Part shown: positions 1-64,000 of the stretch, one piece after another
Position numbering within the stretch: position 1 is the stretch's first letter
How the letters are laid out: every line of letters starts with the position of its first letter
Assembly: GCA_029210325.1 (NCBI GenBank)
Contig: JARGPU010000002.1
Span: forward strand, 124,001-188,000
Length of the DNA stretch: 64,000 nt
Direction: 5' to 3'
Source: Alcanivoracaceae bacterium
GTDB lineage: Bacteria; Pseudomonadota; Gammaproteobacteria; Pseudomonadales; Alcanivoracaceae
Position numbers and translations under genes: made by a program
The notes under the pieces: model-generated
What the model was told of the DNA's origin: nothing
Database searches by the model: none
The model's input: the letters and a program-made list of their open reading frames with translations, nothing else

Positions 1-1
1 C

Positions 2-241
2 TTGAAGGCCTCTGAAATGTCTCGTGATCGCGTTGACGATCTGTCTGCCGTCCTTAAGGTCGGTGACGAAGTCGAAGCCAAGATCATTGCTGTGGATCGT
101 AAGAACCGTGCCATCACTCTGTCCGTGAAAGCCAAGGACATGAAGGATGAGGCGGAAGCGGTAGACAGTCTGCGTCAGGACGCTCAGGCACCGAAGACCA
201 TCGGTGATCTGATCAAGGCACAGATGGGCGGTAACGAGTAA
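2..241 (+). CDS. rpsA: 30S ribosomal protein S1, C-terminal fragment (cut by window start)
   Basis: Terminal S1-repeat sequence ([27 protein letters not shown]) directly upstream of ihfB, the usual rpsA-ihfB order. Confidence 0.95.
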
Positions 242-247
242 CAAACT

Positions 248-276
248 CTGCCGTAGGAGCTTTGCTCCTACGGCAG
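248..276. repeat. Perfect hairpin, TAGGAGC-type repeat, between rpsA and ihfB
   Basis: ctgccgtaggagc-ttt-gctcctacggcag, 13-bp perfect stem with 3-nt loop; no following T-tract. Confidence 0.8.
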
Positions 277-295
277 TACTCACAGGGAACTGGAC

Positions 296-613
296 ATGGC
301 GCTTACCAAGTCAGAACTGATCGAACGTATCTCCGCTCGTCAGGCTCAATTGTCACCCCGTGATGTTGAACTCGCTGTTAAAACCATGATCGAGGAAATG
401 GCCAATGCTCTTGCTGAAGGCGGGCGCATTGAGATTCGTGGCTTCGGTAGTTTCTCCCTCCATTTTCGTGCTCCGCGTGTGGGCCGCAACCCGAAAACCG
501 GGGCGTCGGTCGAGCTGCAGGGCAAATACGTTCCCCACTTCAAACCTGGTAAAGAGCTGCGTGAGCGGGTCAATCAGGCCATGGAAGAATCACAGAGCAC
601 CGATACTGTCTGA
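296..613 (+). CDS. ihfB: Integration host factor subunit beta
   Basis: [19 protein letters not shown]...[30 protein letters not shown] family signature. Confidence 0.97.
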
Positions 614-625
614 CGGAGGTTCACG

Positions 626-1786
626 GTGAACCAGCCTGAGTGGTGGCTCCTGTTTTTTGTTGCCATTGTTATTGGCTACATCATGGGTCGTCGCGATGGA
701 CGTCGTCGCCGTCGGCGCAGTGAAGAAAACCTCTCTCGAGATTATATTCGCGGTCTCAACTATTTTCTCAATGAACAGCCCGACAAGGCGATCGAGATTT
801 TCGTCAAAAGTCTGGCGGTCAGTGAACACACCCTTGAAACCCACCTGGCTCTGGCTCGGGTATTCCGTCGCCGCGGCGAGCTGGACCGTGCCACCTTGAT
901 TCACAGTAATCTGCTTGATCACCCAACCCTGCCGAAGGCAGCCCGTGATGATGTGCAGGTTGAATTGGCGCAGGACTTTCTCTCTGCCGGCGTACTTGAT
1001 CGTGCGGAAGAAATTCTTCAGCAGCTTTTGGAGCGCGGCAGTCGTCATGATGCTCCGGTGATGCGCTTGCTGTTGTCGGTATTTGAGCAGGAGCGCGACT
1101 GGCACAGCGCGATCAATATTGCCGAACGCTTGCTCAATACAGATAAAAGCGCCGCGCCGCTGTTGGCTCAGTATCACTGTGAACTGGCAGAGCGCCTGAT
1201 CGACCAAAAGGAAAGCAATGCGGCCCGCCGCAGTCTGCGCCGCGCCCTGCAGCTGGATAGCCAGTGCGTCCGCGCCAGCCTTTTGCAGGGCAAACTGGAA
1301 CTGGCGGAAAGTCGCTGGGAGGCAGCAGTGCGAGCTCTGCGCCGGGTTCGCCGTCAGGATGCGGCCTGCTTTGATGAGGTGCTGGATGATTTGGAGCGCT
1401 GCTACACAGAGCTGGATCGTCTTGAGCAGTTTACCCAGTATCTTGGTCGGCTGTGCGTTGAAGCGCCAAGTAACGCCATAGTCCTGAAGTTGGCGGAGCG
1501 ACTGCGCAGCCAGTTTGGTGACCAGGCTGCGGCATTGTTTATTTCTGATCACGTTAAAGCTAACCCGACCCTGCAAGGCCTGAAAAAGATTATCGAGATC
1601 CAGGCCCGTTCTGCTGGTAGTCAGGATCCGCTGACGGTGCTCAAGCAACTGGCCGACCAGTTACTACACCAGAAAACTCTTTATCAGTGCCGTGACTGTG
1701 GATATGAAACCCAGCGGCGCCTGTGGCAATGTCCGTCCTGCAAACACTGGGGCACGGCGAAGCCCCATCCTCATCGGGATATCTGA
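626..1786 (+). CDS. lapB: LPS assembly protein B (TPR protein with C-terminal rubredoxin-like CxxC pairs)
   Basis: N-terminal TM, TPR repeats, C-terminal YQCRDCGYETQRRLWQCPSCKHWGT; between ihfB and pyrF; GTG start. Confidence 0.93.
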   Translation: MNQPEWWLLFFVAIVIGYIMGRRDGRRRRRRSEENLSRDYIRGLNYFLNEQPDKAIEIFVKSLAVSEHTLETHLALARVFRRRGELDRATLIHSNLLDHPTLPKAARDDVQVELAQDFLSAGVLDRAEEILQQLLERGSRHDAPVMRLLLSVFEQERDWHSAINIAERLLNTDKSAAPLLAQYHCELAERLIDQKESNAARRSLRRALQLDSQCVRASLLQGKLELAESRWEAAVRALRRVRRQDAACFDEVLDDLERCYTELDRLEQFTQYLGRLCVEAPSNAIVLKLAERLRSQFGDQAAALFISDHVKANPTLQGLKKIIEIQARSAGSQDPLTVLKQLADQLLHQKTLYQCRDCGYETQRRLWQCPSCKHWGTAKPHPHRDI

Positions 1787-2485
1787 ATGAATCGTTCACC
1801 AATCATTGTGGCACTGGATTATCCGTGCCTTGCTGATGCTGTTGCTCTGGCACAGCAACTTGATCCTGCCTGCGTACGGTTGAAGGTTGGCAAGGAGCTT
1901 TTCACCCGCGAGGGGCCGGCGGTGGTAGAGGCGTTACAACAGCTCGGCTTCGAGCTGTTTCTTGACCTGAAATTTCACGACATTCCCAATACCGTCGCGG
2001 CGGCGCTGAAAAGTGCGGCCGCTTTGGGTGTATGGATGGTCAACGTCCACGCCAGCGGCGGCCGGCGCATGATGGAAGCGGCCAGTGAAGCGCTGGCCAG
2101 TGGCCACAGTAGGCCACTGCTTACCGCAGTCACTGTGCTGACCAGCATGAGCGATCAGGATCTGGCCGAAATCGGCATCAGCGTGCCCGCCGCCGAGCAG
2201 GTCAAGCGCCTCGCTCTGTTGGCCAAGGATTGCGGTGTCGACGGTGTGGTGTGTTCCGCTCAGGAAGCGCCAATGCTTACCGAGGCCTGCGGCCCTGACT
2301 TTCTCAAAGTCACTCCAGGAATACGCCCCGCTGGCAGCGCCGCTGGTGATCAGCGCCGTATCGTTACCCCGCCGCAGGCCCTGGAACTGGGCGTCAGCCA
2401 CATGGTTATTGGCAGACCTATTACCGGGGCGCCATCACCGACACAGGCCGTAGCGGAAATCCTGCAAAGTCTGCAAGGCCAGTAG
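1787..2485 (+). CDS. pyrF: Orotidine 5'-phosphate decarboxylase
   Basis: [14 protein letters not shown] active-site motif and VTPGIRP motif. Confidence 0.97.
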
Positions 2486-2567
2486 CACAGCAACAGGGCA
2501 GGGAGGCGCACAAACGACTCCCTGTGCCAGCGGCACACTGGGTCTCCCTAAACATAAGGAGATACCC

Positions 2568-2900
2568 ATGAGCCAAATCCAGCATTCAAACCTTGCGCGG
2601 CTTAAGCCGCTCCTTCAGGGCCTGTGCCTGGTTTTCACGCTGTTGTTCGCAGTCGCTGCGCCGCAGGCATACGCGGCGGGTAAGGAGCCGGCAATTCAGG
2701 CGGCCCCGGTGGTCAACATCAACAGCGCCAGCGCCGCTGAACTGTCCGAAGTGCTGGTCGGTGTAGGCCTGAAGAAGGCTGAGCTGATTGTCGGCTGGCG
2801 TGAAAAGAACGGCCCCTTCAAAAGCGCGGAAGATCTGGCCAACGTCAAAGGTATTGGCCCCAGTACCATTGATAAAAACCGCTCCCGTATCAAGCTCTAG
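2568..2900 (+). CDS. ComEA-like helix-hairpin-helix protein, secreted
   Basis: Signal peptide then VNINSASAAELSEVLVGVGLKKAELIVGWREKNGPFKSAEDLANVKGIGPSTIDKNRSRI. Confidence 0.9.
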   Translation: MSQIQHSNLARLKPLLQGLCLVFTLLFAVAAPQAYAAGKEPAIQAAPVVNINSASAAELSEVLVGVGLKKAELIVGWREKNGPFKSAEDLANVKGIGPSTIDKNRSRIKL

Positions 2901-2911
2901 CAGCGGTTTGC

Positions 2912-2939
2912 TGTAGGGGCGGCTTAAGCCGCTCCTACA
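2912..2939. repeat. TAGGAGCGGCTTAAGCCGCTCCTACA palindromic repeat
   Basis: tgtaggggcggcttaagccgctcctaca, near-perfect palindrome, same family as copies at 8.2, 32.1, 37.5 kb. Confidence 0.85.
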
Positions 2940-3009
2940 ATCTACGGTCAATCCGGGTTAGAATCGGCGGTCATCACCCAGCCGACAGACAATGGATAGT
3001 GATTGACTG

Positions 3010-4131
3010 ATGACGACACTGATTTCCCGGTTTTACCGTTTTACGTTGGCAGGATGCCTGTTGGTTGTATTGGCCGGTTGCACGGTATTCCCCGGCTCCC
3101 ATCTGAAGGTCGACAAGCCGGAGCACTCCAACGCCGCTGAGCTGTCTGATATCGTTCGTGTACATGCCATTGATACGGGCCTGCTCAGCGCTGAGCCTGC
3201 GGCTCGCCCTCAACTGCCGGACACCCTGCTCCAGCAGTCGGAAGTTTACGATTATCTGGTTGGCCCCGGTGATGTGCTTAACATTACTATCTGGGGTCAT
3301 CCTGAGCTGACCATTCCCGCAGGCTCAATGCGTAGCGCCGAAGAGGCGGGTAACTGGGTCCACGCGGATGGCACCATTTTTTATCCTTATGTCGGCAAGA
3401 TTGAAGTTGCCGGCCTGAACGTCGCTACTATTCGTGACCTTATCGCGGAAAAGCTTCGTCGCTATATCGAAGACCCTCAGGTAGATGTGTCCGTAGCGGC
3501 ATTTCGCTCCCAGCGTGTGTATGTCACCGGTGCAGTGGGAAGCCCAGGCCCGGTGCCGGTGACTAATGTGCCGCTGCGTATGCTGGATGCACTGATTGCT
3601 GTTGGCGATGTTTCTGCCGACGCCGACTGGCAGCGTGCTGTATTAACGCGTGATGGCAAGAAATATCAGCTGTCGCTGTCTTCCCTGTTTGTGGATGGCG
3701 ATACCCGGCAGAATATTCTGCTGCAACACGGCGATGTGCTGCACTTGCCCAATAACAAGGATGGCAAGGTATTTGTTTTGGGTGAGGTGAACAAGCCTGC
3801 CTCAGTGGTGATGGATCGCAATGGTCTGACTCTGGCTGGTGCGCTAGCTGATGCGGGCAGTATCCGCGAATTGTCAGCCAATGCTCGCGGCATTTTTGTT
3901 ATGCGTGCCGGCGAAGAAAATGGTGAGCCACGTATTGATGTATTCCAGCTTAATGCCCGTAGTGCAACCGCGTTGGTATTAGCAGATCACTTCCAGATGC
4001 AGCCCCGCGATATTGTTTACGTCACCGCGGCACCGATTGCCCGCTGGAACCGCATCATTAGCAACCTGTTGCCGACAGTTAACGCGCTGTATCTAGGTGT
4101 TCGGGTCAATGAAGAAATTCGCGACCTGTAA
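3010..4131 (+). CDS. wza: Outer-membrane polysaccharide export lipoprotein (Wza family)
   Basis: Lipobox LAGC, Poly_export domain YDYLVGPGDVLNITIWGHPELT, SLBB-type repeats. Confidence 0.93.
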   Translation: MTTLISRFYRFTLAGCLLVVLAGCTVFPGSHLKVDKPEHSNAAELSDIVRVHAIDTGLLSAEPAARPQLPDTLLQQSEVYDYLVGPGDVLNITIWGHPELTIPAGSMRSAEEAGNWVHADGTIFYPYVGKIEVAGLNVATIRDLIAEKLRRYIEDPQVDVSVAAFRSQRVYVTGAVGSPGPVPVTNVPLRMLDALIAVGDVSADADWQRAVLTRDGKKYQLSLSSLFVDGDTRQNILLQHGDVLHLPNNKDGKVFVLGEVNKPASVVMDRNGLTLAGALADAGSIRELSANARGIFVMRAGEENGEPRIDVFQLNARSATALVLADHFQMQPRDIVYVTAAPIARWNRIISNLLPTVNALYLGVRVNEEIRDL

Positions 4132-4158
4132 TGGCGGTCTGGCTGATGTATACAAGCC

Positions 4159-4587
4159 ATGTTTGAAAAGATAGTGGTGGTGTGCACCGGAAATATCTGT
4201 CGTAGCCCAACAGCAGCGGCCATGCTTGCTGCCGCTGCGCCGGATAAACAAATCAGCTCCGCTGGCCTTGCCGCTCTGGTCGATCATGAGATGGATGGTG
4301 CCGCCCGCGAAGTGGCCGAAGCCCATGGCCTTTGTTGCCCGCCCCATCAGGCACGGCAACTGGATAGTGCTATTAGTAGTGGCGCAGATCTGTTGCTGGT
4401 AATGGATAAGCGGCAGCGTAACGAATTGATGCAGCGTTTCCCCATGGTCAGCGGAAAAACTTTTCTGCTCAGTCACTGGAACGGCGGTCACGATATTCCA
4501 GACCCTTACCAGCGCGACCGGGAAACCTTTGAGTATGTGTACAAGTTGATGGAGCAAGCCAGCAATGCCTGGCTCGCTCGCCTCTGA
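4159..4587 (+). CDS. wzb: Low molecular weight protein-tyrosine phosphatase (Wzb family)
   Basis: P-loop VCTGNICRSPTA near N-terminus and C-terminal DIPDPY. Confidence 0.95.
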   Translation: MFEKIVVVCTGNICRSPTAAAMLAAAAPDKQISSAGLAALVDHEMDGAAREVAEAHGLCCPPHQARQLDSAISSGADLLLVMDKRQRNELMQRFPMVSGKTFLLSHWNGGHDIPDPYQRDRETFEYVYKLMEQASNAWLARL

Positions 4588-4602
4588 CAAAAGGAATGCG
4601 AG

Positions 4603-6795
4603 ATGTCCGCAATTGGACCGGAAGCCCAAGGCGCCCAGCGCCAGGATGATGAAATCGACCTGCAAAAATTGCTGGGTGCAGTGCTTGATAACAAGCTGCT
4701 GATTATTGCTATTACGGCATTGGCGTTTTTGCTGGGCGTGTTCCATGCGTTTACCGCCACGCCAATCTATCAGGCAGACGCGTTGCTGCAGATTGAGAAG
4801 CAGGCAGGCATGCCTGGATTCGCCGAAATGTCCAAAGTACTCGATCAGGACAACTCCACCGCCGGCGAAATAGAGATTCTGCGTTCCCGTATGGTGCTGG
4901 GTGATGCAGTGGATTCTTTGGGCATGTCGGTAAGGCTGAGTCGTAAAAGCACGCCACTAATCGGACGCTTTACCAAGCCAGCTCCAGCAGCCGAGCCTGG
5001 TCCAATTTTTGCCGCTCTGGTTGATGCCAAGACCGATATTCGTGTGGCTGACTTTGTTGTGCCGGCAGCCTTGGAAGGCAGGCAGTTTACTCTGCAGCCG
5101 GACCCTGAGAGTGGCGAGGGCGGTTATCGTCTGTTGCTTGGTCAAAAGTTCATTCTTAGTGGGATGGCGGGCCAGTCAGTTAGTTCTGAAGATGGTGGTG
5201 TCATGTTGAAGCTGGATACTTTCAGTATGGCTCCGGGTGACACCGTTCTGCTTGGCAAGCAGCCCCGCCTTGCCTTGATAAGAGCCTTGCGTGGTGGTCT
5301 GTCCGTGTCCGAGCAGGGTCGTGGTAGCGGCATTCTGAATATTTCTTTTACTGGCCCATCGCAGCGAGGCAATCGCGCTATTCTTGATGCCATCGCCGAA
5401 GCTTATCTGATGCAGAACGTCAAAAGACTGTCTGCGGAAGTAGAAAAGAGTCTGGACTTCCTTGGTCAGCAATTGCCGGAGATTCGCGCCAATCTTGAGC
5501 TGGCAGAAGACCGTCTGAATCAGTTCAGATTGGAAAGTGGTTCCATCGATATGTCATTCGAAACCAGTCAGGTGCTAACCAGTCTGGTGGCGCTTGAGGC
5601 CAAGCAGAGCGAGCTACGCTACAAGGAAAAGGAACTGGCCAGCCTGTACACCCGAGAGCACCCCCTGTTTCGTACCCTGATTCAGCAACAACAGAATGTT
5701 GCCCAGGAAATTGAAAAGCTGTCGGAGCAGATGCGTGATCTGCCGGATACCCAACAGGAAGTACTGCGCCTGACACGGGATGTGCAGGTTAATCAGGAAA
5801 TCTATGTACAGATGCTGAACAAGTCCCAGGAGCTGCGTGTAGTAAGAGCGGGCACCGTGGGTAACGTACGCATTATTGACGAGGCCGTGAGCTCGCCGTG
5901 GCCGATCAAGCCGCAGAAGAGTTTGATCGTCATGCTGGCAACCATGTTTGGCGCCGTTGCCAGCGTAGCTATTGTGCTGTTGCGGGCCGCTTTCCATCGT
6001 GGCATTGAAACCCCTGCACAGCTGGAGGAAACCGGCTTGCCGGTGTATGCCACTATTCCGCTATCTGATCAGCAGCATAAACTGAGCGATTGGCTGGACG
6101 GTAAGCTGCAAAACCTTAGCGCGAAAAGCGGATTGCTGGCGCTGGAAAATCCCGCCGACCCGGCTGTTGAAGCGTTACGTAGCCTGCGCACCAGTTTGCA
6201 CTTTGCCATGATGGATGCGGGCAACCCTGTGATTATGGTCTCCGGCCCCAGTCCATCGGTGGGCAAGTCGTTCGTTTCGGCGAATTTGGCCGTGGCGCTG
6301 GCGCAGATTGGCCGTCGCGTGCTGCTGATTGATGGTGATATGCGTAAAGGCCACCTGCATAAGTATTTCAGTGTGCCGGTGGAAAGTGGCCTGTCTTCCT
6401 ACCTGTCCGGTCAGAATAGCCTTGAGCATGTGACCCACAAAACTGCCATCGACAACGTCGACTTTATGGCCCGCGGCGTGGTGCCGCCTAATCCTGCGGA
6501 ACTGCTCATGCACAGCCGCTTTGCCGAGCTGATCCAGCAGGTATCTGCTGAGTACGATCTGGTTATCATCGACTCACCGCCAGTGCTGGCGGTCACCGAC
6601 GCGTCCATTATTGGTCAATATGCTGGCACCAGCTTGCTGGTGGCTCGTTTTGCTCAGAACACGGTGCATGAAGTAGAGCTGGCTCGACAACGTTTTGCCC
6701 AGAACGGCGTGATCGTTAAAGGCACCATCCTCAATTGTATGGAGAAGCGCGCCGCTAACGCCTACGGCTACTACGCCTACAACTACAAGTCTTAA
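4603..6795 (+). CDS. wzc: Tyrosine autokinase / polysaccharide chain-length regulator (Wzc family)
   Basis: Wzz domain, Walker-type VMVSGPSPSVGKSFVSANLA and LLIDGDMRKG, C-terminal Tyr cluster NAYGYYAYNYKS. Confidence 0.95.
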   Translation: MSAIGPEAQGAQRQDDEIDLQKLLGAVLDNKLLIIAITALAFLLGVFHAFTATPIYQADALLQIEKQAGMPGFAEMSKVLDQDNSTAGEIEILRSRMVLGDAVDSLGMSVRLSRKSTPLIGRFTKPAPAAEPGPIFAALVDAKTDIRVADFVVPAALEGRQFTLQPDPESGEGGYRLLLGQKFILSGMAGQSVSSEDGGVMLKLDTFSMAPGDTVLLGKQPRLALIRALRGGLSVSEQGRGSGILNISFTGPSQRGNRAILDAIAEAYLMQNVKRLSAEVEKSLDFLGQQLPEIRANLELAEDRLNQFRLESGSIDMSFETSQVLTSLVALEAKQSELRYKEKELASLYTREHPLFRTLIQQQQNVAQEIEKLSEQMRDLPDTQQEVLRLTRDVQVNQEIYVQMLNKSQELRVVRAGTVGNVRIIDEAVSSPWPIKPQKSLIVMLATMFGAVASVAIVLLRAAFHRGIETPAQLEETGLPVYATIPLSDQQHKLSDWLDGKLQNLSAKSGLLALENPADPAVEALRSLRTSLHFAMMDAGNPVIMVSGPSPSVGKSFVSANLAVALAQIGRRVLLIDGDMRKGHLHKYFSVPVESGLSSYLSGQNSLEHVTHKTAIDNVDFMARGVVPPNPAELLMHSRFAELIQQVSAEYDLVIIDSPPVLAVTDASIIGQYAGTSLLVARFAQNTVHEVELARQRFAQNGVIVKGTILNCMEKRAANAYGYYAYNYKS

Positions 6796-6797
6796 CG

Positions 6798-6814
6798 GCC
6801 GCTGCAGCAGCGGC
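6798..6814. repeat. GC hairpin between wzc and the MBL gene
   Basis: gccgctg-cag-cagcggc perfect 7-bp stem, no T-tract. Confidence 0.55.
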
Positions 6815-6837
6815 TCAACACCGGGAAAGGATTCCCT

Positions 6838-8217
6838 ATGCGTACATCCCAATATCCAGACATCCTCCACCATGGTGCCGTTACCGGCACCACCGGTTCC
6901 TGTCACGAGCTTATCGCTGACCAGCAGCGCAGCATCCTGATCGATTGCGGTCTCTTTCAAGGTCGCGATATCGGCCCTTACGGCGCCAATGCGGACAATC
7001 TGCAAATTGATTTTGATATCAGTCGGGTGCAGGCGCTTGTCGTTACCCATGTGCATATCGATCACGTCGGTCGCATTCCGTGGCTGCTGGCCGCCGGCTT
7101 TGACGGGCCGATCTATTGCAGTGAACCGAGCGCCAGGCTGTTGCCCATCGTTCTGGAAGACGCCTTCCGCCTGAGCTTCAGTCGTCAGCCAAAAAGTGTT
7201 GAGCGCTATATCAAGCTGATTGAATCCCGCCTGCGGCCATTGCCGTATAACCAGTGGCAAGCTATCTTTCCCGGCCTGCAGGTACGGCTGCAAAGGGCCG
7301 GGCATATCCTTGGCTCCGCTTACGTGGAATGCAAAACGCAGAAAGACATAACCGGCGACAGCAAGGACACCACGGTGATTTTTTCCGGCGACCTCGGGGC
7401 GCCCCATGCGCCGATCTTGCCGGCACCCAAGCCGCCGCATGGCTGCGATATTCTGGTGATCGAAAGCACCTACGGCGACAAGAATCACGAACACCGCAAA
7501 ACCCGTCGGCAACGTCTCGAAGCGACTTTAAGGAAGGCGCTGCAGGATCAGGGCACGGTACTGATTCCGGCATTCAGTATCGGCCGCACCCAGGAATTGC
7601 TCTACGAGCTGGAAGACATTATCTACCGCAATGCCGGTAAACAGGCCGCTGATGGTCTGCCCTGGAACCAGCTACCGATCATTCTCGATTCACCACTGGC
7701 CAGCCGCTTTACCGAGGTGTATCGCCAGCTGACCCCGTTCTGGGAAGCGGAAGCGCTGAAAAAAGTGCTCAGCGGCCGCAACCCGCTGCAGTTCGACCAG
7801 CTGCTTACCGTCGACAGCAACGCCGCTCACCACAAGATGGTGCGCCATCTGGCCGGCAGCGCCCGCCCCGCAGTGGTGATCAGTGCCAGTGGCATGTGTA
7901 CCGGCGGTCGCATCGTCAATTACCTGAAAGCCATGCTCGACGACCCGCGCCACAACGTACTGCTGGTCGGCTATCAGGCCGCCGGCACCCTGGGTCGGCA
8001 ACTGCAACACGGCGCCCGCCAGGTGGAAATAGACGGCGACACCGTCGATGTGCGCGTCCCCATCGAAACCATGAGCGGCTACTCCGCCCACGCGGATCAG
8101 GCCGGTCTGCTGCGGTTTGTCAAAGGAATGAAAAAGCCGCCAAAAGAAATCCGCATCGTCCACGGCGACCCCAAAACCCAGGAAATTCTACGCAGCCTAT
8201 TGAGAAACCCCCTGTAG
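6838..8217 (+). CDS. Metallo-beta-lactamase/beta-CASP family protein (RNA-processing type)
   Basis: THVHIDHVGRIPWL (HxHxDH), SGMCTGGRIVNYL, MSGYSAHADQ (beta-CASP/RMMBL motifs). Confidence 0.88.
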   Translation: MRTSQYPDILHHGAVTGTTGSCHELIADQQRSILIDCGLFQGRDIGPYGANADNLQIDFDISRVQALVVTHVHIDHVGRIPWLLAAGFDGPIYCSEPSARLLPIVLEDAFRLSFSRQPKSVERYIKLIESRLRPLPYNQWQAIFPGLQVRLQRAGHILGSAYVECKTQKDITGDSKDTTVIFSGDLGAPHAPILPAPKPPHGCDILVIESTYGDKNHEHRKTRRQRLEATLRKALQDQGTVLIPAFSIGRTQELLYELEDIIYRNAGKQAADGLPWNQLPIILDSPLASRFTEVYRQLTPFWEAEALKKVLSGRNPLQFDQLLTVDSNAAHHKMVRHLAGSARPAVVISASGMCTGGRIVNYLKAMLDDPRHNVLLVGYQAAGTLGRQLQHGARQVEIDGDTVDVRVPIETMSGYSAHADQAGLLRFVKGMKKPPKEIRIVHGDPKTQEILRSLLRNPL

Positions 8218-8283
8218 GAGCGACTTCAGTCGCGAAATCCTTTGATTTTTAAAACCTTTTCGCCGCTGAAGCCGCTCCTACAG
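8212..8283. repeat. Inverted pair of TAGGAGC repeats
   Basis: ctgtaggagcgacttcagtcgcgaaa ... tttcgccgctgaagccgctcctacag; the left arm contains the TAG stop of the upstream gene. Confidence 0.85.
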
Positions 8284-8362
8284 CCCCTGCCGCATTGACA
8301 TTCGTTGCGTCGACCCTATCCTTGGGCGCCTGCATCTGCCGCACACCTATCAAGGACGCCCC

Positions 8363-9385
8363 ATGAAGTATCTGGTCACCGGATCCGCTGGTTTTATCGG
8401 CTTTACCGTGGCGCGGGCGCTGCTCAAGCGGGGTGACAGCGTGGTCGGTTTTGATGTGGTCAACGACTATTACGACCCGGCCATCAAAGAGGCCCGGTTG
8501 GCCCTGCTGGAGCAGGAATCCAAAGACAGCAAAGGCGAATACACCTTTATCCGCGCCAATCTGGCCGACCGCGAAGCGGTGGAGAAGTGCTTCAAGGAGC
8601 ACCAGTTCGACCGGGTGATCCATCTGGCCGCCCAGGCCGGGGTGCGCTATTCGCTGGAAAACCCGCACGCCTATGTAGAAAGCAACATCGTTGCCTTCAC
8701 CAACATCATTGAATCCTGTCGTTACGCAAAAGTGCCGCACCTGACCTACGCCAGCACCAGCAGCGTCTACGGCGCCAACACCGACATGCCGTTCAGCGAG
8801 CACAAGGGCGTCGACCATCCGCTGCAGTTCTACGCCGCCACCAAGCGCGCCAACGAGCTGATGGCCCATGCCTACAGCCATCTGTACCGCATGCCCACCA
8901 CCGGGCTGCGCTTCTTTACCGTATATGGTCCCTGGGGTCGGCCGGACATGGCGCTATTCATGTTTACCAAAAACATTCTGGCGGGTGAGCCGATTCCGGT
9001 GTTCAACCACGGCAATCACACCCGTGACTTCACCTATGTGGACGACATTGCCGAGGGGGTGATCCGCGCCACCGACGACATCGCCCAGCCTAACCCGAAC
9101 TGGGACAGCAACAACCCGGACCCGGCCACCAGCAACGCGCCGTTTCGCATCTTTAATATTGGCAACAACAACCCGGTCAAGCTGACCCAGTACATCGAAG
9201 CTATCGAACAGGCCACCGGCAAAAAGGCCACCATGGACCTGCTGCCCCTGCAGCCCGGTGACGTACCCGACACCTTCGCCGACGTCTCCGAGCTGGAGAA
9301 GCAGGTGGGCTACAAGCCCGCCACCAGCGTCACCCGAGGAGTCGCCAACTTCGTCAACTGGTACCGGGACTTCTACGGTTGTTGA
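8363..9385 (+). CDS. NAD-dependent epimerase, UDP-glucuronate 4-epimerase-like
   Basis: [37 protein letters not shown]; resembles the UDP-GlcA 4-epimerase family. Confidence 0.88.
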
Positions 9386-9409
9386 CTTTTAATACTCTCA
9401 TCCTATGCT
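9382..9409 (+). promoter_or_regulatory. Candidate sigma70 promoter for tviB/rfaH
   Basis: TTGACT-N16-TATGCT; the -35 overlaps the stop codon of the upstream gene. Confidence 0.5.
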
Positions 9410-9501
9410 GGAGAGCGTTTTCACATCTTATTCACCTTGAGGCCTCAGGGATCGGCAGGCGCTATTCCGGGCTAGTGCAGTAATCAGGAGCCCTCTCGCG
9501 C

Positions 9502-10788
9502 ATGTCTTCCGCACCGCTGGTAGAAAATGTCAAACTGGCCGTGATTGGCCTGGGCTATGTGGGCCTGCCACTTGCTGTGGAATTCGGCAAGCACTACCCG
9601 GTAATCGGCTTCGATATTAATCAGAAGCGTATCGATGCTCTCAAAGCCGGCATCGATAGCACGCTGGAAGTCAGCCCGGCGGAAATGGCCGAAGCCAAAC
9701 AACTCCACTACAGCTGCGCCCCGGCAGACCTGAACGACTGCAACATCTATGTCGTCACTGTGCCCACGCCGATCGATGAGCACAAACGCCCGGATCTCAC
9801 TCCCCTGATCAAAGCCAGTCAAACCATTGGCAAAACTCTGAAAGTGGGCGACATCGTTATCTATGAATCCACCGTCTACCCTGGTGCTACCGAGGAAGAC
9901 TGTGTGCCGGTGCTGGAGAAAGTCTCCGGCCTGACCTTTAACAAGGATTTCTTCGCCGGCTACAGCCCGGAGCGGATCAACCCGGGCGACAAGGAACACC
10001 GCGTTACCACCATTATGAAAGTGACCTCCGGCTCCACTCCGGAAGTCGCCGACAAGGTCGACGCGCTCTATAAAAGCATCATCACCGCCGGCACTCACAA
10101 AGCTAGCTGTATCAAGGTGGCGGAAGCAGCCAAGGTCATTGAGAACACCCAGCGCGATCTGAACATCGCCCTGATTAACGAGCTGGCAATGATCTTCAAT
10201 AAAATGGACATCGACACGCTGGATGTTCTTGAAGCCGCCGGCACCAAATGGAACTTCCTGCCGTTCCGTCCCGGTTTGGTGGGAGGTCACTGCATCGGTG
10301 TGGATCCTTACTACCTGACCCACAAGGCCCAGCAGATTGGCTACCACCCGGAAGTAATTTTGGCCGGCCGAAAAGTGAATGATGGTATGGGCCGCTATGT
10401 GGCGAGCCAGATGATCAAGGCCATGTTGAAAAAGGGCATCCATGTAAAAGGTTCGCGGGTTCTGGTAATGGGCCTGACCTTTAAGGAAAACTGTCCGGAC
10501 TTACGCAACACCCGTGTGATCGACGTGATCGATGAGCTGAAGGAATATCACGTTGATGTGGATGTGTATGATCCGTGGGTAGATCCGCAAGAAGCGAAGC
10601 ATGAATATGGTATTGAGCCAATCAAGGCGCCACAACCGGGCGTCTATGATGGCATTGTCATTACCGTTGGCCACAGTGAATTCAAGGCATTGGATCAGGC
10701 AGCCCTGCGAGCTTTTGGTAAAGAAGAGCTGGTATTGTTTGACCTGAAATATGTGGCCAGTAAGCAGGCAGTGGATTTACGCTTATGA
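9502..10788 (+). CDS. tviB: UDP-N-acetyl-hexosamine 6-dehydrogenase, TviB/WbpA-like
   Basis: [51 protein letters not shown]. Confidence 0.92.
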
Positions 10789-11288
10789 CTAGCCAATGGT
10801 TTGTGGTCAACACTAAACCCCGCCAGGAACAGGTGGCGCTGGATAACCTGCAACGGCAGGGCTATCACGCCTATTTGCCACGCACTGTTATGCAAAAACG
10901 CCGCCGTGATCAGTGGCACAGCGTTAGTGAGCCACTGTTTCCCGGCTATGTATTCGTGCAGCTGACACTCAAGCAGGATAATACTGCGCCGATCCGCTCC
11001 ACATTGGGCGCCCGTGGTCTGGTTAGATTCGGCAGTCATATACCCGCGCTGGATAATTCCCTGATCGACTGGTTTCGCCAGCAGGAAAAACAGCAGCTGG
11101 AAAAACCGCAAAACCCAGCCGATCTGTTCAAACCCGGTGCTCCGGTGACCATCTTGAACGGCCCCTTTGCCGGCCTTCAGGCGGTATACGAAATGGCAAA
11201 GTCCAGTGATCGAGCCATGCTGCTGATTTCACTTTTGGGCCGGCCAACTCCGCTTCAGTGTCACTGGCACGACATCTGTCCCGCATAA
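10785..11288 (+). CDS. rfaH: RfaH-like NusG-paralogue antiterminator
   Basis: [43 protein letters not shown] region; overlaps tviB stop (ATGA). Confidence 0.9.
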
Positions 11289-11333
11289 GCTAGTTTCCAC
11301 TGCCAACAGGGCAGAGCGGGGGAGTAAAAGCGT

Positions 11334-11356
11334 CTGCGTTCAATCACTGAACGCAG
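11334..11356 (+). promoter_or_regulatory. Leader hairpin upstream of ops
   Basis: ctgcgttca-atcac-tgaacgcag perfect 9-bp stem. Confidence 0.6.
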
Positions 11357-11364
11357 GCAATATC

Positions 11365-11376
11365 CAGGTATACCTG
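11365..11376. promoter_or_regulatory. 12-bp perfect palindrome (candidate operator)
   Basis: caggtatacctg immediately upstream of ops and the MarR-like gene. Confidence 0.45.
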
Positions 11377-11387
11377 CAACACGGTAG

Positions 11388-11399
11388 GGCGGTAGCGTG
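11388..11399 (+). promoter_or_regulatory. ops element (RfaH recruitment site)
   Basis: GGCGGTAGCGTG, identical to the core E. coli ops sequence, 11 nt before the ATG of the EPS regulator and adjacent to rfaH. Confidence 0.85.
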
Positions 11400-11410
11400 C
11401 CCGGAGTAAC

Positions 11411-11740
11411 ATGATTCAAGAAGACTCCCACTACAAATTGATGCGCTTGATCGAACAAAACCCGGAGCTATCCCAGCGTGAGCTCGCTAAAGCGCTGGGT
11501 GTCAGTCTCGGCAAGGCCAATTACTGCGTAAAAGCGCTGATCGAAAAAGGCTGGGTAAAAGCCAATAACTTCCGTAGCAGCAAAAACAAGCTGAGCTATG
11601 CCTATCTGCTCACCCCGGAGGGTATTGAGCAGAAGGCCCGGCTGACCCGCAACTTCCTGCAGCGAAAGATGCAAGAGTACGAAGCGCTGCAACAGGAAAT
11701 CCGTCAGCTACAGAAAGACATGCAGGAAACAGCCAAGTGA
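11411..11740 (+). CDS. MarR-family EPS-associated transcriptional regulator
   Basis: w[44 protein letters not shown] plus C-terminal coiled coil. Confidence 0.88.
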
Positions 11741-12801
11741 AAATACTCGTTACCGGCGGTGCAGGGTTTATTGGCTCAGCGGTTATCCGCCATATCATCA
11801 ATAACACCCAAGACAGTGTCGTTAATCTGGATAAGCTGACTTACGCGGGTAATTTGCAGTCACTGGAAAGTGTTAGTGGTGATGCCCGTTACGCTTTCGA
11901 GCAGGTGGATATCTGTAATCGCGCCGAGCTGGACCGTGTTTTTGTCCAGCATCAGCCGGACGCAGTGATGCATCTGGCGGCAGAGAGCCACGTGGACCGC
12001 TCTATCGATGGCCCGGCGGCATTTATTGAAACCAATATTGTTGGCAGTTACACCCTTCTGGAAGCGGCGCGCCAATACTGGCAATCACTACCCGCTGCAG
12101 CCAAAGCCCTGTTCCGTTTTCACCATATATCAACCGACGAGGTTTATGGTGATCTTGAAGGCCCGGAAGACCTGTTCACCGAGCAGACCCCGTATGCTCC
12201 CAGCTCCCCCTATTCAGCCAGCAAGGCCAGCTCAGATCATCTGGTGCGGGCCTGGCTGCGGACCTATGGACTGCCTACGCTGATTACCAACTGCAGCAAT
12301 AACTACGGGCCGTATCACTTCCCGGAAAAGCTGATTCCGCTAATGATTTTGAATGCGCTGGAAGGCAAGCCACTGCCCGTATATGGCAAGGGCAACCAGA
12401 TTCGCGACTGGCTTTATGTGGAAGACCACGCCCGGGCGCTATACAAGGTGGTCAGCGAAGGGAAAATTGGCGAGACCTATAATATTGGCGGCCACAACGA
12501 AAAGCAGAATATAGAAGTAGTGCATATTCTGTGTGAGCTGCTGGAAGAGCTGTGCCCGCAAAAGCCAGAGGGCGTGCAGCATTACAAAGACCTTATTAGC
12601 TATGTAAAGGATCGCCCTGGCCACGACCTGCGTTATGCCATTGATGCCAGCAAAATCGAGCAACAGCTGGGTTGGGTGCCAGAAGAAACCTTTGAATCAG
12701 GGATCCGTAAAACGGTGAACTGGTACTTGAACAACCAGCAATGGTGCAAGAACGTGCAGGACGGCAGCTACCAACGGCAAAGATTGGGGGTGGAAGCCTG
12801 A
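11737..12801 (+). CDS. rfbB: dTDP-glucose 4,6-dehydratase
   Basis: [55 protein letters not shown]. Confidence 0.97.
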
Positions 12802-13700
12802 TGCGTGTCCTGCTGTTCGGTAGGAATGGGCAAGTAGGCTGGGAGCTGCAGCATAGTCTGGCACCACTGGGCGAGCTGATCGCGCTGGATCGGCAGGGTG
12901 AGGATGGCTTGTGTGGCGACCTCGGCAATCTACCAGGCTTGACCAATACATTGGACACCCTGCAGCCGGACATCATCGTCAACGCAGCGGCCTATACCGC
13001 GGTAGACAAGGCGGAACAGGAAGCAGAGAGCGCCCATCTGATAAATGCTCAAGCGCCGCAGCGCATGGCACAGTGGGCAGCAAAGACCGGCGCGTTACTA
13101 GTGCATTACTCCACGGATTACGTATTCGATGGAAGTGGAGATGCGCCCTATAGCGAAGATGCGCCGGCAGCCCCTGCCAATGTCTATGGGCAGACCAAGC
13201 TTGCCGGTGAAAAGGCCATACAGGAAAGTGGTTGTCGCTATCTGATCTTTCGTACCAGCTGGGTATATGCCGCACGTGGTAATAATTTTATGAGGACTAT
13301 GCTGCGCCTGGGTGCCGCCCGGGAACAGCTGGATATTGTCTGTGATCAGATTGGCGGGCCTACCCCGGCCAGACTTGTGGCAGAAATCACCGCACAGTCC
13401 TTGCGCGATAATCTGGCTAGTGGGCTGTATCACCTGACCACTAGCAACCACACCAGCTGGCATGGATTTGCTCAGGAAATATTTCGTCAGGCGGGGGAGG
13501 CGGGTGCGCGGCTGGCAATCAATGTAGATCAAGTCCGGCCCATCCCCAGCAGTGAGTACCCGGTTGTCGCCAAGCGGCCACTCAACTCGCGCCTGTCAGT
13601 GGACAAGATTCAGTCAGCACTGGGCATCCAATTGCCAGAATGGCAAAGCCAACTCAGGCTAACGCTGAACGACTATCTAAAAGATCACCTGAAAGGATAA
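12801..13700 (+). CDS. rfbD: dTDP-4-dehydrorhamnose reductase
   Basis: [41 protein letters not shown] overlap with rfbB fixes the start. Confidence 0.96.
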
Positions 13701-13704
13701 AACC

Positions 13705-14577
13705 ATGAAGGGAATTATTCTCGCCGGAGGCTCTGGTACGCGCCTTTATCCCATTACCCGGGGGATCTCCAAGCAGCTATTGCCGATCTATGACAAGCCA
13801 ATGATCTATTACCCGCTGTCCGTGCTGATGCTGGCGGGTATCCGGGATGTGCTGATCATCACTACCCCAGAGGACCAGTCCGGCTTTCAGCGGCTATTGG
13901 CCGATGGTAATCAATGGGGCATCAATATCAGCTATGCGGTGCAGCCCAGCCCGGACGGCCTGGCACAGGCATTTATTATCGGTGAGGACTTTATCGGCAA
14001 GGATAGCGTCTGTTTGGTGCTGGGCGACAACATCTACTATGGCCAAGGCTTCAGCAGGATTCTGCAGAATGCGGCCAGCATGCCCACTGGTGCCACAGTG
14101 TTTGGTTATCAAGTAACCGACCCGGAACGCTTTGGTGTGGTTGAGTTTGATCAGAATAACCGAGCTGTCTCCATTGAAGAAAAGCCGCTCAAGCCTAAAT
14201 CCGATTACGCAGTGACCGGGCTGTACTTCTACGACAATGACGTTATCGAGATCGCCAAAAACGTTAAGCCCTCTGATCGTGGCGAGTTAGAGATTACCAG
14301 CGTCAATCAGGCCTATCTGGAGCGAGGGGACCTGAATGTGGAGCTACTGGGCCGCGGCTTTGCCTGGCTGGATACGGGCACCTTCGAATCGCTGCATGAA
14401 GCCTCTGCATTTATTGAGATCATCGAGAAGCGCCAGGGGCTGAAGGTTGCCTGCCTGGAGGAGATTGCCTGGCGCATGGGTTATATAAGCCGTGACAAGC
14501 TCATGGAAGAAGGGCAGAAGCTCATGAAGAACAGCTATGGCGCTTATCTGATAAAGCTGGCTCAAGCGACTAAATAA
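13705..14577 (+). CDS. rfbA: Glucose-1-phosphate thymidylyltransferase
   Basis: [39 protein letters not shown]. Confidence 0.98.
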
Positions 14578-14587
14578 AGGCGCAGTA

Positions 14588-15172
14588 ATGAAAATCACTA
14601 GCACCCGTATTCCAGATGTGAAGCTGATCGAACCAAAAGTGTTCGGAGACGAGCGTGGCTTCTTTATGGAGACCTGGAATGACAAAGCCTTCCGCGAAGC
14701 AGGAATAGACTCCACCTTCGTGCAGGATAACCATAGCCGCTCGGTCAAGAATACCCTGCGAGGCCTGCACTACCAGATCAAGCAGCCGCAGGGAAAGCTG
14801 GTGCGAGTTACCCGCGGTGAAGTGTTTGATGTGGCGGTTGACCTGCGAACCGGATCACGCACCTTTGGCCAATGGGTAGGGGAGTACCTGTCGGAGGAGA
14901 ACAACCGAATGCTGTGGGTGCCGCCCGGATTCGCCCATGGCTTTCTGGTAACGAGTGATGCGGCCGATTTCCAGTACAAGTGCACGGACTTCTACTCTCC
15001 TGAATACGAGCGCTCAATTTGCTGGAATGATCCAATCCTGAACGTTGACTGGGCTGTGTCGAACCCGGAAGAGCTGCTGCTATCGAACAAAGATAGGCAT
15101 GCCCAGAGTCTGCAGCAAGCTATGGCCGAACTTGAGGCAAGCTCTCAAATCAAACCAGAGACAAGTGCTTGA
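14588..15172 (+). CDS. rfbC: dTDP-4-dehydrorhamnose 3,5-epimerase
   Basis: DERGFFMETWND, VQDNHSRSVKNTLRGLHYQIKQPQGKLVRV. Confidence 0.97.
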   Translation: MKITSTRIPDVKLIEPKVFGDERGFFMETWNDKAFREAGIDSTFVQDNHSRSVKNTLRGLHYQIKQPQGKLVRVTRGEVFDVAVDLRTGSRTFGQWVGEYLSEENNRMLWVPPGFAHGFLVTSDAADFQYKCTDFYSPEYERSICWNDPILNVDWAVSNPEELLLSNKDRHAQSLQQAMAELEASSQIKPETSA

Positions 15173-16975
15173 ATGTTTAAACAACTTAAAGATCTCTACT
15201 CACTCCTTACCGATCAGCAACGTAAAAAGCTTCTCAGGCTTCAGCTATTGGTCGTGCTGATGGCAGTGGCAGAGCTGGGAAGCGTGCTTTCCATTGGCCC
15301 TTTTATGGCTCTGGTGGGAGATATGAGCCTGCTGCAGCGCGAGGGGATGGTGGGCGATATCTATCGCCTAAGTGGCATTGATAGCCCTCGAATGTTTATG
15401 ATTTTAGTCGGCGCAGCTGTATTGCTTTCGTTATTCATGGCCGCAGCCATCTCCATACTGACTATCTGGCGTCTCTCAATGTACGGCTCGATCGTGGGGG
15501 CGGAGCTCAGTAGCCGTCTATATCGTCACTATATGCATCAACCTTGGCTTTTCCATGCGGGTGGCAGTAGCAGTCAGCTCACCAATCAGATAGCGCAGGA
15601 GTGTAATCGAATTACGGCTGGTATTATCAACCCGTTAATGCAGATGAACGCCCGCATCGTGATGGCGACACTGATGGCAATAGCTATTTTTCTATTCAAC
15701 CCTGCTGTCGCGATCACTGGGCTGACGGTGTTCGCAGTGGCCTATTTCGCGATGTACAGAGTTGTGCGACAAAAGCTCATCAGAAATGGCGGCATCATAA
15801 CCTCATCTCAGCGGCTCCGATTTAAGTTGATGGGTGAAGGGTTCGGCGGCATCAAAGACGTGCTTCTGCTGGGCAGGCAGCAGATTTTCACAGATCGATT
15901 TGACACTGCCAGCGCTCACTTCGCCGCTGCTCAGGGTAAAAGCCAAGTAATGGGCCAAGTGCCACGCTTCGTGATGGAGCTGGTGGCCTTCGGCGGCGTA
16001 ATCTTCCTGATTCTTTACCTGCTCGCTGCTTACGATGGTAATTTGGGCACTATACTGCCAGTGCTTTCAGTCTATGCTCTGGCTGGGTTCAAGTTGCTGC
16101 CGGCATTTCAGCAGATATACAGCAGTGTCTCCAGTATTCGAGGCAGTCTGACGGCGTTCGAAGGGCTGCGAGAAGATCTCAGGGCGAGCGCAACCGCGAC
16201 CCTGCAGTTGGCGCGCAGTGACAGCGGTCAAGAGCAATTGATCCCTCGCCAGTCCATCCAGATCAAGAACGTACAGTTCACCTACCCGGATAAAGCTGAG
16301 CCTGCGCTTCGAGATATAACAATGACCATCGGCGTAAATAAAGTCATTGGCCTTGTAGGTGCATCAGGTTCAGGCAAGTCGACAGTCATTGATATCCTGC
16401 TCGGACTGATTCAGCCAGACAAGGGGATGTTGGTGGTAGATGGTGAGCCGCTTACAAAGCAGACCCTGCGCTCCTGGCAAAATTCTTTGGGATTCGTGCC
16501 TCAATCTATCTTTCTCGCAGACAGTAGTATTCGCGAGAACATAGCATTCGGACTGCCTCTTGATCTGGTCGATGAAGAAAAAGTCAGGAAGGCAGCCAGC
16601 ATGGCCCATTTGGATGAGCTATTGGCGGAGTTGCCGCAAGGTCTGGACACCAGAGTTGGAGAGCGAGGAGTGCAGCTGTCAGGTGGTCAGCGTCAGCGTA
16701 TCGGCATTGCTCGTGCGCTTTACAATGATGCAGATGTCTTGATTCTTGATGAAGCAACCAGTGCGCTTGATGGCATAACTGAAGAACTGATTATGGATGC
16801 TATTCATGACTTCTCTGGAAAGAAGACTATAGTCATGATTGCGCACCGACTTGCCACGGTGCGCAAGTGTGACATTATTTATTTTCTTGAAGGTGGTTGT
16901 GTGGTGGACAAAGGAAGCTATACAGAGCTGCTCGAGCGCAGTCCAACGTTCAAGAAGATGGCTCAGAATGCATAG
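15173..16975 (+). CDS. ABC transporter, fused permease/ATPase (PglK/MsbA-like lipid-linked oligosaccharide exporter)
   Basis: N-terminal TM domain, Walker A GASGSGKST, signature LSGGQRQRIGIARAL. Confidence 0.9.
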   Translation: MFKQLKDLYSLLTDQQRKKLLRLQLLVVLMAVAELGSVLSIGPFMALVGDMSLLQREGMVGDIYRLSGIDSPRMFMILVGAAVLLSLFMAAAISILTIWRLSMYGSIVGAELSSRLYRHYMHQPWLFHAGGSSSQLTNQIAQECNRITAGIINPLMQMNARIVMATLMAIAIFLFNPAVAITGLTVFAVAYFAMYRVVRQKLIRNGGIITSSQRLRFKLMGEGFGGIKDVLLLGRQQIFTDRFDTASAHFAAAQGKSQVMGQVPRFVMELVAFGGVIFLILYLLAAYDGNLGTILPVLSVYALAGFKLLPAFQQIYSSVSSIRGSLTAFEGLREDLRASATATLQLARSDSGQEQLIPRQSIQIKNVQFTYPDKAEPALRDITMTIGVNKVIGLVGASGSGKSTVIDILLGLIQPDKGMLVVDGEPLTKQTLRSWQNSLGFVPQSIFLADSSIRENIAFGLPLDLVDEEKVRKAASMAHLDELLAELPQGLDTRVGERGVQLSGGQRQRIGIARALYNDADVLILDEATSALDGITEELIMDAIHDFSGKKTIVMIAHRLATVRKCDIIYFLEGGCVVDKGSYTELLERSPTFKKMAQNA

Positions 16976-17008
16976 TTGAATGGCAATATAAAAAGGGGAA
17001 AGGGGAAA

Positions 17009-17779
17009 ATGGAGTTTCGCAGTTTTGTCCGAAAGGCTTTCCAATACTTTAGTATCGATATTCATCGGATATATCGAGATGACTCGCCTTTTATAGATCC
17101 GGCGCAAGCAATGATTGCTTCTGTCTTGCATAATGGAAAGCGGTCCAGATTTCTGGTTGCGGACACGTTTGATGTGATACAGAAGCATCATGCAGATGGG
17201 AAGTTCTACGAGCAGGACCTGCTTGATGTACTAGCGGAAAATATTAAAGAGGGTGCATGCTTTGTCGATATCGGTGCAAATGTTGGAAATCATTCAATAT
17301 TTGCAGCTGTCCATCTTGGGGCGTCGCGAGTTATTGCTTTTGAGCCGATGAGACTCCAACACGCAATTCTGTCCATTAATGTTCTATTAAACGAACTTCA
17401 AGAAAAGGTAGAGATTCACAAGCTCGCATTGTCGGATCGTTCTGAATTTGCCCGTATGATAACTCCAAACGCTCATAACATTGGTAGAAGTATGATTTCC
17501 GCCGGTGTGTATGGCGAATGGGTAAAGCTTGTTCGGGGCGATGACCTGTTGTCAGCCGCGCAGGTAGACTTCATTAAAATTGATGTAGAGGGTCACGAGA
17601 TGGAGGCTCTTGCAGGCCTTGCGGGGACGATTGATCGCTGCCGTCCAGCGATGCTGATCGAGGTTTCAGATGTGAACGGTACCGATTTTGAGAACTGGTT
17701 GATGGATAATAATTATTCGGTATCGTGGCGTATGCGTCATCATGGCGAAAACACTGAAGTGCTTGCTCTTCCAGGCTGA
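17009..17779 (+). CDS. FkbM-family methyltransferase
   Basis: FVDIGANVGNHSIFAAVHLGASRVIAFEPM, DFIKIDVEGHEMEALAG; the ATG at 17009 has a better RBS than the ORF-track start. Confidence 0.88.
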   Translation: MEFRSFVRKAFQYFSIDIHRIYRDDSPFIDPAQAMIASVLHNGKRSRFLVADTFDVIQKHHADGKFYEQDLLDVLAENIKEGACFVDIGANVGNHSIFAAVHLGASRVIAFEPMRLQHAILSINVLLNELQEKVEIHKLALSDRSEFARMITPNAHNIGRSMISAGVYGEWVKLVRGDDLLSAAQVDFIKIDVEGHEMEALAGLAGTIDRCRPAMLIEVSDVNGTDFENWLMDNNYSVSWRMRHHGENTEVLALPG

Positions 17780-17812
17780 GGTCTGCATAGGGTTGGTGAT
17801 ACAGGTCTTCAA

Positions 17813-18736
17813 ATGACTAAAATTTATCCACGGTTTACACCTGCCTCTCTTGGCAATGGTGTTCCAGTTTTGCTGATCTCCCTTCAGGATCAGTCGAGCA
17901 GGCGTCAGGATCTTATTTCGAGGGGCGTTCCCGAGAGCTGGGTGCACTCATTCTTTCCGGCAATCGATTTGAGAGATGCGCTGGAACAAGATATTGCCCC
18001 GCTTGCTGATCTTGTCGCATTCGAGAGCGAGTTTTCCAGGAGAATGAGGGCTGCGGAAGTTGGCTGTGCGCTGTCCCACAACGCGGTTGCCGCCTGGTTG
18101 GTGTCTTCTCCATTTTCAATCGCGCTTGTTCTTGAGGATGATGTGATACCGCAGACGCCAGATTGGCTCGATCAATTGGCTGCTATCGCAGACGCGTTGT
18201 CCCCTCATGCTCGAAGCGGCGCTGCCTTTATTTGTCATTTGGGAGCTCCATCTAATCAGATTGGCCCCGCGCTAAAGCGAAAGGTCACTTGGCGAGATGG
18301 TCGGCCACCTGCCGATATGCCACAGATTTTTCTGCATGCCGACCCCGCAAGTGGTCTATGGCGAGCGCATGCTTATCTTATATCGAGAGCGGCGGCCGAG
18401 CGTAGCTCAACTCGGGAAACTCCCATCATGACGCTTGCAGATGATTGGTGTGAGCGTAGGCGCCGAGGCTGGCTTGATGAGATTTTTTTTACACAGTCAG
18501 CCTTGATTGGTCAGGATGAGGATCGGCCGAGCACAATCAGGCCTTCTGATCATAGCGACTACATTAGAGACACGGCTGAGCAGGGTTCGTTCTTGACACG
18601 AGTCGGGCGATCATTGGCTAATCGAACCTTTCTAAAGCGCCTGTATGGTTCTGTACGGTTTAGGGCGGTTATTGCACTGGCTCGCTTTGTTGCAAGGAGG
18701 GCATACAGTGTCAGTCTTACAGTTCCACGTGAGTAG
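17813..18736 (+). CDS. Glycosyltransferase family 25 (LPS-type)
   Basis: VLLISLQDQSSRRQDL, AEVGCALSHNAV, ALVLEDDVIP. Confidence 0.8.
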   Translation: MTKIYPRFTPASLGNGVPVLLISLQDQSSRRQDLISRGVPESWVHSFFPAIDLRDALEQDIAPLADLVAFESEFSRRMRAAEVGCALSHNAVAAWLVSSPFSIALVLEDDVIPQTPDWLDQLAAIADALSPHARSGAAFICHLGAPSNQIGPALKRKVTWRDGRPPADMPQIFLHADPASGLWRAHAYLISRAAAERSSTRETPIMTLADDWCERRRRGWLDEIFFTQSALIGQDEDRPSTIRPSDHSDYIRDTAEQGSFLTRVGRSLANRTFLKRLYGSVRFRAVIALARFVARRAYSVSLTVPRE

Positions 18737-18894
18737 CATCGTTGTTGCGTGGGGCTCTGATGCTGATCGGTTCGGTATTTCCTGAAAGCCGATATCTTGC
18801 AGTTTAAGGCTCGACGATCCCTCTAAGGTAAATAGAAATTATCAATGTTGAGCATTTCGTAACAGCTTTGAGTCTTAGTATATTGAGTGTTGGT

Positions 18895-20067
18895 ATGCCG
18901 ATTAATGACATTAATCAGAAGCGCGCTTCCGGAAAGATACTACATATTGCTAGTTGGTATCCGAATCCATGGGATGGCTTAGAAGGGAATTTTGTACGCG
19001 ACCAGATTCGTGTCTTCAGACAAGAGCTGGACGCCGAAACTATTGTTGTGCAAGTCAGGACATCGGCCGGTCATTGGCCAAGGTTGCGAACAATTACACT
19101 AGATGACGGAGCGAGAGGATACTTCCTGCTGGCGGCAGTAAAGCCCGGAAAGGTGCTGGAGTGGTTGTCGAGTATTTTTCTTGTCATTGTGCTTATTAGG
19201 GAGCGGGCATGGCTATATAAAGCCTTGCATTTTCATATCGCCTATCCACTTCTGCTGCATTCTAGGCTTTGGAGAAAGATATTTAGACGACCAATTATGA
19301 TTAGTGAACATTGGTCAGCCTACCACTATAATTTTTATTTGCCGGAAAGCTCTAAAGCGTTGCTTACGCTTCGAAAGCCTTTTCAGCAAGGGGATGCCGT
19401 CTTGGTAGTGTCGAAAGCACTCCTTAGGGATATTCGTCGATTTTCTGGCTGCGATAGTTTCCCGCAATTTGTTATTCCCAATTTTGTGCCGCTTCATGGC
19501 GCTTCGGATGGGAATCAGCAGGTTCCTACGTTATTCGCCGTGAATCGGTGGCGTTCGATTAAAAGCCCGATGCCGATGTTAGAGGGGCTTGAGATGGCGG
19601 CTAGGCTGGGGGCTGAATTCAAGCTGGTTATAGGCGGCTTTGGTGAGATGATTAATGAGATGGATTCCTTCGTGCAGCTCGGCGCATTAAAAGGCCGTAC
19701 TATCTTTTTTAGCAAGATGACAAAGCTCCAGATTGCGGATCAACTTGCCGGCAGCGATGGATACCTGTTCTCTTCGGACTACGAGACATTCTCAATAGCC
19801 TGTGCGGAGGCACTTGGAGCCGGTATTCCTCTGATCGGGCCAGACATCCCCGCAATCGCGGAATATGCCAGTGACACGGAATGGGTCAAAGTAAAGTCTC
19901 GAGATGCTCAAGGGTGGAGCGTTGCGATTGCGTCCTTTCTTGATCGACATAACGCTGGTGAGTTTGCCCCTGATCTAATAGCTAAGAGGGCTGCGCAGCA
20001 CTTCTCCACGGATGTAATCCGGCGCAGATATCGTGAGGCAATGACATTCTTGGGCATCATGCGGTAG
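18895..20067 (+). CDS. Glycosyltransferase family 4
   Basis: ILHIASWYPNPWDGLEGNFVRDQI, DGYLFSSDYETFSIACAEALGAGIPLIG; start uncertain (TTG 18868 or ATG 18895). Confidence 0.85.
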   Translation: MPINDINQKRASGKILHIASWYPNPWDGLEGNFVRDQIRVFRQELDAETIVVQVRTSAGHWPRLRTITLDDGARGYFLLAAVKPGKVLEWLSSIFLVIVLIRERAWLYKALHFHIAYPLLLHSRLWRKIFRRPIMISEHWSAYHYNFYLPESSKALLTLRKPFQQGDAVLVVSKALLRDIRRFSGCDSFPQFVIPNFVPLHGASDGNQQVPTLFAVNRWRSIKSPMPMLEGLEMAARLGAEFKLVIGGFGEMINEMDSFVQLGALKGRTIFFSKMTKLQIADQLAGSDGYLFSSDYETFSIACAEALGAGIPLIGPDIPAIAEYASDTEWVKVKSRDAQGWSVAIASFLDRHNAGEFAPDLIAKRAAQHFSTDVIRRRYREAMTFLGIMR

Positions 20068-20086
20068 TTATGAAAGGTGGCAACAT

Positions 20087-20359
20087 ATGAAACCCGGTCG
20101 CCCTTTGCTCGTGCCACTGTTTCAGCAGCTTCAAGTGCCGCAGGCGGCGGATGAGGCTAATATGCATATCGGCAAGAGGCGAATCCGTACTTGTCATTAC
20201 GTCTGGATAGTCGCGGGTAACCTAGCCCGTCATATTCGTTATCGTTTCGCTCCTGATATTATCGATGAGCTGCTCAGGCTGCAGTGGTGGAACTGGAGTG
20301 AGGAAAGGCTGCGGTCTGAGGCTACCTATTTGACAAGAATCCATAGTAAACCCGCATGA
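20087..20359 (+). pseudogene. Remnant C-terminus of a CatB/xenobiotic-type O-acetyltransferase
   Basis: YVWIVAGNLARHIRYRFAPDIIDELLRLQWWNWSEERLRSEATYL resembles the conserved C-terminus (GNPAKxIRYRF...WWDW); the hexapeptide-repeat body is absent. Confidence 0.65.
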
Positions 20360-21453
20360 CTACTGTTCTTATTATCTCTCCGGAGCCATGGGAAGGGCAC
20401 TTTGTCAGCAAGCATCATTATGCGATGGAGCTGGCCCGGCGGGGGCATGATGTGCTTTTCTATGGCCCTCCTGCCTTTCACAATGAAGTTCGGCTTGATG
20501 ATATTTCTGTCACCAACGGTCGTCTTCGAATATTGCATGCACCGCGAGTGGCCCCTGGGTTGCGGCGCCTTCCGCGCATTATACGACGTTTCCTTGAGGG
20601 GCGGTGGCTTGCTCGGCTAGAAAGGTTGTTGCAGCAGCGCATAGAGATAATCTGGAATTTTGAGAACTCTCGATTTTTTGACCTCGGATTTGCTGGGGAT
20701 CGTTTAAAAATCTATCAGCAGGTAGATCTGAACCAGGACTTCGAGCCAGATATAGCCGCTGCGACAGCAGATCTTTCAATAGCGATTTCCGGCCCTATCG
20801 AGAAACGTTTGGCGCCAGTAGCACAGCAACTTATTCGGATCACTCATGGATATTCGCCGCTACGGAGCAGGGTGCCTGCTCCTCTTGGTATTGATAGCAT
20901 CTTTGCAAAGTTTGGCGCCAAAGTCGTTTTGACCGGGAATCTGGATATTGCCTATCTGGATGTAGAGCTTCTGACCCAGCTCGTTAACACTAACCCGAAT
21001 GTGCAGTTTCATTTTGTCGGCTCCTATGCAACCGGGAAAGGTCTGCATGCGGCGACAGCATCTTCTGCTAACGTCGCCTTTTGGGGTAAACACCCGGCGG
21101 ATGCCCTGCCTCACTTTCTGGAACGTGCGGATGTTCTGCTCGTGGCCTATAGAGCAGACATGCATCTTGAGCAGCTGGCCAACCCTCACAAGATGATGGA
21201 ATACCTAGCCTCAGGCAGGTGTGTTCTGGCGACGCGGACTTTGGAGTATGAGGGGAGGTCAGACTTGGTGGAGATGCCAACAAGTCGGGAGGAGTATCTT
21301 CATACCTTTGCCGCGATTATCAGAAACCCTTTGGCCTGGAATACTCCAGAACTCATCGCACGTCGCCAGGCTTTCGCTCTTGATAACTCTTACTCACGTC
21401 AACTTGACCGTATTGCCGCGGCGCTCGGCTCTCGCGGTCGCTTGATTGGCTGA
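20356..21453 (+). CDS. Glycosyltransferase (GT-B)
   Basis: EPWEGHFVSKHHYAMELARRGHDVLFYGPP, ANPHKMMEYLASGRCVLATRT. Confidence 0.8.
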   Translation: MTTVLIISPEPWEGHFVSKHHYAMELARRGHDVLFYGPPAFHNEVRLDDISVTNGRLRILHAPRVAPGLRRLPRIIRRFLEGRWLARLERLLQQRIEIIWNFENSRFFDLGFAGDRLKIYQQVDLNQDFEPDIAAATADLSIAISGPIEKRLAPVAQQLIRITHGYSPLRSRVPAPLGIDSIFAKFGAKVVLTGNLDIAYLDVELLTQLVNTNPNVQFHFVGSYATGKGLHAATASSANVAFWGKHPADALPHFLERADVLLVAYRADMHLEQLANPHKMMEYLASGRCVLATRTLEYEGRSDLVEMPTSREEYLHTFAAIIRNPLAWNTPELIARRQAFALDNSYSRQLDRIAAALGSRGRLIG

Positions 21454-21468
21454 CCTATAGGTTTAGTA

Positions 21469-22725
21469 ATGACCACAAAAACTCCTGTTATCATCTTTCT
21501 TTACAATCGCCTTTTTGACCCGCTAATTCAGGGGAATTTCTGGCTCTATATCGATAGCTATTTGAATGATAGTGCTAGTCAGGTACGGTTTCACGTCATT
21601 ACCTATGAAGATCCGAAGCATCCGTTAACTGACGAGCAAAAGACAATCGTAGAGCAATGGAAATCTCAAGGCATGGAGTGGACAGCGTTAAGCTGGCACC
21701 CCGGAATCGGGATAAAGCAGAAGCTGGCTGACTTGATCGCTGGATTTCGTGTTGCTCTGCGTTTGCGCTGCAGGGGCTTTCGGCACATCGTCACTCTTGG
21801 ATCTGTTGCGGGCACCTTTGCCTACTTGTACTCGATCCCTCTTAGGCTGCGTCAATTCTTGTACCAGTATGAGCCGCACTCCGAATATGCCGTTGATAAC
21901 GGGATGTGGCCGGCGAACAGCCTACAGACTCGCTTGTCCCGTTTGCTTGAGAGGCGCGCGGCACAGGGCGCTGCTGTAGTGGCTTCTGGTACTCGCTTTA
22001 TGGAGGAAAGAGTCAAGCAAGTTTGGCGCTCCCAGGCAAAGTTCGTCAAAGTCCCGACGGTAGCGAATGATCAAAAGTTTATCTTTGACTCGGAAGTCAG
22101 GAAGCGAGTTCGTACACAGCTTGGTATCACGGAAGACCAGAGTGTGCTGTTCTATCCGGGTAAGTTTGACGGTCTTTATTATGGCGATGAAACTGCATTT
22201 ATGTTCCGCTGGCTGCTCGATATGGACTCTAGTCTGCACTTTCTGATAGTGACGCCCCATGATGACGATGAGGTCCATGGGCGTTTCGATCGGGCCGGAG
22301 TGCCGCGTGATGCCTACACGATTTGCCACTCCGATTATGCCGGTATACACCCGTATTTTTTTGCCGCTGATTTTGCTGTGATTGCCGTGCCTCCCGGTCC
22401 ATCTAAAAAGTTTATATCCAACATCAAAGTGGGTGAGTATCTTTGTGCGGGGCTGCCGTATTTGATTACTCGTGGTGTTTCTGAGGATTACTTGTTCGCC
22501 GAAGAGAACGATGTTGGCGTTGTAGTAGATGATTTTACGGAGTCTGATATCAAGGCCGCCTGGCCTAAAATTCAGGACTACCTTGAGCGCGATGCAGATG
22601 AGCGGCGAAAGCACTGTCGAGATAAGGGCCTTGGCTACCGGGGCTTTGATACACTAAATCCTCGATTTCGGCATGCAATTGACATCTTGATGGGGCATGA
22701 CATGGATGAATCCTATGATCGCTAA
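21469..22725 (+). CDS. Glycosyltransferase (GT-B-like)
   Basis: Position in cluster; C-terminal half FFAADFAVIAVPPGPSKKFISNIKVGEYLCAGLPYLITRGVSEDY. Confidence 0.7.
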   Translation: MTTKTPVIIFLYNRLFDPLIQGNFWLYIDSYLNDSASQVRFHVITYEDPKHPLTDEQKTIVEQWKSQGMEWTALSWHPGIGIKQKLADLIAGFRVALRLRCRGFRHIVTLGSVAGTFAYLYSIPLRLRQFLYQYEPHSEYAVDNGMWPANSLQTRLSRLLERRAAQGAAVVASGTRFMEERVKQVWRSQAKFVKVPTVANDQKFIFDSEVRKRVRTQLGITEDQSVLFYPGKFDGLYYGDETAFMFRWLLDMDSSLHFLIVTPHDDDEVHGRFDRAGVPRDAYTICHSDYAGIHPYFFAADFAVIAVPPGPSKKFISNIKVGEYLCAGLPYLITRGVSEDYLFAEENDVGVVVDDFTESDIKAAWPKIQDYLERDADERRKHCRDKGLGYRGFDTLNPRFRHAIDILMGHDMDESYDR

Positions 22726-23707
22726 GCATCTTTTGGTAACCGGAGGGGCAGGCTCCTTTGGCCGTGCTTTTGTTGAGCATCTATTGGCCTCTTCTGACTG
22801 CCCTGAGAGGATTACAGTATTCTCTCGCGATGAGCATAAGCATTACGAAATGGCGCATCATCTTTCCCAGCACGCCAGCCGATTACGTTTTGTTATCGGC
22901 GATATCCGCGATGCGATCCGAGTAGATGAGGTTTTGGCCGGCGTTGATGTTGTTGTTCATGCTGCAGCTATGAAGCATGTGCCCGCTGCCGAGGCTAATC
23001 CCTACGAGTGTATGCGTACCAACGTAGAGGGTGCGAGGAACCTCGCAATGGCAGCAAATCGTCATGGCATCAAGAGAGTCGTAGCGCTGTCTAGCGATAA
23101 GGCGGTTTCGCCTTCTACGATCTACGGAGCGTCCAAGTTTGCCATGGAGCGTGTACTGATACAGGCCGGGCTCGCCGGTTGCACACGCTTTAGCGTGGTC
23201 CGTTACGCCAATGTATTTGCCAGTGGCGGCTCGGTTGTTCCGTTTTTTCTACGGATTAAAGAGCAGGGGTTTCTGCCTATCACCGACCCATTAATGACCC
23301 GCTTCTCAATCACTATGCAAGAAGGAATCGATCTGGTTCTGTTTGCACTAAAAGAGGGGTTGGGGGGCGAAATTGTTGTGCCTATCGCACCTTCATATCG
23401 GGTTGTAGATGTTGCCATGGCAATAGCTCCCGACGCTGAACATCGCATTATTGGTGCGAGACCAGGCGAGAAAATGCATGAGTCTATGTTTTCACTTACT
23501 GAGGCGCCTTTTGTTGTAAGGAACGGCCAGTATTATGTTGTTTTGCCGCAAAGCGGGCCGATGACGCTGGCAGATTATTGTTGTGCTGTGCCTACCGCAA
23601 ACGCTCTTGATGTTCCATTTGAGTATGAATCAGGATCAAATTCTAGGTGGTTGAATGTAGATGATATTCGTGTGCTCATTCGTAGTGTAATGGGGGTTGG
23701 GTGCTAA
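22715..23707 (+). CDS. PseB/FlaA1-type UDP-GlcNAc 4,6-dehydratase-like SDR
   Basis: LLVTGGAGSFGRAFVEHLL, FSRDEHKHYEM, HAAAMKHVPAAEANPYECMRTNVEG, YGASKFAMER. Confidence 0.88.
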   Translation: MIAKHLLVTGGAGSFGRAFVEHLLASSDCPERITVFSRDEHKHYEMAHHLSQHASRLRFVIGDIRDAIRVDEVLAGVDVVVHAAAMKHVPAAEANPYECMRTNVEGARNLAMAANRHGIKRVVALSSDKAVSPSTIYGASKFAMERVLIQAGLAGCTRFSVVRYANVFASGGSVVPFFLRIKEQGFLPITDPLMTRFSITMQEGIDLVLFALKEGLGGEIVVPIAPSYRVVDVAMAIAPDAEHRIIGARPGEKMHESMFSLTEAPFVVRNGQYYVVLPQSGPMTLADYCCAVPTANALDVPFEYESGSNSRWLNVDDIRVLIRSVMGVGC

Positions 23708-24678
23708 GTTCTGGGCTGCCTTTGCATCGACTTCCATCGATTCTTCGTAATCGTTCAATTGGTTTCTGTCGAAGGGTTGGATTTACACTTGCTGGCCCAA
23801 GAAACACGCTTCGTGCTGAAGATGCCATAGTAATTTGTGCCGATCCTCGAGGTGGGTCAACTTGGCTTTATGAAATGCTGTCTCGTATTAACGGGGTGGC
23901 CGGATTGTGGGAGCCGCTACATATAGGGCAGGTAAGCCATTTTCGAAAGATTGGGTTTGGCTGGAGGCATTATATTGCAGAAAATGATTCTGTGCCGGCC
24001 GCCAGGAAAGCTTTTGAAGATCTTTTTCAAGGTCGTTGCCGCGATCCTTATATACTACATCGCACATCTTTCAATAGTTTCCGCGATGCTGAGTTGTTAC
24101 TTGTGAAGTTTTGCAGAGCAACCCAGCTTCTGCCATGGCTTAGTCGAGAGTTTGGCTTTGTACGCAGGCCTGTCCACCTTGTACGCCATCCATGCGCTAT
24201 AGTGGCCAGTCAGATTAAGTATGGCGCCTGGGACACAGTTCGTCCTGCATTTTCAGAGCAAGATATCCTGTCCGATCCTCTAATGCGGCCGTATGCTGAC
24301 GAGCTTCAACGCATTAATACTATTGAAGCTCGTCTTGCCGCAGTTTGGGCGCTGACTAATCAGGTCGCTTTGAATCACCCACAGCGTGAGCAACGGTGGT
24401 TGACTGTTAGCTATGAAGGTCTTGTTTCCAGTCCTGTTGATACTCTGTCAAGGGTATTGAGCGATTGGAAGCTTTCTTTGGATGCAGACATTGAAGAGAT
24501 TATCCTGAGGCCTAGTAAAACGACTCTTAAATCCAGTCCCATTGCACTCGGCGAGGAAATGGCCCAGCTGTCATACTGGCAAAAGTCACTTACTCCCAGT
24601 CAGATACGAAGCATTCTCGATACCGTTGAGGCTCTTGGCGTAGGGATATATGACGGCGGAGTATATCCGAGATTATGA
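23701..24678 (+). CDS. Sulfotransferase family protein
   Basis: ADPRGGSTWLYEMLSRI (PAPS 5'-phosphosulfate loop type), HLVRHPCAIVASQIKYGAW (3'-phosphate binding type). Confidence 0.82.
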   Translation: MLSSGLPLHRLPSILRNRSIGFCRRVGFTLAGPRNTLRAEDAIVICADPRGGSTWLYEMLSRINGVAGLWEPLHIGQVSHFRKIGFGWRHYIAENDSVPAARKAFEDLFQGRCRDPYILHRTSFNSFRDAELLLVKFCRATQLLPWLSREFGFVRRPVHLVRHPCAIVASQIKYGAWDTVRPAFSEQDILSDPLMRPYADELQRINTIEARLAAVWALTNQVALNHPQREQRWLTVSYEGLVSSPVDTLSRVLSDWKLSLDADIEEIILRPSKTTLKSSPIALGEEMAQLSYWQKSLTPSQIRSILDTVEALGVGIYDGGVYPRL

Positions 24679-24745
24679 TTGCGCCTTGTGTGGCTAGAAG
24701 CATCCAGTTCGCAGGTGTTGTTTCTGTCATCGCTTTCTCTTTGCT

Positions 24746-25585
24746 GTGTCATTTTCAGGATTTCCTGTTGTGAAGGTATCTGTCATTACCCCTGTTTTTA
24801 ATGGTGAATTTTATATTGATTCCGCGATTCAGTCGGTTATAGCGCAAACCCTCCAGGGCTGGGAGCTGATTGTCGTTAATGATGGCAGCTGCGATGGTAC
24901 TGCTGCCATTCTTGATGGATTAGATGATCCTCGTATTCGAGTAGTTCATCAGGCCAATGGTGGCGTTAGTTCCGCCCGAAATGTCGGACTCGAACTAGCG
25001 CAGGGCGAATACGTCACTTTTCTGGATGCCGATGACTGCTTGCCCCCGGATGCTCTCAGGGTTCGGTCCGCTTTTCTGGATGAGCACCCCAAAGTTGATA
25101 TTGTTAATGGTAGTGTCAATGTCATGTCCGCTGGAAAGCTGATTCGAATCTATAAGCCGGATCTCACTATTGGGCCTCTGCTGGGTCGTCTTGCAACGCT
25201 GGATGAGGGGGTTTTCTTTGGCGTGAATTACATGCTGCGGCGTGAGAAGATCCAGCTTGAGCGTTTCCCTGAGGGTGCTAGCCACTGCGAGGATGTTATC
25301 TTCTTCTTGTCGCTCGCTCATCAGGCTAACTTGATCTACGGTGCCGTCTCGGATGTTGTTTACGAGTATCGTATTCAGGCCGGTTCGGCAATGGCGAATC
25401 TTGATGGCATCGAACGCGGATATCTTGAGCTGTTAAGGCGTACTCGCGAGATGCCCCATATCAGTGATGCTATACGCAAGGTGCAGCGACACCGGGTTCG
25501 TCGAATCTTGTTTCGGTCGTGGCTGCGTCGCGCAAGGCCTCTGCGCGCCATCGCAGCGCTGGCCAAAATTTACCGTATGGCCTGA
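24746..25585 (+). CDS. Glycosyltransferase family 2
   Basis: VSVITPVFNGEFYIDSAIQSVIAQTLQGWELIVVNDGSCDGT, VTFLDADDCLPPDAL; start may be the GTG at 24770. Confidence 0.93.
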   Translation: MSFSGFPVVKVSVITPVFNGEFYIDSAIQSVIAQTLQGWELIVVNDGSCDGTAAILDGLDDPRIRVVHQANGGVSSARNVGLELAQGEYVTFLDADDCLPPDALRVRSAFLDEHPKVDIVNGSVNVMSAGKLIRIYKPDLTIGPLLGRLATLDEGVFFGVNYMLRREKIQLERFPEGASHCEDVIFFLSLAHQANLIYGAVSDVVYEYRIQAGSAMANLDGIERGYLELLRRTREMPHISDAIRKVQRHRVRRILFRSWLRRARPLRAIAALAKIYRMA

Positions 25586-25592
25586 GTGCTGC

Positions 25593-26672
25593 ATGCCTAA
25601 TAGCCGGATTGTTTTTTTTACCAAGTACACTCGCGCCGGCGCCAGCAGTCGCTATCGCACCTATCAGTATCTGGATGCTTTCCGCGCAGCAGGTTTGGTT
25701 TGTGTGGTTAAGCCGCTGTTTGATGAGGCCTATCTGGCCTATAAGTATCGACATGGCAAGGCCTCCTGGTTCGGCGCTTTTTCTGCGCTTGTCGGTCGGC
25801 TTTGGGCGGTGCTAACGGTGCCGGCTCGCGCCATCGTGGTGATCGAGTACGAGTTGTTGCCCTATTTTCCGGCTGTACTCGAGCGTTGGCTGGTGTTTCG
25901 TGGTTGCCGGATGCTGGTGGACTATGACGATGCGCTGTTCCACCAGTATGACCAACATGGCAGAGCCTGGGTGCGGCGGTTTCTTGGCGGCAAGATCGCC
26001 ACGGTCATGCGACTGGCCCATACCGTAGTTGCCGGCAATCAATACCTGGCTGACTATGCAAGGCGAGCAGGTGCACGGCGAGTGGAAATTATTCCAACGG
26101 CAATCGATTTGCTTCGTTATCCACCGCGCCAGCAGGCGCATACACAGCCTGTTTTTACCATCGGCTGGATCGGCTCACCCAGTACAGCAAATTACCTGTA
26201 TGAAATCGCTCCTGCGCTGGCCCAGTTCTGCGCCCGGGTGCCAGCCTGTGTTCGGCTTGTGGGGTCAGGGCCGGTGACCTTGTCTGGCGTGCCGGTGGAG
26301 CTGGTGGCGTGGCAAGAGGAGACCGAGGTCGATGAGATATCCACTTTCGATGTCGGCATTATGCCGTTGCCAGATGAGCCATGGGCGCGTGGCAAGTGCG
26401 GATTCAAATTGATTCAGTATATGGCTTGCGCAGTTCCGGTGATTGCCTCTCCTGTTGGTGTCAACGCGCAGTTGGTTGAGCATGGGGTAAACGGCTTTCA
26501 GGCCTCGACAGCAGAGCAGTGGCTGGCGTCGCTTCACGAGCTGTATCAGGAGGTTGAACTGCGTCAACGTCTTGGTGCAGCGGGCAGGCAGCGTGTTGCG
26601 CAGCAATATTGCCTTGCAGTGACCACGCCGATCTGGCTTGGTTTGCTTGATGATGCTCGGCTGGGGCGCTGA
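25593..26672 (+). CDS. Glycosyltransferase family 4
   Basis: MPNSRIVFFTKYTRAGASSRYRTYQYL, IGWIGSPSTANYL, GKCGFKLIQYMACAVPVIASPVGVN. Confidence 0.9.
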   Translation: MPNSRIVFFTKYTRAGASSRYRTYQYLDAFRAAGLVCVVKPLFDEAYLAYKYRHGKASWFGAFSALVGRLWAVLTVPARAIVVIEYELLPYFPAVLERWLVFRGCRMLVDYDDALFHQYDQHGRAWVRRFLGGKIATVMRLAHTVVAGNQYLADYARRAGARRVEIIPTAIDLLRYPPRQQAHTQPVFTIGWIGSPSTANYLYEIAPALAQFCARVPACVRLVGSGPVTLSGVPVELVAWQEETEVDEISTFDVGIMPLPDEPWARGKCGFKLIQYMACAVPVIASPVGVNAQLVEHGVNGFQASTAEQWLASLHELYQEVELRQRLGAAGRQRVAQQYCLAVTTPIWLGLLDDARLGR

Positions 26673-26692
26673 TTGGACAGGATGATGATGGC

Positions 26693-28678
26693 ATGTGTGG
26701 TTTAACCGGCTTCTTGCTGCCCCGGCCTGAGCGGGATGCCGGGGGCTTGCAGGCATTTACCCGGGCAATGACGCAGCAGCTGAATCATCGTGGACCGGAT
26801 GACCACGGTGTTTGGGCGGATGCCAATATCGGCATTGCACTTGGCCATGCTCGCCTGGCAATCATTGATCTCTCTCCGGCCGGTCATCAGCCCATGCACT
26901 CTGCGTGCGGGCGCTATGTGATGGTGTTTAACGGCGAGATCTATAATTACCAGACGCTGAGAAGCAAGCTTCAAGGGCGTAGTGGGGCGGGGCATGGCTG
27001 GAGAGGTAACTCGGATACCGAGGTGCTGTTGGCTGCCATAGCTACATGGGGTCTGCAGTCCGCACTTGAGGCCGCCGTGGGCATGTTCGTTATTGCCCTG
27101 TGGGATCGTCAGCAACAGACATTAACGCTGGCCCGCGACCGCTTTGGTGAGAAACCACTTTATTATGGGTTTGCCGATGGTGGGCGTGGCCCATTGTTGT
27201 TCGGTTCTGAACTGAAGTCGTTGATGGCGCATCCCCATTGGCAGGGCACGCTGGCCACCGATGTGTTGGAAGATTACCTCCGTTTTGGTTGTGTTGGCGG
27301 AGCGGCGAGCATTTTTCAGGGGGTTGCCAAATTGCCGCCAGGCAGTCTGTTGAAGGTGTCGATTGCCGATGTGCAAAGTCGGCAATTGCCTGAGCCGATG
27401 CCCTGGTGGTCGGCAGAGCAGGCAGCTCGTGATGCCATGGCGGCGCCGATCAGCGATCATGATGCGGCGATTACCGCGGTGGAGCAGGCCCTCAGTCAAT
27501 CCATACGCAGTCAGAGGCTCGCCGATGTCCCGCTGGGGGCCTTTCTGTCTGGCGGCGTCGACAGTTCGCTGGTTGTGGCGTTGATGCAGCAGCAGTCTGA
27601 CCGGCCGGTGCGCACATTTTCCGTGGGCTTTGACGACCACCGCTACGATGAATCCGGCCATGCCGAAGCGGTGGCAAAACATCTCGGCACCGAGCATCTG
27701 ACACTGCAGGCAACGTCTGCCATGGCGTTGGATCTGGTGCCGAGTCTGGCAGATATTTACGACGAGCCGTTCGCCGACTCCTCCCAGTTGCCCTCTGTGC
27801 TGATTTCAAAGCTGACCCGTGAACACGTTACCGTGGCCTTGTCTGGCGATGGTGGCGATGAGCTTTTTGGTGGGTATAACCGTCATCTGTGGGTGCCACG
27901 TATTTGGCGCAAGCTGAGGCAGTTGCCGCTGCCAGCGCGCCGCACGCTGGGCAGTATGCTCAAGGCGATTTCTGTGGATGCCTATGACCGTCTGATGCAA
28001 CTTGGTGGCAGATTTTTGCCGGGGCGACTGCAGGTGCGTACCTTCGGTGAGAAGCTGCACAAACTGGCGGCGGTACTGGAGAGCATTGACCAGCAGGCAC
28101 TGTTCGCCGGTGTCGCGTCGATGAACCGTGAGCCGGCGAGCCTGCTGCAAGGCCTGGGAAAGGGCAACTCCCCGGACGCACTGTTTCCGACGCTGCAAGG
28201 CTTCAATGACGTCGAGTGGATGCTGTTGATGGATACGCTGCATTATCTGGTTGACGATGTGTTGGTGAAGGTTGACCGGGCCAGTATGGCCAGCAGCCTG
28301 GAAGTGCGGGTGCCGTTCCTTGATCCGCAGGTATTTCACGCCGCCTGGCGTATTCCGGTGGAAACCAGACTTAACAACGGGCAGGGTAAGTGGGTGTTAC
28401 GCCAACTGCTCTATCGGCATGTGCCACGTCAATTGATTGATCGTCCCAAGATGGGCTTCGCTGTGCCGCTGGATGCCTGGTTGCGCGGCCCACTGCGCGA
28501 CTGGGCCGAGGATCTGCTTTCCACGGCCAGCCTGAAGCAGATGCCAATGCTGGACGCTCGCCAGATTCAGCAGCTTTGGCAGACTCATATGAAGGGGCAG
28601 GGCCACCATGCCCAGCAGCTTTGGACTGTGCTGCAGTTGCTGGCTTGGCAGCGCCGCTGGCGCCCCCGACTGGCCTGA
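26693..28678 (+). CDS. asnB: Asparagine synthase (glutamine-hydrolysing)
   Basis: MCGLTGFLL (N-terminal Cys), FNGEIYNYQTLR, FLSGGVDSSLVVALM. Confidence 0.96.
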   Translation: MCGLTGFLLPRPERDAGGLQAFTRAMTQQLNHRGPDDHGVWADANIGIALGHARLAIIDLSPAGHQPMHSACGRYVMVFNGEIYNYQTLRSKLQGRSGAGHGWRGNSDTEVLLAAIATWGLQSALEAAVGMFVIALWDRQQQTLTLARDRFGEKPLYYGFADGGRGPLLFGSELKSLMAHPHWQGTLATDVLEDYLRFGCVGGAASIFQGVAKLPPGSLLKVSIADVQSRQLPEPMPWWSAEQAARDAMAAPISDHDAAITAVEQALSQSIRSQRLADVPLGAFLSGGVDSSLVVALMQQQSDRPVRTFSVGFDDHRYDESGHAEAVAKHLGTEHLTLQATSAMALDLVPSLADIYDEPFADSSQLPSVLISKLTREHVTVALSGDGGDELFGGYNRHLWVPRIWRKLRQLPLPARRTLGSMLKAISVDAYDRLMQLGGRFLPGRLQVRTFGEKLHKLAAVLESIDQQALFAGVASMNREPASLLQGLGKGNSPDALFPTLQGFNDVEWMLLMDTLHYLVDDVLVKVDRASMASSLEVRVPFLDPQVFHAAWRIPVETRLNNGQGKWVLRQLLYRHVPRQLIDRPKMGFAVPLDAWLRGPLRDWAEDLLSTASLKQMPMLDARQIQQLWQTHMKGQGHHAQQLWTVLQLLAWQRRWRPRLA

Positions 28679-28728
28679 GTTTTACTTATCTGATCCGCAT
28701 TAGCGGTGATTAACATTTTTCGGAATTT

Positions 28729-29778
28729 ATGCTGCCTTACTGGATTTTGTTTTTGATTCCCACCGTTGGGGTGTTGTTTTCAAGGCGGTTGAAGCCTTCA
28801 TCGAGCACGCTGATGTGGTGGCTTGTGGGCGTGCTGTTTACTTTGGCAATTGGCTTGCGCCATCGGGTGGGCGGTGATTGGTGGGCCTATCTTCTCTATC
28901 TTGAGCGGGCTACCCCGTTGTCCTTGGCAGAGGTGCTTAACAGTACCGACCCCGGGTACATTCTGGTTAACTGGCTTGTTGCCCAGTTTGATGGTCCTAT
29001 TTATTGGGTAAACCTGATCTGCGGCGCCGTTCTGATGATTGGTGTGATGTCTTTTTCGCGCCGCCAACCGCTGCCATGGCTGGCGCTATTGGTGGCGGTG
29101 CCGTATCTGATTATCGTGGTGGGCATGGGCTACACCCGTCAGGCTGTGGCGCTGGGCTTCTTGCTTATCAGTCTGAGCTCGCTCGCCAGGAGCAAGATCG
29201 GTTGGTTCGTGTTCTGGGTGATGCTGGGGGCGACTTTCCACAAATCTGCGGTATTGATCCTGCCGGTGGCAGCGCTGGCATCAACCTCAAATCGGCTTTG
29301 GAACTTTACCTGGGTTGGCCTGATGTTTGTTGTGGGCGGCTACCTGTTCCTTTTCGATTCTGCCGAGCACCTTTGGATCAACTACGTTCAGGCGGATTAC
29401 CAATCTGAGGGTGGCTTGATCAGGGTGTTGATGAACTCGGTTCCAGCTGCGCTGTTTTTCCTGTTGCATCGGCGTTTGAGGCTGTCTGAAGCCGAACGAA
29501 AGCTTTGGCTATGGATGTCCTTGCTGGCACTGGTTTGCATTCCTCTTGTTGTTGTTTCATCCGCTGCCACGGATCGCGTGGCGCTTTATTTGATTCCTCT
29601 GCAGATCTTTGTTTTTTCGCGCTTGCCATTGGTCTCCGCCAATCCACATTTTCGCGGTGCTATCGCTCTTGGTGTAGTGGGCTATTACGCACTGGTGCAG
29701 GCTGTTTGGTTATTTTTTGCGACGCATTCTTTTGCATGGGTCCCCTATCAGAACGTTCTATGGTTTGGTGGCTGGTGA
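28729..29778 (+). CDS. EpsG-family membrane protein, candidate Wzy-type polymerase
   Basis: Polytopic; AIGLRHRVGGDWWAYLLYLERA and YTRQAVALGFLL typical of EpsG. Confidence 0.82.
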   Translation: MLPYWILFLIPTVGVLFSRRLKPSSSTLMWWLVGVLFTLAIGLRHRVGGDWWAYLLYLERATPLSLAEVLNSTDPGYILVNWLVAQFDGPIYWVNLICGAVLMIGVMSFSRRQPLPWLALLVAVPYLIIVVGMGYTRQAVALGFLLISLSSLARSKIGWFVFWVMLGATFHKSAVLILPVAALASTSNRLWNFTWVGLMFVVGGYLFLFDSAEHLWINYVQADYQSEGGLIRVLMNSVPAALFFLLHRRLRLSEAERKLWLWMSLLALVCIPLVVVSSAATDRVALYLIPLQIFVFSRLPLVSANPHFRGAIALGVVGYYALVQAVWLFFATHSFAWVPYQNVLWFGGW

Positions 29779-30887
29779 GCGTTGTATTCCTGACATCCAA
29801 CACCTCCTGGTATCTGTACAACTTTCGAGCCAGTACGATCCGAGCTTTGCGTGAACGTGGTAATCGGGTCGTCTGTCTTGCCCCTTCTGACGAGTTCAGC
29901 CTGCGCCTGGTTGATGAGCTGGGAGTCGAACATATTGCTTTGCCGTTGGACGGTAAAAGCACGGGCTTGCAGCAGGAGCTTGCCAGTATCTGGTTTATCT
30001 GGAGGGTCATGCGTCAGTACAGCCCTGACCTTGTTTTCAACTTTACCGTAAAGCTGAATATCTACAGTGGTCTGGTATGTGCGCTGCAAAAAATTCCGTT
30101 TGCCAACAACATTTCTGGTCTGGGAACTGCCTTTATTCATGATTCGTGGCTTTTCCGCCGGGTGCGTCAGGCCTATGGCGTGGTGAATCGCAGGGCGCAG
30201 CATCTGTTCTTTCAGAACGAGGAAGATCTTTCCGTATTCCGCAACGGCGGGTTGCTTGGGGGTGCGCCAGTAACGCTCTTGCCCGGGTCTGGCGTGGACT
30301 TGCAGCGCTTCCAGGCATCACCTTTGCCACAGGAAGGTCCGGTCACCTTCATCATGATTGCCCGTTTGTTGGGGGATAAAGGTGTACGGGAATACGCAGA
30401 AGCCTGTCGCTCGCTGAAGGCGAATGGTTTGCATGTGCGCTGCCTGTTGGTTGGGCCATTGGGTGTTAGTAACCGTACGGCGATTTCAGAACAGGAAGTT
30501 TCTCAGTGGCAAGCTGGCAGCACTCTGGAATATCTCGGCGTCACCGATGATGTGCGCCCCTTGATTGAGCAAGCCCATGTGCTTGTCTTGCCGTCGTATC
30601 GCGAGGGCATGCCTCGTACCGTGCTGGAGGCCGCTGCCATGGGGAGGCCGTCCATTGTCACGGAGGTGCCAGGCTGCCGCCACGCCATTGAGCCGGAAGT
30701 TACCGGGTGGCTGTGCAAGGTGCGTGATGCGCAATCTCTGGCGGAGCAAATGGAGAGGGTGCTGCTAATGGATTCTGCAGACAGGCAGTTGGCAGGGCAG
30801 GCGGCTCGCCAGCGCATGGAGTCCCGCTTTAGTGAGCAGCGGGTTGTCGACGCCTATCTGGATTGCCTGAGAAAATCCCCGCTTTGA
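29775..30887 (+). CDS. Glycosyltransferase family 4
   Basis: VVFLTSNTSWYLYNFRASTIRALRERGNRV, VLVLPSYREGMPRTVLEAAAMGRPSIVTEVPGCRHAI; GTG start overlaps the upstream stop (GTGA). Confidence 0.92.
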   Translation: MSVVFLTSNTSWYLYNFRASTIRALRERGNRVVCLAPSDEFSLRLVDELGVEHIALPLDGKSTGLQQELASIWFIWRVMRQYSPDLVFNFTVKLNIYSGLVCALQKIPFANNISGLGTAFIHDSWLFRRVRQAYGVVNRRAQHLFFQNEEDLSVFRNGGLLGGAPVTLLPGSGVDLQRFQASPLPQEGPVTFIMIARLLGDKGVREYAEACRSLKANGLHVRCLLVGPLGVSNRTAISEQEVSQWQAGSTLEYLGVTDDVRPLIEQAHVLVLPSYREGMPRTVLEAAAMGRPSIVTEVPGCRHAIEPEVTGWLCKVRDAQSLAEQMERVLLMDSADRQLAGQAARQRMESRFSEQRVVDAYLDCLRKSPL

Positions 30888-31070
30888 GAATCAATGACAT
30901 CCTGCTGAAACAGTTTCCTGCTCAACTGCCATCACGTTGGCTCCTTCACGGGATAGTCACATTAGTGTTAAATAGCAGACCGTTTCACTTATTTAGCCGG
31001 GCTGGTCGTTTATGTATCCGTTGAACCTGATGTCTGACGGTGCGACCAGTTTGGGTCAGGGAGAGCAGGC

Positions 31071-32132
31071 ATGGAGCTGATGACAACAACAGGGCTGTTA
31101 GCCGGGCTATTTGCGCTCGTTTTCCTTGTTCTTCTGCGGCCCGTCGCGGCCCGTATTGGTCTGCTGGATATTCCGGATCACCGCAAAGTGCACCGTGGCT
31201 CGGTGCCTCTGATTGGTGGGCTGAGCGTTTACGCAGGTCTGGCTCTGGCCTGGCTTATCGTCATGCCGTTCGACCGTCCTTACGGCATTTATCTGCTCTG
31301 CTCCCTTTTTCTGGTGGCCCTTGGTGCACTGGATGATGCCCGTAATATTCCCGCCCGTTTTCGTCTTTGGGCCCAGGTGGTGTTGGGCACCTTGCTGGCG
31401 ATTGGCTCCGGGGTGTATCTGAACACCTTTGGCAACTTGCTTGGTGGTGGCGAGATCATGCTTGGCTGGTTTGGGCCGATCATTACCATTTGCGCGGTAA
31501 TTGGCGCCACCAATGCTTTTAACATGGTGGATGGTATTGATGGGTTGGCGGGGAGCCTGAGTCTGGTGTCGCTGGTGGCACTGATCATCCTGTTTGCTTT
31601 GGCTGGCCCCGCCTTTACCACCGAGCTGGTGCTGGCGGTGGCCCTGACGTTGGCGATGGTGCCTTATTTGCTGGCCAACCTGTCGGTTAGCCCGTTCGGC
31701 AGCAAGGTGTTTATGGGCGATGCGGGCGCCATGTTTATTGGCTTCTCGCTGGTATGGCTGCTGGTGAACGGCACGCAGGCCGGGGAGCTGGCGTTCCGCC
31801 CGGTAACTGCTTTGTGGATCATTGGTTTGCCGTTGATGGATATGCTGGCGGTTATGTTTCGTCGCTACCGCAAGGGGCAGTCGGTGATGGTGCCGGACCG
31901 TGATCATTTGCATCATATTTTTCTGCGTGCCGGTTTCAATGATCGGCAAGCGCTGGCCATTATTACCGGGGTGGCGTCCATTCTGGCGCTTTTCGGTATC
32001 GCCGGAGAGCTGCTCGGCGTGCCGGAGTCGGTCATGTTTATCGGCATTCTGCTACTGTTTGTTTTGTATAACCTCGCCCTGAGCCATATCTGGCGTCTGA
32101 CCGCTTTGATTCGCAAAGGCCTGAAAATGTAG
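31071..32132 (+). CDS. wecA: Undecaprenyl-phosphate HexNAc-1-phosphate transferase (WecA/TagO family)
   Basis: DIPDHRKVHRGSVPLIGGLSVY, NAFNMVDGIDGLAGSL, MGDAGAMFIGF. Confidence 0.93.
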   Translation: MELMTTTGLLAGLFALVFLVLLRPVAARIGLLDIPDHRKVHRGSVPLIGGLSVYAGLALAWLIVMPFDRPYGIYLLCSLFLVALGALDDARNIPARFRLWAQVVLGTLLAIGSGVYLNTFGNLLGGGEIMLGWFGPIITICAVIGATNAFNMVDGIDGLAGSLSLVSLVALIILFALAGPAFTTELVLAVALTLAMVPYLLANLSVSPFGSKVFMGDAGAMFIGFSLVWLLVNGTQAGELAFRPVTALWIIGLPLMDMLAVMFRRYRKGQSVMVPDRDHLHHIFLRAGFNDRQALAIITGVASILALFGIAGELLGVPESVMFIGILLLFVLYNLALSHIWRLTALIRKGLKM

Positions 32133-32192
32133 GAGCGGCTTAAGCCGCGAATATTTTATGAAAAAGAGTTCGCGGCTTAAGTCGCTCCTGCA
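32128..32192. repeat. Inverted pair of TAGGAGCGGCTTAAGCCGC repeats overlapping the wecA stop and the yjbH start
   Basis: tgtaggagcggcttaagccgcgaa ... ttcgcggcttaagtcgctcctgca. Confidence 0.88.
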
Positions 32193-34095
32193 GGTTATTT
32201 TCTCTCTTCCGTATGTGGTATTTGCTGCGGATGATCTGGCGTTGCCCGGTTACAGCGGTTTTCTCAATGTCCCCTCTGCCACGGTGCTGAATCACGCCCA
32301 GGCAGATGTACAGTATTCCGATCAGGCGTGGGTTGCCGGTGAGTATGGCCATTACCGCAATGTGGCCGGTGCGGTGGGCATCTTCCCGTTAGTCGAAGTG
32401 GGCGGGCGTATTGCCTGGGAGGAGACCCAGTCCAACCTTTTTACCAACGGCAGCGGCCCACGAGACCTGTCAGCTAACTTCAAGGTGCAGGCGCCCCTGA
32501 TCCCGGAAAGCTGGTTCACACTTGCTGCTGGTGCTCAGGATTTCGGTGGCGCGGCAAATAATTTCGAGTCCTACTATGTGGTGGCTGGTCGTCAGTTCGG
32601 GCCTGTGGAAATGGCTGTTGGCTATGGTCGCCCGGAAGAGGCTTTGCGCTATTTGGATGGTGCTTTCGGTGCCATCTCTTACCGGCCCACCCGCTGGCTT
32701 AACCTGATCGCTGAATATGACGCCGCAGATGTCCGCTTTGGCGCCGGCGTGACCTCTCCCAAAGGCTGGCTGCCCGGTGGTCTGCAGGTGAAGGGCAAGG
32801 TCATGGCCTATGACCGCGGTGATAGCGACAACGGCAGGCAGTTCTTTTCCCTGGGGCTGTCCATTCCGCTGGGTCGGGATTCCGCTCGATCGACCACAGG
32901 AGCCGCTTCAGCTTTGGGTACGGAGGCGGCTTTAGCCCCGGTTACTGCTCAAGAATCAAAACAGTTGGTGGCTGAAGACGCGGCTGCGGAGACCATCGGG
33001 GAGATTCTGGTGGCGGCGGGCTATGAACGGGTTTCCGTGGGCTCGGCTGGCAACCAGCTGACAGTGCGTTTCGAGAACAACCTGTTTAACCGCGATGAGC
33101 GCCAGGCTCTTGAGGATGTGGCCGAGCGGTTGCATGCGGCGGGCTTGCAGACCGGGTCAGAGGGGGCGACGAGCCTGCGTCTGGTGCTGCTCAATCAGAA
33201 TATTCCGGTGATGACACGCCAGCTATGGCTGGACGGTGAGCAGCCGCGGCTGACCTCGGCCAGTGAGCAGGCGCTGCCACAGCAGTGGGATTATCAAGGC
33301 AGTGCCGGGCCGGTATGGCGGCCACGGTTGACCTTGAGTCCGAATCTGACCACTGGTGTAGCCACTGAGTACGGCGTGCTGGATACCTCGCTGGCGCTGG
33401 GCTCCGAGGTGTCGACATCGCTATGGACTGGAGCGCTGGCTTCGGCGACCTGGAATCAGGAGGTTTACGCCAGCGAAGACTTTGATCAGGGTGGGGTGTT
33501 CTATAACAGCCGCCAGCGCACCGGCTTTAAAGAGGTGGACTTGCAGCAGACCCTGCGTTTGCACCCGCAGCTGTTTACCACCTTCCATGCCGGGCGCTAC
33601 AACACTGACTACTACGGCTGGCTGAATGACACCTTGCTGCTCAGTGCCGGGCGTCGCCACGCCATTGGCTTCCTGAGTGGTAATTTCCGCCATGTGGACG
33701 ATTCAGCTAGAGAGGCCCGCCAGATGCTGGGGCGCTACACCTATAGCCACCCGGGTCGCGACGTGCAGCTGACCCTGCATGCCGGGGAGTTTTTCGAGGG
33801 TGATACAGGCTTTCGGGTCGATGGCCGCTTCTGGTTTGGTGACTACGCCATGGTGCTGAGCTACAAGAACACCGATGCTGAGTTTGTCGGCCTTGGGGTA
33901 ATGATTCCGTTGACGCCAGTTAAAGACCGCCAGTTCCGCTACTTGCAGGTGCGTGGTAACCCGGACTGGAGCTATACCGTGCAGACCCGGATTAACGAAG
34001 ATGCCAACGTAGTGTCATTTGGCGGAGCTACCATAGTGCGGCCAGCGAACACTCTGGAGCGGGTCTACTTGAACCGGTTACGCCCCGGCTTATAG
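32158..34095 (+). CDS. YjbH-domain exopolysaccharide-associated outer-membrane protein
   Basis: LPGYSGFLNVPSATVLNHAQADVQYSDQ, beta-rich, signal peptide. Confidence 0.85.
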   Translation: MKKSSRLKSLLQVIFSLPYVVFAADDLALPGYSGFLNVPSATVLNHAQADVQYSDQAWVAGEYGHYRNVAGAVGIFPLVEVGGRIAWEETQSNLFTNGSGPRDLSANFKVQAPLIPESWFTLAAGAQDFGGAANNFESYYVVAGRQFGPVEMAVGYGRPEEALRYLDGAFGAISYRPTRWLNLIAEYDAADVRFGAGVTSPKGWLPGGLQVKGKVMAYDRGDSDNGRQFFSLGLSIPLGRDSARSTTGAASALGTEAALAPVTAQESKQLVAEDAAAETIGEILVAAGYERVSVGSAGNQLTVRFENNLFNRDERQALEDVAERLHAAGLQTGSEGATSLRLVLLNQNIPVMTRQLWLDGEQPRLTSASEQALPQQWDYQGSAGPVWRPRLTLSPNLTTGVATEYGVLDTSLALGSEVSTSLWTGALASATWNQEVYASEDFDQGGVFYNSRQRTGFKEVDLQQTLRLHPQLFTTFHAGRYNTDYYGWLNDTLLLSAGRRHAIGFLSGNFRHVDDSAREARQMLGRYTYSHPGRDVQLTLHAGEFFEGDTGFRVDGRFWFGDYAMVLSYKNTDAEFVGLGVMIPLTPVKDRQFRYLQVRGNPDWSYTVQTRINEDANVVSFGGATIVRPANTLERVYLNRLRPGL

Positions 34096-34183
34096 GGGTC
34101 AATTCCTTGCAATTACAGGGGCTTCCGCTATAGTGACTGGCATTCACGCCCGCGGTGTCGACGCCAGATTCAGGGAGTTTATG

Positions 34184-35140
34184 ATGACTGAAAGTAAGAA
34201 GGATGCAGTAATGCGAAATCTGATCGCCGTCGCCATTTTGGCTCCACTTGTGGTGCTTGCCGGCTGCTCTGATAGCACTAATTTTCTTGGCAAGAAGTCG
34301 AAGGGTATCGTCTATGACGGCTATCTGGCTGGTGCCAAGGTTTGCGTTGACCAGATCGTTAACCGTCAGTGCGATGATCCGCCGGAGCCGGCTACCTTTA
34401 CCGATGCCGAGGGTGGCTTTCGCTTGACGGCTTTGACACCAGAACAGGCGCGTTTTCCGCTGGTTGCTGAAGTAGTACCAGGAACCATTGACCTTGATAC
34501 CGGGCTGCCGGCACCGGCAGGGCTTAAGTATCTGGCTCCGGCCGGCAGCGACTCTATCAGCGCATTCAGCACCATTGTTCAGATCAGGATCGAACAAGAG
34601 ATTGTCGCAGGTCTTAACGTTGTGCCGATTGTTGTTCCTGACCTGGTCACCCTGAAGAACACCGTAACAGAGGCGCTGACGACAGAGCTTGGTTTGCCAG
34701 CCAACATTGACCTGACCGACTATGATCCGATTAAAGTGAAGAACAAGGGCTCGGCTAGCGCGGCGGTGCGTGAAACGGCGGCCAAGTTGCATATCGTTAA
34801 CCAGATACTGACGGCTCAGATAGTGGAGTTCCTGCCATTGGCGGTTGCTAATGCTAACCCACCAAGTCAGGAGTCCGCGGCATATCCTGCTTTGATTGCC
34901 AAGTTGGACCCGGCTCAGGTGCTGGCTGAGGTGGAGGCCTACATTGCGGCCAACACCCTTACGCTGGCAGACCTTCTGGATGCATCCTTTGACCCTGCCG
35001 TAATTCCGGTGACAGATCCGGCGGTGCCTACTCAGGCTGAGATCTTTATTCAGTTCGAGAATGACGTGAACATCGCTCAGTCCATCGAAAATCTGGTCAA
35101 TGGCGGTCAAGCCGTTACCGGTGGCACCGGTGGCACTTGA
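34184..35140 (+). CDS. Hypothetical lipoprotein
   Basis: Lipobox LVVLAGCSDS; otherwise no recognised domain; start may be ATG 34211. Confidence 0.75.
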   Translation: MTESKKDAVMRNLIAVAILAPLVVLAGCSDSTNFLGKKSKGIVYDGYLAGAKVCVDQIVNRQCDDPPEPATFTDAEGGFRLTALTPEQARFPLVAEVVPGTIDLDTGLPAPAGLKYLAPAGSDSISAFSTIVQIRIEQEIVAGLNVVPIVVPDLVTLKNTVTEALTTELGLPANIDLTDYDPIKVKNKGSASAAVRETAAKLHIVNQILTAQIVEFLPLAVANANPPSQESAAYPALIAKLDPAQVLAEVEAYIAANTLTLADLLDASFDPAVIPVTDPAVPTQAEIFIQFENDVNIAQSIENLVNGGQAVTGGTGGT

Positions 35141-35161
35141 TCAAGTGCTGAGATAGACAGG

Positions 35162-35187
35162 AAGGGCGGCCAAGGCCGCCCTTTTTT
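35162..35187 (+). terminator. Rho-independent terminator
   Basis: gggcggcc-aa-ggccgccc followed by TTTTTT. Confidence 0.93.
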
Positions 35188-35277
35188 ATGCTGCGGCAGG
35201 AATGCTCCGGCAACAGCAGCTCACCAACAGGGAACAGGGTATAATCGGCCCGTTTTCTTTTTCGTTCAGGGACTTCT

Positions 35278-36609
35278 ATGAATATCACCATTTTCGGCAC
35301 CGGCTATGTGGGTCTGGTTACCGGTACCTGTCTGGCGGATGTGGGCCACAATATCCTTTGTGTCGATGTGGATGCGGCCAAGATTGAGGGCTTGAAGAAT
35401 GGTGTGATTCCGATTTACGAGCCTGGCCTTGAGCCGATGGTCAAGCGCAATGTGGCCGAGGGCCGGTTGAACTTCACTACTGATGCTGCTCAGGCGGTGG
35501 CCTTTGGTGAGCTGCAGTTTATTGCCGTGGGTACGCCACCAGATGAAGACGGTTCCGCGGATCTGAAATATGTGCTGGCAGTGGCACGCACCATTGCCAC
35601 CCATATGACCGACTACAAGGTGGTGATTGATAAATCCACCGTGCCGGTGGGCACTGCCGATAAGGTTCGTGCTGCTATTACGGAAGTTTTGGCCCAGCGC
35701 AAATCGGCCATTGAATTTGATGTCTGCTCCAACCCTGAGTTTTTGAAAGAAGGTGCGGCGATTGAAGATTTCTCCAAACCTTCGCGCATCGTTATCGGTA
35801 CTGACTCACAGCGCGTAGAAAAAATGATGCGCGAGTGCTACGCGCCGTATAACCGCAATCACGACAAAATGATCGTCATGGATGTGCGCTCTGCGGAGCT
35901 AACCAAGTATGCGGCCAACGCCATGCTCGCTACCAAGATCAGTTTTATGAACGAGATGGCTAATCTGGCGGAGCGTCTTGGTGCAGATATCGAAGCCGTG
36001 CGAATCGGTATTGGCTCTGATCCGCGCATTGGCTACCACTTTATTTATCCGGGGGCCGGTTATGGCGGCTCCTGTTTTCCCAAGGACGTGCAGGCACTGG
36101 CTCGCACGGCCTCACAGGTAGGTTATGCCGCGCCGTTGCTGAATGCTGTGGAGGCCGTCAATGACGCCCAGAAGGAGACCTTGTTTACCAAGCTGAGCAA
36201 GGCACTTGGCTCTGTGCAGGACAAAACGATTGCGGTGTGGGGGCTGTCGTTCAAGCCCGAGACCGACGATATGCGCGAAGCGCCATCGCGGGTGCTGGTA
36301 GAAGCGGTATTGGCAGCTGGCGGCAAAGTGCAAGCATTCGATCCGCAGGCTAGCCATGAAGCTGGCCGGATTTTTGGTGAGCGTGACGGACTTAGCTTGG
36401 TGGAGAGCCGCAATGATGCTGTTGCCGGCGCCGATGCATTAGTTATTTGCACCGAATGGAAAGCATTCCGTGCAGTGGACTTCGCCTGGCTGAAGTCGCA
36501 ACTGAAAAGCGCCGTGGTGGTTGATGGCCGCAACCTTTACGACCCTGAGCAAGTGGCCGCCGCAGGGCTTGAATATTGGGCCGTAGGTCGCGGGCGGAGC
36601 ATTCAATGA
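35278..36609 (+). CDS. ugd: UDP-glucose 6-dehydrogenase
   Basis: [37 protein letters not shown] with catalytic Cys. Confidence 0.96.
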
Positions 36610-37484
36610 TTAAAAAAGCTGTCCTTCCTGTCGCTGGTCTTGGCACCCGTTTTTTACCAGCCAGCAAGGCCATACCAAAAGAAATGATCACCGTGGTCGA
36701 CAAGCCGGTGGTGCAGTATGTGGTGGAGGAGGCGATAGCCGCCGGGATCACAGAGATTGTGCTGGTTAACCATTCGCTAAAGAAAGCTATCGAAGATCAT
36801 TTCGATGTTCATTACGAACTGGAAGCCGAGCTGGAGAAGAAAAACAAGACCGCCTTGCTGGAAGTGGTGCGCGGTATTGTGCCGGCTGGGGTGCGGGTCA
36901 TCAGTGTCCGTCAGGGGCGGCCATTGGGATTGGGCCATGCGGTGTTGTGCGCCCGGGAGGTGATTGGTGATGCACCTTTTGCGGTGCTGTTGCCGGACGT
37001 TTTGGTGGATGCAGAGGGTTTGACTGGCGGCAATGACCTGTCGCGCATGCTGCACGCCTTTGAGGCTCATCAGGCCGCCCAGATAATGGTTCAGCAGGTG
37101 CCCATGTCGCGGGTCGATCAGTATGGCGTGGTATCGCTAACTGGCCCGGCTCCAGAAGCGGGACAGAGCGTACCGATGACCGGCGTGGTGGAGAAGCCCA
37201 AGCCGGCAGACGCGCCATCGGATCTGTCTGTAGTGGGCCGCTATGTGTTGCCGGCTCGCATCTTCGAGTTGCTGGCAAACACGGCGCCTGGTGCCGGTAA
37301 CGAGATCCAGCTGACCGATGCCATTGCCGCATTGATTCAGGAGCAAAGCGTGGAGGCCTATCGCATGATGGGCGCAACCTATGATTGCGGCAGCAAAATA
37401 GGCTACCTTGAAGCGACTCTGCGCTACGGCCTGCGCCACCCCGAACTCGGTGCCCCGTTGCGGGATCTGATTAACAACCTGTAG
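36606..37484 (+). CDS. galU: UTP-glucose-1-phosphate uridylyltransferase
   Basis: [45 protein letters not shown] overlap with ugd. Confidence 0.97.
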
Positions 37485-37500
37485 CAGCGGCTTTAGCTGC
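37482..37500. repeat. Degenerate TAGGAGC-type repeat
   Basis: tagcagcggctttagctgc, overlapping the galU stop. Confidence 0.55.
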
Positions 37501-37517
37501 AAACCGGAGAGCCATCA

Positions 37518-38810
37518 ATGCACCTGGATGTTTACGGCGACACTCTTACCGCGCTGGTTACCGCTGCGGCGTTGTCCTCCACCGGACATCAGGTGACGCT
37601 GCGGGTGCCGGCAGGGCAGGTGGCAGATGAACTGAATGCCGATCGCATGCCATATCAGGAGCCGGGTCTGGAGTTGATGCTTGATCAGCAGCAACAGTCG
37701 GGTCGACTGTGCACCGGCTCTGCGGAAGATATGCCGGAAGATCGGGTGGAAGGGGTGTTTCTGGCCTTGTCTCCAGCGGCGCAGCCTTTTGCAGAGTCCT
37801 TGATCGATCAGCTGGCGGCCCGTCGCGGTCATAGTTGGCTGGTGGTTAACCAATCCAATTTCCCGGTGGGCACCACGGAAAGTCTGCAGCTGCGTTTGCG
37901 TGATGGCGCCGACCCGGGTGTAGATCGCGCGGTAATTTGCATGCCGGAGATGCTCCAGGAAGGTGCCGCACTGCAATCGTTTATGCGTCCCTCCAGCATT
38001 TTAGTCGGTTGCGATAGCGACTGGGCCGAGATTCATATTCGCGAGATGCTGCGGCCGTTTAACCGGCTACGCGATGTAATGCGTTTGTTGCGTCCGCGTG
38101 AAGCGGAGTTCACCAAGCTGGCCATCAACGGCATGTTGGCCACCCGGCTGGGCTTTATGAATGACATGGCGTCTTTGGCCGACGCACTGCATGTGGATAT
38201 CGAGCAGGTACGCATGGGTATGGGCGCCGATCCACGTATCGGTGAGGCCTATCTGTATCCCGGTTGTGGTTTTGGCGGGATGAATTTTTCCCGCAATGTG
38301 ATGAGTCTGGCGGATACTCTGGAGTCATCCGGAGTGGGCTCCGAGTTGCTGGAACAGGTGCTGCTAATTAATGAGCGCCAGAAGGAAGTTTTGTTTCGCA
38401 AACTTTGGCAGCACTACCAGACGGATCTGAATGGCAAAACCGTGACCCTGTGGGGAGCGGCATTCAAGCCGGGCACTGGGCGTATTGATAACGCACCCGC
38501 GCTGAAATTGATGGAGGCGTTGTGGGCGCAAGGTGTCACCGTGCGAGTGCATGACCCGAAGGCCTTGCCGACCCTGCAGGCGCTCTATGGTGAGCGTGCC
38601 GATCTTGTTCTCTGTGATGACCCCTACGAGGCCGCACGCGGTGCTGATGCACTGATGCTGGTGACTGAGTGGAAGGATTACTGGAGCCCGGATTATCGGC
38701 GCCTGCACAAACTTATGGCACAGCCGTTGCTGCTTGATGGGCGTAATATTCTGGACCCGGACTTTGTCCGCAGCAGTGGCTTTGTTTATTACGGTATTGG
38801 TCGGCAGTAG
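37518..38810 (+). CDS. Divergent UDP-glucose dehydrogenase paralogue, predicted catalytically dead
   Basis: Aligns along its length with the 35278 Ugd, but GGSCFPKD is GGMNFSRN and the GxGYVG loop is VYGDTLTALV. Confidence 0.85.
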   Translation: MHLDVYGDTLTALVTAAALSSTGHQVTLRVPAGQVADELNADRMPYQEPGLELMLDQQQQSGRLCTGSAEDMPEDRVEGVFLALSPAAQPFAESLIDQLAARRGHSWLVVNQSNFPVGTTESLQLRLRDGADPGVDRAVICMPEMLQEGAALQSFMRPSSILVGCDSDWAEIHIREMLRPFNRLRDVMRLLRPREAEFTKLAINGMLATRLGFMNDMASLADALHVDIEQVRMGMGADPRIGEAYLYPGCGFGGMNFSRNVMSLADTLESSGVGSELLEQVLLINERQKEVLFRKLWQHYQTDLNGKTVTLWGAAFKPGTGRIDNAPALKLMEALWAQGVTVRVHDPKALPTLQALYGERADLVLCDDPYEAARGADALMLVTEWKDYWSPDYRRLHKLMAQPLLLDGRNILDPDFVRSSGFVYYGIGRQ

Positions 38811-38846
38811 TGGCAGCAGCGAGAGTAGCAAGCGGAGTTTTAGTGC

Positions 38847-40490
38847 ATGCGTAGTCGAACGGGAGTGCCTGCGGATACGGTTTGGCAGCAGTTGAGCGAG
38901 CAGGCGGCTGCCTTGCAGGATATTCATCTGGCGCAGATGTTTGCTGATCAGCCGGATCGTTTTGCCCAGCTGTCCCGTCGCGCCGGTCCGTTGCTGCTGG
39001 ATCTGAGCAAGCAGCGTCTTGATGTACGTACGCTGGATCTGCTTGGCCGTCTGGCCGATGCCCGGGATTTGCGCGGCTGGATTAATCGCCTGTTCGCTGG
39101 CGAGCCAATCAATCACACCGAGCAACGTGCCGCCATGCACTGGGCATTGCGTGTGCCGCCACAGCAGACTTCGCCGGTTCAGCAGCAGGTGCAGGAGCAG
39201 CTTGATCGCATGACCCGGATGGTTGAGCGCATTCACGCCCGTCAGTGGCGTGGCGTCACCGGTGAAGTGATTACCGATGTTGTAAATATTGGCGTGGGCG
39301 GCTCTGATTTAGGGCCCATGATGGTCTGCCGGGCACTGGACGACGCCGCCGATGATCGGGCAGTTCGTACTCATTTTGTCTCCTCCATGGATGGCAGTCA
39401 GGTGTCCCACCTGCTGCATCAATTACGTCCACACAGCACGCTTTTTATTATCTCCTCAAAATCTTTTACCACCATCGATACGCTGTATAACGCGGGCACC
39501 GCCCGGGCCTGGCTGCAGCGAGCTCTGGGCGATGACCCGGCCGTGATTGGCTGTCACTTTATTGGTGTGTCATCCGCTGTGGACAAGATGGAACAGTGGG
39601 GCATTCCGCGCACTAATCAGTTGGCGCTTTGGGACTGGGTGGGGGGGCGTTTTTCCCTGTGGTCATCCATCGGTTTACCCATCGCTTTGCGCATTGGCAT
39701 GAAAGGCTTTCGCGAATTGCTGGCCGGAGCCAATCAGATGGACGAGCACTTTCGTGCCGCGCCATGGACTGAAAACGTACCGGTGCTGATGGCACTGACC
39801 GGCGTTTGGAACACGAATATTCTGGGTATTCATGCCCATGCGGTGTTGCCCTATGACGGTCGTCTGAAATATCTGCCGGCGTTTTTGTCGCAGCTGGAAA
39901 TGGAATCCAATGGTAAATCGGTAACCCGCGATGGCGAGCCGGTGCCCACCGGCACCTGCCCGGTTTTGTGGGGCGAAGTGGGACCTAATGCGCAGCATGC
40001 GTTTTATCAGTTGCTGCACCAGGGCACCGAACCGGTGACCTGTGACTTTATTGCCCCCGCCCGGCGCTACCATGAAGTGCGCCACGACGCGGCGGCTGCT
40101 GAGTTGATTGGCCAGCACCACCTTGCTTTGGCGAATTGTTTTGCCCAGTCACGGCTGCTTGCATTCGGTGAAGCTGCTTTGCCGCCCGGCGAGCAGCTGC
40201 CCATGTATATGCGCTATCACGGCAACCAATCGAGCAGCACATTGCTAGTTGATCAGCTGGACCCGTTCTCGCTGGGTGCTTTGCTAGCTGCCTTCGAACA
40301 CAAGGTTTTTGCTCAGGCAGTGATCTGGCAGATCAACCCGTTCGATCAATGGGGCGTAGAGATGGGCAAGCAAATCGCCACCGAGACCCTGGAGCTGATC
40401 AATGGTGGCGCGACATCCAGCAGTATGGACTCATCCACGGATGGCCTGATCTCTGCGGTAGCAGCGGCTTCGGCGGCAAAAGATTTATAA
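38847..40490 (+). CDS. pgi: Glucose-6-phosphate isomerase
   Basis: [52 protein letters not shown]. Confidence 0.95.
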
Positions 40491-40931
40491 AATTCCTTGC
40501 AGTGCTTTGCGCAGGTTTTCCGGAATCGGTGTTGGCTTGCGGCTATGCCGATCAACGAAGACATGGACAAAGTGTCCCTCCGCCGCAGCCTCGTCGTCGC
40601 CTTCGCGGAAAATTGCCAGCCCGTACTCTACCGATGAGTTGCCCAGCCGATTAACTCGCATGGCGCCCTGCAGTTTTTCCGGGTAGGCCAGTGCCTTGTG
40701 GTAGCTGCAGCAGGAGTTCACCACCAGGCCGATAATATTGCCGTTATGAATATCCAGGCCGCCTTGGTGAATCAGGAAGTGATTGGCGACAGAATCGAAG
40801 TAGCTGTAATAGATCACGTTGTTTACGTGACCATAGATGTCGTTATCGCTCCAGCGCGTGCTGATCGGGGCGAAGTAGTGGTAGTCGCTGCGTCGGCCGA
40901 TGGCTTTTTTCTCACTCACCTCGGTTACCAC
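40485..40931 (-). CDS. Acyl-CoA thioesterase, 4-HBT hot-dog family
   Basis: [26 protein letters not shown]. Confidence 0.9.
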
Positions 40932-42076
40932 GCAGCTTTGTAGATGGCGATGGCGTCTGCTTCCGTGACTTCACGAGGATTATTTACCAGCAGACGTTGC
41001 TGCAGCATGGCTTCGCTGGCCAGCCGTGGGATGGCGTCTTCGTTGATGTCCATTTCGCGCAGACGGGTAGGCAACCCCAGCTCCCCGCTAAGGGTGCCCA
41101 GCCAGTTGATCAGGGTGGTAGCAGCTTTCTCTCCTACCAGGGTGCCGCTCGGCAGCACACAGCGAGCCAGCTCCGCATAGGCTTTTTCTGCCTGAGGCAG
41201 GTTAAAGCGCATGACATGGGGCAGAACCAGCGCATTACTCAGGCCATGAGGGATGTGATAGATGCCGCCCAACGGGTAGGCGAGGGCATGTACTGCGGCC
41301 ACCGGCGCGTTGGCAAAGGCCTGCCCGGCGAGCATGGCACCGAGCAGCATATTGCCGCGGGCTGTCAGGTCACTGCCATTGTTGACGGCGGTTTCGATAT
41401 TGGCACTAAGCAGTCTCAGCGCTTCGCGGGCGAGCATGTCGGAATAAGGGTTTTTGCGATGCTTGCTGGTATAGGCTTCGATGGCGTGAACCATGGCATC
41501 AATACCGGTGGCGGCGGTTACCGCGGCCGGCAGGCCAGTAGTCAGGGTGGCATCCAGCACTGCCACATCCGGCAGCAGTTGCGGCGCCACTACGCCCATC
41601 TTGGTGGTCTCGCCGGTGGTGACGATGGCAATCGGAGTGACTTCCGAGCCGGTACCGGCGGTGGTTGGTATCTGGATTAGCGGTAGTCGCTGGCCTGTGG
41701 CATTGCCGACGCCGTAAACCTGCTGCAGGGCCTGCTCGCCGGGTACCAGCAGGGCCACAAGCTTGGCGGTATCCATGGCGCTGCCTCCGCCAAAGCCGAT
41801 TACCCCGTCGCAGCCGGATTCGCGGGCCACTGCCAGAGCCTGCTCGACCACGCTCTCCGGCGGATCCGCCACCACGTCCTTGAATACGGTGACCGCCAGG
41901 CCAGCCTGCTGCAGTCGATTGACCAGCGGTTCCAGCATGCCACTGCCGGCAATACCACCGTCGGTGACCACACAGGGACGGCGCATGCCCAGATCACTGG
42001 CGATTTCGGCCAGTCGCTCACTGGCGCCGGGCTCACAAATCAGGCTGCGGGTAGTAGCAAAGGTAAAGGCAGTCAT
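40925..42076 (-). CDS. Iron-containing alcohol dehydrogenase
   Basis: GFGGGSAMDTAKLVALL, PTTAGTGSEVTPIAIV, HALAYPLGGIYHIPHGLSNALVLPHVM. Confidence 0.95.
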   Translation of the reverse strand: MTAFTFATTRSLICEPGASERLAEIASDLGMRRPCVVTDGGIAGSGMLEPLVNRLQQAGLAVTVFKDVVADPPESVVEQALAVARESGCDGVIGFGGGSAMDTAKLVALLVPGEQALQQVYGVGNATGQRLPLIQIPTTAGTGSEVTPIAIVTTGETTKMGVVAPQLLPDVAVLDATLTTGLPAAVTAATGIDAMVHAIEAYTSKHRKNPYSDMLAREALRLLSANIETAVNNGSDLTARGNMLLGAMLAGQAFANAPVAAVHALAYPLGGIYHIPHGLSNALVLPHVMRFNLPQAEKAYAELARCVLPSGTLVGEKAATTLINWLGTLSGELGLPTRLREMDINEDAIPRLASEAMLQQRLLVNNPREVTEADAIAIYKAAW

Positions 42077-42123
42077 AGCATCATCCGTATAGAGCGGTTA
42101 TCGCGATAAACAGGGAGGAGATT

Positions 42124-42366
42124 ATGGGTAAACCCACCGCAGAACAACTGGAGCAGGCTCTGGCGCAGGCCGCATGGCTACGTGAGAACGATGCTGACGA
42201 GCATTTTATTGGCAAGTCGCTGCTGAACCACAACTATCGCCTGCACCTGCTGGAGGATGTTCTGGTCAAGGCCAGACACTACCTGCACTCCGGGCAAAGC
42301 GCCCAGGGCCACCGGGAGCTGATACAGGCCATCGAAAAGGCTGAGGCCGCCGACCCGGACATGTAG
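42124..42366 (+). CDS. Small conserved-type hypothetical protein
   Basis: 80-aa ORF with GGAG RBS, coherent helical sequence. Confidence 0.7.
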   Translation: MGKPTAEQLEQALAQAAWLRENDADEHFIGKSLLNHNYRLHLLEDVLVKARHYLHSGQSAQGHRELIQAIEKAEAADPDM

Positions 42367-42398
42367 GAGCCACTCCTGCAGGGTGCTACCATGCGTTT

Positions 42399-42412
42399 CA
42401 AACGTTTGTTTG
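42399..42412. promoter_or_regulatory. PsrA-type operator (auto-regulatory)
   Basis: CAAAC-GTTT-GTTTG just upstream of psrA, fits the published G/CAAAC(N2-4)GTTTG/C consensus. Confidence 0.7.
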
Positions 42413-42424
42413 GGAGGCACTATC

Positions 42425-43084
42425 ATGGCTGGCACGGCTGGGCGAGGGGCTGAACGAGGCACGGTGGACCGGATTCTCGACACTGCCGAGGTGTTGTTTG
42501 CCCAGAAGGGCTTTGCTGAGACCAGTCTGCGCGCAATCACCAGCAAGGCTGGTGTCAATCTGGCGGCGGTGAACTACCACTTCGGCTCGAAGGAGGCGCT
42601 GATTCAGGCGGTCTTCGAGCGCTTTCTGGATCCGTTTTGTGCCCGCTTGGATGGTCTGCTGACGGAGCTGGAGAGCAACTCCGGCAGCGTTACTCTGGAG
42701 CGCTTGCTGGCCACATTGTCGCAAAGTGCGCTGGCGGTGCAGAAGGGCGAGCCCCACAGGGTGGCTATCTTCTTCCGTCTTAGCGGTCTTGCTTATAGTC
42801 AGGCCCAGGGGCATTTGCGCCGATTTTTCCGCGAGCATTACGGTGAGGTGTTCCGCAGATTCCTCGAGCAGTTAGCACTGGCGGTTCCGGAAGTGCCGCC
42901 CATGGAAATGTTCTGGCGGGTTCACTTTGCACTTGGGGCGACCATTTTTACCCTGTCCGGGATGGATCCGTTGCGTGCCATCTGCCGCAGTGACTTTGCC
43001 GTTGAGGTGCTGCCGCAGCAAGTTGAAGAGCGGCTACTGGCGTTTCTTGCCGGTGGTATTCGCGCCCAGCTGCCGGCATCCTGA
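42425..43084 (+). CDS. psrA: TetR-family regulator, PsrA-like
   Basis: ILDTAEVLFAQKGFAETSLRAITSKAGVNLAAVNYHFGSKEALIQAVFERFLDPFCA closely resembles Pseudomonas PsrA; next to nagZ as in P. aeruginosa. Confidence 0.85.
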   Translation: MAGTAGRGAERGTVDRILDTAEVLFAQKGFAETSLRAITSKAGVNLAAVNYHFGSKEALIQAVFERFLDPFCARLDGLLTELESNSGSVTLERLLATLSQSALAVQKGEPHRVAIFFRLSGLAYSQAQGHLRRFFREHYGEVFRRFLEQLALAVPEVPPMEMFWRVHFALGATIFTLSGMDPLRAICRSDFAVEVLPQQVEERLLAFLAGGIRAQLPAS

Positions 43085-43089
43085 ACGCC

Positions 43090-43563
43090 ATGGCTATCCA
43101 GGTTTCCATTACTGATCAGACCCTTCACTTTACTGACGCCAGCGGCGTTCAGCGCTGCTATTCCGTGTCCACCGCATTGAATGGCCCGGGCGAGCAGCAG
43201 GGTAGTGGCTGCACGCCTCGCGGCAGTCATCGTATTCGGGCAAAAATTGGTGCTGGCCTGCCGCTGGGGGCGGTGCTGGTAGGGCGTCGCTTTACTGCGG
43301 AGATATGGTCACCGCAGCTTGCCGAACAGTATCCCCAGCGTGACTGGATTCTGTCGCGAATCCTTTGGTTGTGCGGCAATGAGCCAGGCCGCAATCGCTT
43401 GGGGTGCGTGGATTCCATGCGTCGCTTCATCTATATTCACGGCACGCCGGATGACCAGCCCATGGGCGTACCGCGGTCGCATGGCTGTATCCGAATGCGT
43501 AATGCGGACGTGATTGAATTGTTCGACCTTGTCACGGTCGGTTGTCCTGTTCTGATTGAATAA
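43090..43563 (+). CDS. L,D-transpeptidase (YkuD)
   Basis: YIHGTPDDQPMGVPRSHGCIRMRNADVIELF. Confidence 0.93.
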   Translation: MAIQVSITDQTLHFTDASGVQRCYSVSTALNGPGEQQGSGCTPRGSHRIRAKIGAGLPLGAVLVGRRFTAEIWSPQLAEQYPQRDWILSRILWLCGNEPGRNRLGCVDSMRRFIYIHGTPDDQPMGVPRSHGCIRMRNADVIELFDLVTVGCPVLIE

Positions 43564-43579
43564 TTTCCGGGGAAATTTC

Positions 43580-44590
43580 ATGTCTGCCCAGCCCCTGCTG
43601 ATGCTGGATGTTGCCGGCCAGTCGCTGACCGATGAGGATCGCGAGCTGCTGCGTCATCCGGGCACCGGTGCCTTGATCTTGTTTAGCCGTAACTACGCCA
43701 ACCCTGCCCAGCTTAGTGCGCTGGTGACGGAAATTCGTGCTGAAACCCCCGATATTCTGATCGCGGTAGACCAGGAAGGTGGTCGGGTGCAGCGTTTTCG
43801 TGAGAATTTTAGTCGTATTCCGCCCATGCGTTGCCTGGGCGCATTATACGATCGTGATGTGGACGCAGCGCTGGCGGCCTCTCGCGAGCTGGGTTTGCTC
43901 ATGGCGGCTGAGTTGATTCCCTACGGCGTAGATATCAGTTTTGCGCCGGTGCTGGATCTGGATTTCGGTGCCAGTTCGGTGATTGGAGATCGCAGTTTTC
44001 ATGCTGATGCGGATGCGGTAGTGGCTTTGGTGGCTGCCTTTATTGATGGCATGGCGGCGGCGGGTATGGCTGCCACCGGCAAGCACTTTCCCGGTCATGG
44101 TTTTGTGCAGGGGGACTCCCATCTGGAGCTGCCAGTGGACCATCGCACCCTGGATGAAATCCGGGCTCAGGATATGGTGCCATTTATAAAGCTGGCGGAT
44201 CGTCTTGCTGGCATGATGCTGGCGCATATTGTTTATGCTCAGGTTGATGCTCAGCCGGCTGGTTTTTCCCGGTTCTGGTTGCAGAATATTTTGCGTGATG
44301 AGCTGGGTTATCGCGGCCTGATTTTTTCTGATGACCTATCCATGGAGGGCGCTGCCGCTGCTGGCAGTTATGCGCAACGGGCGGCCGTGGCATTGGATGC
44401 CGGTTGCGATATGGTGCTGGTATGCAATAACCGGGCTGGGGCTATTGATGTGCTGCGCTATCTGGAGCAACGACCCGCTTCTCCGGTGGTGCCTGCATCA
44501 TCTATGCGGGCGCAGCAACACCAAGTGCCAACGGCTGCTTTGCAAGCCGCCCGCAATACCGCCATGCGTTTGCTTGAGGAGGCGAAGTAA
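43580..44590 (+). CDS. nagZ: Beta-N-acetylhexosaminidase
   Basis: GALILFSRNYANPAQL, VDQEGGRVQRFR, GKHFPGHGFVQGDSH, IFSDDLSMEGA. Confidence 0.96.
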   Translation: MSAQPLLMLDVAGQSLTDEDRELLRHPGTGALILFSRNYANPAQLSALVTEIRAETPDILIAVDQEGGRVQRFRENFSRIPPMRCLGALYDRDVDAALAASRELGLLMAAELIPYGVDISFAPVLDLDFGASSVIGDRSFHADADAVVALVAAFIDGMAAAGMAATGKHFPGHGFVQGDSHLELPVDHRTLDEIRAQDMVPFIKLADRLAGMMLAHIVYAQVDAQPAGFSRFWLQNILRDELGYRGLIFSDDLSMEGAAAAGSYAQRAAVALDAGCDMVLVCNNRAGAIDVLRYLEQRPASPVVPASSMRAQQHQVPTAALQAARNTAMRLLEEAK

Positions 44591-45732
44591 TGCTGGAGAC
44601 AGTACAGACATTCTTTCAGGAGTCCACCGAAACAAAAATCTGGCTGACACAGGTTTTTGTGGTGGTGTTTATCACCGTGTCGATCAACTTTATTTTGATG
44701 CGGGTGATTGATATCGCCGAGAAGCTAGTGGTAAAGACCGAGTCACTATGGGATGACGCGCTGCTGGAGGCGGCACGTATTCCGGTGCGTTTGTTTGTCT
44801 GGACTATCGGTCTTACCTTCGCAGCGGCCATTCTCGATAACGTCACCGAGACCGCGCTGTTCGGCTATTTGCCGCAAGCCAGAAGTATTGCTTACATCGT
44901 TATCCTGAGCATGTTCTGCACCCGATTCATCAGCTATGCGGAAGCGAATATCGTAAACCCGCAGCGCCTGACGAAGCCGATGGACCAGACCACCGCCCGG
45001 GCCCTGGCCAAACTGTTGCGTATGTCGGTGATGATTACCGCAGGACTGATCATTCTGCAGGAGCTGGGTTATTCAGTTTCTGGTGTGCTGGCGTTTGGCG
45101 GTGTCGGTGGTATTGCCATCGGTTTTGCGGCCAAGGATATGCTGGCTAACTTCTTTGGCGGCATGATGATCTATCTGGATAAGCCCTTTATGGTGGGTGA
45201 CTGGGTGCGCTCGCCGGATCGGCAGATTGAAGGGACGGTAGAAGATATTGGTTGGCGCCTGACTCGTATCCGTACCTTCGACAAGCGGCCCCTATATATC
45301 CCTAACTCCATGTTCTCGACCATTGTCGTAGAGAATCCCTCGCGCATGACCAATCGGCGCATCTATGAAAATCTCGGTATCCGTTACAGTGATGGCCATC
45401 TGATGAAGGTGATCTGTGACGATGTGCGTGACATGCTTAAAGTGCACCCGGACATCGACCAGAATCAGACTATCATTGTTCACTTTAATCGCTATGGCGA
45501 CTCCCATCTTGAGTTTATGTTGTACGCATTTACCAAGACCAGTGAGTGGGTGCCATTCCATGCGGTGAAAGAAGATGTGCTGTTGAAAGTCATGCAGATT
45601 ATTGAAGGCCACGGCGCTGAGTTTGCCTTCCCGACTCGGACATTGCATATCGCTGCAGACGGCCATCCTGATGAGGCAGCTATTTTGCAGACCGTTACTG
45701 AGCAAAAAAGCAAGGATGAGGGGCGCCCATGA
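44590..45732 (+). CDS. Mechanosensitive ion channel (MscS family)
   Basis: GVGGIAIGFAAKDMLANFFGGMMIYLDKPFMVGDWV. Confidence 0.95.
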   Translation: MLETVQTFFQESTETKIWLTQVFVVVFITVSINFILMRVIDIAEKLVVKTESLWDDALLEAARIPVRLFVWTIGLTFAAAILDNVTETALFGYLPQARSIAYIVILSMFCTRFISYAEANIVNPQRLTKPMDQTTARALAKLLRMSVMITAGLIILQELGYSVSGVLAFGGVGGIAIGFAAKDMLANFFGGMMIYLDKPFMVGDWVRSPDRQIEGTVEDIGWRLTRIRTFDKRPLYIPNSMFSTIVVENPSRMTNRRIYENLGIRYSDGHLMKVICDDVRDMLKVHPDIDQNQTIIVHFNRYGDSHLEFMLYAFTKTSEWVPFHAVKEDVLLKVMQIIEGHGAEFAFPTRTLHIAADGHPDEAAILQTVTEQKSKDEGRP

Positions 45733-46289
45733 CTCCGGAATTTCGTCAGCATTTACTTGAAGTGCGAGCTAATGCAAGGCAGCTGTATAGCGCCGAGCAG
45801 ATTGATCAGGCGATTACTGCCATGGCCGCGCAGATTAATCGCGACTATGCCGAGCATGATCCGTTGATGTTGACCATCATGAATGGTGGCGTAGTGCTGA
45901 TGGGAAAGCTGCTGCCTCAACTGGACTTCCCCTTGCAGATTGATTACCTGCACGCCACTCGCTATCGCGGTGAAACTTCAGGTAATGAGATCGAGTGGAT
46001 TATCACCCCCGGTACTTCGCTGAAGGATCGCAACATTATTATTGTTGACGATATTCTGGATGTGGGCTCTACCTTGTTGGCAATTATCGATGCCTGCGAA
46101 AAGCAGGGTGCCAAATCGGTGGCCACGGCCGTGCTGGTGGACAAGGTGCATGATCGCAAAGCCCAACCGGGAATGAAGGCGACCTATACCGGCATTGAGG
46201 CGGAGGATGCCTATCTGTTCGGCTGCGGTATGGATTATCGCGAATACTGGCGTAATGCACCCGGTCTATTTGCTGTGGAGGGGCTGTAA
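45729..46289 (+). CDS. hpt: Hypoxanthine-guanine phosphoribosyltransferase
   Basis: IIIVDDILDVGSTLLAI PRPP-binding motif. Confidence 0.95.
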   Translation: MTPEFRQHLLEVRANARQLYSAEQIDQAITAMAAQINRDYAEHDPLMLTIMNGGVVLMGKLLPQLDFPLQIDYLHATRYRGETSGNEIEWIITPGTSLKDRNIIIVDDILDVGSTLLAIIDACEKQGAKSVATAVLVDKVHDRKAQPGMKATYTGIEAEDAYLFGCGMDYREYWRNAPGLFAVEGL

Positions 46290-47023
46290 TGCTGGCATTT
46301 ATCGGTGGCACCGGGTTGACCCGCATGGCCGGCCTGACAGTGATCGCCAGACATGAAATTACTACCGAGTGGGGCGATCCTTCGGCAGCCGTTGTGGAAG
46401 GTGAGCTGGCCGGCAAGCGTGTGCTTTTTCTGGCCCGCCATGGCGACCCCCATGTGCTATTACCCCATCAGGTTAATTACCGCGCCAATATCGCCGCGCT
46501 GAAGCAGGCCGGGGCATCCGAGATTGTTGCTGTTAATGCGGTTGGTGGGATTACTGCTCAAGCACCTACCGCCGCCATCGTGGTGCCGGATCAGATTATT
46601 GATTACACCACGGGCAGGGATACGACTTTTTTTGACAAGCGTGTGGCACCGGTGGTGCATGTGGATTTTTCCTGGCCTTTTAGTGTGTCTTTGAGGCGGC
46701 GTTTAGTAACGGCTTTGGCCAGTGTTGATGCGCATGCCATTAATGGCGGCTGCTATGGCGCCACTCAGGGGCCAAGGCTTGAAACCGCTGCGGAGATTAA
46801 CCGCATGGAAAAAGACGGCTGCGACATTGTCGGTATGACCGGTATGCCCGAAGCAGTGCTGGCCCGTGAATTGGAACTGCCCTATGCCATGCTATCGCTG
46901 GTGGTTAACCCCGGTGCTGGCAAAAGCGATGTAGAGATCACCATGGAAGAAATCGAAGCGGTGATTCATGCCGGCATGGGTAAGGTCTGTGAGGCGCTGG
47001 CTGCAATGGTGTCCGCTGCTTGA
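46289..47023 (+). CDS. S-methyl-5'-thioinosine phosphorylase (MTAP/PNP family)
   Basis: FIGGTGL, FLARHGDPHVLLPHQVNYRANIAAL, YGATQGPRLETAAEI; adjacent to nagZ/hpt as around PA3004. Confidence 0.88.
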   Translation: MLAFIGGTGLTRMAGLTVIARHEITTEWGDPSAAVVEGELAGKRVLFLARHGDPHVLLPHQVNYRANIAALKQAGASEIVAVNAVGGITAQAPTAAIVVPDQIIDYTTGRDTTFFDKRVAPVVHVDFSWPFSVSLRRRLVTALASVDAHAINGGCYGATQGPRLETAAEINRMEKDGCDIVGMTGMPEAVLARELELPYAMLSLVVNPGAGKSDVEITMEEIEAVIHAGMGKVCEALAAMVSAA

Positions 47024-48213
47024 ATGATGTTGATGTGCTGGTTATCGGTGCCGGTGCTGCCGGGCTGATGTGCGCCTCTGTGGCTGCTTATCGCGGCCGC
47101 CGGGTGCGAGTGCTGGATCATGCCAATATGGCCGGCAAGAAGATCCTGATGTCCGGTGGTGGTCGTTGTAACTTCACTAATCTGAATACTACCCCGGCGA
47201 ATTTTATTTCAGCTAACCCCCACTTCTGTATTTCTGCATTGAAGCGTTATACCCCGCAGCACTTTGTTGAGCTGGTGGAACGCCATGGTATCGATTGGGT
47301 GGAAAAAGCACCGGGGCAACTTTTCTGTGCTGATAGCAGCCGTGACATTCTCGATATGCTGTTGCGGGAATGTGAATGGTCACAGGCGCAGGTATCGCTA
47401 AAGGTGTCAATTGAAAAAGTGGAAGCAGTGCAGGATGGATACCGCGTACGTACCTCCGATGGGGTGATTCGTTGCGAGTCGCTGGTGATTGCCTCCGGTG
47501 GTCTGTCTATTCCGACGCTGGGGGCTAGCGGTTTTGGTTATGACATTGCCCGTCAGTTTGGCCTGCCAGTTTTGCCCACCCGGGCCGGGTTGGTGCCGTT
47601 TACTCTGCAGCCCGCCCAGAAAGAAAAGCTAGCGCCACTGTCCGGGCTAAGTACGCAAGTGCGGGTGCATTGTCGTGATGCCGAATTTGCCGAACCGATG
47701 CTAATTACCCATCGCGGACTTTCCGGACCGTCCATGCTGCAGATTTCCAGCTACTGGCAACCCGGTGATGAACTGGATATTGATCTGGTTGCCAGCACAG
47801 AGGGTGGTAAAGGTTTCGACATCTCTGTGCTGCAGCAATTACGTGCAGCCTCACCCAATGCGCGCCCGGAGAGCTGGCTGTCCACCATATTGCCGAAACG
47901 ATTGGCCCAGACCCTGTGTGAATGGTTCGATTGGCAGCAAAGCTGGCAGTATTTCGATAATGCTCGGCTAGAGGCCATGGTGGAGCAGCTTCAGCACTGG
48001 TGTATCAAGCCATCGGGCACGGAGGGTTATCGCACCGCCGAAGTGACTCTTGGCGGCGTCGATACGCAGGCAGTGTCATCCAAATCCTTTATGGCCAATG
48101 ACCAGCCTGGCCTGTTCTTTATCGGTGAAGTGCTCGATGTCACCGGCCATCTTGGCGGGCATAACTTCCAATGGGCCTGGGCCAGCGCCCAAGCCGCCGG
48201 ACAGTTCGCTTAA
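47020..48213 (+). CDS. NAD(P)/FAD-dependent oxidoreductase, HI0933 family
   Basis: VLVIGAGAAGLMCA, MAGKKILMSGGGRCNFTN, GEVLDVTGHLGGHNFQWAWASA. Confidence 0.93.
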   Translation: MNDVDVLVIGAGAAGLMCASVAAYRGRRVRVLDHANMAGKKILMSGGGRCNFTNLNTTPANFISANPHFCISALKRYTPQHFVELVERHGIDWVEKAPGQLFCADSSRDILDMLLRECEWSQAQVSLKVSIEKVEAVQDGYRVRTSDGVIRCESLVIASGGLSIPTLGASGFGYDIARQFGLPVLPTRAGLVPFTLQPAQKEKLAPLSGLSTQVRVHCRDAEFAEPMLITHRGLSGPSMLQISSYWQPGDELDIDLVASTEGGKGFDISVLQQLRAASPNARPESWLSTILPKRLAQTLCEWFDWQQSWQYFDNARLEAMVEQLQHWCIKPSGTEGYRTAEVTLGGVDTQAVSSKSFMANDQPGLFFIGEVLDVTGHLGGHNFQWAWASAQAAGQFA

Positions 48214-48237
48214 CTGATTGGTTTGCTGTAGCCGTTT

Positions 48238-49107
48238 TTAACGTGTTTGTTGGGCTTTCAGGGCTTCGTTGAGTTGGTCCAGTTTATCCTGCTCAGGATG
48301 ATTCCACGGGGTAATCCGCACCAGTAAACCAAACAGGGGGTGGTCGAGGTAGTGCAGTTCTTCACTGCGCATGCGCCTGTTCTGGTCGATTTTGACCCAT
48401 ACTCGCTGCCCTTCAGCTGTGTCGCTGCCAAACCAGAGAATAGGTTCGATGTGCAGGTAGCGGCTCAGGTGAAAGCGCAGGGCGCCTTGCAGTTCGCGGA
48501 TTGCAATCGGCTCTTGGGTGCTCTCCAGGGCCTCAATCTGCGGCATGGTGGTGAACTGACCACTGCTGTCCATGGCGCTATAGGCGTCGGTGTCGGGGGG
48601 CAGCTCGCCGTCTTGTAAGGTTTCATCCGCTACAACAGGCTCTGGCAGGATGTCGCCGCCTTCTACCAGCACGGCAAAGGCATGGGCCCGTTCGCGCACC
48701 GGCTGACGCCAGGCCTTATGTAGCAGGATACGGTGACCATCTTTGGCCATTCTGTCTGCCGCTTGCTGTAATGGCAGGTCGCTGTCGATAACTCGCCAGG
48801 CCCCGTAGGCGACGGCACTGCTGTCTATGTTGTCGGCGTGTTCCGGGATGCGTGGCTCGCTGCTGTCCAGCGCGATCAGGGCGGAGTGGTTCAGGTCCGG
48901 TTGCTGGTCAAGGCGCCAGTATTCGTCGCTTAGCGGGCTTTGCCGGGCAAAGGCGACGACTTCGATCTGGTACCACTTTTCCTGCATTACCTTGGGCAAG
49001 TCAGCGATGGTCCGGCGTATTTCTGGGGCGCTCATCTCGGCATAGGGGTTGGCCAGTGCCGGTGCGGTCAGGCTCAGTAGTAAAAGTGGCAGCATGATGT
49101 AGCGCAT
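48238..49107 (-). CDS. CsiV-family secreted protein
   Basis: Signal peptide; WYQIEVVAFARQ N-terminal motif and adjacency to mfd. Confidence 0.78.
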   Translation of the reverse strand: MRYIMLPLLLLSLTAPALANPYAEMSAPEIRRTIADLPKVMQEKWYQIEVVAFARQSPLSDEYWRLDQQPDLNHSALIALDSSEPRIPEHADNIDSSAVAYGAWRVIDSDLPLQQAADRMAKDGHRILLHKAWRQPVRERAHAFAVLVEGGDILPEPVVADETLQDGELPPDTDAYSAMDSSGQFTTMPQIEALESTQEPIAIRELQGALRFHLSRYLHIEPILWFGSDTAEGQRVWVKIDQNRRMRSEELHYLDHPLFGLLVRITPWNHPEQDKLDQLNEALKAQQTR

Positions 49108-49157
49108 GGTTTCTCCTGAGCTCTTATACCAGTATCGCGGTTAAAACCGCTTCTGCA

Positions 49158-52100
49158 TTATTTTCCGGCGAGGGTGTCGAGCAGCTTGTTCACCGCTTCG
49201 ATTTTTTCCTCGGCTGTATCAGTGTTGATGGCAAACTTCAGGGCAGTGGCGCCATCCAGTTTGTAACGGGTCGAGGCGGACTGTACCAGCTTTACCAGAC
49301 TGAGGGGATTGACCACAGTCTGCTCGGAGAATTCCAATCGGCCCCACTGGCCGCCGGCATCGATCTTGCGGATGCCGATCTGTTCGGCACGCTGGCGCAG
49401 GGCGGTGACGGCGAACAGGTGCTTGACCTGAAGGGGTAACAGGCCAAAGCGGTCGATCATTTCGACTTGCAACTCGCGCAGCGCCTCGGCGTTGCGGCAG
49501 CCGGCCACGCGCTTGTACAGAGTCAGGCGGGTAAACACGTCTGGCAGGTAGTCCTCGGGGATCAGCGCGGGAATGCGTAGATTCACTTCCGGGCCGCCTG
49601 AAAGGGGCTTTTCCACATCCGGCTGCTCGCCGCGCTTTAGCGCCTCCACAGCCTGCTCCAGCATTTCCATATACAGCGAGAAGCCAATCGATTCGATATG
49701 GCCATGCTGCTCGTCGCCGAGCAGCTCACCGGCGCCGCGGATCTCAAGGTCATGACTGGCCAGTTGGAAGCCGGCGCCGAGATCCGTGGCGGTTTCGATT
49801 GCTTCAAGACGCTTCTGCGCGTCCTTGGTCATCACTTTTGGCGGTGGCGTCATTAAATACGCGTAGGCCTGGTGGTGCGATCGCCCGACTCGGCCACGCA
49901 GCTGATGTAGCTGGGCCAGACCAAACTTGTCGGCGCGATCAATGATGATGGTGTTGGCGGAGGGAATATCGATACCCGTCTCGATAATGGTGGTAGATAC
50001 CAGCACGTTGAAACGGCGGTGATAAAAATCGGACATCACCGATTCCAGCTCGCGCTCGCGCATCTGTCCGTGGGCAATGCCAACCCGGGCATCCGGCACC
50101 AGTTCGCGGATTTCGTTGGCCGTGCGGGTCATGGTGTCGATGTCGTTGTGCAGATAGTACACCTGCCCGCCGCGCAGCAATTCACGCAGGATAGCTTCTT
50201 TAACCAGTGGCGCGTCGTGTTGCTGAACAAAAGTCTTAACAGACAGGCGTCGCTGTGGCGGAGTGGCAATAATGGAGATCTCACGCAGCCCGGCCAGCGA
50301 CATGTTCAATGTGCGAGGAATCGGTGTGGCGGTCAGGGTGAGCATGTCGCACTCGGCGCGCATCTGCTTCAGGCGTTCCTTGTGGCGCACCCCGAAGCGA
50401 TGTTCTTCGTCGACAATGATCAGGCCCAGATCTTTGAACTCAATGCCTTCCTGTAGCAGCTGATGGGTGCCCACCAGAATGTCTACCTTGCCTTCTTTAA
50501 GACGCTTCAGGGCGTCGGTTTTTTCTTTGCCGCTACGGAATCGGTTGAGTACTTCCACGCTGACTGGCCAATCGGCAAAGCGGTCGCTGAAGGTTTCAAA
50601 GTGCTGCTGCGCCAGCAGGGTGGTGGGAACCAGTACGGCTACTTGAGTGCCATTTTGAACTGCGGCAAAAGCAGCGCGCATGGCCACTTCGGTTTTGCCG
50701 AAGCCAACGTCGCCACATACCAGCCGATCCATTGGTTTGGCAGTGCGCATATCCTGCAGCACGGCTTCAATGGTCTGTTGCTGGTCCGGGGTTTCTTCGA
50801 ACGGGAAGCCTGCAGAAAAGCGACGATAATCTTCTTCATCAAGTTTGAACGAACGGCCTTTCTTGGCTTCGCGCCGTGCCCAGGTGTTGAGTAGTTCGGC
50901 AGCCACATCATGAATCTTTTCTGCCGCTCTTTGTCGCGCCTTACTCCATTGGTCGGAGCCCAGCCGGGTCAGCGGCGCATGGTCCGGGTCACCGGCACCG
51001 TAGCGACTGATCAGATGGAGACTGGCAACCGGTACATATATTTTGTCACCACCGGCATACTCGAGCAGCAACAGCTCGTGCTGCTGACCGTCGATCTGCA
51101 TATAGGTCAGGCCATGATAGCGGCCGACACCATGATCGATATGCACTACCGGCGTGCCGGGTGTCAGTTCGCCCAGTGAGCGGAAAGCGTTTTCCGGGGC
51201 GCTGGAGTCCGATGTTTTGCGCCGCCGACGCTGCAGAATGCGCTCGCCGTATAGTTGCGACTCAGCCAATACCAGAATGTTGTCTTTGCTTGACCAGAAG
51301 CCGCGATCCAGTTCACCAACCGTCAGTTGCCAGGATACGTTCCGCTGCAGAGCATTGTGTAAAAAGTCCTGCCAGCCTTCGGCCATCTGAGGTTGTAGCC
51401 CGGCCTTTTGCATCAGCGGCAGTAGTGCTTCGCGCCGCCCGGCGGTTTCTGCGCAGACCAGTACGCGTAGTTGCGGATGTTCTTCAGTAAAGCTTTTGAT
51501 CCGTGCGAACGGATTCTGGTCGCTGTGCGCATCGACGGAAAAATCCGACAAAGCATCAAAAGCAAAGCCAATGCCATCATCGTCACAGATGCGTGCTCGT
51601 GGCCGCGACTTCAGGCCGCTGTTCAGTTCGTCCGGGCGCAGGAAGATTTCCACCGGGCTGAGAATTGGCCGGCGGATATCGTGGCGCCGGCTTTCGTAGC
51701 GGCTGCCGGTTTCTTCCCAGAAATGGTTGGCAGCTTCTTCGCAGCCGGCCATTTGCACGATGCGGGCATTGCCAGGCAGGTAGTCAAACAAGCTGGCCAG
51801 CTGGTCGAAGAACAGCGGCAGATAATATTCCAGGCCACCGCTGGCCATGCCTTCGGAGACATCCTGATACAAGGTGCATTGACGATGATCGACGTCAAAG
51901 CGTTCCCGAAAGGCGCTGCGGAAATGGCTGATGCCATCAGTGCCAAGCGGGAATTCTGCCGCCGGAAGCAAGGTAATGTCTTTTACGGTTTCACTGGAGC
52001 GCTGGGTGTCCGGGTCGAACAGCCGCAGGGATTCTACTTCGTCGTCGAATAGTTCGATGCGGAAAGGTTGTTCCGCGCCCATGGGGAAGATATCCATGAT

Positions 52101-52616
52101 GGCGCCGCGCACAGCAAATTCACCATGCTCGAAGACGTTGTCACGCTGACGGTAGCCGGCAGCTACGAGGCGCAGCCGGGTGTCGTCCATGTTGAAGCGC
52201 TCGCCAACTTTGAGGACAAAGCTATTGCCGTCGATATGGCTGCGCGGTGCCAGGCGTTGCATCAGCGTGCTGACCGGGGTGACCAGGATGCCGCTCTGCG
52301 CGGCGGGTAGCCGGTGCAGCGCTTCTATACGGTCGCTGATGATGTCCTGATGGGGTGAGAACAAATCCCAGGGCAAGGTTTCCCAGTCGGGGAACAGGCG
52401 CAGCGGCAGGGCTGGGTCGTTGTCGAGGTAGAAGGCGAGGCTGTCATGCAGTTGCTGGGCACGGCCGGAATCCGGCGTGACCAGCAGGATCAGGCCGGGG
52501 GTCTCGCGAGCCAGGGTGGCGAGGGTGACGGCCAGGGAGCCATCGTCCAGTCCGCGCCAGTGGCGGTAGTTTTCCGCTCCGCTGGGGAACAGTTTTTCGT
52601 CAGGAAGCAGGATCAA
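49158..52616 (-). CDS. mfd: Transcription-repair coupling factor
   Basis: 1152 aa; CGDVGFGKTEVAMRAAFAAV, DEEHRFGVRHKERLK, LTATPIPRTLNMSL. Confidence 0.98.
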   Translation of the reverse strand: MILLPDEKLFPSGAENYRHWRGLDDGSLAVTLATLARETPGLILLVTPDSGRAQQLHDSLAFYLDNDPALPLRLFPDWETLPWDLFSPHQDIISDRIEALHRLPAAQSGILVTPVSTLMQRLAPRSHIDGNSFVLKVGERFNMDDTRLRLVAAGYRQRDNVFEHGEFAVRGAIMDIFPMGAEQPFRIELFDDEVESLRLFDPDTQRSSETVKDITLLPAAEFPLGTDGISHFRSAFRERFDVDHRQCTLYQDVSEGMASGGLEYYLPLFFDQLASLFDYLPGNARIVQMAGCEEAANHFWEETGSRYESRRHDIRRPILSPVEIFLRPDELNSGLKSRPRARICDDDGIGFAFDALSDFSVDAHSDQNPFARIKSFTEEHPQLRVLVCAETAGRREALLPLMQKAGLQPQMAEGWQDFLHNALQRNVSWQLTVGELDRGFWSSKDNILVLAESQLYGERILQRRRRKTSDSSAPENAFRSLGELTPGTPVVHIDHGVGRYHGLTYMQIDGQQHELLLLEYAGGDKIYVPVASLHLISRYGAGDPDHAPLTRLGSDQWSKARQRAAEKIHDVAAELLNTWARREAKKGRSFKLDEEDYRRFSAGFPFEETPDQQQTIEAVLQDMRTAKPMDRLVCGDVGFGKTEVAMRAAFAAVQNGTQVAVLVPTTLLAQQHFETFSDRFADWPVSVEVLNRFRSGKEKTDALKRLKEGKVDILVGTHQLLQEGIEFKDLGLIIVDEEHRFGVRHKERLKQMRAECDMLTLTATPIPRTLNMSLAGLREISIIATPPQRRLSVKTFVQQHDAPLVKEAILRELLRGGQVYYLHNDIDTMTRTANEIRELVPDARVGIAHGQMRERELESVMSDFYHRRFNVLVSTTIIETGIDIPSANTIIIDRADKFGLAQLHQLRGRVGRSHHQAYAYLMTPPPKVMTKDAQKRLEAIETATDLGAGFQLASHDLEIRGAGELLGDEQHGHIESIGFSLYMEMLEQAVEALKRGEQPDVEKPLSGGPEVNLRIPALIPEDYLPDVFTRLTLYKRVAGCRNAEALRELQVEMIDRFGLLPLQVKHLFAVTALRQRAEQIGIRKIDAGGQWGRLEFSEQTVVNPLSLVKLVQSASTRYKLDGATALKFAINTDTAEEKIEAVNKLLDTLAGK

Positions 52617-52714
52617 AGCGGCGGCCCCTATAGATCAGGGCGCCGATTCTAACCCAATAATCTGGTTGAACCACCGTCACTAACGCTACTAACGCTACTA
52701 GCCGTTACCACCTT

Positions 52715-53079
52715 CACCACCGTGCCCGGGCGCAACCGCCGCCATAATCCTCCGGGGTGCCCGCTACGCTGAGTCACCCTCCGGATTATGGTGGCGTTCA
52801 CGCCTAAGGGAGACACCGCGCCAACGCTGATCAGGGGTGAAGCGGAAAAGCCGGGAAAGAAGCAGGGTGCTAGGTTCTGTTGCCTGTTCGGAGTTTACGG
52901 GACTGTGTGAGGCAGGGATGCCGAACTCAAGCCCCCAGGGATGGGTTTACGGCGTGTCCCGGAAACTCCGAACAGGCAACAGAACCGGTGAGGTTCACTG
53001 CCTAACCAGAAATTTACCGGCTGAAGCCGCGGCCACCGGTAGCCAAGAGGATTATGGGTTGCGCCCGGGCACGGTGGTG
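52715..53079. repeat. Nested inverted-repeat element between mfd and tesB
   Basis: Outer arms 52715-52737 / 53057-53079 (23-bp perfect); inner arms 52873-52896 / 52963-52986 (24-bp perfect, extendable to 31 with one mismatch). Confidence 0.9.
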
Positions 53080-53134
53080 ACGGTGGGGGGTTAAGGTACA
53101 ATCCGGCTTTCTGTTTTCTAGTGAGGTGCTCTTA

Positions 53135-54010
53135 ATGCGCCAGGTTGTTCGTGAATTGCTCGATATCCTCCAGCTTGAACCGCTGGAGCAGAATCTGTTT
53201 CGTGGTCAGACCCGGGCCACCGGGCAGCGCAGTATCTTTGGTGGCTTGGTGGCCGGTCAGGCGCTGATGGCCGCATCCCGCACGGTGCCGGCGGATCGCC
53301 CGGTGCACTCTCTGCATGCCTATTTCCTGCGTCCTGGAGACTTCAGTCTGCCCATTATCTATGAGGTCGACCGTATTCGTGACGGCGCCAGCTTTACCAC
53401 CCGCAGGGTCAATGCCATTCAGCATGGCAAGGCGATTTTCTCCCTGGCAGCCAGCTTCGCCGTGGACGAGGAGGGGGTTGAGCACCAGAGTGCCATGCCG
53501 GATGTGCCGATGCCCGCGGATCTGGAAAACGATGAGCGCATTCGAGGCCAGGTGGCGGCCAATATCCCGGAGCCGTTTCGTAGTGCCTTTTTGCAGGAGC
53601 GACCGGTGGAGTTTCGTCCGGTCAAGCCAAGTAATCCCTTCGATATCACCCCGCAGAGCCCGGAGCGCATGTCCTGGTTCAGAATTCCGGAGATTCTTGA
53701 TGTGGATCAGGCCACCCACCGGGTGTTGCTGACCTTTTGTTCGGATTTTAGCCTGATGGGGACCGCCATGCTGCCCCACGGCATGCACTTCTTTCAGCCC
53801 CAGTTACAGGCGGCGAGCATTGATCACGCCATGTGGTTCCACAAGCCAATCCGTGCCGATCAGTGGTTGCTCTACTGCACCGACAGCCCACGGGCCTCAG
53901 GTGCCCGGGGCATCAATCGCGGCCTGATCTATGCCGAGGACGGCACCCTGGTTGCCTCGGTGGCCCAGGAGGGGCTGATGCGTTTGCGCCCCGGGGAAAT
54001 GCAAGCCTGA
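53135..54010 (+). CDS. tesB: Acyl-CoA thioesterase II
   Basis: ENLFRGQ-type NLFRGQTRATGQRSIFGGLVAGQALMAA, SLHAYFLRPGD, DGASFTTRRVNAIQHGKAIF. Confidence 0.95.
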   Translation: MRQVVRELLDILQLEPLEQNLFRGQTRATGQRSIFGGLVAGQALMAASRTVPADRPVHSLHAYFLRPGDFSLPIIYEVDRIRDGASFTTRRVNAIQHGKAIFSLAASFAVDEEGVEHQSAMPDVPMPADLENDERIRGQVAANIPEPFRSAFLQERPVEFRPVKPSNPFDITPQSPERMSWFRIPEILDVDQATHRVLLTFCSDFSLMGTAMLPHGMHFFQPQLQAASIDHAMWFHKPIRADQWLLYCTDSPRASGARGINRGLIYAEDGTLVASVAQEGLMRLRPGEMQA

Positions 54011-54091
54011 CCAAGGGGTATTACGGGTGGCACAGGGCGGTGCTTGCAGCTAGAATGCGCGCCCCGAACCCCCCACCTTGAGAGGCTGCCC

Positions 54092-55531
54092 GTGAACAAG
54101 CTGGAAGATCACTTCGGACGCTGGAAAAACCGTGAGGAAATCGCTGAGACGATGATTCCTATGATCGGTCGTCTGCATCGCGAGAAGAACCTCACCATCA
54201 CGGTTTACAGCCGCTCGCTGCAGAACCAGTCCGTTATCCAGATTCTCAAGGCGCACCGTTTCGTCAAGCAGATTGAAGACGCTGAACTGTCTGTGGTCGA
54301 GACCTTCCCGGTGCTGCAGGAAGTAATGAAGCTGGACCTGCACTCCCTGCGTATTGATATCGGCAAGATTGCTGTGGCGTTCAAGAAAGATGATCGCGGC
54401 CAGAGTATCGAAGAGTTCGTCCGTCAGGAGCTAAAAGGTGCTGTAGAAGCGGGTAGTGTCCCGGCTGAGCCCACTGATGTGGTGCTTTATGGTTTTGGCC
54501 GTATCGGCCGTATTCTGGCTCGCCTGCTGGTGGAGAAAGTTGGCGCCGGCCATGGCCTGCGCCTGAAGGCGATTGTGGTACGTGAATCAGGCAAAGGAGA
54601 TCTGGCCAAGCGCGCCAGCCTGCTGCGTCGTGATTCGGTGCATGGTCCGTTTGCTGGCACCATTGCGGTGGATGAAGAAGACAGCGCGATCATCGCCAAC
54701 GGTAACTTTATCAAGGTGATCTACTCGAACGATCCGACCACCGTGGATTACACCCAGTACGGCATCAAGGATGCCATTCTGGTGGACAATACTGGTAAAT
54801 GGCGTGACAGCGAAGGCCTGTCCCAGCACCTCAAGTGTGCGGGTATCAGCCGCGTGATCCTGACCGCACCAGGTAAGGGCGATATCAAGAACATCGTTCA
54901 CGGCGTGAATAACGACATCATCACCGCTGACGACCAGATCATCTCTGCGGCCAGTTGCACGACCAATGCCATTGTGCCGCCGCTGAAGGCGCTGAGCGAC
55001 AAGTTCGGCATTGTTCACGGTCACGTGGAAACGGTGCACTCCTACACCAACGACCAGAATCTGCTGGATAACTTCCACAAAGGTAACCGTCGTGGCCGCG
55101 CTGCACCGCTGAATATGGTGATCACCGAAACCGGTGCTGCCACCGCCGCGGCCAAGGCGTTGCCGTCACTGGCAGGAAAGCTGACCGGCAATTCCATTCG
55201 TGTGCCGACACCGAATGTGTCGCTGGCGATTCTTAATCTGACGCTGGAGAAGGAAACCGACCTGGAAGAGCTGAACAGCTATCTGCGTTGGGTATCCCTG
55301 CATTCTCCGCTGCAGCGCCAGATTGACTACGTGAAGTCGCCGGATGCGGTTTCTACTGACTTTGTTGGCGCTCGTCACGCTTCCGTGATTGATGCGGAGG
55401 CTACTATTGTCAACGGCAATCACTGCGTGCTCTATGTCTGGTACGACAATGAGTTCGGCTATAGCTGCCAGGTGGTACGTATCCTGCAGCAGATCTCGGG
55501 TGTGGAGTACCCCTCCTTTCCGAAGGAGTGA
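54092..55531 (+). CDS. Glyceraldehyde-3-phosphate dehydrogenase with N-terminal extension
   Basis: YGFGRIGRILARLL, SAASCTTNAIVPPLKAL catalytic motif; GTG start at 54092. Confidence 0.95.
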   Translation: MNKLEDHFGRWKNREEIAETMIPMIGRLHREKNLTITVYSRSLQNQSVIQILKAHRFVKQIEDAELSVVETFPVLQEVMKLDLHSLRIDIGKIAVAFKKDDRGQSIEEFVRQELKGAVEAGSVPAEPTDVVLYGFGRIGRILARLLVEKVGAGHGLRLKAIVVRESGKGDLAKRASLLRRDSVHGPFAGTIAVDEEDSAIIANGNFIKVIYSNDPTTVDYTQYGIKDAILVDNTGKWRDSEGLSQHLKCAGISRVILTAPGKGDIKNIVHGVNNDIITADDQIISAASCTTNAIVPPLKALSDKFGIVHGHVETVHSYTNDQNLLDNFHKGNRRGRAAPLNMVITETGAATAAAKALPSLAGKLTGNSIRVPTPNVSLAILNLTLEKETDLEELNSYLRWVSLHSPLQRQIDYVKSPDAVSTDFVGARHASVIDAEATIVNGNHCVLYVWYDNEFGYSCQVVRILQQISGVEYPSFPKE

Positions 55532-55636
55532 TGTACCGGCAGTGGCGTGTTTAGCTGGCAACCCTGAGGGGGTGTCCCTATAATGTCGCCCGCTGCAACC
55601 CGGCCAAATGGGTGTTAATGCAGCCGTTCTTCCGGA

Positions 55637-55661
55637 AAAGTGCCCTGAAAAGGGCCTTTTT
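55637..55661 (+). terminator. Candidate Rho-independent terminator downstream of GAPDH
   Basis: aaaagtgccct-gaaa-agggccttttt. Confidence 0.65.
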
Positions 55662-55730
55662 CAGCACTGCTTCACCGGTTCGGGCGCAGGCCCGGACGTA
55701 ATCCGGAACCATTAAATTGGGCAAGAAGCT

Positions 55731-57077
55731 ATGATCAAAATCAGGCGGGGACTTGAACTTCCCATCAGCGGATCACCGCGTCAGACCATCACTGACGGAG
55801 CCGCTATCCGCACCGTGGCCATTCTCGGCCCCGATTATCCCGGTATGAAACCCACCATGGCAGTTCAGGAAGGCGATCAGGTCGAAAAGGGCCAGTTGCT
55901 GTTCACTGACAAAAAGTGCGAGGGCGTGATTTACACCGCTCCGGCCGCCGGCACCGTCAAGGCTATTCATCGTGGCGCCAAGCGCGTCCTGCTGTCGGTG
56001 GAAATCGAGGTGGCCGAGACTGAGAAGTCAGTGAATTTTGGCGCCCATGATCGCGCTGCTTTGGCAGGACTGTCCCGTGAGGCAGTGCAGTCACAGTTGG
56101 TTGAGTCTGGCCAGTGGACAGCGATTCGTACCCGCCCATTTGGCAAGGTGCCGGCGCCTGGTTCGGTGCCGAATTCCATCTTTGTCACCGCCATGGACAC
56201 TAACCCGCTGGCCGCTGATCCTGACGTGATTATCGCCGAGCAGCTGGAAGCGTTTCGCGATGGCCTGACAGTGCTGTCGAAGCTGACTGCCGGCCCGGTT
56301 TGGGTATGCCGCGCTGCGGCTTCCAAGCTGCCTTCGTTTGCCGACGGTCAGATTCGTGAAGAATCCTTTGCTGGCCCGCATCCGGCGGGCAACCCGGGCA
56401 CCCATATCCACTATCTGGATCCGGTGGGTGCCAGCAAATCCGTTTGGACGGTGACTTATCAGGAAGTGATTGCCATCGGCCAGTTGTTCACCTCCGGTGA
56501 GTTGTTTACCGACCGGGTGGTATCGCTGGCTGGTCCGCAAGTACGCGAGCCGCGTCTGGTACGCACTCGAGTAGGTGCGTCCACGGTTGAAATCACCGCT
56601 GGCCAGTTGAATGGTGGTGACAACCGCGTTGTTTCCGGTTCCGTGTTTAACGGTCATAACGCCCATGGCGCGATGGCGTTTCTGTCACGGTTATCGCAGC
56701 AGATCACGGTGTTGCTGGAAGGCCGTCACCGGCAGATGTTCGGCTATCTGTCTCCGGGTACCAACCGCCACTCGGTGTTGGGTATTTATCTTTCAAAACT
56801 GATGCCGGGTAAAAAAATCGCCATGACCACTACCACTAATGGTAGCGAGCGGGCCATGGTGCCGGTGGGCACCTACGAAGCAGTGATGCCGCTGGATATT
56901 CTGCCTACTCAGTTGCTGCGTGCATTGATTGTCGGCGATACCGACTCGGCTCAGAAGCTTGGTGCGCTGGAGTTGGTGGAAGAAGATCTGGCGCTGTGCA
57001 CCTATGCGTGCGTCGGCAAGTATGAATACGGTCCGATCCTGCGGGATAACCTGACCCGGATCGAGCTGGAGGGCTGA
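55731..57077 (+). CDS. nqrA: Na+-translocating NADH:quinone reductase subunit A
   Basis: [20 protein letters not shown], first gene of a complete nqr operon. Confidence 0.97.
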
Positions 57078-57078
57078 T

Positions 57079-58326
57079 ATGAGTCTGCGACAGTATCTCG
57101 ACAACAAGGTTGCGCCCCATTTTCACGAAGGCGGCAAGCTGGAAAAATACTACGTCTTCTACGAGATGTTCGACACCATGTTGTACAGCCCGTCTTCGGT
57201 AACGAATACGGCTTCTCATGTGCGTGACGGCATTGACTTGAAGCGGGTGATGATGACGGTATGGTTTGCAGCCATGCCGGCGTTGCTGTTTGGTCTGTTC
57301 AACACTGGTTATCAGGCCAACATGCAAATCACAGAGTTTGGTTACCAGCCCATCGAAGGCTGGCGTACCGCCATCGTTGCGGCTCTGACTGGCTTTGATC
57401 ATGGAAACGTGTTCGCCAATCTTCTGCACGGTGCTGTGTATTACATTCCGATTATGATCGTGGTGTATGTCGGCGGCTTTATCTGGGAAGGTCTGTTTGC
57501 CTGGAAGCGCGGCCATGAAGTTAACGAAGGTTTCTTCGTTACCGGTATTTTGTTCACTCTGATTCTGCCGCCAGCGATCCCGCTTTGGCAGGTTTTCCTC
57601 GGCATTTCTTTCGGTGTTGTCATTGGTAAGGAAGTGTTCGGTGGTACGGGTAAAAACTTCCTCAACCCGGCCTTGGTTGGTCGTGCATTCCTTTACTTCG
57701 CGTACCCGGCACAAATGTCTGGTGACGCGGTATGGACGGCAGTGGATAGCTTTTCTGGCGCCACCGCGCTGTCATTGGCCGCCGCAGGGCAGATCGATTA
57801 CAGCGTAGGTTTGACTGAAATTGCATACACCAGTGGCAACGTGGATTTGAGCTGGATGAGTACGGCGCTGGGTGGTATTCAGGGTTCCATCGGTGAAACT
57901 TCCACGCTGGCCATCGCCATCGGCGCCGCCATTCTGTTGCTTACCCGGATCGCCAGCTGGCGCATCATGCTCAGCGTGATTGTTGGCACCGTGTTGATGT
58001 CGTCGATCTTCAATGCCATTGGTAGTGAAGGGAATCCGATGTTTGCCATGCCCTGGTATTGGCACCTGACCATCGGTGGTCTGGCATTTGGCCTGGTGTA
58101 TATGGCAACGGATCCTGTTTCGGCATCCATGACCAATACCGGCAAATGGGTCTTCGGTATCATCATCGGTGTCATGACGGTGATGATCCGGGTGGTTAAC
58201 CCGGCTTTCCCGGAAGGCATTATGTTGGCGATTCTGTTTGCCAACCTGTGTTCACCGTTGATCGATCACTTTGTCATGCAGGCGAATATTAAACGTCGCA
58301 TGCGTCGTAGCGGAGGAGTCGCCTGA
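57079..58326 (+). CDS. nqrB: Na+-NQR subunit B
   Basis: Polytopic; FMN-Thr motif DSFSGATAL. Confidence 0.97.
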   Translation: MSLRQYLDNKVAPHFHEGGKLEKYYVFYEMFDTMLYSPSSVTNTASHVRDGIDLKRVMMTVWFAAMPALLFGLFNTGYQANMQITEFGYQPIEGWRTAIVAALTGFDHGNVFANLLHGAVYYIPIMIVVYVGGFIWEGLFAWKRGHEVNEGFFVTGILFTLILPPAIPLWQVFLGISFGVVIGKEVFGGTGKNFLNPALVGRAFLYFAYPAQMSGDAVWTAVDSFSGATALSLAAAGQIDYSVGLTEIAYTSGNVDLSWMSTALGGIQGSIGETSTLAIAIGAAILLLTRIASWRIMLSVIVGTVLMSSIFNAIGSEGNPMFAMPWYWHLTIGGLAFGLVYMATDPVSASMTNTGKWVFGIIIGVMTVMIRVVNPAFPEGIMLAILFANLCSPLIDHFVMQANIKRRMRRSGGVA

Positions 58327-59165
58327 TGTCCGCGAAAAATGATTCGGTTCTGAGAACCTTTACTGTCGCATTTCTGATATGCCTGGTGTGTGCGGTAGTG
58401 GTGGCCACCGCGGCGGTGATGCTGCGTCCGGTGCAGGAAGTTAACAAGCTCCTCGACAAGCAGGTCAACATTCTGATGGCGGCGGGTCTGTATAGCGAAG
58501 GCATGGATGTTCAGAAGGCGTTTGAATCCATTGAGCGTCGCTTTGTTGATCTGCGCTCCGGTGAATACGTTGAAATGCCGGAAAGCTATGAGCAGCGCCG
58601 TGCCGCGAAAGATCCCGCGACCAGCGTGCGATTGGACAGCAAGGTGGATATTGCCAGCATTCGCAATCAGGCCAAGGTGGCTGAGGTGTATCTGGCCAAG
58701 GATGAGAGCGGCGAGTTGAGCAAGATCATCCTGCCGATCCATGGTTATGGCCTTTGGTCGACCCTGTATGGCTTTTTGGCGCTAGAGCCAGACGTTAACA
58801 CGATCGCCGGTCTGGGTTTCTACGAGCATGCTGAAACCCCGGGTTTGGGTGGTGAAGTAGATAACCCCAAGTGGAAGGGTATCTGGCCGGGCAAGAAACT
58901 GTTTAACGAGCAGGACGAGTTGGCGATTAGTGTCATCAAGGGCACTGTAGACAGTAGTGCTGCAGATGCACAGCACAAGGTAGACGGCCTAGCTGGCGCC
59001 ACCCTGACCACCAACGGCCTGAACAACCTGGTGCGCTTCTGGATGGGGGAGAATGGTTTTGGCCCCTATCTGGACGAACTGAAAGCAAACACAGCGGCTG
59101 AGCAGTATCCGGCCGATGAATCCGTCGCAGCACCCGCCGATGGCGAGGAGGTGAGCAATGGCTGA
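58326..59165 (+). CDS. nqrC: Na+-NQR subunit C
   Basis: FMN-binding domain, [12 protein letters not shown]. Confidence 0.97.
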
Positions 59166-59829
59166 GAAAATGAAAACCAAAGAGCTGCTGTTTGGGCCGA
59201 TCTTCGACAACAACCCGATTGCCCTTCAGATCATTGGTATCTGTTCAGCGCTGGCAGTAACCAGCAACCTGAACACTACTGTGACCATGTGCATCGCGCT
59301 GACGCTTGTGTGCGCGTTCTCCAACTTCTTCGTGTCAACGATTCGCAACCAGATTCCATCAAGCATCCGGATCATCGTGCAGATGACCATTATCGCTTCG
59401 CTGGTTATTGTGGTGGATCAGTTCCTGCGGGCCTACGCTTACAGTATCTCCAAGCAGATGTCGGTGTTCGTTGGTTTGATTATCACCAACTGCATCGTGA
59501 TGGGCCGTGCAGAAGCATTTGCTATGAAGAGCGCACCGATTCCTTCGTTCCTTGATGGTGTGGGTAACGGTCTCGGCTATAGCTTTATCCTGCTGGTGCT
59601 TGGTTTCGCTCGCGAGCTTATTGGTGCTGGCAGCCTGTTCGGTGTGCCGATTCTGGCCAAGGTTACCGACGGTGGCTGGTACATTCCCAATGGCATGATG
59701 TTGTTGCCGCCGTCCGCATTTTTCCTGATCGGCTTAATCATCTGGGGCATTCGCGCGGTGAAGAAGGGTCAGGTAGAGAAAGATACCTTCGACATGGCGC
59801 CCAACACCCGCACCAGTGAAGCCTTTTAA
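59158..59829 (+). CDS. nqrD: Na+-NQR subunit D
   Basis: [25 protein letters not shown]. Confidence 0.97.
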
Positions 59830-59843
59830 GGGAGCGCACAACA

Positions 59844-60464
59844 ATGTTTGAACATTATCTGAGCCTGTTTGTGCGAGCTGTGTTCGTTGAGAATATGGCG
59901 CTGGCCTTCTTTTTGGGCATGTGTACCTTTATCGCGATTTCGAAAAAGATCGAAACTGCCATAGGTCTGGGTATCGCGGTCCTCGTAGTACAGGCGATCA
60001 CCGTGCCGGCGAATAATCTGATCCTTCACTATTTGTTGAATGAAGGCGCGCTATCTTGGACGGGCGTTGAGGCTTTGGCCAAGCTGGATCTGCGCTTTCT
60101 GGGTTTGCTGAGCTACATCGGTGTTATTGCTGCGATCGTCCAGATCATGGAAATGGTATTGGATAAGTATGTGCCAGCTTTGTACAACGCTCTGGGTATA
60201 TTTTTGCCGCTGATCACTGTGAATTGCGCCATTCTCGGCGGTTCCTTGTTCATGGTTGAGCGTGACTACAACTTTGGTGAGTCGGTGGTCTACGGTCTGG
60301 GTTCCGGTGCCGGCTGGGCATTGGCCATCACTCTGTTGGCGGGTATTCGTGAAAAGCTCAAGTACAGCGATGTACCGGATGGCTTGAAGGGTCTCGGGAT
60401 TACCTTTATCACTGTCGGCTTGATGTCCCTGGGCTTTATGTCCTTTTCTGGCGTCCAGCTGTAA
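59844..60464 (+). CDS. nqrE: Na+-NQR subunit E
   Basis: [30 protein letters not shown]. Confidence 0.97.
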
Positions 60465-60482
60465 CCGGAAGGAGCACAGACC

Positions 60483-61712
60483 ATGACTTTTGAAATCGGG
60501 TTCAGCGTGCTGATGTTTACCGCCATCGTGTTGGCGCTGGTGGCTATTATTCTTGCCGCCCGCTCGCGTCTGGTGAGCACCGGTGATGTGCATATTGAAG
60601 TTAATGAGGATGCCTCCAAGGCGCTGACTGCCTCTGCCGGTGACAAACTGCTGCAGACGCTGGCTGGGCAGGGCATCTTCCTGTCCTCGGCTTGCGGTGG
60701 TGGTGGCTCCTGTGCGCAGTGTAAGTGCCGGGTGCTGGAAGGCGGTGGCGATATCCTGCCAACGGAAGAAGGCCACTTTACCAAGCGTGAGATCCGTGAT
60801 GGTTGGCGTTTGTCCTGTCAGGTTGCGGTAAAGCAGGACATGAAGATCGAAGTGCCAGAGGAAATCTTTGGTGTGAAGAAGTGGGAGTGCGAAGTTATCT
60901 CCAACGATAACGTAGCGACTTTCATCAAAGAGCTGGTGCTGAAGCTGCCGGAAGGTGAGGTGGTTGATTTCCGCGCCGGTGGCTATGTACAGCTGGAAGC
61001 GCCGCCGTACGAAATCGACTTCAAGGATTTCGATGTCGCCGAGGAGTACCGGGCAGACTGGGAACGCTTCAAGTTTTTTGATTTGAAAACCAAGAATCCG
61101 GAAACGGTTATTCGCGCCTACTCCATGGCCAACTATCCGGAAGAACGTGGTCTGCTGAAGTTTAATATCCGTATTGCTACGCCGCCTCCGGGCCGTACCG
61201 ATATTCAGCCTGGCCTGATGAGCTCCTATGTGTTCAATCTGAAGCCGGGTGACAAAGTCACTGTGTTTGGTCCATTTGGTGAGTTCTTTGCCAAGAAGAC
61301 TGAAGCTGAAATGGTATTTGTCGGCGGCGGTGCTGGTATGGCACCGATGCGCTCGCATATCTTTGATCAGCTCAAGCGTCTGGGATCGAAGCGCAAGATC
61401 AGCTTCTGGTACGGCGCCCGTTCTGTGCGAGAAACCTTCTATGCGGACGAGTACGATCAGCTAGCCAAGGATAATCCGAACTTTGAGTGGCATTTGGCGT
61501 TGTCCGACCCCCAGCCGGAAGATAACTGGGATGGGCTGACCGGGTTTATTCACAACGTGCTGTATGAACAGTATCTGAAGGACCATCCAGCCCCGGAAGA
61601 CTGCGAGTTTTATATGTGCGGTCCGCCGATGATGAATGCCGCCGTGATCAAGATGCTGGTGGATCTTGGTGTTGAGCCTGAAAACATCCTGTTGGATGAC
61701 TTTGGTGGCTAA
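60483..61712 (+). CDS. nqrF: Na+-NQR subunit F
   Basis: 2Fe-2[22 protein letters not shown] domains. Confidence 0.98.
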
Positions 61713-62778
61713 CGCTCGTCGCATCAGGGCAGAGCGTATTGCTCCTCACTTACAGGGCCTTCGGGCCCTGTTTGCGCTTTGCGTGATGGCGTTGCTGTTG
61801 AGTGGCTGCCAGCAGCCTCAGCAGATGCACCTGCTAAGCGGTTCCACCATGGGTACCACCTGGTCGGTCAAGATAGTTGATCTGCCAGAAAATATGACTG
61901 TGCCGCAGCTGCGCGCAGATATTGAACTGCTTCTCGAATCGATTAATCGGCAGATGAGCACCTATCAGCCGGAATCTGATATTTCACGCTTTAATCGGGC
62001 TGAAGCCGGGACCTGGCAGGTGCTGCCGGTGGACTTCTGGCGAGTTGCCAGCTACTCCCTGAAGTTGGCTCAGGATACTGGTGGGGCGTTTGATCCCACG
62101 GTTGGGCCGCTGGTCAATCTCTGGGGCTTCGGTCCCGACCCAAAGCGTGACCATCCTCCCGAGGCGGATAAGCTGGCTGCCGTGCAGGCCCGTGTGGGCT
62201 GGGATAAAGTTGTCATGCGTGCGCAAGAGCAGGCCCTGTACCAGCCGGGCGGCGTGTACCTTGACCTGTCCGCAGTGGCCAAGGGCTATGCGGTGGATAA
62301 GGTGGCAGACCTGTTGCTGGGTATGGGCATAGACAACATGCTGGTGGAAATCGGTGGCGAATTGCGCGGCCACGGCCGCAAGCCAAGCGGCGAGCTATGG
62401 CAAGTGGGTATAGAGAAGCCGCTGCCGGGAGTCCGTGAAGTGGCCCACGTAGTCGCCTTGAGAGACTTGGCTATTGCCACCTCAGGGGATTACCGTAATT
62501 ACTTTGAGGAAGGTGAGCGGCATTACTCCCATATCCTTGATCCGCGGACCGGCTATCCTGCTGAGCACCGGGTAGTATCTGTGTCGGTGTTGCATGAACG
62601 TTGCGCGGATGCGGATGCGCTGGCCACGGCCCTGACGGTAATGGGTGTCAAGGAAGGCATGGTCTGGGCAGAGGACAGGAAACTGGCGGTACTGTTTATG
62701 GTCAAAGCAGATAAGGGTGTAGAGCAAAAAATGACAACGGCATTTCGCCGCTTGGCAACGCAGGAGACGGCCCCATGA
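61705..62778 (+). CDS. apbE: FAD:protein FMN transferase
   Basis: Lipobox [29 protein letters not shown]; start 61696 or 61705. Confidence 0.95.
61752..61771 (+). other. UUCG-capped hairpin at the nqrF/apbE junction
   Basis: acagggcc-TTCG-ggccctgt followed by TT. Confidence 0.7.

Positions 62779-64000: not shown

Follow-up and report, generated by a model that had tools for sequence, protein, structure and literature searches.

RfaH is recruited at the ops element to paused RNA polymerase and antiterminates long lipopolysaccharide (LPS) and capsule operons. Escherichia coli RfaH, with the ops (JUMPstart) elements of the LPS, capsule, and hly operons, offers the nearest comparison for the locus described here, since the protein encoded in the window (the whole 64,000-nt stretch of DNA analyzed, from the oil-degrader family Alcanivoracaceae) belongs to the same subfamily and the identical 12-nt ops stands before a long polysaccharide operon. 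In E. coli, however, rfaH is a single cistron whose product serves several operons in trans (PMC7593976), while the window has one RfaH gene next to one exact ops, with substitutions at H20, R16, and R73. RfaH genes located within exopolysaccharide operons have been described as clusters CL2–CL8 (PMC7593976) and as monomorphic orthologs (PMC13015549). These likewise lie in envelope-polysaccharide loci, and the available portions of those accounts report no ops beside the gene, whereas here a canonical ops occurs in the leader just downstream. The same portion of PMC7593976 describes the CL4 cluster as neighboring an HTH regulator, and the recruitment mode of NusG paralogs encoded in their target operons as unknown.

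Beyond polysaccharide-operon RfaH, UpxY (Bacteroides), LoaP (Bacillus), and TaA (Myxococcus) are also already known as specialized NusG paralogs whose genes lie within or beside the operon that they serve (PMC7593976; PMC7819879). For UpxY, the target 5′ leaders are located upstream of its own gene (PMC7819879), whereas the ops site here is downstream of rfaH. The window protein also scores far lower with UpxY (66.6 bits), NusG (55.6 bits), and LoaP (50.1 bits) than with the RfaH family TIGR01955 (136.8 bits, below the curated cut-off of 144.5). In the open-access literature we found no description of a canonical ops that recurs just 3′ of rfaH genes of this kind, of an operator for the TIGR04176 regulators (two incidental mentions of the family only), or of a MarR_EPS operator paired with ops.

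Within one kilobase of the EPS locus, the window contains an RfaH gene, an ops element, a repressor gene, and a putative repressor site (Table 1). Because this arrangement, as a whole or in parts, recurs in distant bacteria, it looks like a real switch.

Table 1. Features of the EPS locus and its leader, in window coordinates.
Feature	Position	Strand	Basis
wza, wzb, wzc export block (373, 142, 730 aa)	3010..6795	+	Pfam Poly_export/SLBB/Wza_C, LMWPc, Wzz/GNVR/AAA_31; upstream of ops
UDP-GlcNAc 6-dehydrogenase, TviB type	9502..10788	+	NF011729, 651 bits, over cut-off
RfaH-like NusG paralog, 167 aa	10785..11288	+	TIGR01955 best NCBIfam match; E. coli RfaH best PDB relative
Possible weak sigma70-like promoter, CCAACA-16-TAAAAG	11303..11330	+	7/12 consensus positions; placed as in homologous leaders
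Proposed MarR_EPS operator, inverted repeat CTGCGTTCA-N5-TGAACGCAG	11334..11356	.	Core GTTCA-N5-TGAAC at 11338-11352
ops element GGCGGTAGCGTG	11388..11399	+	Exact sequence and comparative conservation
GGAG, likely Shine-Dalgarno of marR, directly 3′ of ops	11403..11406	+	Sequence
MarR family EPS-associated transcriptional regulator (MarR_EPS), 109 aa	11411..11740	+	TIGR04176
EPS gene run, presumed ops/RfaH-controlled	11737..30887	+	Gene content (see text)

The initial annotation had placed a perfect ops between the RfaH-like gene and the MarR_EPS gene, and an exact match is indeed found there, 99 nt after the rfaH stop codon and 11 nt before the marR_EPS ATG. A genome-wide search for further ops sites and rfaH copies, which the same annotation had proposed, returned this exact 12-mer as a single copy both in the window and in the whole 3.03-Mb genome (99.85% complete), and the adjoining gene as the only RfaH-type paralog; a separate housekeeping NusG (57.8 bits) is encoded on contig C10. 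No second exact ops was found upstream of wza in the window, in agreement with the earlier suggestion that wza-wzb-wzc may lie outside ops control. In pattern searches of the genome, the looser word GGCGGTAGNNTG has eight matches, the other seven of which overlap open reading frames, versus 11 for the reversed control word; these counts are uninformative and were set aside as evidence, as was a 12-bp palindrome just 5′ of ops (CAGGTATACCTG) that is not kept in a congener. For so short a motif, word statistics by themselves carry little weight. The position of ops is more telling: an exact match in the 122-nt rfaH–marR gap has a chance of about 7 × 10−6 (assuming uniform bases), and ops is found again at this place in relatives.

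This recurrence was followed in several sets of genomes. In relatives of genus g3, from the same family, the identical 12-mer lies 70–145 nt 3′ of the rfaH stop in 10/10 cases, with RfaH proteins 29–35% identical to that of the window. A profile of these RfaH proteins identified 80 loci in named genomes, of which 33 have an exact ops on the same strand within 700 nt downstream of rfaH (median 114 nt). The controls gave three matches in the upstream 700 nt and none for either the antisense strand or the reversed word, and the remaining 1.32 Mb of these loci contains 10 exact matches. At this background rate the binomial tail is approximately 10−63, a figure that ignores relatedness, the 80 loci not being independent. 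The loci with the pairing span Pseudomonas, Halopseudomonas, Marinobacterium, Thalassolituus, Kangiella (where the ops word ends in A), Pseudidiomarina, Granulosicoccus, and Halieaceae. They include two types of ops flank, a JUMPstart-like one with CTCAGGAAnTnGACGnTAAATCCTGG before ops (Pseudomonas and kin) and the MarR_EPS-leader type found in the window; the full order of rfaH, operator, ops, and marR is repeated in two Granulosicoccus loci. A fortuitous ops, with MarR_EPS alone controlling the operon, would fit the finding that GGCGGTAGNNTG is no commoner in the genome than its reversed control, but the exact 12-mer keeps its relative position from family to family, which already disfavors this explanation; we regard it as extremely improbable. 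Given the recruitment question raised above, an ops some 60–200 nt after many operon-encoded rfaH genes would offer a concrete, testable answer for many Pseudomonadota.

Copy number of the 12-mer differs elsewhere. Five genus g4 relatives (G005, G012, G016, G022, and G025) have 4–11 exact GGCGGTAGCGTG copies each, versus one here. Another genome, G044, has 22, and a protein search there gave a NusG-like match only; the word may be used for something else in that organism.

The regulator encoded directly after ops is a clear member of TIGR04176 (167.6 bits, over the curated cut-off of 88) and the sole copy in the genome. The initial annotation overlooked a likely MarR_EPS operator in the stretch between rfaH and ops, given which a transcription unit probably begins at 11.3–11.4 kb. 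The 700 nt upstream of 58 MarR_EPS genes from broad genome samples were searched, and GTTCA-N5-TGAAC is present upstream of 50 of them. Spacing of the half-sites is nearly fixed: apart from the five nucleotides used, a spacing of six occurs once, and all others from 0 to 15 are absent from the 58 loci. When all 1024 possible 5-nt half-sites were compared at spacing five, the next best reached 2/58. The inverted repeat of the window recurs as sequence 5′ of marR_EPS in Granulosicoccus and Luminiphilus, and the form extended into its flanks, GCGTTCA-N4..7-TGAACGC, is present at a single genomic site. Four other genomic GTTCA-N5-TGAAC sites were rejected as further operators, being about as numerous as expected by chance and all overlapping open reading frames (in one case a 76-codon frame only).

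In the homologous leaders, sigma70-like promoters are predicted directly 5′ of the palindrome (mean best score 8.0/12, versus 6.08, sd 0.25, in shuffled sequence), and the palindrome is accordingly placed at about the predicted transcription start, the classic position of a repressor site. From its presence in 50/58 leaders just after such promoters, GTTCA-N5-TGAAC is very probably the operator of MarR_EPS; the site is proposed here and is not a published criterion for the family. It could instead act as an RNA hairpin, either an attenuator or a transcript stabilizer, and the region does fold better than its shuffles (z = −3.1). For a hairpin, pairing would suffice and one fixed sequence would not be required, whereas the half-sites show no covariation and keep one sequence, at a fixed spacing and at a promoter/start position, throughout those leaders. 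This argues for recognition of DNA by protein over an RNA stem, and, with no T run after the inverted repeat in the window, we consider the hairpin explanation highly unlikely; an intrinsic terminator is rejected on the same absence of a T run. As an operator, GTTCA-N5-TGAAC would provide a predicted DNA site for a family of EPS regulators. In two Candidatus Odyssella loci and in locus L068, two tandem copies 23 or 34 nt apart lie 5′ of marR_EPS, which suggests cooperative operators.

Where a leader contains both elements, ops is 3′ of the operator in 13/13 cases, at a distance of 47–112 nt in 11 leaders and of 210 and 343 nt in the other two. The median distance from operator to marR is 241 nt in leaders with ops versus 32 nt in those without. 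Across 31 MarR_EPS genomes, RfaH is encoded in 10/11 that have a leader ops versus 5/20 that lack one (Fisher p = 0.0006). The sequence elements themselves, how they are conserved, ordered, and spaced, and how they associate with rfaH and marR_EPS are direct observations. In several of the leader-ops genomes rfaH is not adjacent, its distance exceeding 100 kb in G194 and G168, for example; from this gene placement, service of the same leader type by RfaH in cis and in trans appears to occur in both forms. The operator predicts which EPS loci pair control of initiation with control of elongation.

The leader was also compared with known RNA families. Its best Rfam match is the JUMPstart RNA (RF01707), at 11366–11399 over the full model length and ending on ops, but the score of 17.7 bits (E = 0.93) falls below the gathering threshold of 35, so the leader is not a member by the Rfam rule and this identity was rejected; no gathering-level match to RF01707 was found in the loci of six relatives. 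A variant ops, TGCGGTAGCCTG, lies between the MarR_EPS operator and marR in locus L068 (10874–10885) and in the L082 and L153 leaders, and is possibly a lineage-specific form.

The best PDB relative of the RfaH-like protein is E. coli RfaH (2e-17). In a tree of 105 homologs, it falls among RfaH proteins, with those of Halieaceae and Granulosicoccus (97/84) and apart from the RfaH of other Alcanivoracaceae genomes, so horizontal transfer of the EPS locus is probable. In E. coli RfaH, the ops contacts are K10, H20, R23, and R73, and R16 matters as well (PMC5995543; PMC2871177); alanine at R73, R16, or H20 strongly impairs ops recognition (PMC2871177; PMC5995543). The initial annotation had named the loss of these N-terminal contacts as an argument against its proposal of a local RfaH acting in cis at ops, and here the result is divided: K10 and R23 are kept, while H20N, R73L, and R16V are substituted. 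The proposal is otherwise well supported by comparative data, namely by the only RfaH-type gene and the only exact ops in the genome and by their recurrent pairing.

These substitutions raise the alternative that ops is a relic. The module would have been inherited with an ops-reading RfaH that has since lost recognition (R73L, R16V, and H20N), ops would now serve only as a pause site, and RfaH, being synthesized locally, would load on RNA polymerase without sequence specificity. The loss of R73 and R16 is consistent with this, as are two relatives, L064 (V73) and L068 (L73), that have no exact ops within 700 nt, and cis-acting RfaH orthologs with constitutive activity have been put forward in a preprint (PMC13015549). 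L73 is common to the window protein and L068, whose leader has only the variant ops. Several comparisons point the other way. Five distant homologs with F73 or Y73 (L110, L119, L130, L133, and L136) keep an exact ops 62–188 nt downstream, four close relatives with V16 or I16 (L065, L066, L067, and L069) retain an exact ops too, and N20 is the usual residue in ops-bearing RfaH relatives. Both congeners also retain ops at 12/12 positions, which is weak evidence: one of them, G001, is approximately 91% identical across the whole region, so that sharing ops with it does not on its own point to selection. As judged from the F73 and Y73 homologs, the loss of contacts makes a local RfaH acting at ops a weaker proposal without refuting it, and we consider a relic ops unlikely. 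R73 was dropped as a predictor of a nearby ops (28/61 homologs with R versus 5/19 without, p = 0.18, not significant). With R73L next to a perfect ops, the window RfaH offers a natural experiment on ops reading.

In an AlphaFold2 (AF2) model, the C-terminal domain of the window protein is a beta barrel; F130 is replaced by Y, and E48 and R138 are kept. The control homolog L085, which has all of the ops contacts, gave the same fold on the same alignment, and AF2 was dropped as a test of autoinhibition because it does not discriminate.

Taken together, the model we favor, and judge likely on these comparisons, is a promoter repressed by MarR_EPS followed by an ops that loads the local RfaH for the EPS operon. 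The 122-nt rfaH–marR gap (11289–11410) would be the control leader of this operon, with two elements in series, the first consisting of the promoter region and the operator, placed at the transcription start or immediately beyond it. Reasoning from what is known of MarR and RfaH proteins, we infer that MarR_EPS, the product of the first gene of the operon, would bind this operator and repress its own operon. RNA polymerase would pause at the second element, ops, about 50 nt beyond, where RfaH from the adjoining upstream gene would load through contacts with the non-template ops strand. Once loaded, RfaH would displace NusG, protect against Rho-dependent polarity, and perhaps recruit ribosomes, allowing some 19 kb of downstream sugar-nucleotide, export, and glycosyltransferase genes to be transcribed to the end. 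The start of rfaH overlaps the stop of the dehydrogenase gene (ATGA), and rfaH is thus probably translated from the upstream transcript, with the wza-tviB unit. Read-through transcripts of this wza-tviB-rfaH unit would cross ops too, and may also feed it, since the promoter match of the window itself is weak (7/12). That weak promoter counts against the favored model, as do L73, V16, and N20 and the TIGR01955 score just below its cut-off. A broader proposal is more tentative, and we hold it to be somewhat doubtful: that operator and ops form a widespread, transferable two-stage cassette, served by RfaH in cis or in trans, and that the window encodes a one-target RfaH able to read a standard ops without R73, R16, and H20.

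The gene run after marR_EPS includes rmlB, rmlD, rmlA, rmlC, an ABC exporter, an FkbM methyltransferase, glycosyltransferases, a sulfotransferase, an asparagine synthase, and an EpsG polymerase. EPS genes continue on the + strand past 30.9 kb to 36.6 kb, and no excess of terminator-like sites was found in 17.5–37 kb. Between wzc and the nucleotide-sugar genes, 6838–8217 encodes a beta-CASP/metallo-beta-lactamase RNA-specificity protein (Beta-Casp, RMMBL), possibly an RNase within the EPS operon. A 418-aa open reading frame in the operon (21469–22725) has no Pfam match at 1e-5, and the sulfotransferase gene (Sulfotransfer_3; 23701–24678) suggests that the polysaccharide may be sulfated.
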